From assembly GCA_028554795.2 (NCBI GenBank), contig CM068830.1:43695837-43759836 (forward strand): DNA of 64,000 nucleotides. The letters run 5' to 3'. Position 1 is the first letter of the stretch. Every line of letters starts with the position of its first letter. Origin of the DNA: Sinohyriopsis cumingii. Lineage: Eukaryota; Mollusca; Bivalvia; Unionida; Unionidae. Shown one piece after another: positions 1 through 64,000 of the stretch. Below the pieces are notes generated by a model, which saw nothing but the letters and a program-made list of their open reading frames with translations, did no database searches and was not told the origin of the DNA. Position numbers and translations under genes: made by a program.

Positions 1-151
1 AAAACCCTTATCTGGAACAAACATGGACAATCGAGTATTTGGATATTACTGCAGCAATCATATTTCTGTAATTGTTTATTTCATTTCAAAATACAGTCAT
101 TTCAAGGTAATCTCCGTAAGACTTATGCAAAAGTCACAATGGTTGGTAGGT
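1..151 (+). mobile_element. Terminal fragment of the CAGACCTGCCAAC-type TIR transposon
   Basis: The stretch from about 97 to 151 (AGGTAATCTCCGTAAGACTT, then GGTTGGTAGGTCTG) matches the right end of the TIR element at 16042-16823 (GGGTAATTTTCGTAAGACTT, then GTTGGCAGGTCTG). The reverse-strand readings RPTNHCDFCISLTEITLK and RPANSYDFAVSLTKITLK also agree. Only the right end is in the window; the left end would be beyond position 1. It merges directly into the tandem array that follows. Confidence 0.6.
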
Positions 152-505
152 CTGTCATGCTGCACAATGCTAAAATCATAATGGTTGGTAGGTCTGTCAT
201 GCTGCACAATGCTACAATCATAATGGTTGGTAGGTCTGTCATGCTGCACAATGCTAAAATCATAATGGTTGGTAAGTCTGTCATGCTGCACAATGCTAAA
301 ATCATAATGGTTGGTAAGTCTGTCATGCTGCACAATGCTAAAATCATAATGGTTGGTAAGTCTGTCATGCTGCACAATGCTAAAATCATAATGGTTGGTA
401 GGTCTGTCATGCTGCACAATGCTACAATCATAATGGTTGGTAGGTCTGTCATGCTGCACAATGCTAAAATCATAATGGTTGGTAAGTCTGTCATGCTGCA
501 CAATT
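136..505. repeat. 42-bp minisatellite, about 8.7 copies
   Basis: Unit AATGGTTGGTAGGTCTGTCA followed by TGCTGCACAATGCTAAAATCAT, with two main variable positions (GGT/AGT in the middle, AAA/ACA near the end). 42 is divisible by 3 and the unit lacks stops, so several frames stay open on both strands. They read as 14-residue repeats and are not taken as genes. Each unit contains the tip of the neighbouring transposon terminus. Confidence 0.95.
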
Positions 506-519
506 GTTCAATAACAGCA

Positions 520-1011
520 CATACTTCAATAGATTCCACAGAAAGTGACACAGAACCAAAGCTCATTCCTCACATAAGCATCTGCAGATAACATTAAAGA
601 TGAGAAAGGTGGTAAATTATGTTGCTCAGACAATACTTACATAATCACATTACTTTAATGCCCTCCCATCCTCCCTGCAATGTGAGCGTCCTGTTACACA
701 ATGTTCCACTCAGCTTAAAACTAGTACCTTTGGGAGGGCTGGATTCAGGAGGTAGTAGGGGTTATCTTCCTAATGATAATGTCATCAGGGAACATATTCA
801 AAGGAGAAAAAGAGGGAGGGGGTCAACTTATAGCTGAGTATATACAGTAAGTAAAATTCTGCTTTGTTCAGTACATAAGTCATGCATGAGCTCAACTCCC
901 ATGTATCTCTCTCCAGGATTCTCCAAGGAAGGGTCAGGGCCATGCGCAGCTTGCTAAAATATTCAGTTTTCTGCACACTAATAGCTGACTCACAAAAAAT
1001 GGCTTTCCTAC
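520..1011. other. Intronic sequence, nothing recognised
   Basis: Non-coding sequence 3' of the last visible exon. The only recognisable piece is CTTATAGCTGAGTATATAC near 828-848, a motif shared with the dispersed GATCTG-type repeat seen at 33.5, 41.2, 55.3 and 61.5 kb. Confidence 0.5.
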
Positions 1012-1119
1012 CTTGAATGAGATTTTAGTGGTCAGTGTATGTCCATGGTAGATAATGGGCAGTCCATCATCTCCATCCCAGCAGTCTAGCTCCACACATC
1101 GACATCCCCTTAGAAGCAC
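1012..1119 (-). CDS. PLCE1: PLC-epsilon-like gene, exon n: PLC X domain, calcium site and second His
   Basis: 108-nt exon, phase 0/0, acceptor attgccacag|GTGCTTCTA, donor TTCAAG|gtagga. It encodes [16 protein letters not shown] followed by [20 protein letters not shown]. The Glu and Asp of VELDCWDG are calcium ligands, and the His of HGHTLT is the second catalytic His (H356 of PLC-delta1). All are intact, so the enzyme is predicted to hydrolyse phosphoinositides. The next exon (EVVEAI-type in PLCE1) is not found between here and position 1 and must lie outside the window. Confidence 0.97.
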
Positions 1120-1994
1120 CTGTGGCAATAGAGAAATGGTAAGTTGCATCCAGTTCATAATGTGTACATACTGGATTGGTTTCTGCATAATGTGTGCCTA
1201 ATAACAAGAAGCGCATATCAAGCATCACCCCTGAGCCTTTGGTAAAAGGTGTTGTAGTTATTTGGAGGAATGCACATACAAAGAAATATGATTTTGTTGT
1301 CAGGTGAACATGAGAAACTAACCACAAAAAAACTTTAACACAGGTTAATCTAGGGTGTGGAAAGATGTATGGACACACATGGACACCAGTGATCATTATG
1401 TTGCTGGTCAGTTAATTGGTTGGTTTGAGAAGCACTTAGATGATTTATTTGGTTTTATCGTGCAGAGGAAATGAGAGCCAAATACCATTCCCATGAACAC
1501 TGAAATGGCCAGTTTGAGCAGATACTGAATCCATAATCCTTGATTATATGTCCAATGCTCAATCAACTTAGTCAATACAGCTCCCTAACTACTGGCTTCT
1601 GTCAAGTCGGGGTAAAAATGCACAGGGTAGACCCAGATCTGCCATCACATAAAGTGCCAGCTGGTCAGTATCAACAGTGTTCACAGAATTAAAACAAAAT
1701 TCCCTACTTCATTTTGCATGTAAGGTGGGAAGAAAAAAAATGTATGTACAAAATTCAGCATTTACTTGCAGCTATCAGAACATTTTCCAAATAGGCTTCA
1801 TTACTTTTATCAGTTTATTCGAATTAATCATTGGAGAACTCAATAACATGCTGGGGTTTAAAAACTAATATTAAAACAAAAAATAGATTTTGTATAAAGT
1901 TTTTGAAATATCTGGATTTTTGTTCCATGTATCAGTTTTTTAAAAAATCTATGTGTTATACAGTGAAAGATGTGCTCACCATATTTACCCATGC

Positions 1995-1997
<3 letters not shown>
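1120..1997. other. Intronic sequence with one dispersed-repeat scrap
   Basis: AT-rich intron. GACCCAGATCTGCCATCAC at about 1630-1650 belongs to the dispersed GATCTG family; nothing else was recognised. Confidence 0.5.

Positions 1998-2048
<51 letters not shown>
1998..2048. repeat. (TA)n microsatellite
   Basis: About 25 perfect TA dinucleotides. Confidence 0.98.
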
Positions 2049-2050
<2 letters not shown>

Positions 2051-2999
2051 CATGCCTGATAAGCCAATCCCTCAAAATGAATAGGTAAAACTTCAAAAAG
2101 TGCATGACCCCTGGACAAGTTGGTCCATATGTCCAGTCATATTAAAAAATCTTGTTATTTATTAGAAAATGTGAAAAATGACTAAAAAGTATTTTAAAAA
2201 ATCTTATTACAGTCATTTAAGTCAGAAATCTATATTGTGACTGCTCTTTTGCATCTGGAAGAAATTTTATTATATGGTTTTGGACCTCTTCAGTAGTTAT
2301 TGTTAGGTCTGGAAATTGTATAGTTTTATCCAGAAAAGGATTAGGTAGACAAAGTTGGGAAATTTTTTATTTAAATTGTGGTAGGTACCCTGAGTAAAGT
2401 AGGTCTTTGGGGTTCAGGTTAAGTATATGATCCTCAGCAATCTGCATTAACAATATATACATGTACTCGTAATCAACAAGAAAACATATCAATTATCAAG
2501 TTTACACCTTGTCCCGTGGATAAGCTGACCTCCCTTCTTCGGGGCTTTTTTTCCCTAAATTATTTGGCGTATATGGGAGTTTATATGGTATTTTTGAATA
2601 TTTGAACTAATCAGCCATTAAACACTGACAAATGCTTGTACATGAAATTAACATGGCTACCTGTCTCATTAGTGTGCTAATCATTCGTTGCTTTGATACT
2701 ACAAAATTAATATGCTTAAAGCAATAGAATTATTTCATGGGAAGTGAATCCAACATATCTCACTTGATCACTTTCCATCTGGGATGACTACTCAATCTTC
2801 CAAAGCAAAGAGAAAGTCAACAACAAGAAACGAAATGAACTTTGTTTGACCACTAAAGAAATTTCAGCAATCAAATAAAGATACAAGTTAGTACTTTAGA
2901 TTTCAACATGCAATGTGCAAAATAAACTCACAGTTTTGCAAATTCATGTGCCAAATGAGCACTAAACAAAAAGGAAATCAATCCAGTTTCTGCTGTTGT
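2049..2999. other. AT-rich intronic sequence, nothing recognised
   Basis: No coding frame, tandem repeat or known element end was found. Confidence 0.4.
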
Positions 3000-3230
3000 T
3001 TGGTTTGGTTTAGTGGGTTTAATGCCTTTTTTCAGCACATGATAGGCTATAAATGGTGGCTAGTAGATTTGGATGGGGTAGAACCCAGGGAACTCTTGGA
3101 GAAGAACCACCAATCGATAGTAAGCTATACTGGCAAGGTCTCTTATATGGCTTAGTCAAGACTTCAAACCAAATGGACAGAGGTGAGATGTAAGAGATCT
3201 GTAAAGGTAACTGCCTTATACCAATGTCAT
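3000..3230 (-). mobile_element. tRNA-derived SINE, family A (diverged copy)
   Basis: Shares GTGGGTTTAATGCC, TTTTTCAGCACATGATAGGC and AGAACCACCAATCG with the copies at 18.5, 28.2, 39.9 and 55.5 kb. The tRNA-like head is on the minus strand at the right end and is degraded here. Confidence 0.75.
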
Positions 3231-3758
3231 AATGTGCTTTCTAATATTGGAAATGCAAGTCTCACTCAACTATAGATATTGGTTTACATTACTACATTTG
3301 TTTACACATTCTTTTACAGGGTCATATGACTATAGATATTGTTTTATACATTCTCTTTCAAGACTGGATCACATGATCAAAAATGTTGTTTTACACCTAC
3401 TAGTACTTTTTCAGGGCTGGGTCATATGAGAAGTAGACAATACGTATTAAACAAAGGAGACAGACTTTAGTTAAATGATTAAATCTTGAATTTCAAATGA
3501 AAAATGCAAGTTTGTATTGACATCATACTATTGTTTGCACAATTTTTATAAGTGAAACATATTCACTAATTCATCTGGAAAATTGATGTGTATATTCTCT
3601 TTGCAAAGGAAAGACCACACAGGACAAATTAGTTTGTCTCCAATAAGACAAAAATTCTATTCAACAAATATGCCAAATTACAAAACTTGTAAAAATATAA
3701 TGATGCTACTGTATATATCATTCAAGTGTAGTTGTGGCAAATTAAACAGACTGGTTAC

Positions 3759-3863
3759 CTGACTATAGAGCTCTACTGAAGACTCTCCTTTCAACTGGTG
3801 ACCAGTCAGATAGGTGTTGTGGGAGGAAGCAATGTAGTAGTGAGCCAGAGGGTGATCCATATC
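3759..3863 (-). CDS. PLCE1: PLC-epsilon-like gene, exon m: PLC X domain start, catalytic His
   Basis: 105-nt exon, phase 0/0, acceptor ttgacag|GATATGGAT, donor AGTCAG|gtaacc. It encodes [19 protein letters not shown] followed by [16 protein letters not shown]. The SSHN motif holds the first catalytic His and the Asn calcium ligand, equivalent to H311 and N312 of rat PLC-delta1. [15 protein letters not shown] is nearly identical to PLCE1, and LKGESSVE is more typical of PLC-epsilon than of the beta, gamma or delta classes. Confidence 0.97.
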
Positions 3864-4046
3864 CTGTCAATAAAATGCAGGATGTATAATGAAAGAAAAT
3901 CTAATATTAGACCATAATAATTCTTTTCCAGTGTTTAATTACAGTAGTATAGTAGCTCACCTTTTTAGTTTTACATCAAGGTTAAATGTAAAAATTTTTT
4001 TACAATAAATAACAAGGAATGTTAAACTGTGTCACATGTCACTAAC

Positions 4047-4169
4047 CTCATCATTCAGTCTTGTTTTCTCAAACACATATGCGTAGTTATCCTTGTCCAT
4101 CAGATATCTGGCAAATCCCTCAAATGAAAGACAGCATTTTTCTCTCAGACTGGAGTCAGGTTCATGTCG
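4047..4169 (-). CDS. PLCE1: PLC-epsilon-like gene, exon l: end of EF lobe, lead-in to X domain
   Basis: 123-nt exon with no long ORF, phase 0/0, acceptor tatttcag|CGACATGAA, donor GATGAG|gtagtg-type (gttagt). The translation is RHEPDSSLREKCCLSFEGFA followed by RYLMDKDNYAYVFEKTR and LNDE. The motif LSFEGFARYLMDKDN is the standard PLC signature before the X domain; PLCE1 has MSFEGFARFLMDKEN. Confidence 0.94.
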
Positions 4170-4964
4170 CTGAAATAAACAACAGTCCAACAGGCATAAA
4201 AATTCTGACAGGTATGCATAATGTCTTCCAAAAGACAGATCATAAAGTACACGTCTCTAAAGATTTAAACCATAACCTCAGGAATGCACATATGGCGTAA
4301 ACTGAGCATCAGCTACTGAACTAATAGAGTACATATAGTCATAATGATACACGCCAAATCTTCATTAAATCTTCAATTTGTTGGACAAGACAATGTTTAC
4401 AGTTGTCTAGACAAATGATCCTTAAGCCAATGATTTCAATCGATGTACCAATACAATAGTTACTATTCTATTTCAGATATTCAGTTGGTTCAAACTATTC
4501 AAGTCAGACTGCCAAGTTTTTCTAGAACAGAAAAGTAAGGATGAAAACTTGATGGCAAAGACATGGTACAAACAGTGTTTCTGGAACAGACAACTGGAAA
4601 GGTCAGACATACACGAACTGGGGTTGCCTGTCAAAAACTGGGTTGATACTTTCTATTTTTGGCCTAGGATTGTTGTTACAAGGAGCCAGCTCCAGTTGCA
4701 CTGCTTATGCAATGAATCTGTCTCCTCGGATATCTCTTGGCTAAACCGTACTACATGAAAAATTTAATAAGAAGAAACGTGACAAAATCTATGAATACGA
4801 CACATTCTACTGACAAGATTTGTGGGAAAAATGGCAATTTTCGTTAACACACAAATCATCCGGATGGGAAGGAAAATCGTTATTTTGTTAAAAATCTGAT
4901 AGAGGATGGTAGAAACCACAAGATCACACGGAACTATCAATGATACAAATTTTGTAACACTAAC

Positions 4965-5191
4965 ATGAATAAGGGCGATAATTTCATTGTCTTCTAAATG
5001 TTCTTCCTGGTAGTCCTCTAAAAACTCCCGGAATTCAATCAGTCCCAGACATTTGCTCTGAACTGTGTCCACTCCTGCACAATTCTCAAATATACTGGAT
5101 GTGGCTATAGCATCACAGATCTTACGTCTCTGAAGATACTGATTGTCATTTGAATGTGTCAAATCAAACATATTGTTTCTAGTGAGTGTGC
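4965..5191 (-). CDS. PLCE1: PLC-epsilon-like gene, exon k: EF-hand lobe
   Basis: 227-nt exon, phase 1 to 0, acceptor tttttcag|GCACACTC, donor ATTCAT|gttagt. It encodes LQRRKICDAIATSSIFENC, then LGLIEFREFLEDYQEEHLED and NEIIALIH. PLCE1 has RQISDAIAAASIV, LNDFLVNCQGEHCTYDEI and LSIIQ at the same places. It reads on past the donor for ~20 codons before a stop, but homology ends exactly at the donor. Confidence 0.93.
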
Positions 5192-5889
5192 CTGAAAAAC
5201 AGAAAAAGTAACATATACAACAGAATCATTACATTATGACTCAAATTTAGCAAATTTGTAGACAAAGCTCAGAAATTATTTCCATCTAAATGATTATACA
5301 TTTTCGCCTCCTTATACAAAAGTGTTATCAAATTACCATGGTCCCATGCAATTTGCAATAATCTAGTTAAATGACGTTGAAAACAGCAATACAAAAACAG
5401 TTACAAATCACATACTGACGTACAAAATCTATTATTCTCCTATGGCAACTAAAAACTGAACAATCATGGTACATGTACAATGTACGCTATAGAACATTCT
5501 CACCAAATAATTGATGTGGTCACATGCACAGACATTCTGATCATCAAATGTTTTTAACTTTGTTGAAAGAAAATGTAAATTGAACAGATAACTGAACACC
5601 AATTTCAAAACCTACCCCATATCATAATAAAGATTTGGTAGACTCGAGAGGATAAAAAGATGCATAAAAAATTATCAACATACATAACAGCTCGTATTAG
5701 AACTAGGTAAGGCCTGACATTCTGCCAATCTGCTAAAAGATACCAGTTAAGTTTTAGAAAAATCACTAAAATTCCAGTCTTCACAAATGTCTTGAATTAG
5801 TAGTAGATTCCAGTTAAAGCATGTGTACCAGTCATATTTAATGAAACATTTGCATCCTTGTCAAGGTTTACTATGTTTACTTATCTATT
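5192..5889. other. Intronic sequence, nothing recognised
   Basis: AT-rich with no repeat or reading frame that can be supported. Confidence 0.4.
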
Positions 5890-7650
5890 TGTTTTGTGAA
5901 CCCATTAAGACCCTATTCTTGAAGAGGTACAATAAATGATGACCCATTAAGACCTTATTATGGTAAAATAAATGATGACCCATTAAGATCCTATTCTTGA
6001 AGAGGTACAATAAATGTTGACCCATTAAGACCCTATTCTTGAAGAGGTACAATAAATGACGACCCATTAAGAACCTATTCTTGAAGAGGTACCATAAATA
6101 TTGACCCATTAAGACCCTATTCTTGAAGAGGTACAATAAATGATGACCCATTAAGACCCTATTCTTGATGAGGTTCAATAAATGATGACCCATCAAGACC
6201 CTATTCTGGTACAATAAATGTTCACCCATTAAGACCCTATTCTTGAAGAGGTACAATAAATGATGACCCATTAAGACCCTATTCTTGATGAGGTTCAATA
6301 AATGATGACCCATCAAGACCCTATTCTGGTACAATAAATGTTCACCCATTAAGACCCTATTCTTGAAGAGGTACAATAAATGATGACCCATTAAGACCCT
6401 ATTCTTGAAGAGGTACAATAAATGTTGACCCATCAAGACCCTATTATGGTAAAATAAATGATGACCCATTAAGACCCTAGTCTTGAAGAGGTACAATGAA
6501 TGATGACCCATTAAGACCATATTATGGTAAAATAAATGATGACCCATTATTACCCTATTCTTGAAGAGCTACAATAAATGTTTACCCATTAAGACCCTAT
6601 TCTTGAAGAGGTACAATAAATGTTCACCCAGTAAGACCCTATTCTTGAAGAGGTACAATGAATGTTGGCCCACAAAGACCCTATTCTTGAAGAGGTACAA
6701 TAAATGTTCACCCAGTAAGACCCTATTCTTGAAAAGGTACAAAGAATGTTGGCCCAGAAAGACCCTATTCTTTAAGAGGTACAATAAATGTTCACCCACT
6801 AAGATCCTATTCTTGAAGAGGCACAATAAATGTTTACCCATTAAGACCCTATTCTTGAAGAGGTACAATAAATGATGACCCATCAAGACCTTATTCTGGT
6901 ACAATAAATGTTCACCCATTAAGACCCTATTCTTGAAGAGGTACAATAAATGATGACCCATTAAGACCCTATTCTTGAAGAGGTACAATAAATGTTGACC
7001 CATCAAGACCCTATTATGATAAAATAAATGATGACCCATTAAGACTCTAGTCTTGAAGAGGTACAATGAATGATGACCCATTAAGACCCTATTATGGTAA
7101 AATAAATGATGACCCATTATTACCCTATTCTTGAAGAGCTACAATAAATGTTTACCCATTAAGACCCTATTCTTGAAGAGGTACAATAAATGTTCACCCA
7201 GTAAGACCCTATTCTTGAAGAGGTACAATGAATGTTGGCCCACAAAGACCCTATTCTTGAAGAGGTACAATAAATGTTCACCCAGTAAGACCCTATTCTT
7301 GAAAAGGTACAATGAATGTTGGCCCACAAAGACCCTATTCTTTAAGAGGTACAATAAATGTTCACCCACTAAGATCCTATTCTTGAAGAGGCACAATAAA
7401 TGTTTACCCATTAAGACCCTATTCTTGAAGAGGTACAATGAATGTTGGCCTACAAAGACCTATTCTTGATGGGGTACAATAAATGTTGACTCACAAAAAC
7501 CTCATTCTTGCAGAGGTACCATAAATGATGACCCATTAAGACTCTATTATGGTAAAATAAATGATGACCCATTAAAAACCTATTATTGAAGAGGTACAAT
7601 AAATGATGACCCATTAAGACCCTATTCTTGAAGAGGTACAGTAAATTCTG
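5890..7650. repeat. 42/36-bp minisatellite with higher-order structure
   Basis: About 42 units. The long form is GACCCATTAAGACCCTATTC then TTGAAGAGGTACAATAAATGAT (42 bp). A 36-bp form carries TATTATGGTAAAATAAAT or TATTCTGGTACAATAAAT in place of the middle. Blocks recur at larger spacings: 120 bp at 6188 and 6308, and 570 bp at 6543 and 7113. Long frames on both strands are by-products of unit lengths divisible by 3. It lies in the intron between the EF-lobe exons. Confidence 0.95.
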
Positions 7651-7704
7651 AGGTGTGACGATCATTACAAAAAAGTTGGAAATTATTTAGCACAGCCTAC
7701 ACTT

Positions 7705-7860
7705 TAGCCAGTCATTGCTAAGTTCCTCTATGTCACCAGTGTGTAAAGACAAGTTCCATTATGTCACAAGTGTGTAAAGACAAGTTCCATTATGTCACAA
7801 GTGTGTAAAAAGTTCCACTGTGTCACATGTGTGTAAAGACTAAGTTCCACTAAAGTTTAA
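7705..7860. repeat. Short tandem repeat, unit about 34 bp
   Basis: Three to four imperfect copies of AAGTTCCATTATGTCACAAG followed by TGTGTAAAGAC. Confidence 0.9.
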
Positions 7861-7960
7861 TTAAATCAATACGAATCAACCTGTATATAAAGACCACCTG
7901 ATTATAAAGACTACTTCATGAAGGTCCCTTGAGCTATGAATGCCATGACAAAACACTTAC

Positions 7961-8411
7961 TTCCATCCTTGAATGTTGAAGGTGAGACTTGTTGATTTGC
8001 CTTGATTTGCTTGTCGGTATTTGGTTTAGAAACTGCAAACTGTTCAAACAAATCCCTCAAGTCCTTTCTACACCGTAGTGAAAATGATTTGAACAAGTCC
8101 ACAAAGTCCAAGAAAGACAAGTGGGTGGAATGAGTGATAGAACTAGTTTTATCTCCAGAACGAGAACATAATGACATTCGGTGACGTATCTGGTATCGAT
8201 TGAGGTAACTTGTAACAGTCTGACTACGAAGACGATGGATATTGGATGAGCCCCCTTGAACAAGTGAATGTCCTGAGAGCTGTGAATCACTTGCGTTGGA
8301 CTGGGAGCGACTGGCTCCTGGAATAGGCTTTGCTTGAGGACTGGGTGATCGTTTCTTTTGGCCTGAAGATTTGTTTTGAATAGTTGTGGAAGAGTTCCTT
8401 GGACTATTTTC
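7961..8411 (-). CDS. PLCE1: PLC-epsilon-like gene, exon j: Ser-rich linker and first EF-hand-like helices
   Basis: 451-nt exon, phase 0 to 1, acceptor ttcgtag|GAAAATAGT, donor GATGGAA|gtaagt. The first ~90 residues are low-complexity Ser/Gln/Pro (KKRSPSPQAKPIPGASRSQS). The second part, HLSFLDFVDLFKSFSLRCRK followed by DLRDLFEQFA, closely matches PLCE1's SFVEFVELFKSFSVRSRK, the helical start of the EF-hand lobe. EF loops with a full set of Ca ligands are not visible, which is usual for PLCs where this lobe is structural. Confidence 0.93.
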
Positions 8412-8684
8412 CTACGAAAAGAAAGAAAAGTGATTAATTGAAATAATAAGATTACTAGTTACACAGGAATAAAGATCCGAAACATCTTTGAGGATTAAAA
8501 GAATTTGACAGATGCATCTGTAAATCTTTTTGGGCATCAATATTAGACTAAAAAAGGCTTGGAGAGTCAATGGTACCACTGATCCCTCTAGTGAGCAAAT
8601 GTTCTATTATAAACCTGTATAAGATTGATTGCAAAATATTTTCCATAATTTTCTCACAATCCAATTCATTTATAGCAACTTTTT

Positions 8685-10735
8685 ATTCTTTAAAATGGGT
8701 AAAGGATGTTGATATTTTTTATTCTTTAAAATGGGTACAGGAAATTGATACTTTTTATTCTTTAAAATGGGTACAGGATGTCAAGTTGTATTTATTCTTT
8801 AAAATGGGTAAAGATGTTGGTTATTAATTTAAAATGGGTACAGGATGTTATATCTACTATTCTTTAAAATGGGTACAGGATGTTATATCTACTATTCTTT
8901 AAAATGGGTACAGGATGTTGTATCTAATATTCTTTAAAATGGGTACAGGACGTTATATCTACTATTCTTTAAAATGGGTACAGGATGTTATATCTACTAT
9001 TCTTTAAAATGGGTACAGGATGTTATATCTACTATTCTTTAAAATGGGTACAGGATGTTATATCTACTATTCTTTAAAATGGGTACAGGATGTTATATCT
9101 ACTATTCTTTAAAATGGGTACAGGATGTTATATCTACTATTCTTTAAAATGGGTACAGGATGTTATATCTACTATTCTTTAAAATGGGTACAGGATGTTA
9201 TATCTACTATTCTTTAAAATGGGTACAGGATGTTATATCTACTATTCTTTAAAATGGGTACAGGATGTTATATCTACTATTCTTTAAAATGGGTACAGGA
9301 TGTTATATCTACTATTATTTAAAATGGGTACAGGATGTTGATATCTATTATTCTTTAAAATGGGTACAGGATGTTGATATCTATTATTCTTTAAAATGGG
9401 TACAGAATGTTGAATTGTATTTTATCCTTTAAAATGGGTACAGGATGTTGAATTGTATTTTATCCTTTAAAATGGGTAAAGGATGTTGAGTTGTATTTTA
9501 TTCTTTAAAATGGGTGCAGGAAATTGATATTTTTTATTCTTCAAAGTGGGTACAGGATGTCATTCTGTAGTTATTCTTTAAAATGGGTAAAGATGTTGAG
9601 TTATTACTTTAAAATGGGTACAGGATGTTATATCTATTATTCTTTAAAATGGGTACAGAATGTTGAATTGTATTTTATTCTTTATAATGGGTAAAGGATG
9701 TTGATATTTTTGTATTCTTTAAAATGGGTAAAGGATATTGAGATTTCTGTATTCTTTAAAATGGGTAAAGGATGTTGAGATTTTTGTATTCTTTAAAATG
9801 GGTAAAGGATGTTGAGATTTTTGTATTCTTTAAAATGGGTAAAGGATGTTGAGATTTTTGTATTCCTTAAAATGGGTAAAGGATGCTGAGATTTCTGTAT
9901 TCTTTAAAATGGGTAAAGGATGTTGAGTTTCTTTATTCTTTAACATGGGTAAAGATACTGCGTCGTTTAATTCTATAAATTGGGTAGTGGATGTTGAATT
10001 TTTTTATTCTTTAAAGTGGGTGAAGGATGATGTGTTTTTTTAAATAGGCAAAGGATTATTTGTTCTTTAAAATGGGCAGAGGATGTTTTTTTTATCCTTT
10101 AAAATAGGCAAAGGATGTTTTTTTACTTTTTAAATAGGTAGAGCTAGAGGATGTTTTTATTCTTTAAAATAGGTAAAGGATGTTTTTATTCTTTAAAATA
10201 GGTAAAGGATGTTTTTTCTTCTTCTTTATAATAGGTAGAGGGTGATTTTATTCTTTAAAATAGCTAGAGAAGTTTTTATTCTTTAAAATATGTAGAGGAT
10301 GTTTTTTATTCTTTCAAATAGGCAAAGGATAGTTGTTTTTTTTTAAATAGTAGAGGATGTTTTTATTCCCTAAAATAGGTAGCGGCCATTTTTATTCTTT
10401 AAAATAGGCAAAGGAAGTTTTTATTCTTTAAAATAGGCAAAGGATGTTTTTATTCTTTAAAATATGTAGAGGATCTTTTTTTCTTCTTCAAAATGGGTAA
10501 AGGGTATTTTCTATTCTTTAAAATAGGTAATGGATGTTTAATATTTTTTTTAATATGTAAAGGGTGTTTTTATTCTTGAAAATAGGTAAAGGATGTTTTT
10601 ATTCTTGAAAATAGGTAATGGATGATTTTATCTATAAAAAAAATATAGGTAAAGGATGTTATTTATTCTTTAAAACAGGTTATTTATTCTTTAAAACAGG
10701 TAAAGGATGTTATTTATTCTTGATAATAGTGTCAC
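8685..10735. repeat. 35-bp minisatellite with degenerate flanks
   Basis: The core at about 8830-9340 is nearly perfect: ATTCTTTAAAATGGGTACAG followed by GATGTTATATCTACT, period 35. Outward, units drift to AAAATGGGTAAAGGATGTTG and then AAAATAGGTAAAGGATGTTT with periods of about 26-34. It lies in the intron between exons i and j. The strand has a strong asymmetry (G-runs on the plus strand, few C). Confidence 0.95.
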
Positions 10736-11645
10736 TTTTAGGCTCTTACAGAAATGTAACAAGAAAAGAGTGAAGACAACAAGCTTTGTAAACTTTAACA
10801 AATAATTTATTTCCATTGAAAAATAAGGTATATATGAGAAAAAGAACTCATGGTTTTATGAATCAAATCCAAAACTAATCCAAGAATTAAAAAATAGAAG
10901 TCCTAGTAATAAAAAGTCCTTATGAAACTGAGTTCAAATCCCAATGAAATCCAAAATGGAAGGCGATGACATATGCGGTGGTCAGCATTGTGCTGGTGTG
11001 TCAATAGTTTTTTCTTGAATCACAGAAAATAATATTACAGTTTTTTTATTGCTGTGTAAATTTTGATAACTGTCTTAGTCAAGGAATTAATTAAGAGCAC
11101 AAGTCTTTCCAGGGAAAAATAATCTCTTGGAATCCAAATAATTTGAAGAAAAATTAAAAAGTTCATCTCAAACTGGTCACAACAAAACACCTTTAAATGT
11201 CAATGGTTTAAAGCCCAACTGCTCAAATTCTCTGTAAAAAACAGTTATACACTAATTTAAGACACAAAACAGACTCCTGTACGAATGTCACATGATCATG
11301 TTTCTAGAACAAGATAGAAGCTTTTTACATGCCTAACATCACACACTCCCAGTATGGCTTTGACTAAAACCAATGATTTTAAAGAATACAATTTTTTTTA
11401 ATAAAAGTTGTTTACTTCAACTCTCACTGATTTCTGAATCAAGGTCAGGAACTTGGTTAGCATTAGATACAAAGTTTCTATTATTAGGTGTTTAAGAAAA
11501 ACATTCGGGTCAAACTGAATTTCTGGAAAATGTCAAATCCAGTAAATAAAGTTACATTAAAATAGCATGTAATTGAATTTTTAAAAATTTAAAACTAACA
11601 AACAGACAATTAAATTAAATCAAATATAAATTAAATTAAATACAC
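10736..11645. other. Unique sequence interrupting the 35-bp array
   Basis: About 0.9 kb of AT-rich DNA separates the main array from three further units at 11650-11760. No terminal repeats or coding potential was recognised, so it may be an insertion or simply the pre-array sequence. Confidence 0.4.
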
Positions 11646-11762
11646 ATAACAATAGCTAAAGGATGCTTTTTATTCTTTAAAATAGGTAAAGGATGTTTTT
11701 TATTCTTTAAAATAGATAAAGGATGCTTTTTATTCTTTAAAATGGGTAAAGGATATTGTAAA
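11646..11762. repeat. Detached block of the same minisatellite
   Basis: Three units of AAATAGGTAAAGGATGTTTT then TTATTCTTTA type, closest to the right-hand edge of the array ending at 10735. Confidence 0.9.
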
Positions 11763-12540
11763 AAGCTTGACTAATCAGATGCAATATCACTTTATTAGCC
11801 TGTTGATTCTGTTCATTTTAAAACTCATCTGAGATCTTATTTATTTAAGCATATAATCAAAGTTTGATCAAAATGAGATAAAACATATGGCTTCCAGAGT
11901 AATAAAAAACTTTATAAATCAGATGCAAGGTCACCTCATTAATATGCATGAATCTTGATAATGATCGAACACGTCCATGATCTTCACGGTATAAGCATAA
12001 TTTCCAAGTTGAACCAAAACTGGATTAAAATTATTGCCACCAGATTGGTAACAAGCTCACCAATCAGATGCAAGATCACCTCATTAATATCCATGTATTT
12101 CACTCATTCTCTGGCTTGTCAGAGATCATAATGTTGTAAGCCGATGTTCCAGTTTTGATCAAAACTGGATCAGAAATAAGACATCCAGTGGTAGCAAGCT
12201 CACATCATCCATATGTGTGGATCTTGCCCATTACTGAACTCCTCAGGGATCTGGTGAAACAAGCCATTTTGCTAGTTTAAAATTACATCATAAATTTGGA
12301 CAAGGAATTATTGCTGGATAGTAAACACATGATGGATGAAGGACCTACCATTATTTCATGTGGTCTTATGGCCAGGTGGGCTAAAAATAACATAATTTTT
12401 GTGACGGACACACCGAGTTTAGTAGTCAAGAACTGAAACACCAGAACTGAGGTTGTCTCCCATTGCAAGAATAGCAAATCTTCATTCAAGATGTCAGAAC
12501 TTGTCTCTGCATAGCTGCTAACCACTAACCATGTGACACA
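11763..12540. repeat. Degenerate dispersed repeat (AATCAGATGCAAGATCACC type)
   Basis: Three to four diverged copies of CTAATCAGATGCAATATCAC, then a TTAAT(A/C)(T/C)... segment and (C/T)TGATCAAAACTGGATCA. It ends in GGCCAGGTGGGCTAAAA at about 12370, a terminus shared with 33190 and 59970. Confidence 0.6.
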
Positions 12541-13021
12541 GGAATGCCATCTTTAAAAAAAATCTAAACATAAAAAACAGGAATATTTAACATTTTAACC
12601 ACTGATTATTGCAATCATTAAATCTTACCGGTTGAAAGGAGGTTCCTAAATTCATCTTTAATACCACCATGTGACACTAATTCCATCAAAAACAGACTCA
12701 ACACGTATTATTTTGTGTCTAGGTATAATTAATAGTCAACTGCTTACAGTCCAACATCTTTTTTCAAGTTACACTTTCTCTGGTGAATTATTGTGCTAAG
12801 CTGATGGAATTTCTGATTGATAAATATTTAATTTCTTTTGTGAAACAAGCGTTCTGATATAAATTTGCAGACATCAAAATAGTTTCTGTTATCTAGATTT
12901 ACCACTGATCAACATAGGGTTTGCCTACTTAAAATTATATCTAACCTGGAATCCAAATCTGACAGAAGTAATCATAATGACGTAATCTGAGGTTAAAAAT
13001 AGGAAATACAGGGAATCAGTC

Positions 13022-13118
13022 AATACCGGTAACTTACTTTGGATACTGAGAACACAAGGAACCAGACAATAATTTACCTTGGATATTGAGAACACAGGGA
13101 ACCAGTCAATAACTTACC
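13022..13118 (-). promoter_or_regulatory. Triplicated 5' splice site of exon i (40-bp tandem repeat)
   Basis: On the minus strand TTCTCAGTATCCAAG|gtaagtt ends the exon at 13118. It recurs as CTCAATATCCAAG|gtaaat at 13078 and CTCAGTATCCAAA|gtaagt at 13038, exactly 40 bp apart. Reading through the first donor gives VSY and then a stop, so use of either downstream donor would end the protein early. Confidence 0.85.
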
Positions 13119-13270
13119 TTGGATACTGAGAACACACTCCCTGAACGCCTCTTGAAGATACTGGACCCTGCAACAAGGCTGGGAGTGCGGTGGACACTGC
13201 CACCAACATAGTCCGACAGAGACAAAGAACTGGAGATTAAGGGACGAGACCACTGCTTGCCACCAAAAAA
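13118..13270 (-). CDS. PLCE1: PLC-epsilon-like gene, exon i: linker after PH region
   Basis: 153-nt exon, phase 0/0, acceptor cttcccag|TTTTTTGGTGG, donor TCCAAG|gtaagtt. It starts FFGGKQWSRP, which continues AEAIK| from the previous exon exactly as PLCE1's AHAVELFGGRRWSARN does. The rest is Ser-rich (SSSLSLSDYVGGSVHRTPS, then SIFKRRSGSVFSVSK) with several RxxS-type potential phosphorylation sites. The donor and the preceding ~20 nt recur twice downstream in the intron at 40-bp spacing. Confidence 0.88.
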
Positions 13271-13818
13271 CTGGGAAGAGAAAGCAATAATATATTTACT
13301 CACTGGAAACATGCATTAAAGTAAAAACAGTATAGATCTAATGAATCTGACATCATAAATAGGAAATCATTGAACTTGTCCCAGACCATGTCAAGAAATA
13401 ACCACATAAAAATTTGGTTAAATCTAATATTATTCAAGGTATTTTCGTTTTAAAAATCCAAAACTGGGTTAAGTTATAAAAATGCAGAAATCAGCCATAA
13501 CAAGATTTGGCAGCAATCTTGAATATAAGTCTGACACCAGTTTCTCTAAAACCAAATAGACAACACAAGATTTTAAATCAAAACCATGTTGATACAACCA
13601 ACCATTTAGGAGGAGAGGTGATACCAAGATCTTAAAGATGAATCTCAAGTCCATGGGTCAACATTTGAATTTAGGTGCATCTAAACACCATAAGAAGTCC
13701 TTCAGTGAAAACCCATGACAATATGGTCATCAATTCAGGAGATGTAGCAATAATAAAGTTGTCAATTGTCCACCATGAAGACACTATTGAAAGCCTTTCA
13801 GAGAAAATCCCATCTCAA
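13271..13818. other. Intronic sequence with dispersed CAAGAT-type repeat
   Basis: From about 13600 to 13818 there are diverged copies of the repeat seen more fully at 15.9-18.0 and 32.8-33.2 kb (CCATGACAATATGGTCATC, CAATTCAGGAG, then GTAGCAATAA). Confidence 0.5.
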
Positions 13819-13822
13819 TATG

Positions 13823-15843
13823 GGTGGCGCTCACCAGATAGTATGTACTTTTGAGAGATTGACGTATGTAAGGTGAAGTAGTTCACATTTAAAACATGCA
13901 CAGTGGAGAGAATGTTTGCATACCTCTATGCTACATTAATGTAATGTGGATGATATTTCTTTTGGATATTGTACTTTTGGAAATTTTACATGATTTAAGC
14001 ACACTGCTAACTAAAATGACTGCTCCCTTGTGTTAAAAAATCAGTCTGAATTAGTCTAAAGTACACTATACATAGCAGCTATTAAAATAGGGAAAATGAA
14101 TTTTGCCAGACTAGACAATACCAGCTTCTGAAAGTGCAATGAATGAATTACCAAATATATAAAACGTAAAAAAAGTTATCGGCTCTTTTTTATACAATTT
14201 ACCTCTGAAGTTCAGGAAGTGAAAATGACCAAGTAGAGCTAGCACTTTTTTGAAAGGTGCACATTTGAAGTAAGGCCAAGCTGTATACTCTATAACCCAT
14301 AGTACACCCATCAATCATACACCAAAATAAAGGGAATTAAAGGTTCTTTGCATTATACCTAAGATATACAAGGTCTTTTTTAAATAGCCAGTATAACCAG
14401 TGAGGAAAGCCGGGGACATTCTTTTTCTTTAAAATCCTAACCCTATGCAAAATGCGAAACTGTATAGCGCCACCTTAAAGAAAATAAAAAAATGTTTGCA
14501 ATTATTTTTTTTTATTTTCATATAATTATGTATGATGTTCTGAATAAAATGGTACAGTCATATTGATGTTAAGCATGAAAATAAGCTAATTATGATCATT
14601 TTTCTCTTGCTTACATAATTTGCCATGAGGTATGTTTGTGTGAGTAGTGACCTTAATTATGGGGAAATTAGAAGACTTAGAATATAGGAATAGAGTCAAC
14701 TTAAATTTAAAACTGTTGCAATAAGTGACAGAAATATATGGTGAAAATGTTTCTTTTCATTTATTTGCAATGAAATAAAAAAATAAATGAAGAGAAAGTG
14801 AATTCGCTTCTTCCATATTAAACAATAGGCAAAATTTTACACTTTGACCTTTGACCTTTATGAAGCTGATGAGTTACCTCCCTTTTCTAATTGTAAAATT
14901 CATTGTTGATATCTCAGAAATAATTCTGGCTAGTTTCATGTTCCTGTCATTCAGCATAACATTGGTTGCTATGTTTACAAAATGTAATGTGCATTCTTAA
15001 AATAGCTCACTTTTATCATGGGGGGGGGGTAGGCTGGACTTGTTAGAGACTCTGACACTCATAAATACTGTTCTGTGTGGAAAAAGGCAGGAGAATTATT
15101 CATAAGGATTGTTTTGATGCTTGCGACTTAAATGTTTCAGCCATATAAACATAATTAAATCATACAAAAATAATACCTACATCTTCTTTATGGTGGCGCT
15201 CACCAGATAATATGTACTTTTGAGAGAGTGACGTATGTAAGGTGAAGTAGTTCACATTTAAAACATGCACAGTGGAGAGAATGTTTGCATACCTCTATGC
15301 TACATTAATGTAATGTGGATGATATTTCTTTTGGATATTGTACTTTTGGAAATTTTACATGATTTAAGCACACTGCTAACTAAAATGAGTGCTTCCTTGT
15401 GTTAAAAAATCAGTCTGAATTAGTCTAAAGTACACTATACATAGCAGCTATTAAAATAGGGAAAATGAATTTTGCCAGACTAGACAATACCAGCTTCTGA
15501 AAGTGCAATGAATGAATTACCAAATATATAAAATGTAAAAAAAGTTATCGGCTCTTTTTTATACAATTTACCTCTGAAGTTCAGGAAGTGAAAATGACCA
15601 AGTAGAGCTAGCACTTTTTTGAAAGGTGCACATTTGAAGTAAGGCCAAGCTGTATACTCTATAACCCATAGTACACCCATCAATCATACACCAAAATAAA
15701 GGGAATTAAAGGTTCTTTGCATTATACCTAAGATATACAAGGTCTTTTTTAAATAGCCAGTATAACCAGTGAGGAAAGCCGGGGACATTCTTTTTCTTTA
15801 AAATCCTAACCCTATGCAAAATGCGAAACTGTATAGCGCCACC
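13823..15843. mobile_element. Element with 652-bp direct terminal repeats and inverted tips
   Basis: Two direct repeats of identical length, 13823-14474 and 15192-15843, differ at only a few positions. Each begins GGTGGCGCT and ends AGCGCCACC (9-bp inverted tips). They flank a 717-bp unrelated internal region. The whole is bordered by TATG on both sides (13819-13822 and 15844-15847), a 4-bp target duplication. The arrangement resembles a small LTR element (TRIM/LARD-like), but the termini are not TG..CA and no primer-binding site or protein is visible. A 67-codon minus-strand frame occurs in both repeats (111-314 bp into each) and has no recognised product. Confidence 0.75.
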
Positions 15844-15847
15844 TATG

Positions 15848-16035
15848 ATCATCCATTCATCAGCAGTGATAACAAGATTTTCAAGATGGCTGCAAACTGG
15901 ATGTCAGACTGGTATCCTTTTCATCTAGTAACAACTAGGCATGACATGTTTCATGCTGATATAACCATCTGTTCATAAGGAGCAGTAATAATGCATTTCT
16001 GAAGGTGCTTGCCTTGGTAATCATGTCAGATCATT
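15848..16035. repeat. Degenerate dispersed repeat (CAAGATGGCTGC type)
   Basis: Contains CATCCATTCATCAGCAGTGA, TTTTCAAGATGGCTGC and ATCTAGTAACAACTAGGCAT, shared with 16.9-18.1 and 32.8-33.2 kb. Confidence 0.65.
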
Positions 16036-16041
16036 CGATGA

Positions 16042-16823
16042 CAGACCTGCCAACCCTGACAAGTCCGACTCAGTAAGGCAGTTGATTTTTTTCCATACGA
16101 TTGATAAGTTTTCAGTAAGGTGTAACAAAATATAAATAATTGCTACTGTAAAGCTGGGAAACATAATTAAAAGTATAATGCATCGATGATAAACATTATG
16201 TTCAACTGAAAAGTTTGTACAGTACGCGTGGAATTTATTTACCACTAGTACAGCCGCACAAACTCTAGTTCCAAACCCTATGCAGCTCAATGGCTTGTTG
16301 CTATCTCTCAACTTGACATAATTCTTGGAAACTGTTTTCCATTTCACATGACGTCAGCAATCATATCTGCCACCACGAGACATACTCAAATTGACACGTG
16401 ATGTCCAACTTTCGTAAGTGTTTCCTTTCCAGCTTTTATTCACAAAAATCTGAGTACTCTTTTTTGTTCTTCTGTGTTGATTAGTAACTCTTTTCTAGAA
16501 GCCTATTTTCCCCTTAAATATGCATCTGGATGGCATTTAAAAAAATTCTATAATCAACAGTTTCATCATGCAGACGCTTCACATGAACAAATAGGTGCAG
16601 TTTAAAGTGTCTAGGGCGCTTTTGTAAAGTTAGTCTGGTTCTCTCACTAATTTTACTAGTTCTAAGATGAAACCCTGATCCAAATAAAACATGGATGAAC
16701 CAATTATCCAGACTTTTTGGCAATGATATTTTTTCCATACTTTTTGCTAGTATGCTGTAAGTCCATATTTTAAGGGTAATTTTCGTAAGACTTACAGCAA
16801 AATCGTAAGAGTTGGCAGGTCTG
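16042..16823. mobile_element. Non-autonomous TIR transposon
   Basis: The 13-bp perfect inverted ends CAGACCTGCCAAC / GTTGGCAGGTCTG are flanked by CGATGA on both sides (16036-16041 and 16824-16829), a probable target-site duplication. It carries no transposase. The superfamily is uncertain; the 6-bp duplication could be part of an imperfect 8-bp hAT-type one. A relative of its right end is at 97-151. Confidence 0.8.
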
Positions 16824-16859
16824 CGATGAGCATCAATTTCATTTAGGACCAACTAAACA

Positions 16860-18240
16860 TCATACGAAAAACTCTATATTGATACAACCAACCAGTCACA
16901 AATAGTAAAAATAAGATTTTCAAGATGACTAATGTGGAGACCATAATATCTTTCAGATTGGTGCCATTTTAATTTAGGCCCAAACTAGACATCATAAGAA
17001 GTTTATTAATGAAAAGCCCATGTTGACATGACCATTAGTTAAGGTGGGAGAGCAATAACTATATTTTCAAGATGGCAACCATGGCAGAACCCAGATTAGC
17101 ACAGTTTTCATTCAGGACCAACCAGACATCATAATAAGGTCTCACTGGACAGTTTCGTATTATGACACCCCCCTTAATTTTTAAAGTAGAAGGCATGAAC
17201 CTAATTATCACAAGCCTAGCATTTATAAATTCACACATAAGCTAAATTTGTAATGTGGTTTAGATTTACTTTGAGTTAGGCTTGGAAATGGGTTGGCTTG
17301 TTGGTGACTGCCTGTCACAGTTAGATGAGCATTGGAGATCAAATGCGTAACTTGGGCTGCAAATGAGCAGCCGACATGGCTTACGTATTTATGTGTGTCT
17401 GCAACAGAGGTAAATATCTAAAAATCTAGATGGTTGAGGGGTGATGAAAAGTATGCTAATTTGTTATAGTACTAGTGAACTTTATTCATGCATAGGCACA
17501 TACTGATTCTTTTAGCTGCCTTGTCACAGGAAAATATTCAAAACAGCTATTTCCTGTCAAAAATGAATGTAAAATTTAGGGGTTGGTGGCAGTGTTGGTT
17601 CAGTATAAAAACCACCAGTTGCATCAGGACTTAACCTGATTGCTGCAGTCAAAATCTCACATGTATGCTTTCTACAAAAATCATTAGTTTGTTTTATTTG
17701 TATCTTCAGCATAAAATTATTCTCATTTTTCTGTAATAGGTCATTGTTGGATGAAAATTCACCAGAAAATCTGTCAGTGAAACCTAAGTCTTTTAATGAA
17801 AACCCCATGTTGATGTGACCCTCCATCCATGTGCAGTGATAACAATATTTTCAAGATGGCCACCACAGAGACCAAACTGGATATCAGACAGACTCGCTTT
17901 TCATCTAGGAACAACTAGTCATGAAGTGTTTCAGTGAAAAAACCCATGTTGATGGAGTAGCAAAAAACAACATGATTTTGAAGGTGGTTGCCTTGGAAAC
18001 CAAACTAGATGATCAGATTAGCAAAATTTCATCGTAACAACAACTATATGAAATTCATGTGTTTGTACATTCTTGTGGGAATCCTTAAAGATGTCTGGGA
18101 GGATTAGCAATATCAAACTTGGGCTAATGGACACTCAGTGTCATTCAATAGATGACAGAAGAAAGTCCAATAAAGCTAAACAGTTAAAATAATTACATAG
18201 TCACATACCTCATTTTTGACAATTTACAACTAAATGCAAT
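16860..18240. repeat. Degenerate dispersed repeat, several units
   Basis: Units of roughly 130 bp with TCATTCAGGACCAACCAGAC, ATCATAAGAAGT, AACCCATGTTGATATGACCA and TTTTCAAGATGGC(C/T)(A/G)CCA occur at about 16870-17140 and 17800-18060. The 17150-17800 stretch shows nothing recognisable. Confidence 0.6.
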
Positions 18241-18284
18241 TCACAACAGTTCAGCATGCAATATCTTCAGTTTATACATTACTG

Positions 18285-18545
18285 TAAATTTCTGCAATTA
18301 TATATATACATTATATTATTACATCTCAGGTTACATGTCTCTTCTTTACCACACAACATCTGATATTACAGTAAATTACAACAATATCAAATATTACATG
18401 TCTCCTATTTACCACTCATCATCTGATACACAGTAAATTACTATTACATCTCAGGTTACCTGTCTCCTCTTTACCACACAAAATCTGATAAACATTAAAA
18501 TTTCAAGTACATCTCAGATTACGTCTCCTCTTCATCACACATCAT
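18285..18545. repeat. Imperfect tandem repeat, unit about 65 bp
   Basis: About four copies of ACATCTCAGGTTAC(A/C)TGTC followed by TCCTCTTTACCACACAACAT and CTGATA. Confidence 0.85.
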
Positions 18546-18768
18546 CTGATGTTGTTATGGGTTTAATGCCATTTTTCAGCACATGATAGGCTATACATGG
18601 CGGCCAGTACATCTGCTGGAGGAAGAATGTGAGAAAACTCGAGGCAGAACCACTGACCCATGGGAAGCTATTGGCCAAGACCAAGAGTTGAACCCACACA
18701 GAAAGAGGTGAGAGGTAAATGATCTGAACAGGCAAGCACCTTAGACCAATTGGCCATCTGGGTCCCTG
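18546..18768 (-). mobile_element. tRNA-derived SINE, family A
   Basis: TGGGTTTAATGCCATTTTTC through GGCGGCCAGTACATC to GACCAATTGGCCATC. The minus strand carries the tRNA-like head at the right end. Confidence 0.85.
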
Positions 18769-19009
18769 ATCATTCTGACATATTCCCTTAGCATTATTGC
18801 TGGATAAAAATTAAAATATAGCATAACTGCAGTATGTGCAGAAATGTATAGTTCTTGACAATTTGTCAACAAATGTACCTTCATATTTGTTTCATTCAAA
18901 TAAGGATTGTACAGATATACTGGCCACCATATATTGCCTAGCTTGCACTGAGAAATGTCATTAAACTCCACAACAACTTTTATGTTAGCCTTGACAAGTA
19001 ATTTGATCC

Positions 19010-19228
19010 TGGATTATCATGCACAAGGACTTTCAAACATGGACTTTCATGGATTATCATGCACAAGGACTTTCAAACATGGGCATTGATGGATTACCAT
19101 GCACAAGGACCTTCAAACATGGACTTTCATGCAAAAGGAATTTCAATCATGGACTTTCTTGGATTACCATGCACAAGGACTTTCAAACAGTGACTTTCAT
19201 GGATTATCATGCACTTGGACTTTCAAAC
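19010..19228. repeat. Tandem repeat of a 39-40 bp and 30-bp compound unit
   Basis: Five to six copies of TGGATTATCATGCACAAGGA followed by CTTTCAAACATGGACTTTCA, some internally shortened. The frame of 73 codons across it is repeat-derived. Confidence 0.9.
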
Positions 19229-19647
19229 AGGGAAATTTAGTAGCAGATTGAAATTAATTGATTTTCAAATTCATGAATGATATGCATTTACATTTCATCA
19301 GTCATGTTTAACATTCATTGTTCTGCATACTGCATATATGCTCAGTTGTCTTCAAACTGCATTCATCATTTCCTTTGCTTTCATTTTTAATCCTTTTTTT
19401 TGTTTATTCTGCATTCCACAGGTAAAATTACCCATATCATGGTCTGACCTGGCCAGTGTGTGACCTATGTTATCCATTGGAAACTGTTCTGAAGAACTCA
19501 GCGACAGAAAAACACCCTTGAACATTGTGAACAACTACGAGTGTAACGCCTGAATGTGACACAGGTTTTGGGTGCCAATTAGTGGAAATGATTCTTTGTA
19601 CCATATGATTAGCTTTAAATTAAAATGCATAATATTATTAAAGGTAC

Positions 19648-20389
19648 CTTGATGGCTTCAGCAGGGGTTGGTCCCTGGCATCTCTCTTCTTCATAGTACA
19701 ACTGTAGATATTGAACTTTTAGCCAATGAAGTCTTCTGTCAGTCTGAGAACGAAGCTTCCGAGCTGCCTCTGCCAACTTTTTTAATCCATGATACCATAT
19801 ATTAGCTACATTAGATAATCCAATAAAATACAATTTTTTATTCTCTGAAATGGTCATCCCATATGTCAAACATATACAAAGATGTTCGACTTGTGAATCT
19901 TCAAATCCATGTCGTTTGGCTGTAGATATATCCATGTCCTCCGTTGAGCACACATGAACATCTTTTATGATGGTAACATCCATATAACCGTCCTCGAGAG
20001 ACTCTGATACTAGCTCACCTGTTGTGTATTTTACACACAATGTCTGTATAGAACTGTAATCAAAGTCTCCACGAAGAACATAGTCAGGTAAATTAGCGCT
20101 ATTTCCTTTTAGAGAGCTCCAGTTTGGCTTTTTCCATGTTAAGGTTGCATTGTCAACCTCTAGTCTGACAAAGCACAAACAAGAACGTCCGCCATCTTCC
20201 TCCCAGTGTATGACCGTACTACCATGATGCATACACTGCAGGAAATGATGGTTCAGTTTGGCCAGTTTTGGTGTAATTATCATCACTTCTTGTTCATTGA
20301 ATAATGGCCTAATTGGCTGGTAGGAATCTAGGTCAAGGTCATAATCACTTTCACTAGAGTCACTGGTCTCATCCATGGAATGTAAAAAC
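19648..20389 (-). CDS. PLCE1: PLC-epsilon-like gene, exon h: PH-like region
   Basis: The largest exon: 742 nt, phase 2 to 0, acceptor ttttgcag|GTTTTTAC, donor ATCAAG|gtacct. It opens with an acidic Ser/Asp-rich stretch (SDSSESDYDLDLDSYQP). It then shows HHFLQCMHHGSTVIHW, SCLCFVRLEVDNATLTWKK and a C-terminal helix WLKVQYLQLYYEEERCQ followed by GPTPAEAIK. The same blocks occur in order in vertebrate PLCE1 ([44 protein letters not shown]) in the region assigned to the PH domain that follows RasGEF. The acidic stretch resembles the acidic linker there. No break is seen. Confidence 0.94.
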
Positions 20390-20469
20390 CTGCAAAAAAT
20401 GCAAATAAGAATCATTCCTGTATCTTCAATGGACCATTTGCAAATTAGAAGAAATTAAGCTGCAACAGC

Positions 20470-20750
20470 TCAAATTTAATCCCCATGTAATTTACTGCAT
20501 ATTCCACACAATTTACTGCATATTCCACACCATTAAATATTACTATTCAATATTCAGTTTACTGCATATTCCATATAATTTACTGCATATTCCATATAAT
20601 CTACTGCATATTCCACAAAATTTACTGCATATTCCACACACCTTACTGCATATTCCACACAATTTACTGCATATTCCACACAATCTATTGCATATTCCAC
20701 ACAATTAAATAATACTTTTTAATAATCAGTTTACTGCATATTCCAACCAA
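20470..20750. repeat. 22-bp tandem repeat
   Basis: About twelve copies of TTTACTGCATATTCCACACA with an AT spacer. The block is duplicated around an ATTAAATA(T/A)TAC-type spacer at about 20530 and 20705. It lies directly upstream of the PH exon acceptor, about 80 bp away. Confidence 0.92.
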
Positions 20751-22079
20751 CACACCAGCTCCCCCCCACTACTCAGCTTTACTGTGACTCAGGTGTCATA
20801 ATGCACAATGTCAAATGTATGATGCTTATTTCTGCTCATCTTCATTAACCAAGGTTCCAATGTCTACACCTTGGCGTACTGAACAGATGTTTCTCTGCTT
20901 CAGGTCTGAGAATTTCATTGAATGTGGCAGCAAGCCAATGCATCCAATAAAAATGAACTTGTTCAAATCTGAACTCTGTTCCTACATGATCAAGGCAAGG
21001 AAAGCACACAACTTGAATGGACTGATAAATAAGCAATTTTCCAGTGCCAGTCTGTGTTTGCACAAATACCTTTCACTCAAATAAACCTGTAATGAGTTCC
21101 CTCTGGTACACAGATATACTTTTGATGCTTAACTTCCAAAGTATCCTTTTCAGGTCAATTGCCCCCATCATTTTCAGCCAATATACAATTCACCAAGCTA
21201 TTAGATAGTTGGCATTACATATTGAGGGAGGCAACTCATGAAATCCAATAGATGTTGCTAGGACAAAGCACCAATATATCTCTTCGATCCACCAAGATGA
21301 AGATATGGTTATCCTAAAACCTTGACTAGAGATGATTTCTGCTATGACTGCATATATGAAAATATCTGAAAATGTCATTGTATTTAACATTTTTGTACAT
21401 CTGAATATTTTACTGGAGCCTAGTAGTAAGTCCACTCTCTCTGATGGTAACCACTGGCGCAATGTAAGTTTCTTTTTAACATTCACCCAGCTATGTGGCA
21501 ATAGACAGTTGGACAGATGGTCTGACAACTGTTATCACATTATCTGAGGTGCTTTAAACAATCAGGACACCCAGATGGGCCTGAGATCACTCATCTCATT
21601 GACATTTACCTAAAAACCTAATACATAAACAGTTGTCCAAGAAATCTGTCTGTAGAATGCTATCTATAGAATGCTTTCCAAAGCTATTTACTGCATATGC
21701 TATGAAAACAACTGTTTTGTTGTTTTTATCTTCAGCCATATTTGATAACACATAGACATCATTTGTCACTATGCCCAGATACTATATGTCAACGGTAGCC
21801 AAATTCTGTTAAGCTTACTTTTATATTTAAATTAAGTTGCATATATGTTTCTGTTGTAAATAATGTCTGTATTAGATGGTGGGTTGGCATCATTCAAGTA
21901 AATGTGAAAGGCATTCAAGCCAGTATGGTTCAAACTTGTATGCTTTATGTCTATGTACCATATTTTGTGGTGAATTAGCATCATCTGAACAAAAAAAGTG
22001 AAGCCCTCTATCATAGGATGATTTATGTCATGTTTGGTCAGTTGTCCTGAGCAGTTTTCTGAATAAGTCATCAAAGAGA
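20751..22079. other. Intronic sequence, nothing firmly recognised
   Basis: No supported frame. From about 21740 on, ATATTTGATAACACATAGAC and ATCATCTGAAC look like a decayed start of the dispersed repeat that follows. Confidence 0.4.
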
Positions 22080-23370
22080 TTTTCTAATTTTAGCAACAGT
22101 GGCCATATTTGATGGTAGATCAGCATCATTTGGATAAATAAGAAAACAATCTATGCCTGAATGGTCTTTGTTAGTATTGGTTACATTCTGTTGAGCATTT
22201 TTTTTCTTTCTTTTAAATAAAAAGCCTTTTAATACAATAACCCCTGGTGAAGGGTTTACGTGGCAGGAGGTAGTAGCCTACTGCTGAGCTCTGTAGCATC
22301 AAGGTCATGAATGATACACTAAAGTGGGTGGTATTATAGAAAAGTGGGTGGTAATATAGAAAAGTAGACAGGTGTAGTGCTACAATGATACCAAATAATC
22401 TGGAAGTTCTAGCTGCACTACAAAATATAGAGGTAAAAACCTCATTTTTTGGACCTCATTTTTTTTTTCACCCAAAAATCCATGGATGGAATCTGATTTT
22501 GTGTCTGGATTTTAGACTTTTTGGTCTCAGATCTAAGGCAGACTGGTATGAACGGCAAACAGACAGATGAACCTTTGCAAAAAGCAGGATAAGATGGGCA
22601 TTTGGAATAAAGAGTGGTCTTGATATGAAAAAAATGGGTCCGTTAAGCAAAAAAAAGAAGAAAAGAACTCCAACTTTTACCCTTATGCTCATGCGCGAGC
22701 CAAATAGCCAATGAAAAACGATGTTTCTAACACAACTAGGCATTATGTTATTGGAAAATCACCTGGAAGTTGATTTATTAGGCTTTATTCAGAAATAGCT
22801 TTCAAAATGTTTCCTACTTGAATTTCAGGTGAAAACGACAAAAACCTCCAGGGGTTAATGTGTTAAATGTTCCTTTATTTTAAGTAATGGTAGCCATATT
22901 TGATGTCAGATGGGTATCATTAGTATAAATTTGAAAGGCATCCATGCCAGGTTGTTTTTTGTCAAATTTGGTAAAATTCAGTGATGTGGTTTAAAGATTT
23001 GTCTAATTTTACTAATGGCATCAAAATTTGATGTCAATTTAGCAGAACTATAACAAATCTGAACGACCTTCATGCCTGGAAACAATCTATCAAGTTTGGT
23101 TTAATTCTGGAAAGTGGTTTTGACGAAGGATATGTTTAAAGGTAATTCTATTTGTATTAATAGTGGCCACATTTGATAATGGATTACCATCCAATGAACA
23201 ATTTGAACGACCTTGATGCTAGAATACTCCCTGTAAAATCACATGCTGTAAAATCGACCAATTTTGGAGAAAAAGTTGCAAGTAGTAATTGTAAACAGAG
23301 TGAAGATATGCAATATATGATGGAGACTGCATGGCAGATAAAGGGCTATAACATAAACTGACATGTTCTT
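22080..23370. repeat. Degenerate dispersed repeat (GGCCATATTTGATG type)
   Basis: Units of about 130-150 bp carry AGTGGCCATATTTGATGGTA, GATCAGCATCATTTGGATAA, then a CATGCCTG and a TTTGGTTACATTCTG segment. They recur at 22090, 22890, 23010 and 23160. The same family fills 59340-59980. The insertion at about 22240-22860 (AGGGTTTACGTGGCAGGAGG to CCAGGGGTTAATGTGTTAAA) is unidentified. Confidence 0.65.
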
Positions 23371-23479
23371 GTGGCCAGGAAAGTGTATGGAGATTAAAAT
23401 ATCATGGGAGTGTAACCCAAATTGAAATACTTAGTGGTAATCAGGTGATTAACATAATCACTGTGCATGAAACAAGATC

Positions 23480-23608
23480 TCTTGACTACAGTACTTGTAA
23501 AATGATCAAATGATTACTGTACTTGTAGCAAAATCACATGATTACTTTGCTTGTAGCAAAATCACGATACTGTGGTTGTAACAAAATCACATGATTACTG
23601 CACTTGTA
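23480..23608. repeat. 28-bp tandem repeat, left part
   Basis: Units of GTAGCAAAATCACATGATTA followed by CTGTACTT. The array resumes at 27025 beyond the element at 23609-27024, so it was one array before insertion. Confidence 0.9.
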
Positions 23609-26600
23609 GGACTCACGGTACTAATTCCACTCCAATGGTAAACATATGGAAACACTGTCATATTCAAAATTCAATAACTTAAAATTTATGGGTGCTGATA
23701 ATGACACCTATAATTTTTCGTGCACATCTAACCTTGGTGCAAGCTTATGTGTGGAGAACACCATATGACCCGCGGCAATTTGTTTACATACATGTGCATG
23801 AAACACGTGTTATTGATTCTGCACCAAATGAATCAGGTGCTACTTTCAGTATTGAGTACTCCTGAGTCAAGCCTGTAAAAATGCTAAAATTGCATCAGTA
23901 GAAATTTGTCAATATTTTTTTTACATTACATATAGGACAAGCTCTCAAAAGATATTTTTCCTAAAATTTTAATTTTCATTATTAACCAATTAAGGACCAC
24001 CAAACCTGTAAATACTCTATCATTTCTTCACCCATTTCTAGACTGGTTCACAGTTCTTCCGTATAATTAGTACCGTGTGTCCTATAACCAGATTTAATTT
24101 TTTTTGAAAAAGTTGTATTTTACTCCTTGATATTAGAGCATAATTGTAAGAAAGAATTGGCCATGCTTGTGCATGGATAATAGTGCAATAGCATTTTATG
24201 TGATACCAATATCTATAGTTAAATTGCATCCGCATCACATGTTGCTGTGTTGTATTGTACTTATTAATGGCTTATTCTTGTTATTAAAATAATTGTTTTC
24301 TGCCTTTGTATCTTCATGTTATCTTTCTATAGCATGCATGCTACACAAAAGAAACACAAGCATGCTGACATCAGTATGACATCACAGGGTATCAAATTAC
24401 ATGACGCATTGTATTTTCATCTCTCACTGGCTATAAGACAAGTTTTAAATGTTTTAAATTTCAAAATTGCATTTCTTTTCTTGCTGACTCTCACAGAAAT
24501 AAGATACAGTGCATCCCTATTCACATCAATCAAACAAAACAAATAAGTGTGCCACATGACAGGTCAAAATGATAAGAGGCCATTGCCCTTTTGTGACTAA
24601 AACATATACACACACCCATGAAACATCAAGAGATGCTGACATTCCAAACTTATTTAAACTATCATCACATGTGATTCATGACCCCCAAATGTTAATAAAA
24701 AGGTATAAAAGCCAAGGAAGAGTTCCATAAGCTTTATTATACTGAATAATTAAATAACATAGTGCTACTTTTTAGTATAAAACTATGGGGAAGGGTGAAT
24801 AAGCAAAGAATAGACAGAGTAATTTCTTCAAGCCTGGTAATGTTCCCCACAACGGGGGTGGGGTGGGAGGAATGTGTATCAACCCAAATAACATATCAGC
24901 ATGAGGTATGTTACATAAGGACAGCAAGAGACAAATTTGAAAAAGCTATCCAAAGTTCCTATAATTCTGACATTGATGTTGGAGACAGAAAGTGTATGCA
25001 CAAACTGTTATGACTCAAGCTATTAAGTATGCTGGAGGTGGAGAAATGTGTGAAAAACTTTGCTATGCCAAGACAAGTTCATGTCTCTATGCAATATGCA
25101 GACACTGATAAAAATTGTCACTGAATACACTACTTGTTAAATTTAAGTAATAGAATTGAATTGCATATTGAAGTTGTCTAATACATAAATATATACCTAC
25201 ATTTACCCAAAGCTCATAAAAAGTTAAGAAAAAGTCTCAAAATCATTACTGTGGCTACTTTCCACTATAAGCAGTGTTAAATTACTTACTTTTTAATATA
25301 AAGCTGAAAATATGCATACATTATTGAACAAAAGAGAAACAAAGCAAACATTGCAATCACTCAATTACAGTCAAAGGGGAGGTAATACACCTTGATTTGG
25401 CAAACCAAATAGCAAGCTCTAATTTACAGCTAAATGATTCCTTACTATTACTTGATGGTAAGAACAGAGCAATGTAGGTTTAATAAATAGCTTTTGTTTC
25501 AAATATGAAACCATATTTCTGACATGAAGCTTGTTTTCATTTATTCACAACAACATATATGGTGAACAAAACCCATATCACTTAGTGCACGCAGTAATCA
25601 AATGCTGAGATTTGGAATAATGTGTTCTGAGACCACAAGTTGCAACACCCTGAGTATAAAGGTTTTCTATCATGGGACTTGGTACATGAAGAAAAAAGAG
25701 ATCTGGTTTGGTGGGAGAGAGCAGTATGTTCACCATGCAGTTATACATCAAGAATGTTTCAACTGTATGAAGGGAGGTTGGGGAAGAAAAACTGCCTGTG
25801 TAAAGAATGCAACACAGATAGGACTTTTGCAGACTTATATTGGGAATGAAGGGTTGAAAACTATTATTTTAAGTGAAAATGTCCCTCCCTGCTCCCTCAG
25901 CAAAAGGAATGCAGAAAAGTTCCAATACTGTTTGCCCAAAAATGTAATGTACCAATATGAGAAACATGCTGAACATAGAATAGGTGTCAAGGAGTTTAAT
26001 TCTAGGATAAGAAATAAGACCGGTATAATTGATATTCAATGTGACTCGACATATAATAATTCAATTTACAGGTTGAGGCAATGCAGCATGTGCAGTTTTG
26101 TGCACAGTCCTTATTTTTACAATGTTCTCTGCTTTGATCTGCTGAGTGTGTCTCTAAAGTTAAATGATCAGTACTGATACATAAGTGATTGTGACATAAG
26201 TGGCTTACATATAAAATCTACCCCACCCCACCCCATTTTGGGGAATTATTGCATGTGTTAAATGGTATTTAACCATACAGGCCAATCTATGGGTACCATC
26301 ATATGAAATTCTGCCATCAGGCCATACTGTGCTCTTTTCCCTATGGCCTGAGCTATCTACTTCCACTCTCCAGTGTATAAAACCATCCCCATCTGTCTTT
26401 TGTATGGAATTTTTCTCCAAAATCACATGCAAACCATGATAAAAAGACTCCATTATCACTGTCATATGTAAAAACCACCAAATCGATACCCTGGATGCAC
26501 GTGGTAACCATGGAAACAACAAGCTCCTATTATGGTATAGGTCGCATATAGGACTCACGGTACTAATTCCACTCCAATGGTAAACATATGGAAACACTGT

Positions 26601-27024
26601 CATATTCAAAATTCAATAACTTAAAATTTATGGGTGCTGATAATGACACCTATAATTTTTCGTGCACATCTAACCTTGGTGCAAGCTTATGTGTGGAGAA
26701 CACCATATGACCCGCGGCAATTTGTTTACATACATGTGCATGAAACACGTGTTATTGATTCTGCACCAAATGAATCAGGTGCTACTTTCAGTATTGAGTA
26801 CTCCTGAGTCAAGCCTGTAAAAATGCTAAAATTGCATCAGTAGAAATTTGTCAATATTTTTTTTACATTACATATAGGACAAGCTCTCAAAAGATATTTT
26901 TCCTAAAATTTTAATTTTCATTATTAACCAATTAAGGACCACCAAACCTGTAAATACTCTATCATTTCTTCACCCATTTCTAGACTGGTTCACAGTTCTT
27001 CCGTATAATTAGTACCGTGTGTCC
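23609..27024. mobile_element. Element with 474-bp direct terminal repeats inserted in a satellite
   Basis: Direct repeats 23609-24082 and 26551-27024 have equal length and look identical by eye. Each starts GGACTCACGGTACTAATT and ends AATTAGTACCGTGTGTCC, an 18-bp inverted pair with one mismatch. The outer flanks are TGTA on both sides (23605-23608 and 27025-27028). Removing the element plus one TGTA restores a perfect unit of the host 28-bp array. The 2.47-kb interior has no recognised gene. Diverged single units of the repeat occur at 52548-53151 and 51430-51615, like solo LTRs. It is LTR-like in layout but has unusual termini. Confidence 0.75.
25602..26177 (+). CDS. Uncharacterised 191-codon frame inside the 474-bp-repeat element
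   Basis: An open frame with many Cys residues, overlapped by a second plus frame (25640-25849) that reads LSWDLVHEEKRDLVWWERAV and CLCKECNTDRTFADLYW. The second frame looks more protein-like than the longer one. I do not recognise either. If anything was coded here, it is probably a decayed gene of the element with a frameshift near 25845. Confidence 0.2.
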   Translation: MLRFGIMCSETTSCNTLSIKVFYHGTWYMKKKEIWFGGREQYVHHAVIHQECFNCMKGGWGRKTACVKNATQIGLLQTYIGNEGLKTIILSENVPPCSLSKRNAEKFQYCLPKNVMYQYEKHAEHRIGVKEFNSRIRNKTGIIDIQCDSTYNNSIYRLRQCSMCSFVHSPYFYNVLCFDLLSVSLKLNDQY

Positions 27025-27290
27025 TGTAGCAAAATCACATGATACTGTGGTTGTAACAAAATCACATGATTACTGTACCTGTAGCAAAATCACAAGATTA
27101 CTGTACTTGTAAAAAGGTCGCACAGTTACAGTGCTTGATGCAAAATCACATGATTACAGTGATTGTAGCAAAATCACATGATTACTGTGCTTGTAAAAAG
27201 GTCACATGATACTGTGGTTGTAGCAAATTCAAATGATTACTTTGCTTGTAGCAAAATCACATGATTACTGTACTTACAGTAAAAATCACT
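27025..27290. repeat. 28-bp tandem repeat, right part
   Basis: Eight to nine imperfect copies of GTAGCAAAATCACATGATTA followed by CTGTACTT, continuing the array at 23480-23608. Confidence 0.9.
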
Positions 27291-27663
27291 CATGTGGCAT
27301 TTGGGGAGGCTCTATTTTGCTGACTTTACTTTCTTCCACAAATTTGGAAGGATAACAAATTGTTTCTTATATGCAGATAATTGTTTAACAAAAATGGCAA
27401 TTTTCCTTAAGAAAGAAAATATTCTGTCTTTTTAAAGTTGTATATTTTAAGTTGATTTAACCCATTTGTTATGAAATAGGATGCAACTGTTTTCTGCTGA
27501 TAAAAAAGGACTGATTTCAAGCCCAAAGAAATATATCATTCATATATTATACCCTGAATTTAGTTTCTAATAAACATATTTATTATGTCCCAAAATAAGC
27601 TTAATTGCTTCCTCTGTCATTCTTAACATAATCTGTTCAAGTAAAATGGTTATGTAGTTATAC

Positions 27664-27839
27664 CCTTCATCTTTTGTCTTTATCTGTTCTGACATTTGCT
27701 CTTGCTTTCCATTGTGGTGTTGAAAGAGGTGAATGTCATTCAGTATCACATGGGCCTGCCTCAACTTTGCAATGTTCATCAAGCCGCCAACCCCAATCCT
27801 GGTCATGAAGCGATCTTCACCATTATAGTCAGATATACA
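27664..27839 (-). CDS. PLCE1: PLC-epsilon-like gene, exon g: end of RasGEF domain
   Basis: 176-nt exon, phases 0 to 2. Acceptor is tttttag|TGTATATCT and donor is GATGAAGG|gtataa. It encodes CISDYNGEDRFMTRIGVGGL, then NIAKLRQAHVILNDIHLFQ, which is the last RasGEF helix. PLCE1 has the corresponding ADYSGQDNFLQRVG. The donor was chosen because it is the only one giving the phase-2 end that the next exon needs and because the reading after it loses homology. Confidence 0.88.
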
Positions 27840-27908
27840 CTAAAAAAATAAATTAAAATAATTAAGTTACAAGGTGTAAAGCTATTCACTCATCATACAT
27901 AACACCAA

Positions 27909-28235
27909 TGTATGTATGTATGTGTATGTATGTATGTGTGTATGTATGTATGTATGTATGTATGTATGTATGTATGTATGTATGTATGTATGTATGTATG
28001 TATGTGTGTATGTATATATGTATGTAGGTATGTATGTATGTATCTATGCATGTATGTATGTATGTGTGTATGTATTGATGTATGTACGTGTGTGTATGTA
28101 TCTATGTGTGTATGTATGTATGTATACATGCATCTATGTATGTATGTATGTATGTCTGTGAATGCATGCATGCATGCATGTATGTATGTATGCATGCATG
28201 CATGTATGCATGTATGTGTGTATGTATATGTTGCT
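27909..28235. repeat. (TATG)n microsatellite
   Basis: About 80 tetramers with scattered substitutions (TGTG, TATA, CATG). Frames reading Met-Tyr-Val-Cys on one strand and His-Thr-Tyr-Ile on the other are spurious. Confidence 0.97.
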
Positions 28236-28475
28236 GTTGTTGTTGTTGTAGGGTTTAACGCCATTTTTCAGCACACCATAGGCTATACATGGCGGCCAGT
28301 ATTAATGGTGGAGGAAGAACCCAGGAAAATCACAGAAAGAACCACTGACCCACGAGAAGCTACTGGCAAGCTTTCTCACATACCCACATTGGCCAAATCT
28401 GAGACTCGAATCCATGCAGATAGAGGTGAGATGATAGTGATCCGTAATGGAGAGTGCTTTAGACCACTCAGGACC

Positions 28476-28477
<2 letters not shown>
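28236..28477 (-). mobile_element. tRNA-derived SINE, family A
   Basis: Preceded by (GTT)n and AGGGTTTAACGCCATTTTTC, followed by GGCGGCCAGTATTAATGG and GAAAGAACCACTGACCCACG, with GAGACTCGAATCCATGCAGA near the right end (box B on the minus strand). It sits between two microsatellites, (TATG)n and (TG)n. Confidence 0.9.
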
Positions 28478-28518
<41 letters not shown>

Positions 28519-28541
28519 CATGCATGTATGTATGTATGTAA
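28478..28541. repeat. (TG)n and (CATG)n microsatellite
   Basis: About 20 TG dinucleotides followed by TATGCATGCATGTATG. Confidence 0.97.
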
Positions 28542-28584
28542 CAAGAAAATCAAAAGGTGGGCTTGATATTGATATGATTGTGTG

Positions 28585-28852
28585 TGATGTTGATTTGGAT
28601 TTTTAATGTAGCTTTAAACAAATTCCAGTCATTTCGCTACAATGTCTGCAGTGTGGCAGTTTATAGTGATGTCCAGCACTAGGACATCATGCTGCAAACA
28701 TGTAGCATGATGTCCCACTCAGTCACATTATCCTGACACCAGGCCGACCAGTCCTAACAAACCTCTTAATGCTGAGCGCCTAGCGAGACAGTTGTTAGTA
28801 CCATTTTTATAAGTCTTTGGTATGACTCGGCCAGGGTTCGAACCCATGACTG
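28585..28852 (-). mobile_element. tRNA-derived SINE, family B
   Basis: Body CAGTCATTTCGCTACAATGT, CATGATGTCCCACTCAGTCA and CATTATCCTGACACCAGG; head GGCCAGGGTTCGAACCCATG (box B, minus strand). The right end is truncated. Confidence 0.88.
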
Positions 28853-29327
28853 ATCATATATATATGCTGCCATTATAGCCATACAACTACCTGAAAACCT
28901 TTGCATCTGGACAACATATTAACAAATCTATAACTGATGGAATCTGCTTTAAACTCTTTATAAGAAAAGCGACATCAGGATGGAAATGAAACCAGTCAAC
29001 AGAAGTCAACTGGACTCCAATCTAACTCAAATCACAGTCAGATCTTCAGGTAGACCAGTGGAGATATGATTTTATTTGCATTGGTTTTACTCATTAGCAC
29101 AGTTCTGGAAGATTTTTTCTATTTTATATAAAACTTAACACATCATTGTGAGTAAATACACCAGATTTAAAACTATAAATGAAATATTTTCAAATATGAC
29201 AAGGCGTGATGTAAAATTATATGATGGAGTGGCATTGTCTTTCAAATGTAAGTGGATTATCACACAGCTAACCAAATGCATGCATCAAAAAAATAAAATA
29301 AAAATAAAAAAAAATAAAATGGTGTGT

Positions 29328-29622
29328 GTGTGTTTTGGATATTTAACATAGCTTTAACAATTTTTCTGTCATATCGCTATGATGTCTGAAGTGCGGCACT
29401 TTATAGTGATGTCTAGCACTGGGGCATCATGCCGCAGACACGTAGCATCACGTCCCACCCAGTCACATTATCCTGACACCACTAACCTCTAAATGCTGAG
29501 AAGCTAGTGAGGCAGCTGTTAGTACCATTTTTACAAGTCTTTGGCATGACTGAGCCAGGGTTTGAATCCATGACCTCCTGCATCCGAGGCAGACACTCTA
29601 ACCACTAGGCCACAGGAGAAGT
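29328..29622 (-). mobile_element. tRNA-derived SINE, family B (full head)
   Basis: Same body as the copy at 28.6 kb. On the minus strand the right end reads TGTGGCCTAGTGGTTAGAGT, then GTCTGCCTCGGATGCAGGAG and TCATGGATTCAAACCC. That is a tRNA-like head with box A (GGCCTAGTGGTTAGAG) and box B (GGATTCAAACCC). Confidence 0.9.
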
Positions 29623-29973
29623 CCTGATATTAATTTGTGCATCTAACTGTGCAGGTTTAGCCAAGTATTTAAAGTGCTTAGCACATTATATATATTAATC
29701 ATTATAATATATATAATGTATAAAAAAAACTACCTACTTACTATAATTTTAAAACCAGTTCAATAGGAAACACACATATTTTTGGGGCCTTATAATAAAA
29801 AATTTCTCTTACCCTTATACAAAGACTGATTAAAATCAGTTAAAAAATACTACCTGTACCAGGTATCAAGCACAGTTCTCATATAAAGGTACATACCAAG
29901 CTTGATTAATAGTATAAATAGTCTCTAGATTGGCAACATGCCAAACTGATCAGATGCTAGAGGGTCTTACTAT
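29623..29973. other. Intronic sequence, nothing recognised
   Basis: AT-rich, with a short TATATATA-rich palindromic patch near 29690-29720. Confidence 0.4.
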
Positions 29974-29975
29974 TA

Positions 29976-32151
29976 CACTGCTCCCTCGATAACTCGCGCC
30001 CGGATAACTCGCGATCCCGCTTATAACGCGGTGTCTGTCTTGGCTCCCGATTTTTTTCCAGAGAAAATGTATTTAAAATGTCTTTAAAATATGCTGGACA
30101 TGAAAAAATTACGATAATAATTGATAGATTAAACCTTGATACATTGCTCGTTTTATCATCGAAAATGGTGATGAATGCCCGTAAAAATATAATCCATATT
30201 TTGAAATTTGCAAGTTCTAGAGAAGAATTAATTTCAAACGCTTAATTATGCGTATTTGGATGCCAATTTTTGATCTGGGATGCTGAAAATCATTGAGGCG
30301 GGAGTCCTGCGTACGCATGTAATAGGTGCGCGAGAAAATTCAAAGATTTGCCGGTCCTGTTTCAGCCACCTGCTTTGTGGGAAAATGTGTTGATCAGTTT
30401 ACTGTGCTGATATTTACAATGACAGAATTCAGTGCCTGAAAGACTCTTTGATGTACTGTTGCTATTTTATAAGAGTACATTAAAAAAAAAAGAACATGAT
30501 GCAACAGCTAGGCGGCTAGTTCAAAGGCTTTGACTTTGCGGCCGAGTGAGAAAATGTACTGATATTTAGTGATTGAATTCAGAGGCAGAAAGACCCAGTT
30601 TTAAAATCCTAGCGAGACCTCTGTTTAAAGATATCATATATTATGTAAGTTTTTATGATAAATAGTTGTCAGTATAATGTAAATAAACAGTCTGGTGAAA
30701 TAGCAATCAATGAAAACTTCAGGTAAATGTTAACAGGTGGCAACAGAGAATGAAATAAACACCAATTAAACGTCTTCCTGTGTGAAAGTCACATTCTAAT
30801 CCTTTAATTCCGTTTCAGTGTAAACATTATAATCACAACATATTCTGTTCATTGAAAACATGAAAAGAGTCAATCGACCGTCACATCGAAACCCGTGAGT
30901 ACTTCTGTGAGAACCTAATTACATGTACGTGCCAGCTTTGTTTTGATCAACAACTTGGGGAAGTGTTTGTTGCATTAAAAGAAAAAATCGACTACAAGAG
31001 ACCTCGGGTGCTGGATTATGGGTCTTGGAGCTGCCTTTGACGTAAAGCAAAACAGTAATAGAGACAACAACGATGATAGTGACTTCGAATGTTTCAGTGA
31101 AACTGATGTCATTAATGCCGAGGCTGTTTGGGAGAAATTCATACAGACTCATGGTCCTGAGATGGGTGTTTCTCTTGATGATATGGAGGAGTGGATTTGT
31201 GCTGACAATGATTGCCCCACAGCCGAATACATGTCAGATGAAACTATAATTATTTCTATAGCGAACAAATTTGCAGCAGAAGACGGTTCTAACTGAAGTA
31301 ACACAAGTGTTGAAAGTGATGCAGATGCAGATGTTGCACCCCCACCCCTCTGCACAGGAAGCAATCAAATATTTTGATATTGCCATAAGGTGGCTGGAGA
31401 CTCAAAATGTTGACTACGAAAGCTCATGCAGTTGAGAAATCTGAGGGATTTTGCTCAGCGGCAGAGAAACCAAGGAGTAACACACACACAAAAAATTAAC
31501 TGATTTTTTCAAAAAGTGAACTGATATTTGTCAAGCGTCGCACAAACGGCAAGTATTAACTTGTTCTAATTTACGTTGTTTTAAATTTGTAGACCAATTA
31601 AATATGTTAGTACTGATTAACCCTTGTTTTTTTGTTTTCCATTTTACTTCTATCGCATTCAAATCTATCTATCTATCTATCGTTTGATCGACAGTTTCTC
31701 GAAAAGAGTCGATCTTTTGTATATAAAAAAAACGTCTAATTTGGATCAAACAATAAAACTAGAATGTATCCAATTCAACATAAAAATTAGTGACGTAGTA
31801 CACAATGTGTGAAGTGGTACACATGTTAAGCGAACAGAAACCACGTGGAATAATGTTTTCGATGATCGCCTCAATATACTGTAGTTTATCCTTAAATTAA
31901 TGTTGTCCTATGAGAAAATAATAAAGTACACCGTTATGAAGAGATATTTATTAACAGTTACTCTCAGAACGATTATAAAGTGAGTATTCAACAGTATAAT
32001 CTGCCAACCCCCCTCTTATTTTTCCGTTATGTCGTCAATCACTTTATTGGTTTTGGGCTTATTTTATAGGTCACTCGATAACTCGCGCCTCACTTATAGT
32101 GCGGTTGATGTTTCTGGACCCCGATGTGCACGAGTTATCGAGGGAGTGGTG
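29976..32151 (+). mobile_element. Pogo/Tigger-like (Tc1/mariner) DNA transposon, internally decayed
   Basis: Inverted ends CACTGCTCCCTCGATAACTC (left) and CACCACTCCCTCGATAACTC (right, reversed) are flanked by TA (29974-29975 and 32152-32153). Each subterminal region repeats the GATAACTCGCG motif and a CGC(T/A)TATAA-type block. At 2.2 kb it is near family size but keeps only the end of a transposase gene. Confidence 0.88.
31015..31296 (+). pseudogene. C-terminal remnant of a Tigger/pogo transposase
   Basis: The frame contains AEAVWEKFIQTHGPEMGVSL followed by DDMEEWICADNDCPTAEYMS and DETIIISI. This is the acidic tail typical of Tigger/CENP-B-like transposases (WADLDIGVSFEEFVNADDN- and LTDEEI-type segments). 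The catalytic DDE portion and the DNA-binding part are not recognised upstream in the element, so it is presumed inactive. The exact frame before 31018 is unclear. Confidence 0.7.
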
Positions 32152-32153
32152 TA

Positions 32154-32819
32154 TATGCATATCTTTATTGAATTTGTTTTTAAAATCATATTTTATTTTA
32201 CAAATGATGTATGTAAATTCGCAAGCAAGAGCTCCACATATGAAGGGACTAACATTATACTGGTCAAAAAGAATTTAATAGGAATCCACAATATGTCTGT
32301 TTTTCTTATGTCCTTTTATTATTTTAAACTAAAATTCTTTAAAATATCCAACATACTATATTTTTAATCTCCTAAAATATTTAAATAATTATTACATGTT
32401 TTGAGTTCAGTTAAAATGTTCACAAGATGCTCCATATGTGCAGAAGAAAATTCTTTGTTCTGTCCTTATGACCTTGAACCTGACATGGATAGAAGATCAC
32501 TAAACTTTGCTGTCTCAAACAATGTCAGGATGTACCCACATGCTAAGTTTTGTTTAATCTATAAATTTTTATTTTTTTGGACAAACATCTGAGGAGCAAG
32601 GGCAAAGATAAAGTTAGTGGAAGTGATTGTTCATAATCTCCTATTTGCTGAACACAGTTTTTAACTGAAGCTGTGCCAGCCAAGGCAGCCATTTTGAGGC
32701 AAGACCAGCATTATTTTAATATGGGAACAACTGTATTTTGCAAAACAAAAGAAGACATTTCTTGCATTTAAAAAAAAGGCAGCATAGATAATCATTCTGG
32801 AGAAGAAGCAATACCAAAA
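32154..32819. other. Intronic sequence, nothing recognised
   Basis: AT-rich, with short random frames only. Confidence 0.4.
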
Positions 32820-33210
32820 TTTTTCACATTCTGGGAGGCCATATTGACATCATTATGGGAGGCCATATTGGCATCATTTTCATTTAGGACCAGCTAGATA
32901 CAGTAAAATGTGTTCTATGACAATATGACCATATCTTCATGAGTAGCGATGATAACAAGATTTGCAAGATATTAACCATGCTAGCATTTTGCAACATTTT
33001 CATATGGGGTCACCTAGGTATCATTATAAATGTTTGAGTGAAAATCCATTGCTGATATGTCCAGCCATTCAGGAGTAACGATAACATGATTTTCAAGATG
33101 GCTGCCACGGTGGCCATATTGGACATGAGGTTGGTACCATTTTATTTAGACCAACAAAATCAATGAGTTATACCATAAGTTCACTTAGCCTCACGGCCAG
33201 GTGAGCTAAA
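32820..33210. repeat. Degenerate dispersed repeat next to exon f
   Basis: Copies of GGGAGGCCATATTGACATCA, TTTCATTTAGGACCAGCTAG and TTTTCAAGATGGCTGCCACG, ending in CACGGCCAGGTGAGCTAAAA at about 33192-33212. It stops about 17 bp from the exon f donor. Confidence 0.7.
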
Positions 33211-33227
33211 AAAAAATGTAAATATAC

Positions 33228-33477
33228 CTCAAGTGTTCCATTTTCATCGGAAGGCAGAACAACAATACTTGGAATGCACATAAACACAGTCCTCAAGTCA
33301 CGAAGAAATCCACCAAAGAATGGTATCACTTTGCATTCTGGGATTTCCAGGGCAGCACTGATGGCATCACGGTACTCAGGTGTGGGTTCCCTGGACAACA
33401 ATGCATTGGACAGCATATGTAGGGTGGACAAGTCTTCTTCTGACAGGGACAGCCAAAATGGCTTTAACTTCTCTGAC
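33228..33477 (-). CDS. PLCE1: PLC-epsilon-like gene, exon f: RasGEF domain, catalytic hairpin region
   Basis: 250-nt exon, phases 2 to 0. Acceptor is gcttttag|GTCAGAG and donor is CTTGAG|gtatat. It encodes SEKLKPFWLSLSEED, then PTPEYRDAISAALEIPECK and VIPFFGGFLRDL. The Pro-Phe-x-Gly-x-x-Leu-x-(D/E)-Leu block is the conserved RasGEF motif just before the helical hairpin; PLCE1 has VVPFCGVFLKEL there. It ends in NGTLE, which leads into the next exon as PLCE1's EETLE leads into FVADYSG. Confidence 0.94.
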
Positions 33478-33489
33478 CTAAAAGCAAAG

Positions 33490-33930
33490 GCACCAATATG
33501 TCATGCCACATATATAATGAAGAATGCATATGCACACAGATTAGACCCAGATATATCATCACATAATGTGTCTGCAGATCGAGGTTCACTGAAAATCATA
33601 AGTAATACAAATAACCAAGACCATAATCGGATACACCATGACAAATCTGGGTCTATGGTGTTTGCACATGGCTGCATGCTGCACACAGGTATATATGGTA
33701 CCTTATATACTCACTTATAAGTCAAGCTAAACTGCAAACAACACATATCCTGATCTGTCATAGCATGATGCGACTGCAGATCAGGGTCTATGCTGTTTGT
33801 TCTACTGATTATTTCAAACTGCACAGAGCCAGATTTGCTAGTGCATTATGTGATGGCAGATCTGGGTCTGTGCAGTTCGCAGCTGGACTCATCTTATAAG
33901 CATGTATATATGGTACATAAATATCTTTTC
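33490..33930. repeat. Dispersed GATCTG/CAGATC repeat
   Basis: Alternating segments such as AGACCCAGATATATCATCAC, TGTGATGGCAGATCTGGGTC and TATGCTGTTTGTTCTACTGA, ending in CTTATAAGCATGTATATATG. Related copies occur near 40.75, 41.15, 55.3, 56.6, 60.5 and 61.4-62.1 kb. The unit looks like a rearranged inverted repeat. Confidence 0.65.
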
Positions 33931-34586
33931 ACTGACAATGATAACAATAACTTTCAAGGATGAATATGACAGCCTTGAATAAACAAGGAGCTAGCCATGG
34001 CATGCATGTTGAGCTGATCCTCAAGGTGTGAAAATGAGGGCAATTATTTACCTAGAAAGACTTGGAACAAGAGACCCAAGTGGGCTTGACATTGATCACC
34101 TGGCATACATTGGCTTACAAGGCAAATGCTGCAGTAATAAGGCAGGTAATATGGACTGAAAGACACCCATGTCAGGATAACCTTTAGTTGAAATTGGTGA
34201 TATCTCACATATTGTTTAGCTGCATTTCCACCTGGTTGCTAAGGAAGCCACATCTTTATTAGTGAAGCAATTCAGTAAACAATTCTGGCACAGCATAACC
34301 TAAAGAACATTCCTATCACTTAAGTCAAAATTGGCAAAAAGGTGCTGAGGATGAAGTCAAAAACAGGTTGTCGGCCTGGTTGCAACAGAGGTTATATCAT
34401 TGATAGTGGTCCATACCAAATCTGATCAACCATACCATAGCTATTTTTTTGTGAAGAAACTGAAAACAGATATTTGCATTATTTTTCATGATTCAACATA
34501 GTCTACTTATTACTTTGTCAGTAAACCCATTTCAATGTTAATGACGTTTCCTATGACCAGAAACAACAGTTTTAATAATAAATTAC
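33931..34586. other. Intronic sequence, nothing recognised
   Basis: Weak similarity to the GGCCATA-type dispersed repeats (CAAATCTGATCAACCATACC) only. Confidence 0.4.
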
Positions 34587-34732
34587 TTGAGTCCAGCCAG
34601 TATTTCCATGGCAGAGTTGAAGTTGCCGATACACCAGCAGTAGTGGGCCAGGCGAAGAATACAAGACAGTATGGCTTTCCTGTTGTCGTGGGTAGGCTGT
34701 GTGATGATAAGCTGGGTGATCCATGTGCTTAC
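34587..34732 (-). CDS. PLCE1: PLC-epsilon-like gene, exon e: RasGEF domain, middle
   Basis: 146-nt exon with no long ORF. Acceptor is tccttcag|GTAAGCACATGG, donor is GGACTCAA|gtaatt, phases 0 to 2. The translation reads VSTWITQLIITQP, then AILSCILRLAHYCWCIGNF and NSAMEILAGLK. It corresponds to the conserved RasGEF block that in PLCE1 has VSSWVTWLI, then [20 protein letters not shown]. It continues RFNE|VSTW from the previous exon without a gap and gives codon AAG (K) at the next junction. Confidence 0.93.
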
Positions 34733-35174
34733 CTGAAGGACATAAAAGCAAAAGTTTACTTTGCTTATCTGCTTATCCTGCTTATCTACTTAAAATAATG
34801 TTATCCAATCAGAAAAAAAAACTTTTTATGAAGACAATGATAACATTATGAAATATTCAATAATAAAACTATGTCACATCTTATTTTCTAAATGGTTCAA
34901 GCATATATTCTTTCAGAGTAATTTTCTTGGAGACAATATATTTAAACAAGGTTATATTCAATCTGTGGTTATAGTAATAAAAATCATGAATAAAATACAA
35001 CTTATGAAAGGATTTAACCATTGTGACATACTCTGGTTTATATTTTTTTAATAATTTGCCATATCAAATACATATTATCTGTTAAAATCTATTTAGGATG
35101 ACAATAGTTTCTATAGTAGCGGTACTTAAAAAGTTCAGTAAGAGGAATTATTCCAATATACATCTAAATCTTGA

Positions 35175-35178
<4 letters not shown>

Positions 35179-35260
<82 letters not shown>
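35179..35260. repeat. (TA)n microsatellite
   Basis: About 40 TA dinucleotides. Confidence 0.98.
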
Positions 35261-35262
<2 letters not shown>

Positions 35263-37020
35263 GACCCCACTATAACATGCTCTGTTATACTATCCAGTCG
35301 GATATAACATGATCCGGCATGGTCCTGAAATTTCATATACATGTAGTCTTCTCATACATGAAAAAAATTGTCTCAAAAGTACACAGAATAACAAGTAAAA
35401 GTTTTTGTATCATTTTTGAGAAGAGGCTGCATATGAATTCTAGTATGAGATGATCATGGCGTGTTTCCTGAAATTTCATTTCCATGTATTTTTGTCACAC
35501 ACTAAAAAATGTTTTTTTTCTGCTTAAAAATATGAAAAATAATATTTTAAAAGGTCTATTCAGGCATTATGCTGGGCTATGGACATGTCGCAAATTGTGA
35601 TTTCTTGTCCTTATTGGCAACAAAATATACTATCTGGTGATATATTTTTTTGCAACAATATTGCTGACCGTTTAAACTTGTATATACAATCTTTGGTTTG
35701 GAGTTGAGAAATTCAATGGCACCATGAAAGGAAGCTGCAACTTGGATATAAAATGCACTGGAACATGTCAGTTGTTACATGAACAAATCCTTTGTTCATA
35801 TTTATCAACCATCACTATAATATCATAATCCGCTTATGCTGACATCTGGCCTGATTACTGTATGCTGTGATACACTCAATTAGTCATGCTACTGGACAAG
35901 CTACAATCAACCAACCTTTGAAGGCAGGAACTATAACTGCTACAATCAGCCAAAAATGATGGCTAATTCTTTTTTTTTATAAATGTAGTCAGAAAAAATA
36001 GTTTTGCTAAAACTTCAAAGAATACTGATTACCTTTAAAGTACCAATTGTTCTGTAAAAATACTAAGCAAATGAAAACAATTTCAGTGTCAACCATTTTT
36101 CAACAATTATTTGATGTTGAAGCTGCAAAAACAAATGGGTATTTGTTTGGTCCTCCAAAGACGTCCTTTAGCCGTGACTTCAATAACACATGCGCCCTTC
36201 ATCAAAGCAAACCAACTACAGCCTTCATTAAAAACAATCCACCTTTCATCAAAAAAAGTCAACACCAATTCAATGAAATCCAATGGATTGTTACATTTTC
36301 CAAAGTCACTTGAACATGCCATGAAAGTTTCCTTTTTGCTAAAAAAATGTATAGGCTTATGATCGCTAAAAATGGCAGCATACAATGGAAGTAAAGTTCC
36401 AACTTTCTGAAACCCTATATATCTGACCTTCAAGTTAATGGAAGATGGGGATCTCGCAAAGATCTTTATTAAACTTTTAATTTGTTCACATGTTTTCATT
36501 TTTCTAACAATAGGCTCATCCCCTGGATAGCCTCGGCAAGATGATAGCTGTCTCCAGCTGACCAAAATCTAGGCCAATTTAAGTACATGTACATGTAGCA
36601 TGTAAATAACTATAGCCACAGTTGCTACTGGTGACATTATCTTATTGAATTGTTTAGTAACAACGGTTTATAGATCAAATGAGGATTAACATTTTTTATA
36701 TGTGTTATTTGTGTTTTCTAATGATATTTGACCAATTCATGAATATTATCACATGTGATTTATACTCAAATTCATTGATTTTTCACATAGATGTACAATA
36801 CTTAATACATTATGGATTGTACAACACAAATGTAACTTGTCAATGTACAGGTATATTCAGACTAGTTTTGTCTTCATTTATTCAAGCATGTATCTTTTTA
36901 CCTGCTTTTATTACCCCGCCCCCAGGCCATTTTTTGGTACATGCATTGTTTATTTTCAGCGAACTGACTTGGTTGGTTATTACACAGTTCAGTACATCCC
37001 AACCGTCATGTTATAATGGG
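35261..37020. other. Intronic sequence, nothing firmly recognised
   Basis: The 152-codon minus frame at 36107-36565 has no recognised similarity. Its sequence (KKETFMACSSDFGKCNNPLD, then GACVIEVTAKGRLWRTKQIP) could be a fragment of a non-LTR retrotransposon endonuclease/RT linker, but this is not supported enough to call. Confidence 0.35.
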
Positions 37021-37058
37021 GACACTCTGTGTGTGTGTGTCTCTCTATCTCTCCTCTC

Positions 37059-37125
<67 letters not shown>
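37021..37125. repeat. (TC)n followed by (TA)n microsatellite
   Basis: A GTGTGTGT run, then about 35 TC dinucleotides, then TATATATATATATATA. Confidence 0.97.
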
Positions 37126-37549
37126 AAATGCTAGGCTATGAATTACTGGATTTTCCAAGTAAAATAAAAAATAAAAGTGATAATTTACTGGAGTGAATTA
37201 CAACAAATAATTTCACAGTTGTGTCGATAAAAAGATAAGCATGAAATTCAAAGTTATTCCTAGACACTTATATGGTCATGTGGTAAAATGGCTGCCTCAC
37301 ATCAAAGCCATTTCCAATTCAAATCCAACAGGGTGCGAGTAATTTTTTTCTTTAATGTGCTATTTTTAGAAAGAGAATTACATAACTGTTTACATTACAG
37401 CAAAACATAAAAGGTAAACTGCAGACATTGCTTCAGATTCAATATTGCAACTTCAATCTATTATATATACTACAAACACAGCACATCTTGTCATCCAATA
37501 TGTGTGTGCATAGCATCAACAGGAAATTTGCTTGTTAATAGTAAATCAC

Positions 37550-38231
37550 GGACACGTTTCATGTTATGGGCGAAAATACTGAGTTTTTCACCAACTTTAA
37601 GAAATATATATGTTATTCACTCATCTCAAGCAATTATCCTCTCTATACATAAAATAAACTATTTCATAACAGTTACATACAACCCTATTTAGACTACTGT
37701 AATACAGTATGGGGTAATTCAAATGATAAAAACACTGCAAAGCAAGCACATCTTCAAAAAAGAGCATTTGGACTAACATCAATCCAGAAAGAAAGCAAGG
37801 ACAATTTAGCTGGTAAGTTAAAAATATTACCTATTAAGGACCGAATCTGGTTGAGAAAAGCCAAAGTAATGTACAGGATATCCAATAATAGTGCTTCTGA
37901 ATATTTACAATCACTATTCCGGTATAGGCTACCTGATAATACTCCCCACCTGCAATCCATGTCTACAAACAGAATAATATTCACATAAAAAATAAGGAAT
38001 TATTCAAAAAAGGTTTCCAATACTCTGAAACTAACAAAGTTTCAGAGTATTCCAGTTGAGATTAGAAAGGCCCACTCTATTTCCTTCTTCCAAACCCAAT
38101 ATATCCAGTAGCATCTGAGGTGCAGTTAAAATAAATAAATTCTTTTATATGAGGGCCTCAAGGTAGATTAGTTCTTCAGCTAACTGTGTTACCCTCTTTA
38201 AATAAAATCATCATCATTATTATTATTATTT
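37550..38231 (+). pseudogene. 3' fragment of a CR1/L2-type non-LTR retrotransposon
   Basis: Across two frames it reads NPYLDYCNTVWGN-like sequence (PYLDYCNTVWGNSNDKNTAK, then LQKRAFGLTSIQKES, LPIKDRIWLRKAKVMYRIS and KKGFQYSETNK). This is the conserved end of the reverse-transcriptase ORF of CR1/L2/Rex-type elements. The 3' end GGGCCTCAAGGTAGATTAGT ... CTTTAAATAAA is typical of the group. It terminates in (CAT/TAT)n simple repeats abutting the donor of exon d. Confidence 0.8.
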
Positions 38232-38235
38232 ATAC

Positions 38236-38492
38236 CTCATTAAACCGTTGAACTAAGTCCTCTACACCTGACATTTTACTGTTGACCACACTTCCTCGGG
38301 ATAGATCCATGGTGATTTGGCGAATGTAGTCAGCTGGAAGCACATTCTGAAAAAGCTTGCACTCAGTCTTAGTAAGAAGATGGGCCACTTCCTCTGGAAA
38401 ATGGAGCAATTTCTGAAGATTTTCAAGCTCCTTGGCATAGCGGGAGCAGCCTTCCACATCTGGACACAGTGTCAACTGCTTACGCTGAAAAT
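38236..38492 (-). CDS. PLCE1: PLC-epsilon-like gene, exon d: start of RasGEF (CDC25) domain
   Basis: 257-nt exon, entering in phase 1 (tttatag|ATTTTCAGCG) and leaving in phase 0 (AATGAG|gtataa). It encodes LLHFPEEVAHLL, LFQNVLPADYIRQIT and VEDLVQRFNE. These follow the start of the RasGEF domain in vertebrate PLCE1, which has FPEEVA, VLPVDY and LEDLVMRFNE at the same spacing. The phase-1 junction with the FERM F3 exon is the evidence that FERM and RasGEF belong to one polypeptide. The intron side of the donor lies only a few bases from the 3' tail of a CR1-like retroelement. Confidence 0.93.
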
Positions 38493-39419
38493 CTATAAAA
38501 GAAGAAAAATAATGCACATCATTTCAACAAACAGAACTCACTCCAACCTAAGACATCATAATCAAAAAAAATGTTCATTACAGTTCTTAATGCCAGAAAA
38601 AATTATATAACTGTGTTCTAAAAGACAAGTACATTTCTGGATAATTTATGATAGCTGGAAAATTTTCAAGCTTACATGCTTCAGACAGAAATGCTGTACT
38701 GTAAATTATAGTTTCCTACATACATTATAGACTGTAACATGAAAATTTCAAGTGACTGGCATTTAAAAGAACTGGCAGAAAACTAAGACTTTCTTCAATA
38801 GACTTCGTTTCATTCATTTATGCACTCTTTTCAGTCAAACGATGACTTGAATAATAAATCTGCAAACAAATTCACATTGTGAATCTATGGTCTTGGATCT
38901 CCCATTAAGGCCATGTGAAAAGACTAAATAGCATAGTGGTTTCTTCAAGCCATCTTTTTCTCCAAAAGCACTGCACCAAATCACCGAGACATTGTCACAG
39001 CGCAAGTTGCTAGAACTATGAAATCAAGGATATGTAAATAAAAAGATATTTCTCAAAACATATATCCCAATGCCAACTGTGCTTTTCAAGGTAAGTAAAA
39101 ATTAGGCTCTCATACACGTCACTAGATATATAATGAATTACAAAATGAATCTCTTAAATTCAAACATCATTCAAGTGGCTAAGTTTTGGTAATGTCAATT
39201 TACTCTTCTTGCAATGCAGCCACATGTCACTTTTTATAAGCTTAAGTGAAACAGCATGCAAGATTTGAAGGGTGTTATGAACATGTAACAAATGAACATA
39301 CCACAAAAACAAACACACAAATGAACAAACAGGCAAAAAGAATGCTGCCAGATCACCTCATCACAAGGAAGGGGATAACAGAGGGAAAAATTAAATCTGA
39401 AAACATAAAAGCAACTTAC
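38493..39419. other. Intron between exons c and d, nothing recognised
   Basis: No element ends or supported frames. This intron joins the FERM and RasGEF parts and is 927 bp long. Confidence 0.5.
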
Positions 39420-39705
39420 CAAATTCAAAGCTATCTCGTCTTAGTGTCCCATTACTGAGAAATCGTCCATCCATATCCAAAGCATCCCAGAGTACAGCAG
39501 TCACAGACTTCAGGTTGTCCAGTGATGCCATGGACAATGTCCAAGTCTTGGTCCCACGGAACTCCAACACCAGGCCATCATGCAACTTGCCACTTCCTGT
39601 CCGCCACTCATCAAGGTCCCGGATACTTTGCGTCTTGGTCAAAAGTTTGGTCTTGCTGTCCAGCAGGATGACTTTGTCATTTGTGATACCTAGCAGGCGA
39701 GACAC
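39420..39705 (-). CDS. PLCE1: PLC-epsilon-like gene, exon c: FERM lobe F3 (PTB-like)
   Basis: 286-nt internal exon, entering in phase 0 (cacag|GTGTCTCGC) and leaving in phase 1 (GAATTTG|gtaagt). It begins VSRLLGITNDKVILLDSKT and continues through SIRDLDEWRTG and LHDGLVLEFRGTKTWTL to LKSVTAVLWDAL. This is the strand order and final helix of the talin F3 (PTB/PH-like) lobe. The Trp of DEWRTG aligns with the Trp that talin F3 uses in integrin-tail binding. Its final residues, RDSFEF, run straight into the RasGEF exon. F3 lobes bind NPxY-type tails or phosphoinositides; which this one binds cannot be read from sequence. Confidence 0.85.
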
Positions 39706-39856
39706 CTGTGAAATTGGAGGAAAAACTTGCTAAGTGTTGAATTATTAAATATATTTTATGACTTACCTTTAAAAAAAAAAACACATAAAAAGTATGGAAA
39801 CTGTAAGATTAGGTGGATTAATTGATTAATCAACACTAATAGTGGCACTGCTGCAT

Positions 39857-40110
39857 GTGTTGTTGTTGTTTTAGGGTTTAATGCCATTTTTCAACACAAG
39901 ATAGGCTATACATGGCAGCCAATATAAATGGTGGAGGAAGAACCCAGGAAAACCAAAGAAAGAACCACTGACCCACAAGAAGCTATTGACAAGCTTTCTC
40001 ATGTACCCACATTTGCTAAGCCTGAGACTTGAACCCACACAGGCAGAGGAGAGATGGCAGTGATCCATAACGGTGAGCGCTTTAGACCACCCGGCCACTC
40101 AGGGCCTCCA
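39857..40110 (-). mobile_element. tRNA-derived SINE, family A (best-preserved head)
   Basis: On the minus strand the right end reads GAGTGGCCGGGTGGTCTAAA, GCGCTCACCGTTATGG and then GTGGGTTCAAGTCTCAGG. Box A (TGGCCGGGTGGTCTAA) and box B (GGTTCAAGTCTC) resemble a tRNA-Leu/Ser head. The body ends GGGTTTAATGCC next to (GTT)n. Confidence 0.92.
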
Positions 40111-40486
40111 CTGCTGCCTGAAATGTTCAATTTTTAATTACTTTTTTCAATTGTAACTAAATCATTGATTGATCTACTGAATGATTTTTGTACTAAGGCA
40201 TCTGAACCAAATGAAGGTAATTTGGTGTCATCTGCCTTGGAAAGCTTTTATACAATAAACAGCACCATGAAAAGCACCTTTTCTGGCAAATATCTAAAAT
40301 ATAATCAATATAACACAATATCTCAGTGTACTATTGGCAGTAAATATAAATTTCTTTCTTGGAAAAATGTATAGTTTAAAAATAAACTTGGATATGTATT
40401 TTCAATTTCAAACAAAACATCTTTCATGGCAAAAATAGGCCTATCACAATTTCCAGAAAAGATACAGCAAATTCCTAACAATTTAG

Positions 40487-40617
<131 letters not shown>

Positions 40618-41099
40618 GTTAAAGCAATTATAAGGTAATCTAGCATTACTCTTTTTATAAAATAATTTTGTATATAGGTCGTACTAATATGGTACCAATA
40701 CCAATCTCCAAGTCATTATGAAGAACTATAAAGAAAAGCACAGTCCAACTGCACATAGATCCTGATCTGCATGTGCATTATGATACGGTAGATAAGGTTC
40801 TGTGTTACAAATGAAAAGGTTTTTAGCTTGCTCTGGATAATTCATGATCCTTAGTAATTTCCCATACTCAGAGCATAAATATCTTAAAAGTTCAAAATTT
40901 TTTGCAATATCACACTGCCTTCATGGGTGACTACCGTTGGTCACTTGACCTGCAATGCACTAAACAGGGATGAGGGGCTTGAATTACCACCCATCTACAC
41001 TAGTCTCCTTGTATCACGTTACCATTAGATGTCACATGATAAATGTTAGTCGTTCATGTGATATTGCCAAAAATGTCTAACTTTTTAAGATACTTATGC

Positions 41100-41240
41100 T
41101 CTGAGTATGGGAAATTACAAATGACCTAGACCTGTGTTGCTGTGGTTTGACTCAACTTATAAGTGAGTATGGGAAATTACAAATGACCTAGACCTGTGTT
41201 GCTGTGGTTTGACTCAACTTATAAGTGAGTATATACAGTA
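41100..41240. repeat. 62-bp tandem duplication next to exon b donor
   Basis: GAGTATGGGAAATTACAAAT, then GACCTAGACCTGTGTTGCTG and TGGTTTGACTCAACTTATAA, occurs twice in direct order. It carries the CTTATAAGTGAGTAT motif of the GATCTG repeat and ends 9 bp before the donor. Confidence 0.92.
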
Positions 41241-41248
41241 TAACATAC

Positions 41249-41398
41249 CTTTTTCTGTGTATTGCTTCTCAGCATCTCCTTGACCTGATACAACTTACAG
41301 CCATAGGCAGGCAGGTTTTTACAGATTCGGATGTACAGCTCCTTTAACTTTATTTCATTGTCATAGTATGGGGTGTGCCACAGTTTCTTCTTTTTCTC
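41249..41398 (-). CDS. PLCE1: PLC-epsilon-like gene, exon b: FERM lobe F2 (end)
   Basis: Internal exon of 50 codons, phase 0/0. The acceptor is TATCTAG before GAGAAAAAG and the donor is AAAAAG|gtatgt. The translation contains KLWHTPYYDNEIKLKELY followed by LPAYGCKLYQVKE. It matches the last two F2 helices of talin, where the equivalent signature is SLKTYGVSFFLVKEK. Joined to the previous exon it completes a four-helix F2 lobe. It joins in frame to the F3 exon at ...NTQKK|VSRLLGI, and talin has RLLGI at the same boundary. No unusual codons or breaks are seen. Confidence 0.86.
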
Positions 41399-41639
41399 CT
41401 AGATAAGACAAATGTAGAATCAGATTAGAAAAGAAGCTCGGCAAACAGTCTACATACTTAATAATAATTTTCACACTTTAAACAATAAAATGCAAATCAT
41501 CTATTAGACTACGTAAAAGTGAATGACTTTGAATAATGAAGTTATCCTGATATTCAGAAAATGAATATAGACCTGAACAAAGCATCAGTAAGAACTGCTG
41601 AACGTCATTGTGGGAAATAAATCATACTGATAATAATTA

Positions 41640-42118
41640 ATGTGTTCATTCTGGGTAATAAGTGTAACCCATAATAATTAATGAGTTCATTGCTAATATC
41701 ATTCTGAGTAATGAGAGTTACCCTTAATAATTAATGTGTTCATTGTTGAATGACATTCCAGGTAATATCTAAGTGTAACCCATAATAATTAATGTGGTCA
41801 TTACTGAATGGCATTCTGGGTAATAAGTGTAACCAATAATAATTAATGACTTCATTGCTAATAACATTCTGAGTAATGAGAGTTACCCTTAATAATGAAT
41901 GTGTTCATTGCTGAATGGCATTCTGGGTAATAAGTGTAACCCATAATAATTAATGTGGTCATTACTGAATGGCATTCTGGGTAATAAGTGTTAACCATAA
42001 TAATTAATGAGTTCATTGCTAATAGCATTCTGAGTAATGAGAGTTACCCTTAATAATTAATGTGTTCATTGCTGAATGGCATTCTGGGTAATAAGTGTAA
42101 CCCATAATAATGAGTTCA
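41640..42118. repeat. 54-bp minisatellite, left part
   Basis: Units of ATTAATGTGTTCATTGCTGA, ATGGCATTCTGGGTAATAAG and TGTAACCCATAATA (54 bp), alternating with a variant carrying GAGTTCATTGCTAATAGCAT and GAGTAATGAGAGTTACCCTT. The array resumes at 46365. Confidence 0.93.
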
Positions 42119-43079
42119 TTGATTTGTTGTTGAGTTTAATTATAGTGGCGTGCGCACAATTGTGCATGTGCCACTTTTTTCTGACTGCACTGCAGCCTGC
42201 TAGTTGTTCCTGGGGAAGGGAATGGTGCCACCTCCCCCAGGCTTTTATGGGTTCAAGGAACCCTGATAGATTGGCCTCAATCTGTGGGTCCATAAAGGTC
42301 CCTTACAGTTGAATGGTTGGCTGTCATTAGTGGGAAGGAGAGCTCAGGAATGGTCCTGGTTGCTTCACATCGCTGGTTTCTTGTTGCATTTGCCTGGTGT
42401 TTCTTGTTTTTTTTCCAAAATGTTCTAAAAAGGAGGGGTGTCCTATGCTGTTTATACAGGTTGTTAGTAGAAATCATGTATGAAGAGAGATTTTCAAGCT
42501 TATTATGGTATTACTAGTCGAGGTGTTTAGGGTGTGCTTCGTATGTTATGTTATTTATAAGTTTTTAGATATTATCTCTTTAAGTTATTTATTTATTAAT
42601 GTTTTTAGAAACTGAATGTTATTTATACTTTATTTAGCAAGAGACTGGAGTCCTAGCCAATTACACGGTTCATTAAGGACATCTAGGACCGGAGTCCTAG
42701 CCGATTACATGGTTCGTTAAGGACATCTAGGACATCCAATTTTGCGGTTTCCTTAGTTTTTGATAGGTGCTTCGTAAGTGAATTATTTATTAATATTTTT
42801 ATAAAATTGAATGATATGTTATGGGTTTTTATGTGGGGGCTTCAAAATTTATTTAGCTAGTTATTGGGTCTTTTGGTTTTGTGGGGACAGTAATTATATT
42901 TTGTTCCTAAGTCCTGCTGAATCTATGAATTTATTTATATTTTTATATGCTGATTGTTTATTTTTATTAGAGTCCATAAGTAACTCTGGGTATGTGTGTG
43001 GTGATCCAATCTCTTTTTGGTTTTTGATAAATATTTTCCTAGCAGGTTAATATTTTGGGCATATATTGAATACATGGTG

Positions 43080-43720
43080 TAGATCTTCGGTGGTGTGGCA
43101 GTTAATGGTTGCTGGTTTGGGTCCTATAAACCTTCCAAAACTACTTGCTAGTTAAGTTTTTCCAGTTATTATCCTGTTTATGGTTTTCTGTTCTAAATAG
43201 GTACCCTTAGGTAGCTGTATATTCCTATCTACGGTTTTTTGAGTTTCATGGTGCTTTGTACCTTTTGTGGAGGAGTTCCAAAAATCTTGCCATTTTTGGT
43301 CTATATATGTTTGTGCAAAGCTTAGTGCTTCTGTAGAGCTATAGTTAAGCTTGATAGAGTTTTGATCTCCTAGTTTGGTTTGTGCAACTTTGTCTGCTGT
43401 TTCGTTGCCAGAGATTCCAATGTGTGACGGTATCCACATGAGATCGACTAACTGATGTGCTGTGGTGATATCGTCAATTAATTGGCATGCTCTGTTGAGG
43501 AATTGTTCCCTAGAGTGTGTATTGCGATTTTGGATTGATTTGATAATGCTTAGGGAATCACTTATAATGACTGCTTTAGGTATTTTGTTGTCTTTGATCC
43601 ATTGAAATGATTCAAGTATAGCCCAGAATTCAGTGGTGTAAATGGAGCAATAGTCAGGTAATCTGGATCCCCTTTGTATACTGAATTCAGGGATGACTAT
43701 TGCTGCTGCTGTTCTTGGTG
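43080..43720 (-). pseudogene. RNase H domain and Cys/His tail of the same element
   Basis: CSIYTTEFWAILESFQWI, AVIISDSLSIIKSI and MWIPSHIGISGNETADKVA carry the RNase H acidic residues and the final His/Asp. NCHTTEDLHHVFNIC follows. Confidence 0.85.
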
Positions 43721-44229
43721 GGTTGTTTGTTTTTGATCCATCGGTATATATTTTAACATAGTCCAGGTATGTTTGGTTGATTTCGTTTACCAGTACAGGT
43801 TTTAGTAAGTTTTCTTGTCCTTCTTTATTGCCTAATTTGGTAGCTTCAGGGTTAATCCTTGGTGGGTTTTGTAAACATGGTGATTTGTTCTGGTCTGTAT
43901 TGTAGAGGTATCTTTTCTCTTAGTTCAAGGATTACTTTGCCACTTGGTGTGGTGGGTATGATTTTGGGTTTGAAGACAACTTTACACTTGTTTATAGCTA
44001 TTTTGGTGGGATGGTTGTCTGGGTGGGTATCTAATCAAATGGAGTATCGGAGGAGCAGTTCTTGCCTACGTAATTTTAAGGGTAGTTCTCCTGTTAGTGT
44101 TTGTAGTTCTTCTAATGATGTTGAGGGGAGTGTTCCTGTGCATAATAGCAGGGCTTTTCTCTGGATAGTGTCAAGTTTTTGTGGTACAGGATGCTTAGCC
44201 GAGTTATATGCTTGGCAACCATAATCCAG

Positions 44230-45020
44230 TTTTGATCTAATTAGGGTTTTATATATCGTGAAAAGGGTTTCCTGGTTGGATCCCCAGTAAGTCCCTGTGA
44301 TGTTCCTGAGTAAATTGAGATCTTTGTTACAATTCTGGGTGAGTTTGCTTAATGTGCTGTTTCCATGTGAGGTGGTTGTCAAAGAACATTCCTAGGAATT
44401 TTACTACTGTTACGTATTTGATTAATTGATTTTGTATATAGAAGTTTGGATAGACTAGGTTGTTATTTTGTTTGGGGGTAAATATGATTGCCACAGTTTT
44501 TTCATGAGATTTTTTGAAACCCCATTTGTCCGTCCATCTCCCTATGTTGTCTAGGCTCTGCTGGATTTCTTTAACTACTGTTTTATTGGCAGGATTTCCA
44601 TTCCTCCATATGCCACTATCATCTGCAAATTGTGACAAGTTTATTTTTGTGGAGGCTGCATTGAGGTCAAGGTCATTTACCATTAGGTTAAATAGTAGGG
44701 GACTTATTACACTGTCTTGCGGTGTTCCATTTTCAAGTGAAAATTCTTCTGAATGGGTGTTGCCTATTCTTGTGGTAATTTTCCGGCCTGTGAAGAAATC
44801 GCCAATCCAGTTAAACAAGTGTCCAGTTATTCCAAATTGGTTTAATTTGGCCATTAGTCCATTGGTCCATACTAGGTCGAACACTTTTTCTAGGTCTAGA
44901 AAAACTACTATGAGGTTACGATTGGTTCTCCTATGTGCGTTAAAAGCAAGTTTGATGTGTTTCCAATCTGAGAAGTTGGTCAGTGGTGGACCGTTTGTTC
45001 CGAAAGCCACATTGATTTAT
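44230..45020 (-). pseudogene. Reverse transcriptase of the same element, frameshifted
   Basis: The open stretch has VVFLDLEKVFDLVWTNGLM (RT motif A), NGTPQDSVISPLLFNLMVND (motif B) and LSQFADDSGIW (FADD box, the catalytic aspartates). It shifts frame near 44330 into SKLTQNCNKDLNLLRNITG and LIRSKLDYGCQAYNSA. The RT part is well preserved, but the gene is broken. Confidence 0.9.
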
Positions 45021-45574
45021 GGAGAGTAGGTTATTGGTTTCTAGGTGGTGTTTTAACCTATTTGCGATTATTGTCTCCATTATTTTGCAAATATTGTTTG
45101 TAAGGGAGATGGGTCAGTACGAATTTATGTTGTTGGGATCTTTACCTAGCTTGGGGATTGGTATTACTATGGCCTGTTTCCATTTGGTGGGTAGTTGGCC
45201 TTTATCCCATATCCTATTAAAGAGTTTGATTATGGCTATTGTTATATTGATAGGTAGTTTTTTTATAGATAATGTAACCTAACTGATCCTTACCAGGGGA
45301 TGTTTCGTTTTTGGATCATAGGGCTATCTCCCATTCATGTACTGTGATGTCACTATTATGGCTTTTATCTTGTCCTATATTTGTTTTGAGTTTGATTTTA
45401 GCCTCAGTTTAGAGCAAAAGGTTTGCCATAGATTAATTTTAGCAGTTTTTATTGTTTGTTTTATTGCTTTTTCTTTATCTTTATATTGCTGGAAGTAGAT
45501 AGAATTTTTGGTACGTTTATGTTTATTTAAGGCCCTTTTTTGTCTTTATGTGCTATAGTGCACTGTTTAGTCCA

Positions 45575-46290
45575 TCATGGTACAGGGTTTTTATTTTGGA
45601 TATTAGTTGTCTTTGGAATGCATCGGTTAGCTTCCTCTATAATTGTGTCTGTTATGTTATCATAATACATGTCAATATTTGGGCTTTCTAAGTTATGTGG
45701 ATTTACTCTAGCTAGTAATAATTGGAATTGGTCCCAGTCTGCCTGTTGGTACCTCCATTTAGGTGGAGTTTCATTTGGAATGTGTTGAGTTTTTGTCTGA
45801 ATACTGATTGTGATGGGGAAATGGTCACTTCCTAACGTTTCTTCTTGATCCACCCACCAATTTGTGATTTGAGCCAATTTTGGGGTAGTGATGGTTAGGT
45901 CTATGGCTGAGAGAGTGCCATCCTCAGGGTTTAATCTAGTGTTCAACCCGTCATTTAAGATGACCAGATTGTTCTCAGTTATCCATTTTTCAACCATTTT
46001 CCCTCTTTGATCTTTCTATTTACCTCCCCATAATTCACTGTGTGCATTGAAGTCACCACAGATAATTAGATTGTTGTTGTTGTTATTAGTGATTTCCCTT
46101 AGTGAGATTAGGTTGGTAGGGCAGAAGGTACCCCCTGGGTCGTATGCATTTATTATTTGAATGTTTGTTATTCCTCTATTTATCATTACTGACATTATTT
46201 CGGTGCTATTATTGATGTTTAGGTTGGGGGTACTTCTATTATTTCATAGTAGATTAGTGTATCTATCAAAAAAATTGCTAGTCCACCCCC
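45575..46290 (-). pseudogene. Retrotransposon endonuclease (APE type), decayed
   Basis: GDFNAHSELWGG, TRLNPEDGTLSAIDLTI and GSDHFPITI are the standard APE-endonuclease motifs, including the catalytic Asp and the SDH triad. They lie in different frames and a stop separates GDFNAHS from the following block. Confidence 0.82.
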
Positions 46291-46364
46291 TTTCTGCCCT
46301 TTGGGTCTGTTTTTAAAGATTCCATGGGTATAGCCTTGTAGTTTGGGCAGGCGTTTGTGTTCTG

Positions 46365-48000
46365 AGTAATGAGAGTTCCCCTTAATAATTAATGTGTTCA
46401 CTGCTGAATGGCATTCTGGGTAATAAGTGTAACCCATAATAATAAATGAGTTCATTGCTGAATGGCATTCTGGGTAATAAGTGTAACCCATAATAATAAA
46501 TGAGTTCATTGCTAATAGCATTCTTAGTAATGAGAGTTGCCCTTAATAATTAATGTGTTCATTGCTGGATGGTATTCTGGGCAATAAGTGTTAACCATAA
46601 TAATTAATGTGTTCATTGCTGGATGGCATTCTGGGTAATAAGTGTAACCCATAATAATTAATGTGTTCATTACTGAATGGCATTCAGGGTAATAAGTGTA
46701 ACCCAGAATAATTAATGTGTTCATTGCTGACTGGCATTCTGGGTAATAAGTGTAACCCATAATAATTAATGAGTTCATTGCTAATAGCATTATGAGTAAT
46801 GAGAGTTACCCTTAATAATTAATGCGTTCATTGCTGAATGGCAGTCTCGGAAATAAGTATAACCCATAATAATTAATGTGTTCATTGCTGAATGGCTTTC
46901 TGGGTAATAGGTGTAACCCATAGTAATAAATGAGTTCATTGCTAATAGCATTCTCAGTAATGAGAGTTATCCTTAATAATTAATGTGTTCATTTCTGAAT
47001 GGCATTCTGGGCAATAAGTGTTAACCATAATAATTAACGTGTTCATTGCTGAATGGCATTCTGGGCAGTAAGTGTAACCCATAATAATTAATGTGTTCAT
47101 TGCTGAATGGCATTCTGGGCAATAAGTGTTAACCATAATAATTAATGTGTTCATTGCTGGATGGCATTCTGGGTAATAAGTGTAACCCATAATAATTAAT
47201 GTGTTCATTACTGAATGGCATTCAGGGTAATAAGTGTAACCCAGAATAATTAATGTGTTCATTGTTGACTGGCATTCTGGGTAATAAGTGTAACCCATAA
47301 TAATTAATGAGTTCATTGCTAATAGCATTATGAGTAATGAGAGTTACCCTTAATAATTAATGCGTTCATTGCTGAATGGCAGTCTGGGAAATAAGTATAA
47401 CCCATAATAATTAATGTGTTCATTGCTGAATGACTTTCTGGGTAATAAGTGTAAACCATAGTAATAAATGAGTTCATTGCTAATAGCATTCTCAGTAATG
47501 AGAGTTATCCTTAATAATTAATGTGTTCATTTCTGAATGGCATTCTGGGCAATAAGTGTTAACCATAATAATTAACGTGTTCATTGCTGAATGGCATTCT
47601 GGGCAGTAAGTGTAACCCATAATAATTAATGTGTTCATTGCTGAATGGCATTCTGGGCAATAAGTGTTAACCATAATAATTAATGTGTTCATTGCTGAAT
47701 GGCATTCTGGGTAATAAGTGTAACCCATAATAATTAATGAGTTCATTGCTGAATAGCAATCTGGGCAATAAGTGTTAACCTTAATAATTGTGTTCATTGC
47801 TGAATGGCATTCTGGGCAATAAGTGTAACCCATAATAATTAATGTATTCATTGCTGAATGGCATTCTGGGCAATAAGTGTTAGCCTTAATAATTAATGTG
47901 TTCGTTGCTGAATGGCATTCTGGGCAATAAGTGTTTACCATAATAATTAATGTGGTCATTACTGAATGGCATTCTGGGCAGTAAGTGTTAACCATAAGTA
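46365..48000. repeat. 54-bp minisatellite, right part, with higher-order units
   Basis: About 30 units. A block of roughly 538 bp is repeated (for example 46505-46790 and 47043-47328). 54 is divisible by 3, so 18-residue repeat frames appear on the minus strand (MNTLIIMGYTYYPECHSA); they are not genes. Confidence 0.95.
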
Positions 48001-48756
48001 TCAGTGTTTTTAAAGCCAGTTATGGCAACATTTCTAGATTAATTATAATACAATGCAGATCAACTTCAAACGATTGCTACAATGCAACCAACACTTGCAC
48101 TAGTCAGAGATCAAAACACAGCTGATATTTAATTAGGTTGTCTGAGAAATGCTCACACACATTCCTCAGTCAAATGACATTTTTCACAATTGAGTACAGG
48201 AGGGCATATCACATTTATGATGATTACACTGAAACCAAACAAGGAAGATAAAAAACATGAATTTCAATTTAGAAAATTGATTTATTTATTTTTAAGTTTT
48301 GCCACCATTAGGCATTGCTAAATTTCAAAAAGATCAAAATTTTGTCATATTTTATTATTTACAGTGTACTCAGAATTTTTTAATATATAAATCTTTACAA
48401 AATATAACACTTCAAAGTAAAAGTTGCAAATGCCATGATGCTATTTGTCTAGGGACTAACTGCCATTTTCAAAAATATAAAATGAGTTATATATCAAAGT
48501 TTCAATACCAGTTTTGATTGCACTTCTATTCTTGCTGTCAACAAAAAAGGGACCTTAATTGTGGCATTTACCATAAGCAAAAAAGGATTCACACCTGCCT
48601 CCACATTATAATTGGATCCACGAGTTATCCGGCAATGTTATTACAAGAAAGAACTGTACACGATGGGACAATGACTCATTTATTTGTATTGACATGTGCT
48701 AATAAGGATGATTTTGCCATAAATTGCTATAAAACAAATTGTACCATCATATGGTA
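48001..48756. other. Intronic sequence, nothing recognised
   Basis: Two random plus frames of 72 and 79 codons have no family resemblance. Confidence 0.4.
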
Positions 48757-49072
48757 GACCACTCCAATGGCCTTGTGATTACAACATCTGCCTCGGAAAT
48801 AAGAGGTCACGGGTTCATACCCCCGATACATTATACCAAAGACTTATAAAAACAGTACTAGCAGTTGCCTCGCTTGGCACTCAGCTTTAAGTTGTTAGTG
48901 CTTGGATAGGTCAGCCTGGTGTCAGGATAATGTGACTGGGTGGGACATGATGCTACATGTCTGCGGCATGATGCCACTGTGCTAGACATTGCAATAAACT
49001 GTCAGACTGCAGATATCATAGCGATATGACTGAAATTTTTTTAAAGCTACATTAAAAATTCAAATCTCTGTC
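48757..49072 (+). mobile_element. tRNA-derived SINE, family B
   Basis: The head reads GACCACTCCAATGGCCTTGT, GATTACAACATCTGCCTCGG and GGTCACGGGTTCATACCCCC, followed by body ACCAAAGACTTATAAAAACA, CAGGATAATGTGACTGGGTG and GGGACATGATGCTACATGTC. It ends AAAGCTACATTAAAAATTC. Confidence 0.9.
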
Positions 49073-49419
49073 ACACACACATCGGATGGATGTTTTCTCA
49101 ATTCTACGTTTCTAAATATCTGCAAATTCTTGATTTATTGAGTGACAAAAATCTGTAATGTTGGGGTGAGGGGTGGCTGGGGAGGGGGATATAATAAAAA
49201 CTCCTTCTAAAGGTACTGCATTGAAAGAAATGTCCAACAATTTAAAAAATAACTCCAAAAACGACTATGTCTAATAAATAATCTACTACTGTGAATGTTA
49301 TACTGTACTTTAAATTTATGTCATACAACAGGACTTCTGCAGTTCAAACTTCTGGTACCTGATGAGACCTAAGTTGTTTTCCACGCTGAAGAGTATCAAG
49401 AAGCATATTTAGGACTAAC

Positions 49420-49821
49420 CTGTATTAACTGTCGCACCTTTTTGGATGTTGTGTAATGGGGAGGCAGGAAGCGGGCAAGATCCGGGTCTGGGGCTGTGTC
49501 AGTGTCATGGTCACTGACACATGATAACTGCCGAACAAGACGACCTGTCCTTCGACTCCGGGCAATTTTCCAAGCTTGTTTGTTACTAATGAGCTCTTTT
49601 TTCTTTCTGAGATTCTCCCTTTTATCCACTTCTGTTGTTTTATGTCTTTTGCCTGTGTCACCCATCTTTCTGTTCAGGAGTGAAAATTGTTCTCTTGGTC
49701 CATTGTGATTGGTCAGACCTTCCTCAGGCCATGCCTCTTCAATGTGAAGTTGAATACCTGCAAACGTGGCTGCTTCCTCTTTTGAACATGGCAGCTCCCC
49801 ATTTAGTATAAGCTCTTTAAG
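49420..49821 (-). CDS. PLCE1: PLC-epsilon-like gene, exon a: FERM lobe F2 (first part) with basic insert
   Basis: Internal exon of 134 codons, phase 0 at both ends. The acceptor is TTTCAG before CTTAAAGAG and the donor is CAG|gttagt. The first ~30 residues (ILNGELPCSKEEAATFAG onward) match the opening helices of the F2 lobe of talin/kindlin FERM domains. The last ~25 (FLPPHYTTSKKVRQLIQ) match the later F2 segment, which in talin has the form LKEFLPKEYI. Between them lies an insert of about 75 residues rich in Lys/Arg (KRENLRKKK, then ARSRRTGRLVRQLS) followed by an acidic DHDTD stretch. Kindlins carry an insert (a PH domain) at the same place. An ATG lies just 5' of the acceptor, so a first exon is formally possible, but a FERM without F1 and the good acceptor argue for upstream exons. 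Confidence 0.82.
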
Positions 49822-50939
49822 CTGAAATGACAAAGCAACACAATGAATTCATCTCAGAGAATACTATGAATTACAAATTATAGCTGTTTAATATTTAATC
49901 TTAACCCTCCTTGATAGGATTAATAATTATTTCCACATATCTTACCAATATCAACTAGATAACTGCATTGTTTCAAACCAAACATAAAGGTAGCTTACCA
50001 TAAAAAATTTGTATTATTACCTCAGACCTCCTCCTCAAAAACCAATTCTGAGATAGTCAACCAGGGGTCAAAAACTTCAATTTATTACATTAAATGTGCC
50101 TTCCTGCAAAGATTGAATAATATTTGGTCAAATAAAATATTTAAAAAAATTCTATTTCACCTCAACTGAAATTCTGTAAATCTGACAGTTGAACCAAACC
50201 CCACTAGGAGGTAACCAGAAAAACTACCCCTCATGCAGTTATTATTTGAAAAATATAACAACCAATTTGTTGAGTCCACCCTGGAGATAAAGGAGTTAAA
50301 AGCACACTGACAAATAGAGCAATATAGCTGAAGAAAATGGGATAAAATATTTTCTGGAATTGTTTCCCTGTGAACTCTCCCCCTACCCCCACCTCCACTA
50401 TATCCATTGCATTAATGGATAAATGACCACACACTTTATACTGACAAATGGAAATCACTGTGAACAAAGTTGGCTTAAGCAGAAAGATTTTAAAAGGGCA
50501 TTAAACTTAAGAAATAATCACAAACCTTGAGTATTCACTTATCATACCTTTCCAGGTCCCAAGGTAAAACCACAATTGACATTTTTTGGTACATTGCTAC
50601 AAATCAGAGGCAACTTTTATGTACATTCCTGATCCTTAAGTGTTTATTCTATACACACACATACTCCTTTAATGTCTTCAACACAAAAATGCATACATGT
50701 AGTTATCTTTAACAACTGTTTATTGCCAGTGTTTAAAGTGTTAATATCAAGGAATTTATTGAACTGCAACAATAATTGACGAGTCCAAATATCTGTAAGG
50801 TATGGAATGAACTAAAATGAAATTATTGTCCATCTTAATTGTTGCTAGTTCCTTGGCTCTTCCTGGTCAATACCCCCTTATTTAAAATTATATATTCCAC
50901 TGACTCTATACAGTGACCAATGGGTCATAACCCCAAATC
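49822..50939. other. Intronic sequence 5' of exon a, nothing recognised
   Basis: No upstream FERM F1 exon was found on the minus strand here or up to 64 kb. Confidence 0.5.
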
Positions 50940-51270
50940 TAGGGGTTGTGGTGAGTGAGTGGGTTACATGCTGGACTCAAGACTGAAAGGTTGTGGGTTC
51001 AAATCCTAACAATCGATCGGCTTGGGTCAGCTCCCATGGTGTATCCTTGTGCAAAGCACTTTATTCCGATTGCCTCAGCTCTCAATAACCTACTTGTGTT
51101 GCTGTGCTGTAAATCAATAAAACCAACCCCAAATCCATCACACATATCACAGCAAATATATGGGCTACAAAGTAATCCTAACCCTAGCCCTTGGCCTGTT
51201 GCAGATGGTCGCCATGTGGGCAACTTATTTGCCACATTTGGTATTTTCCACCTGGAAGCTTAGGAGAAGA
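50940..51270 (+). mobile_element. tRNA-derived SINE, family C
   Basis: Head GTGGTGAGTGAGTGGGTTAC, then ATGCTGGACTCAAGACTGAA and GGTTGTGGGTTCAAATCC (box B). The body has TCCTTGTGCAAAGCACTTTA, TTCCGATTGCCTCAGCTC and CGCCATGTGGGCAACTTATT. Confidence 0.85.
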
Positions 51271-51277
51271 TAGTTAA

Positions 51278-51385
51278 AGATGAATTCAGATGGATGGATG
51301 GAATGATGGATGGAATGGAATGGCTGGCTGGCTGGCTGGATGGAATGGAATGGATGGATTGATGGAATGGATGGATAGATGGATT
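51278..51385. repeat. (GGAT/GGCT)n simple repeat
   Basis: GATGGATGGAATGATGGATG and GGCTGGCTGGCTGGATGGAA, about 25 imperfect tetramers following the SINE tail. Confidence 0.95.
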
Positions 51386-51429
51386 CTGCACATAAAATGT
51401 TAGGTGTTAATTTCAGTAGTGATTGATTT

Positions 51430-51616
51430 CCAGTTAAGTCTGTACATTTGTCAGTTACAAAAAGGATAAGCTCTGAAAAGATTCTTGTTAATTAAATTTT
51501 ACTTTATCAACCAATCATGGACCACCAAACAGATACAGTATATACTCCATTTTATGTGCACCCATTTATAGACTGGCTTCCTGTTTTTCCTGAGAATTAG
51601 TACTGATTCCTGTATA
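51430..51616. mobile_element. Fragment related to the 474-bp terminal repeat
   Basis: CAACCAATCATGGACCACCA, GTGCACCCATTTATAGACTG and GAATTAGTACTGATTCCTGT match the right half of the repeat at 23609-24082. Confidence 0.7.
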
Positions 51617-52164
51617 CACCCTTAATATACTTGACAGAATTTCGTATAATAAAGTAAAGTACAAGGCATAGGTAAGCATATGGTAATTCTGATTGTCAAA
51701 GATTGCATTAGTGTATCAGCAATGGTGCATTTCAGGCAAGACTCAAGTATCTGAACATCAATTCAGAAATTCAGAAACAAATATGAAATTAAATTTGTCT
51801 AATCAAGAAAATTACCTTGTTTGCCATAACCACTCTTAAATTTCAAATTTAAAATATAGCATCATTCTTGAGGTATTATTAAATGAGTAAAAGATCAATG
51901 AGACCATTTTTACATACAAGTATTATTTCAAAATTAACAATTCAATGGATACAATTTACTTAAAATTCCCTCAAAGCATGTGTAATTTATAACTAAAGTA
52001 CGACAGGTATAAACCAATTAAAATACAAAATATGAAGTTAGAAAACTTTTGCTTAATGAAACTGATGGGACAAAATCATGATGGGTCATCACCATTAAGC
52101 ATGGTCGTTGAGACCAAAGTGATCAAATCTGAAATATAATGTTTCAAAACAAAGCACGGAAATA

Positions 52165-52262
52165 TCTTTCACAACTTTTCAGTCATATCGCTACAATATC
52201 TGCAGTGTAGCAGTTTAATTTGATTCCAGCACCGGGACATCATGTCATTGACATCATGGTAA
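52165..52262 (-). mobile_element. Fragment of SINE family B body
   Basis: TTTCAGTCATATCGCTACAA, then TATCTGCAGTGTAGCAG and GACATCATG. Confidence 0.75.
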
Positions 52263-52547
52263 ATTGTATACATACTGCATAGATATGTCCACTGTAGAAA
52301 ACACCCTACTCGACAATGTCAAATCTCCTCAGATCTTACACCCACACCACCTAGTTCTTTTTATGGCGACTGTTGCAATACCTGACCATGTGTTTAATAT
52401 CCCTCTGGAAAAAAAATCTGAGTTGGACAAAAGTTATTAATTTCACTAATGTTATCCACAAAATGAACTGGAATTTTTGCATCTATAGTAAACTTAATTG
52501 TACATGCATATGACACTGTAACCACTGTAAGGCTGTTGTTCTCTGTA

Positions 52548-53151
52548 GGACTCATGGTACTATTTCATATCTCTTTTTTTGTACCTATGGAATTACCATG
52601 GTATTACAAATTCAATAACAGTTAATTTCTGTTGCTCTGAATCTTTGTTCTGGAGAAGACCAAATGAGCTACTATGTTTTTTTTTGTTTTTTTTTACCAG
52701 CATGTGTTTGAAACGTATTTTCAGTTCCTGATGTAAAGAAAGAGTTGCTAATTTGGTAATGCATGTTCAAAATCAAATCTGCAAAAGGACTAAAACTGCA
52801 TCAATAAAAGACTGCCAAAATTTTTTTCAGTTACAAAGAGGCTGCAGTATTTTTCTGGCTTACATGTGAATAAAATATTTTTAAATTCTGCACCAACGAA
52901 AATAAGGTATTAATTTTAGTTATGGGTGTTCCAAAGTCAAAGCTGCAAAAGGACTGAAATTCCAACAATAAAATATTGTATTTTTAAAGTTAGAAATAGG
53001 ATATGTTCTTAAAAGAATTTTTTTTTGCTCAAGCTTTATTTTTCATTTTCAACCAATTATGGACCACCAAACCCATAATATACTCAATTTTGTGTTCACC
53101 CATTTCCAGGCTGTTAATAATTTTTCCATATAATTAGTACAGCGAGCCCTA
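52548..53151. mobile_element. Diverged solo copy of the 474-bp terminal-repeat family
   Basis: Starts GGACTCATGGTACTA, ends AATTAGTACAGCGAGCCC. The interior shares CAATTATGGACCACCAAACC and TGTTCACCCATTTCCAGGCT. TA occurs on both sides. It is longer than 474 bp because an internal segment (CAAAATC/GTCAAA-GCTGCAAAAGGACT) is duplicated at about 52770 and 52937. Confidence 0.75.
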
Positions 53152-53267
53152 CATGTATAACCTCAAGGGACCAGAAGGGTTCAATGTAGCTGTGCCCTTG
53201 CTCCAATGACCATTATTTGTCCCCTTTGGTACAAGAAAGTTTCCTCCACAATGCCTGCAGCGTGCAT

Positions 53268-53270
53268 GTG

Positions 53271-53321
<51 letters not shown>

Positions 53322-53322
53322 A
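53268..53322. repeat. (CA)n microsatellite
   Basis: About 25 CA dinucleotides. Confidence 0.98.
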
Positions 53323-53344
53323 TTTAAGAAACTTATATATAAGT

Positions 53345-53665
53345 TTGGATTGCTCTGGTGGTATAGTGGCTAGAGCATCCACTGCGGATGCAGGAGGTCG
53401 TGGGTTCAAAAACCCTGGCAGAGTCATACCAAAGACTTATAATAAATGGTACTAGCAGCTGCTTCGCTAGGTGCTCAGCATTAAGAGGTTATTGTAAGGA
53501 CTGGTTGGCCTGGTGTCAGCATAATGTGACTGGGTGGGACATGATGTTACATGTCTGCAGCATGATGCCCTAGTGCTAGACATCACTATAAACTGTCACA
53601 TTTGCAGACATTGTAATGATATGACTGAACCTTTTTTAAGCTATTTTAAAAATCCAAATCATACA
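53345..53665 (+). mobile_element. tRNA-derived SINE, family B
   Basis: The head is intact: TGGTGGTATAGTGGCTAGAG, CATCCACTGCGGATGCAGGA and GGTCGTGGGTTCAAAAACCC. The body ACCAAAGACTTATAATAAAT, CAGCATAATGTGACTGGGTG and GCATGATGCCCTAGTGCTAG follows. It ends before a short (CA)n. Confidence 0.92.
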
Positions 53666-55310
53666 CACACACACACATATGTGTAAGTTATAAAGAGAAA
53701 TGATTATGGTTGACTTTAGAGCATTGTTAACATGTCTGCATGGCTGATGCAAACATTTTAACAAGTTTGATTAGCTTTGGCACCAAACAGAGAGCACATG
53801 GTCCGTGATCAATGATTGAAAATGTAAAGAAGAGATGATGAAATCTTCAATTAAAACACTGCAGTATATCATTTCCCATAAGTGTACTGGGAGGAACAAG
53901 TGAAGAGGGAATCAAATGTCCAAAATAAATTCTAATGCAGAGTAGTTACCGGTACTCAAACACAAGGAATTTAAATCCCAGTATGGAAGGCAAACATTTT
54001 TTACGCGTACCTGAAAAGTGAGTACAGTAATTTTAGCAGTCAATAAATTTCTGAAAACCATGCTGTAATCTGTCATGTGGGCAACCACCGATTCAAAGCA
54101 TATAATTCATATATTTATTGAAAAATTATATATTTACTGCAGAACAATATGTTTTGATTTTGTTGAATAAACAAGAAACAGGTAAAGCTCTTTTTGATTC
54201 CTATTTTTTAACCTCGTAAGCACCATTGTGACCCATTGTTTCCATTTCTGGAATGAACAGTAGATCAGTAAATATTTGCTATTTAAAAAAAAAAATATTT
54301 TCATTTCACCCTCCCTCATAGATTTATACTAAGGATATTCAATTTAAATCAACATCAAAGTATCCTCACCATTTCCTCAAGAACACTCCCACCCATCCAC
54401 CATTCAGTATATTGTGCATGGGTGTTCCCACAACCCCAAGCCCTGCAACACAGGGGATGGACCTAAAATCACTGTACATCTGAGGACCACCTGCAATCAT
54501 ATATCAAAGTGTGAAATCTTGACAGTGTAGGTCCTCAGTTGTGCAACATTACTCAAGAACACAGATTTCAATGGAAAAGATTAATTTTTAATGCCCCACC
54601 ATCTCCTCAAAATGCATGGGCACAATAATATAATTCCACCGACCATCAGGGTTATATATTAAAAAAATGTGTGAGTCATTATACTTATGTCTATATACCT
54701 ACTTCTCACCTGTTTTTGTCAGGACACATGTTCCACATTTCACCAACAGACATCATAAGAAACTGAACAGTTGCCTTGATGCAGGTTACAGACAGGTAGG
54801 TAAGAAATTGGTTTCCTGCTCTGGTCACAGATTATGATCCTTAATTTTCAAATAAACATTAATCCACAACCACCAGGTTTGGGTGAAGTGGTTAGCAAAC
54901 AAAGCCATATTGTACCATATCTATACAAATCTTTGTCCACTCAATGATCATGAACGAATATGGTTACAATTAGCATAACAGCAACCAAAATTCAAATTCA
55001 TGTCAGATAAAACTGGGCAAGCAATGGGGATTAATCAAACTCCATTTTAATATTTGGAACAAAAATCATTTCAAAGGAATGCTTCAAGCAGGTAATTAAC
55101 TTTTGTAAATATAAAACTGCAACGATTTCATAGCTTGTTTATTTCATGAAAACCAGCCCTTTAATCTGTTAATTTAAGGTGGTTTAAATATATGTCAAAT
55201 TCAAACCCATTCACCAAGATATACAGCTGTGATAAAATTTCCTCATATGAAATAAGAGAGGAAATTAACACATTGCAAATATTTTGCAAAAAATATCCAA
55301 TCACTCTGAT
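53666..55310. other. Intergenic or 5' intron sequence, nothing recognised
   Basis: AT-rich; no reading frame, tandem repeat or element end was supported. Confidence 0.4.
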
Positions 55311-55525
55311 TACTCACTTATAAGAACAGTCCAACCACAAACTGCACACACCCTGGATTTGCCATTGCATAATTTGAAAGGCAGATCTGGGTCTATGCCT
55401 TCTGTTAGGAGTAATCAGTAGAACAAACATAATAGACCCTGATCTGCCAGTGCATTTTGTGATGGCTGATCAGGATCTATGTTGTTTGCAGTTAAGTTTG
55501 ACTCACAAGTGAGTATATATGGTAT
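55311..55525. repeat. Dispersed GATCTG/CAGATC repeat
   Basis: ACTCACTTATAAGAACAGTC at the left, GGCAGATCTGGGTCTATGCC and GACCCTGATCTGCCAGTGCA in the middle, and CTCACAAGTGAGTATATATG at the right. The ends are inverted versions of each other, giving a long inverted repeat. Confidence 0.7.
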
Positions 55526-55536
55526 TTTAAAATCAT

Positions 55537-55790
55537 TCTGTTGTTGTTGTTGTTGTTGTTGTTGTAGGGTTTAATGCCGTTTTTCAGCACAAGATGGGCT
55601 ATACATGTTGACCAGTATAAATGGTGGAGGAAGAACTCGGGGAAAACCACAGAAGGAACCACCAAACTAGAAGCTACTAGCAAATTTTCTCACATACCCA
55701 CATAAGCCAAGCCAGAGACTCAAACTCATGCAGACAGAGGTTACAGATGGCCATGATCCGTAACGGTGAATGCTATACTCTGGATATCAT
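55537..55790 (-). mobile_element. tRNA-derived SINE, family A
   Basis: (GTT)n, then TAGGGTTTAATGCCGTTTTT, ATGGTGGAGGAAGAACTCGG and CATGATCCGTAACGGTGAAT. The tRNA head is truncated at the right. Confidence 0.88.
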
Positions 55791-56570
55791 TTTTTATTAT
55801 AGATAACGTTATCTCAGGTTTTAAAGTTTGTAACTTTAGATAAATGGAATATATCTCAAAATTTAATTTGGAATGAAAATTTTTAATACAATGCAATGCC
55901 TAATATCCTCAGCAACTCCTGGGAGACAATGATTTGTCCTGAAAATTGGCTGTTTGGGTTATTGATTTTTAATCAATTGGGAATTGAATTTTTCAAGGGA
56001 CATTAAGCGGGTCCATACAAGTTAGAATTTCAAAGCAGGACACTGTCAATCAACAAATTTTAGCAACTTTTGGAGCAAACAAATCTTTGCTAAAATTGTA
56101 AGCTTGCCCAAAATTTCTGATGAAAATATGTACATGATAAGGAAACATGGCTACACGGACTGACATTCCTCAAACTTTAAAATGGAGGGTTAGATATTAA
56201 TTTGATACCATTTCATATGCACAGTATTATATTTGGCAGCATGTACATGGACAATTTGCAAATGCCTGGATTGAAGCATTTGTATCCAAATGGCTCTCTT
56301 TCCACTGGTACATTGTATACAAAACTAGAGAATCCCTTGTATTAGAATAAAAACCACACTTCATTTAATCATTTTTACGTATAGTAGCATACTAATAGAC
56401 ATTTTTGTTAAGATAAATACCACAAAATATTTATAGCCCATAAGTAATTTGTAAACGTTTATGCCATTAATATAATGAATGTAAAGATTTGTAAAAAATG
56501 TAATTGAAAAATATCGTGATGTACAATTACTGGAAGCTCTGTATTCGCTATTAAGTCGAGTGCAACTACA
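55791..56570. other. Sequence with nothing recognised
   Basis: Non-coding and AT-rich. Confidence 0.4.
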
Positions 56571-56644
56571 AACTATGCAAAGCCAGATCTGGAGGAATCA
56601 GTAGAACAAACAGCATAGACCCTGATCTGCTGGCTCATGATGCA

Positions 56645-56822
56645 ATGAGTGGTCTGAGTGGCCAAGTCTGGTCTAAAGCACTCACAGTTATGGATCATTG
56701 CCATCTCATCTCTGCATGGGTTTGAGTCTTGGGCTCAGCCGATGTGGGTACATGAGAGAGCTTGCCAGTAGCTTCTCTTGAGTCGGTGGTTCTTTCTGGG
56801 GTTTTCTCAGGTTATAAATAAT
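56645..56822 (+). mobile_element. tRNA-derived SINE, family A, opposite orientation
   Basis: Head GAGTGGCCAAGTCTGGTCTA, AAGCACTCACAGTTATGG and GGGTTTGAGTCTTGG, then body GTCGGTGGTTCTTTCTGGGG. A copy of the GATCTG repeat precedes it at about 56570-56640. Confidence 0.85.
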
Positions 56823-58230
56823 GGATATAGAAAACTATACGTCCTTGAATCCAGTAATAATGCACAAATTAGTTGCATGTTTGAAAAATTCCTAAGTAAC
56901 ATATTACATCCACAAATGTATTGCAGGTAATCAATAAAGATACTATTGTGTCAACACAACTTATCATCCTTATCACACACCAAACAGTACCTTGGGGAAC
57001 AAAGTACCAGGTCAGAACCTTGCAGTGCTTTGGTATTACAATGTAGATCAGGCATGTACAACTTCCTCCATTGTATAAGCTGGGTAGCTCTTTTTTAAGC
57101 CACACCATATAATGTAAATGTAACCAAACAAACCAGGTTGCAGGCCAGATGCAACCCACAGGCCATAGGTTATACATCCCTGCTGTAGATCTATCCACAG
57201 GAAAGATATGTAATCTATCTTTCTACCCATGCCTAGACTTGCAATCCCATTTTCACTGTCTTAATATTTGCATGATTTTTGTACCAAGAAACTAAGACCC
57301 ACTCTACCTCAAACATTAAAAGACCTGCTCGAAAATAAACCCAATAATACAAACATTATACAAGATAAGACTGTGTGACCTATATTACACAAACCAAGCA
57401 GATAAAATGAAGCCTATCATTTGATAGCAGTTCAAGGACTTTTTTGTAAAGGTTCCTTGGGGCTGATAATGGGCCCTTTCCACAGTTAGAAGTACATGTA
57501 TTTCAAAATCATGCAGAACTCCCTAATTCAGCAACATACTTATGAAAACTTTTTTCAATTGGTGTAATCAAGGCCCCAGGTCCCTTGCATGCCCGTGCCC
57601 CCTTTCAAACGCAACTCTCGACAAATCAGTGAGAGAAATTTTCTTTCATACAATAAGGTACATGTAGTTTATATCTTTATTGTGATGAGGTTTTTTTTAG
57701 CACCAAGAATCAGCGTTAATAAAATTAAAAATTGTGTATAAAGAGGTGAAACACGGGAGAAAGAAAATTTCAAGATAGTATGTTACTGTTGAATATAGAG
57801 ACAGTACGCATGTCAAGGTTACAATAGCTTTCTTGAGCATATCACATAATGGATACACAACACATTTTGCATCCCATGTACCGAAGTCTGCATAACCATA
57901 AACTGGCTATCTGTAACTGACACGGCAATTAGCACATTTATTTTAAACCAGCCCCCAATACAATGTTGCATCTGCCAGCAATAACAGAAAAAAGAAAAGC
58001 TCAAAGTCAGTTTTGACAGATTTGAAAAGCAAAGCTTTCATAATTTAGACAGACTAATTGCTTAGCCACCATGTAACAAAACACAAGATGCTCCATGTTT
58101 AGTGGAGAATGACAGAATGGCTATATCTTCAGTGTAGAATACACGTACCAGTTTGCTGACCCAAAATATGGGAACAAAGTAGTATAGTGGTGTGGCCCCT
58201 GCTCACTATGGTATACGGTATATACAGCTC
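56823..58230. other. Sequence with nothing recognised
   Basis: GTTGCAGGCCAGATGCAACC ... CACAGGCCATAGG near 57137-57170 has the look of a degraded element but no partner in the window. No frames are supported. Confidence 0.35.
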
Positions 58231-58232
58231 AT

Positions 58233-58281
58233 ACTCAACACACACACGCACGCATTCACGCACACACACACACACACACAG
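58233..58281. repeat. (CA)n microsatellite, interrupted
   Basis: ACACACACGCACGCATTCAC followed by about 10 CA dinucleotides. Confidence 0.95.
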
Positions 58282-58419
58282 TAAAACCTGTCTTGAAAGA
58301 CAACTGCTATGTGAGACTACCTCTCCTTAGAGAGATCATATTCATAATGCACAAATTTATTGATTATATATCATTGTGACCTGTTAGGAGAGAAAATGAT
58401 TTGGCAAAAGTCATGGTCT

Positions 58420-58470
58420 TTGCACAGATTGCAAACCAGACTAACACAGATTGCAAACCAGACTAACACA
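58420..58470. repeat. 24-bp direct duplication
   Basis: CACAGATTGCAAACCAGACT followed by AACA is present twice in tandem. Confidence 0.95.
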
Positions 58471-59329
58471 AGTGCTAAAATCTACATCACAATAAAAACC
58501 TACATTCAAGTATACAGTCACTTAGCACAAGAGGTGCAGATAATCAGAACCAGTCAAAATTTTCTAGTATGAACAACAACATAAGAACTTTTAATATCAT
58601 TTCGGTATTGCTCATTTATTAACATTTCCTGCTTGAAAAAGAATTAGTAAAAGAATGACAAGAAACAAAACAGCCAAAATTTGAGGTAACTTATTTCCCA
58701 ATACTGTTTTTTGAATCAAGTCAATGCAATTGGTATTACTTTTTCCATCTGCATTTATCTATATATTCTTCTTTAAAGATTCAAAACTTTATGCTAACAC
58801 AAACTCTCTGATCAATGAATATAAATGGGTCTAGCTTTGGTGTTACAAGATAGTGGTTCCCAACCCCCAGGTCATGACCCAAATCATCGTCAAAAGACTG
58901 TTCTTGAGGATTGCAGATCATCAGCAAAAATCTTTTTAGGGTGGCAAAGCTTATCAAAATGTGTAAATGGGTTTGTCAGAAAAACTATCTTTCAGGGTTT
59001 TGGCCAAAAACGGATGGGAACCACTGCTGTAGTCATAATGGCCAAAAAAAATATTTTTTAATGGATACATTATAAAGATAAATGAAAAACACGAGTCCCA
59101 TGTGGGCCTGAGTTCATTCACCATCATTTAGTTGAGAAATCTGGACTTGTAATATGCTTTCCATGCTAATTTCCATGTCATGAAAACAAATGTAACAAGG
59201 TTTATCTATTTTCTGTATCTTCCATCCTCACCTCATGGCACATCAGCATTATTATTGAAAGGCCCTCGTGCTACAATGCTTTGAGTCAAGGTTATTTTGT
59301 TCAGCATCGTTTTAATAAAAAAAAGTCAT

Positions 59330-59985
59330 GCAAATGATTTGCTACATTTAGTAATGGCAACCATATTTGATGGCAGAACAGCATATTTTGTGCAAATTTG
59401 AAAAGTGTTCAAGCTAGGACACTGTTAAATTTGGTCACATTCTTTGAAGCAGCTATTTAGAAGTAATTCAAGTTTTTCTGTTCGTAATAGTTCTAATGAC
59501 AGTGGCATAATTTGATTAAATTCTGTTCTGCAGTTTTTAAGAAGTCATCAAAATGGGCTTTATGTCAGGATGTCTGTGCTAAGTTTGGTTGAAACTCAGT
59601 TCTGAGTATTTTGCAAAGTTGAAAACAGCAATTTAGGATGGATGATGTACATGTATTTCTACATTTGGAAAATGTCATATTTGATCAACATTGTTCTTCA
59701 CGCCTGAATGCTTTCTCTCAAATCTGACTGAAATCTTTTTAGTGCTTTTAGAAAGAAAAAAAACCCCTTTTAATGATTTTTGTTTCTATTACTGGTGGCC
59801 ATTTCTGACAGTGACTCATCACCATATGTACAAAACTGAAAGGCCTATGTACGAAGTTTGATTGAAACTGAATTGGTGGTTTGTTGAGAAGAATTTGCAA
59901 ACTACAATTGCAGATGGATACTAGATGCTGAATGATGCACGACAGATGAAAGGCCATGCATTTGCAGCCAGGTGAGCTAATAGGT
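59330..59985. repeat. Degenerate dispersed repeat (GGCCATATTTGATG type)
   Basis: AGTAATGGCAACCATATTTG, ATGGCAGAACAGCAT, then AAATTTGGTCACATTCT and GGCCATTTCTGACAGTGACT. Four to five units of about 130 bp end in GCAGCCAGGTGAGCTAATAG, the terminus shared with 12370 and 33195. Confidence 0.7.
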
Positions 59986-60186
59986 CACTATGATTTGGAT
60001 TCTGAACAGACATGTAACATGAAGTCCCACCCAGTCACATTATCCTGACACCAGACTGACAAGTCCTAACACTAACCTAGCGAGGCAGCTGTTAGTACCA
60101 TTTTTATAAGTCTTTGGTATGACTCGGACAAGATTTGAACCTGCAGCCTCACACATCTGAGGCAAACACTCTAACACCAGCATGGT
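59986..60186 (-). mobile_element. tRNA-derived SINE, family B, with clear target duplication
   Basis: The body has GTCCCACCCAGTCACATTAT and the head GACAAGATTTGAACCTGCAG. The 15-bp GGTGAGCTAATAGGT lies directly on both sides (59971-59985 and 60187-60201), so the insertion is complete and fairly young. It landed in the end of a dispersed repeat. Confidence 0.92.
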
Positions 60187-60417
60187 GGTGAGCTAATAGG
60201 TAATAAATAGTTAAATAATCAGACAAGAAAACAATCCTAATTTTAAAAACCTAGAAACCTTTTCTCAGACTCATAACCTCAGTCTGTAGAAGGGTGTGCA
60301 TATATGTAGATATAAGGTAAAACCAACAATAGGAGTGCATTTGGTTAATTGAAAGTCACAATTTATTGTTCTTGGCCTGAGGAGAGCAAGTATGCCTCAT
60401 CCAAGTGGAATTTAGAC

Positions 60418-60600
60418 TTAAGTCCTCAAGACTGGATATACATGTGTCTGGGCCAGAACAAATTTGGGCACCACATTTTCCAGAATAGGTATGTGCCCCA
60501 ACTGTAAACAAAAGCATTCAGATCTGCTGTCAAGTTCTGGCAGATCAGGGTCCACACCATTGATTCTGTATTTTAGGCAATTTGCAGGATAAAGAGTCAC
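60418..60600. repeat. Dispersed GATCTG/CAGATC repeat fragment
   Basis: AAGCATTCAGATCTGCTGTC and GGCAGATCAGGGTCCACACC match the family at 33.5, 55.3 and 61.5 kb. Confidence 0.6.
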
Positions 60601-60824
60601 ACCTCCAAGCCACTTGTATGAGGGTAGATCCCTCAGAGTCTGGTGCCTTACACATGTGTAATTTTCACAAGTGTACAGTACAGTAGTTAAGTCTCAAAGC
60701 ATGTACATATTTAGGTAGAGTAAGTGTATACATGCATATGTACAGTCATGCAATGTGAGATGGATGGGTAGCGTACATGTATCTTAGGGAATCTTGATTT
60801 ACTCTTCTTACACAAAACGTTTTT

Positions 60825-60955
60825 AACAATAATAATAATTATAATAATAATAATAACAACAAGAACAAAAACAACAATAATAAAACTAATACTAATAATA
60901 ACAACAATACGAAGAACAACAATAATAATAACAATAGCAACAACAACAATAATAG

Positions 60956-60990
<35 letters not shown>

Positions 60991-61018
60991 CAATTATTAT
61001 TATTATTATTATTATTTG
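60825..61018. repeat. (AAT)n/(AAC)n microsatellite ending in an inverted (ATT)n
   Basis: A long run of AAT and AAC triplets, ending AATAATAATAATACAATTAT then TATTATTATTATTATT. The switch from AAT to ATT can form a hairpin. Confidence 0.96.
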
Positions 61019-61039
61019 ATTATGGTCGGTTAAAATGCA

Positions 61040-61225
61040 TCAGGTAGCTTGAACTCAACAACACTGTTTCTATACAAATGTTCCCTGAGTATTTCCATAA
61101 CATTTTGGGGTCTATGTGATACAGAACACAGCTGAACTGACTTATTTGAACACACCTCTTGATGAAGTTATGGTGCCTATGTGATTCCAAACAGCTGAAC
61201 TGACTTATTTGATTACACCTCAATG
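61040..61225. repeat. Two-copy direct repeat of about 60 bp
   Basis: GAACACAGCTGAACTGACTT and AACAGCTGAACTGACTTATT, with TGTGAT and TTTGA(A/T)(C/T)ACACCTC around each, at about 61125-61160 and 61185-61220. Confidence 0.75.
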
Positions 61226-61419
61226 CAGAATTTGCATCATGATAAATGATAATGATGTTCCCCCCATTATCTGTTACTTAATGGGCAATACATTTCAAAA
61301 ATGATCCACAATTTAAAGCTTACATCATATTTATCATGTACTATATAGCCAATACTGTGCTGCTGTGCTTTTAAACCCTGCTTTATGTACAGGTGTTCAA
61401 GCTGGATCCAATTTGAAAC

Positions 61420-62115
61420 AGCATGGACCCAAATCTGATATCACATAATGCATAGAAGTGATTCTGTGCAGTCTGCAAAGAACATAGACCTCAATACATC
61501 AGATAATATGCAGGAAGATCAGGGTCTATGCAGTTTCTTGGGATTATTAATTATCATAATGAACACATAACAGATCTACTATCACATGCATCAAAGATCT
61601 GGGTCAATGTAGCTTGTTATAACTAATAAATACCACAAAGAACATAGACTCCAATCTGCCATCACGCAATGCATTGGATGATCTTGGTCAATGCAATTTG
61701 TATAGATTAATAAGTAGCACCCACAACCCCAATTCAGGACTGCATAATGACAACACAGAACCCAATCTACTGTTACATAATTTGCAGGAAGATTTGGGTC
61801 TATACAGTTTGTTAGGAATAATCAATAGAACAAACAAAATAGACCCAGATCTATCAGAGCATTATGTGATGGCAGAGCAGGGGGTGTGTTTTTTCCCCAG
61901 TGGATCTGATTTATACATTAGGAATATATACATTCATATTATGCAAACACAACTGCAAAGAAATAACTTTAATCTGCTCTACACATGGTGTTAGCAGATC
62001 AGAGTCTATATTGTTCATTTGAAACCAGTATATTGTAATAAACAGTCTACACCCTGATCTGCCAATGCCATAGGTAATTGTAGATACTGGTCTACAATGT
62101 GTGTGGTTGAAAACA
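61420..62115. repeat. Cluster of GATCTG/CAGATC repeat units
   Basis: At least six units of TGCAGGAAGATCAGGGTCTA, TGCAGTTT(G/C)TTAGGAATAA and CAATAGAACA with reversed partners AGACCCAGATCTATCAGAGC and ACACCCTGATCTGCCAATGC. This is the densest copy of the family in the window. Confidence 0.75.
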
Positions 62116-63560
62116 TACCGTATTTACAGCAGCAAATATAAAGAAATCCATCATGCGCCATGCAAACCTGATTAGCAATTATCCTTCAACTATTAAACAC
62201 AATGTTTACTTTTTTTGCTACATTAGATGTCTTAGATGAAGAAGAAGAAATGCAAAGAATTTCAACCTATGGCTAATGAGAACATAAAAAACTGATCCAT
62301 GAATGAATAAGACGATAATATACATGCATGATTGAGATTAAATTAATTAAATCAATATCAGCATACTGATGACCTAATTAAAATGCCAAACATTTCTGAA
62401 GTAACATTAAATATTTACTGCCAATGTTTGAACTTAATATTGTGGAAAATATGTTCTGAGTGTTAATAAAGAGCAGTTTGATTTCTATTTTTAGAATCAA
62501 TAAAATCCTGGTATGTACATATGATTCAAGGCTACAATATGTCATTAATTTTTCTGAGCTTAAAAAAGGAATTAGGATTTTCTGAATGTTGTGACCAGTC
62601 ATGATTTCACTTCATTGATAGCTCACTGTTTTACACATCATGCTCACTAAGACGCTTACTATTTCTTCCAATACAATTAAGTGCCTACTGGACATACAGG
62701 TTTATGCAACTGTGGTTCATTTTTGGTTCATTCTGGAGAAGGGAAACAGATAAGTTAAACAAAATTATTTTCCAACCAACCAACCCATTTGTGTAAGCAT
62801 GAAACCAGAAATGCACATATCATGATTTTTTGTCCTAATCCAATTTGTGATTGTTCGTTCATCAAATTTTGGGGCATACAATATCCAATAAACTGTTGGA
62901 AATTTGTTATGCTATTCTCATCCGTCAACACTCTTAATGTTGTGCCATGGAGAGTAACATATTTTGCTTGTTTTTCAGCCAAATTTTTGATAGTGCAATA
63001 AAATGGAGAAAACAGATTTATATCTGAGGTGACTGTCATGAATCAAGTTCGACCAGAGACACATCAGAGTATATATTCCCAAGAGTGAAATCACTATTAA
63101 CATCCACAAATCCTCAAATTGCCTAAACATGAATATTATAATTTTACGTCCTGGAACACTACGCTATAGAGAAGACATCAGCATCATGGCTACTGTATTG
63201 ATATATAAAACTGCACAAAATGCAAACATTGATAACCTGTTGCATGATGTTCACGCAGACCTAATCTACATGGGCATCATGTGCTGTTCATAGTGCAGTA
63301 CATATTAAACATTAATATATAAAAGCCAACTTATGGCCAGCTCTGATAGATAAAAGAACTAAATACTATGTCACAAGTTTCTCCTGCAGCTAGGGGTATG
63401 TATAATAGGTAAGTCATGTGCCCTCCTCTTTGTTCTGTGGCAACTAACTGACATTCAAGTTTGATTCCTGCTTAAAAATCAGACACGGGTGAGTAAATTC
63501 TTTGTCCCTCATCATAAATCAATTCAGTATAGCACAGTCTTCAATATAATTAGGTATGGT
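62116..63560. other. Sequence with nothing recognised
   Basis: The 94-codon minus frame at 62755-63039 was checked for FERM F1 or other known domains and none was recognised. Confidence 0.35.
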
Positions 63561-63574
63561 AATGCATTTATTAT

Positions 63575-64000
63575 AAATGGATATGATAATGAATCTAGTA
63601 TAAATTGGTATGATAATGAATCTAATATAAATTGGTATGACAATGACTCTAATATAAATGGGAATGATAATGAACCTAATATAAATTGGTATGATAATGA
63701 ACCTAATATAAATGGGTGTGATAATGAACCTAATATAAATTGGTATGATAATGAATCTAATATAAATGGGTATGATAATGAACCTAATATAAATGGGTGT
63801 GATAAGAACCTAATATAAATTGGTATGATAATGAATCTAATATAAATGGGTATGATAATGCATGTAATATAAATATGTATGATAATGCATCTAAAATGGG
63901 TATGATAATAAATCTAATAAATATGTATAATAATGAATCTAATATAAATATGTATGATAATGAATCTAATATAAATGGGTATGATAATAAATCTAATATA
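63575..64000. repeat. 27-bp minisatellite running off the window end
   Basis: About 15 units of AATATAAATGGGTATGATAA followed by TGAACCT (27 bp), changing to AATATAAATATGTATGATAA units towards the end. A plus frame of 9-residue repeats (NINWYDNEP) is open to 63818 only because 27 is divisible by 3. Confidence 0.95.

Follow-up and report, generated by a model that had tools for sequence, protein, structure and literature searches.

Talin-like FERM lobes F2 and F3 in the exchange-factor half of a probable single PLC-epsilon gene of the bivalve Sinohyriopsis cumingii

The window analyzed here is a 64,000-nucleotide stretch of contig CM068830.1 of Sinohyriopsis cumingii (positions 43,695,837 to 43,759,836), and its minus strand carries exons of a PLC-epsilon gene that continues past both window ends. 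The peptides ILNGELPCS, LPAYGCKLYQVKE, RLLGITNDK, and FPEEVAHLL, named in the original prediction of a FERM domain ahead of a RasGEF domain, were all located on the minus strand, and the remaining named peptides were found in the exons. As predicted, lobes F2 and F3 are encoded by three exons (49821-49420, 41398-41249, and 39705-39420), and the phases 0, 0, and 1 agree at the joins from these exons into the first CDC25/RasGEF exon (38492-38236). The features are given below in window coordinates; the tblastn queries were approximate PLCE1 sequences.

49420..49821, minus strand: exon a, 134 aa, first half of F2, long basic insert, and F2 continuation (FLPPHYTTSKKVRQLIQ); acceptor ttcag, donor gttagt, phase 0/0
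49486..49719, minus strand: basic insert of about 78 aa within F2, not in talin; borders approximate, from alignment to an approximate talin sequence
41249..41398, minus strand: exon b, 50 aa, end of F2 and first F3 strand (LPAYGCKLYQVKE); acceptor tctag, donor gtatgt, phase 0/0
39420..39705, minus strand: exon c, remaining F3 (VSRLLGITNDKVILLDSKTK to ALDMDG) and linker; acceptor cacag, donor gtaagt, phase 0/1
38236..38492, minus strand: exon d, linker and CDC25/RasGEF start (FPEEVAHLL to VEDLVQRFNE); acceptor tatag, donor gtataa, phase 1/0
34587..34732, minus strand: exon e, phase 0/2, RasGEF catalytic core (VSTWITQLIITQ to LAGLK)
33228..33477, minus strand: exon f, phase 2/0, RasGEF continued (SEKLKPFWLSL to NGTLE); exon scan and sequence
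27765..27839, minus strand: start of exon g (CISDYNGEDRFMTRIG), after CDC25; 3' end approximate; tblastn with PLCE1, E 0.004
19648..20389, minus strand: PH-domain exon; borders from the scan only; tblastn with PLCE1, E 2e-25, and PDB match to PLCE1
7961..8411, minus strand: EF-hand region exon (LSFLDFVDLFKSFSLRCRKDLRDLF); borders from the scan; tblastn E 1.8e-8 and exon scan
4968..5150, minus strand: EF-hand region, matched stretch (RRKICDAIATSSIF to NEIIALI); borders approximate; tblastn E 6e-5
4047..4169, minus strand: EF-hand exon (CLSFEGFARYLMDKDNY); borders from the scan; tblastn E 4e-6
3759..3863, minus strand: start of the PI-PLC X catalytic domain; PI-PLC-X in the genome profile search
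1012..1119, minus strand: PI-PLC X domain continued; tblastn E 6e-18 and genome search

The downstream exons are those of PLC-epsilon, as had been proposed. The PH and X exons match PLCE1 in the PDB (9ax5/9b13) at 1.1e-62, and the best other PLC class for them is PLC-gamma at 2.6e-32. Pfam gave no row at E up to 0.1 for the PH exon, and on joined exons it gave 34.9 bits for EF-hand_like and 113.3 bits for PI-PLC-X. RasGEF reached 95.1 bits over profile positions 1-160 of 181 when exons d to g were joined, and the three CDC25 exons are 38-40% identical to an approximate human PLCE1 sequence, with exon e at 40%. The same contig (C7) continues below the window with one more X exon, a Y exon, and two RA matches: the X exons fall within C7:43694450-43699696, the Y exon lies at C7:43672246, and the RA matches, found by profile only, score 28.5 bits (C7:43655713, E 0.005) and 21.9 bits (C7:43648043, E 0.5), the latter barely above the cut-off of 21. 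The X, Y, and RA matches are all on the minus strand and colinear, with RA in its expected place.

In a 414-residue protein spliced from exons a, b, c, d, and e, Pfam returned FERM_M at 39.0 bits (E 1.2e-9, cut-off 23.8) and RasGEF at 61.7 bits (E 1.1e-16, cut-off 23.1). FERM_M and RasGEF thus exceed their cut-offs in one in-phase model, but FERM_C gave no match, either here or in an extended 986-residue model. Taken singly, exon a scores exactly at the FERM_M cut-off (23.8 bits), exon b matches the end of the profile at 15 bits, under the cut-off, and exon c has no Pfam row over a cut-off. The F3 region of the 414-residue protein gave sub-cut-off rows for PH_SLA1 (17.1 bits) and IRS/PTB (14.4 bits), and its local alignment to an approximate talin F3 sequence scored 98 against 53 for the best of 500 shuffles. 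The best FERM relative found by phmmer in the PDB is talin-1 (1y19_B, E 1.6e-11), aligned as far as query residue 220, within exon c. Among the 51 sequences returned at E up to 1 were talin and myosin VII but no kindlin, and the lobes, first described as talin/kindlin-like, are therefore better called nearer to talin. The start of F2 by itself gave weak PDB matches to talin-1 (E 0.036), PTPN21 (0.21), and kindlin-2 (0.48). As far as sequence comparison can tell, the FERM similarity is not chance.

Of the FERM domain originally claimed, lobes F2 and F3 were found and F1 was not. No FERM_N row appeared at E up to 1 in the 986-residue model, none of the 15 best genome FERM_N matches listed (E up to 1) lies on C7, and the region upstream of exon a yielded no F1 either in a search with an approximate talin sequence or with loose patterns. 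These searches could miss an F1 that has diverged strongly. The F2 insert is a basic stretch with no Pfam domain, with 19 K/R to 6 D/E in its 58-residue core and 20 to 11 in an 81-residue stretch. AlphaFold2 in single-sequence mode gave exon c on its own a mean pLDDT of 42.1, which is uninformative on the F3 fold. A second genomic copy was rejected, the FERM query giving three rows at E up to 1, all at this C7 locus, and a pseudogene FERM was rejected on its intact frames and splice sites.

Two of the three FERM-region introns coincide in position and phase with those of talin in the same genome, and the third differs. The first shared intron is absent from seven other readable FERM loci; the kindlin-like exon of the same genome (L016, named by eye) lacks it. 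Assuming even placement and five talin introns in 570 nt, a number counted manually, two introns would coincide with a chance of 2.3e-4.

Coding exons that precede the FERM exons sit about 84 kb further upstream, above the window, so that an 84-kb intron precedes exon a. Two in-phase exons there (L024) complete the first F2 helix and raise FERM_M from 39.0 to 45.7 bits; the gain is seen when the large exon and a 66-nt exon (L024:268-203) are added in phase 0. The large exon was scanned as two pieces, which were joined because the frame is open between them. Its last stretch looks like the second half of REM, a domain that usually accompanies CDC25. This REM-like segment scored 55 against an approximate SOS1 sequence, a score equalled by none of 2000 shuffles. 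The first half of REM failed the shuffle test (721 of 2000), as did EPAC2, one of the five approximate REM pieces compared (534 of 2000). Neither Pfam nor PDB phmmer detected REM (RasGEF_N), and NCBIfam had no match in the large upstream exon. The lone Pfam row from the REM searches was Rep_4 (E 0.03), at chance level. The stretch is thus only weakly identifiable as REM, from its sequence; since it lies upstream of the FERM exons, the FERM lobes would sit inside the exchange factor. The predicted order of FERM before CDC25 holds, and a placement between a putative REM and CDC25 may describe it better.

The exon scan covered the minus strand over extended coordinates 1000-160000, and its best 60 non-overlapping candidates were listed. 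Other upstream candidates rank as high as these exons or higher; they include 127563-126712, a frame of 852 nt that by eye looks like a transposase, and 97745-97572, which by eye looks like a repeat. The training set of the codon table included exons that the table later ranked, but not the upstream exons, and two of its stretches were wrong: exon e was shifted by one base from its frame, and L016 was in antisense. Exons a-c were in the training set, and their high coding scores therefore count for little.

With moderate confidence, we read the locus as a single PLC-epsilon gene that probably carries a talin-derived F2-F3 pair in its exchange-factor half, most likely between the weakly detected REM and CDC25. 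The exons are open and in phase, the FERM_M, RasGEF, EF, X, Y, and RA matches lie in a single orientation on one contig, and together they would give one mRNA and one protein. The domain order would be putative REM, FERM F2-F3, CDC25, PH, EF hands, X-Y, a presumed C2 that would lie below the window, and RA1-RA2. The FERM exons could instead belong only to a minor isoform, the main protein skipping them through another promoter or splice, which we consider unlikely. The lengths of exons a (402 nt) and b (150 nt) are divisible by three, so that both could be skipped in frame, and mammalian PLCE1 isoforms differ in exon 1 according to a 2026 review (PMC13022664). However, skipping c, or a to c, would break the frame into exon d (phase 0 versus 1), and among the best 60 scan candidates no alternative 5' exon for d was recognized.

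A comparison of contact residues, made against an approximate talin sequence, bears on what the lobes of such a single gene might bind. Three of the four lipid-contact lysines (K316, K324, and K343) are kept and K272 is not, while of the integrin contacts R358, W359, L325, and Y377 only W359 is kept. In an integrin-coupled version of the original prediction, F3 would bind the tails of integrin beta chains and thereby couple Rap exchange and PIP2 breakdown directly to integrins. For this speak talin as the nearest match, the retention of W359, K316, and K324, and a nephrin-Nck2-PLC-epsilon1-Rap1 route to focal adhesions in podocytes, proposed but unconfirmed (PMC12203975). The suggestion is nevertheless weakened by the changes of R358 to E and L325 to K and by the loss of Y377 relative to the approximate talin sequence, in an F3 whose end is poorly aligned, and direct integrin coupling appears improbable. 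Because the integrin contacts are mostly lost and the lipid lysines kept, PIP2 or membrane targeting is likelier, judging from these residues. PIP2 binding by a FERM domain has been described for FAK and for ezrin (PMC4766154).

Quite improbable, too, are two neighboring genes, of which one would be a truncated talin-like FERM gene with exon c as its end and the other a PLC-epsilon gene whose start lies near exon d. Read-through of the exon c donor meets a stop after nine codons, so a FERM-only product is possible. Against this, the c-d junction joins phase 1 to phase 1, the 927-nt intron between them contains no AATAAA or ATTAAA, and the REM-like segment lies on the FERM side. Exon d also has no in-frame Met between the upstream stop and FPEEV, so that translation cannot begin in it and still give an intact CDC25. 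Very improbable is a degenerate relic, in which the lobes no longer fold and serve only as a linker: no F1 was found, the F2 insert is long, and FERM_C has no match, but the splice sites and frames are intact and talin-like core motifs are kept across F2 and the first half of F3.

The single gene favored here resembles several known systems. It shares with mammalian PLC-epsilon (PLCE1) the CDC25/RasGEF, PH, EF hands, X, Y, and two RA matches, but the mammalian protein is described without FERM in the portion of PMC13022664 at hand, in agreement with the original statement that vertebrate PLCE1 has none. That portion also says that the N-terminus outside CDC25 lacks homology to other proteins, and calls the N-terminus conserved across eukaryotes. 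In contrast to the latter statement, an approximate human sequence of the stretch preceding CDC25 matched nothing convincingly in the window or in the 200 kb above, and genome-wide its one match (E 0.7) is on a different contig. The word FERM is not used in the available text of the C. elegans plc-1 paper (PMC2274882), which does not settle the domain content of that protein. In the available text of the literature searched, PLC-epsilon was nowhere found to be described with a FERM domain; that literature included PMC13022664, PMC5017709, PMC7427993, PMC2274882, PMC12203975, PMC7084553, and PMC2394772, with most subscription papers outside it; "PLC epsilon" and "FERM domain" co-occur in the accessible part of PMC4766154, where the FERM is that of ezrin.

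The lobes resemble talin F2-F3 in sequence (E 1.6e-11), in two intron positions and phases, and in K316, K324, K343, and W359; they differ in having no F0/F1 found, the basic F2 insert, E for R358, K for L325, the third intron, and a carrier that is an exchange factor and lipase. The F2-F3 order and the presence of an insert in F2 recall kindlin, whose F2 insert is a PH domain, as does the weak F2-start match to kindlin-2 (E 0.48), whereas no kindlin chain is among the PDB FERM matches (E up to 1) and the first shared intron is missing from L016. An extra domain between REM and CDC25 would, if REM is correctly identified, be shared with Epac and PDZ-GEF, in which RA, DEP, or PDZ occupies this place; here it would be FERM, which is not known as the intervening domain in those factors, and the REM is putative.

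Talin F2-F3 docks on acidic, PIP2-rich membrane. The lobes described here, with the basic F2 insert, would do the same and would bring CDC25 to that membrane together with the lipase site. The Rap made by CDC25 would feed back on RA2 and drive PIP2 breakdown, which would remove the docking lipid and limit the signal. Docking may be strengthened by a receptor tail in the F3 groove, classical integrin binding not being favored, and the FERM pair may keep REM separate from CDC25 until the membrane is met. This docking and feedback scheme as a whole is tentative, and we would put it at somewhat less than even. More speculative, and on balance doubtful, is that the insertion of F2-F3 between REM and CDC25 turns the enzyme into a stand-alone detector of PIP2-rich adhesion membrane, one that produces Rap-GTP and then destroys its docking lipid, possibly an ancestral animal architecture lost in vertebrates.

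The Rap pathway itself controls talin. At this locus a talin-type FERM segment would have moved, together with its introns, into a signaling enzyme on that pathway, and a talin-like module at the N-terminus of PLC-epsilon would offer a testable model of membrane or adhesion targeting for coupled Rap exchange and PIP2 breakdown.

By its sequence matches, the gene is PLC-epsilon. Its PH and X exons match PLCE1 at 1.1e-62, which bears out the family named in the original prediction; the next class, PLC-gamma, follows at 2.6e-32, and the PH exon gave no Pfam row. Exons d-g, which run from the start of the CDC25/RasGEF domain, score 95.1 bits with Pfam RasGEF, and their closest solved structures are RalGPS1, Cdc25, and RasGRP2. 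Below the window on the same contig (C7) and in the gene's orientation lie an X exon at C7:43694450, a Y exon at C7:43672246, and two RA matches over the cut-off at C7:43655713 (E 0.005) and C7:43648043 (E 0.5). On another contig of this 2.9-Gb genome, a 1.6-Mb stretch (C9:111185345-112797541) holds 13 of 26 RA-domain matches, and it suggests a cluster of intronless RA-domain genes because 11 of the 13 sit in open frames of 466-564 aa.

The features on which a FERM-RasGEF fusion had been proposed were located in four exons with standard splice sites and compatible phases (start/end):

Exon a: 49821-49420, minus strand, FERM F2 coding, phase 0/0
Exon b: 41398-41249, minus strand, FERM F2 end and F3 first strand, phase 0/0
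Exon c: 39705-39420, minus strand, remaining FERM F3 and linker, phase 0/1
Exon d: 38492-38236, minus strand, start of CDC25/RasGEF, phase 1/0

The predicted spliced product of exons a-e exceeds the Pfam cut-offs of both the F2 model FERM_M (39.0 bits against 23.8) and RasGEF (61.7 against 23.1). The top PDB matches of this product are talin-1 chains, from E 1.6e-11. With an E limit of 1 the search gave 51 sequences, and apart from talin and RasGEF proteins these comprise myosin VIIa/b (E 0.03 to 0.08) and a single Fyn chain (0.98). Exon c alone has no Pfam row above cut-off, and the F3 lobe scores 98 against talin F3, the best of 500 shuffles reaching 53. In the intron between exons a and b, one 54-bp minisatellite forms two arrays (window 41647-42111 and 46360-47997), between which minus-strand frames (43152-46243) resemble by eye a non-LTR retrotransposon with endonuclease, reverse transcriptase, and RNase H. 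Long intronic minisatellites with units of 42, 35, and 29 bp (window 5900-7646 and 8683-10729) flank an EF-hand exon (7961-8411), and two plus-strand open frames with an identical 60-aa translation (23683-23865 and 26625-26807), ~2.9 kb apart, are likely a recent direct duplication.

The 200 kb above the window were taken, and part was scanned for exons on the minus strand. Two exons found there each end in phase 0: an open one of 1650 nt (L024:2432-783, in a stretch of C7), detected as two pieces and joined through the open frame, whose ATG lies close to its beginning (MEEMETDPQQ), and another of 66 nt (L024:268-203). Two further candidates of comparable rank are, by eye, transposase-like and repeat-like. 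The 66-nt exon ends in NIHAQYKQ and would continue as LKELILNGELPC, which aligns without gaps with talin LNLLYVQARDDILNG. Adding both exons raises FERM_M from 39.0 to 45.7 bits and moves the match start from profile position 20 to 12. They are separated from exon a by an 84-kb intron, inside which lies an 852-nt open frame (C7:43822548-43823399), transposase-like by eye. An F1 lobe was not detected: the 986-aa model has no FERM_N row, and among the best candidates listed in a genome search with FERM_N (E up to 1), 0 of 15 lie on C7.

One gene is the best reading of this arrangement, since the c-d junction joins phase 1 onto phase 1, exon d has an in-frame stop upstream and no Met ahead of FPEEV, the 927-nt intron between them contains no AATAAA or ATTAAA, and a REM-like segment lies upstream. 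REM is the usual partner of CDC25. As a lead, a putative REM was found at the end of the 1650-nt exon (VLKVIETWVSVSHADLEGCVLVVQEMREFLRKL...KVWAQQI), which scores 55 against the second half of the SOS1 REM, a score reached by 0/2000 shuffles of the half and 2/2000 of the whole exon. For four other REM halves, shuffles equal or exceed the score in 4/2000 (C3G), 31/2000 (RasGRF1), 32/2000 (RASGEF1B), and 534/2000 (EPAC2), and eight stretches taken as controls from elsewhere in this protein score up to 30, against 24 for EPAC2. The REM first half failed the shuffle test (721/2000), and Pfam and PDB searches for REM were negative. A FERM-only product is possible because read-through of the exon c donor meets a stop after 9 codons. 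If the REM is right, the FERM lobes would lie between REM and CDC25, and two separate genes would be very unlikely.

The intron positions point to a talin-like source of the FERM lobes. Exons of the talin head lie at three loci on contig C8 (80549144-80580796, 81273229-81290007, and 81344037-81377099, the last two being neighbours), which suggests three talin-like genes in this genome. All three loci have a phase 0 intron at LLFSQ/TRDAILNG or its equivalent, the position of HAQYKQ/LKELILNG in the PLC-epsilon gene. At the next point, one talin copy has a phase 0 acceptor directly before EHKKWIG, compared on the acceptor side with RQLIQ/EKKKKLW here, whereas the third intron differs (talin FFLVK/EKM, here QKK/VSRLLG). 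By a rough count, the chance of two of three introns agreeing is ~2.3e-4. Eight other loci among the 18 FERM_M genome rows were cut and examined; seven (L009-L014 and L016) span the start of F2 with an open frame uninterrupted at the first shared point, and the eighth (L015) covers only the later part of F2. It is the two positions in common with talin, the first missing from these seven loci, that argue for a talin-like source; an older common source is possible.

As for function, docking of F2-F3 on acidic lipid would be the best-supported guess, favoured by residue mapping and a basic F2 insert. In an alignment with talin, poor in the last F3 strands, K274, R277, K316, K324, K343, K345, and W359 are conserved, R replaces K320, and K268, K272, K278, K318, K322, E342, and K357 are P, T, Q, M, N, S, and D, respectively. 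The core of the F2 insert has 19 K/R versus 6 D/E (20 versus 11 over 81 aa). Integrin-tail binding by F3, as originally predicted, appears less likely than lipid docking, L325 being K, R358 being E, and Y377 not being kept relative to talin. In published work on mammalian PLC-epsilon, CDC25 and PH have a predicted membrane surface coplanar with the active site, and the N-terminus, without known relatives, likely helps membrane binding (PMC13022664). Other reports state that its CDC25 domain maintains active Rap1 in endothelial cells (PMC5017709) and propose, as yet unconfirmed, a focal-adhesion route nephrin-Nck2-PLC-epsilon1-Rap1 (PMC12203975).

The PLC-epsilon N-terminus is termed conserved across eukaryotes in one review (PMC13022664). 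The human stretch before CDC25 has no convincing counterpart in the window and the 200 kb above it (best E 0.97) and a single match at E 0.7 in the whole genome, and the two N-termini therefore look unrelated by sequence. The portions of the literature searched do not describe PLC-epsilon with a FERM domain, and the domain order predicted for this protein is well supported and new within a known family.
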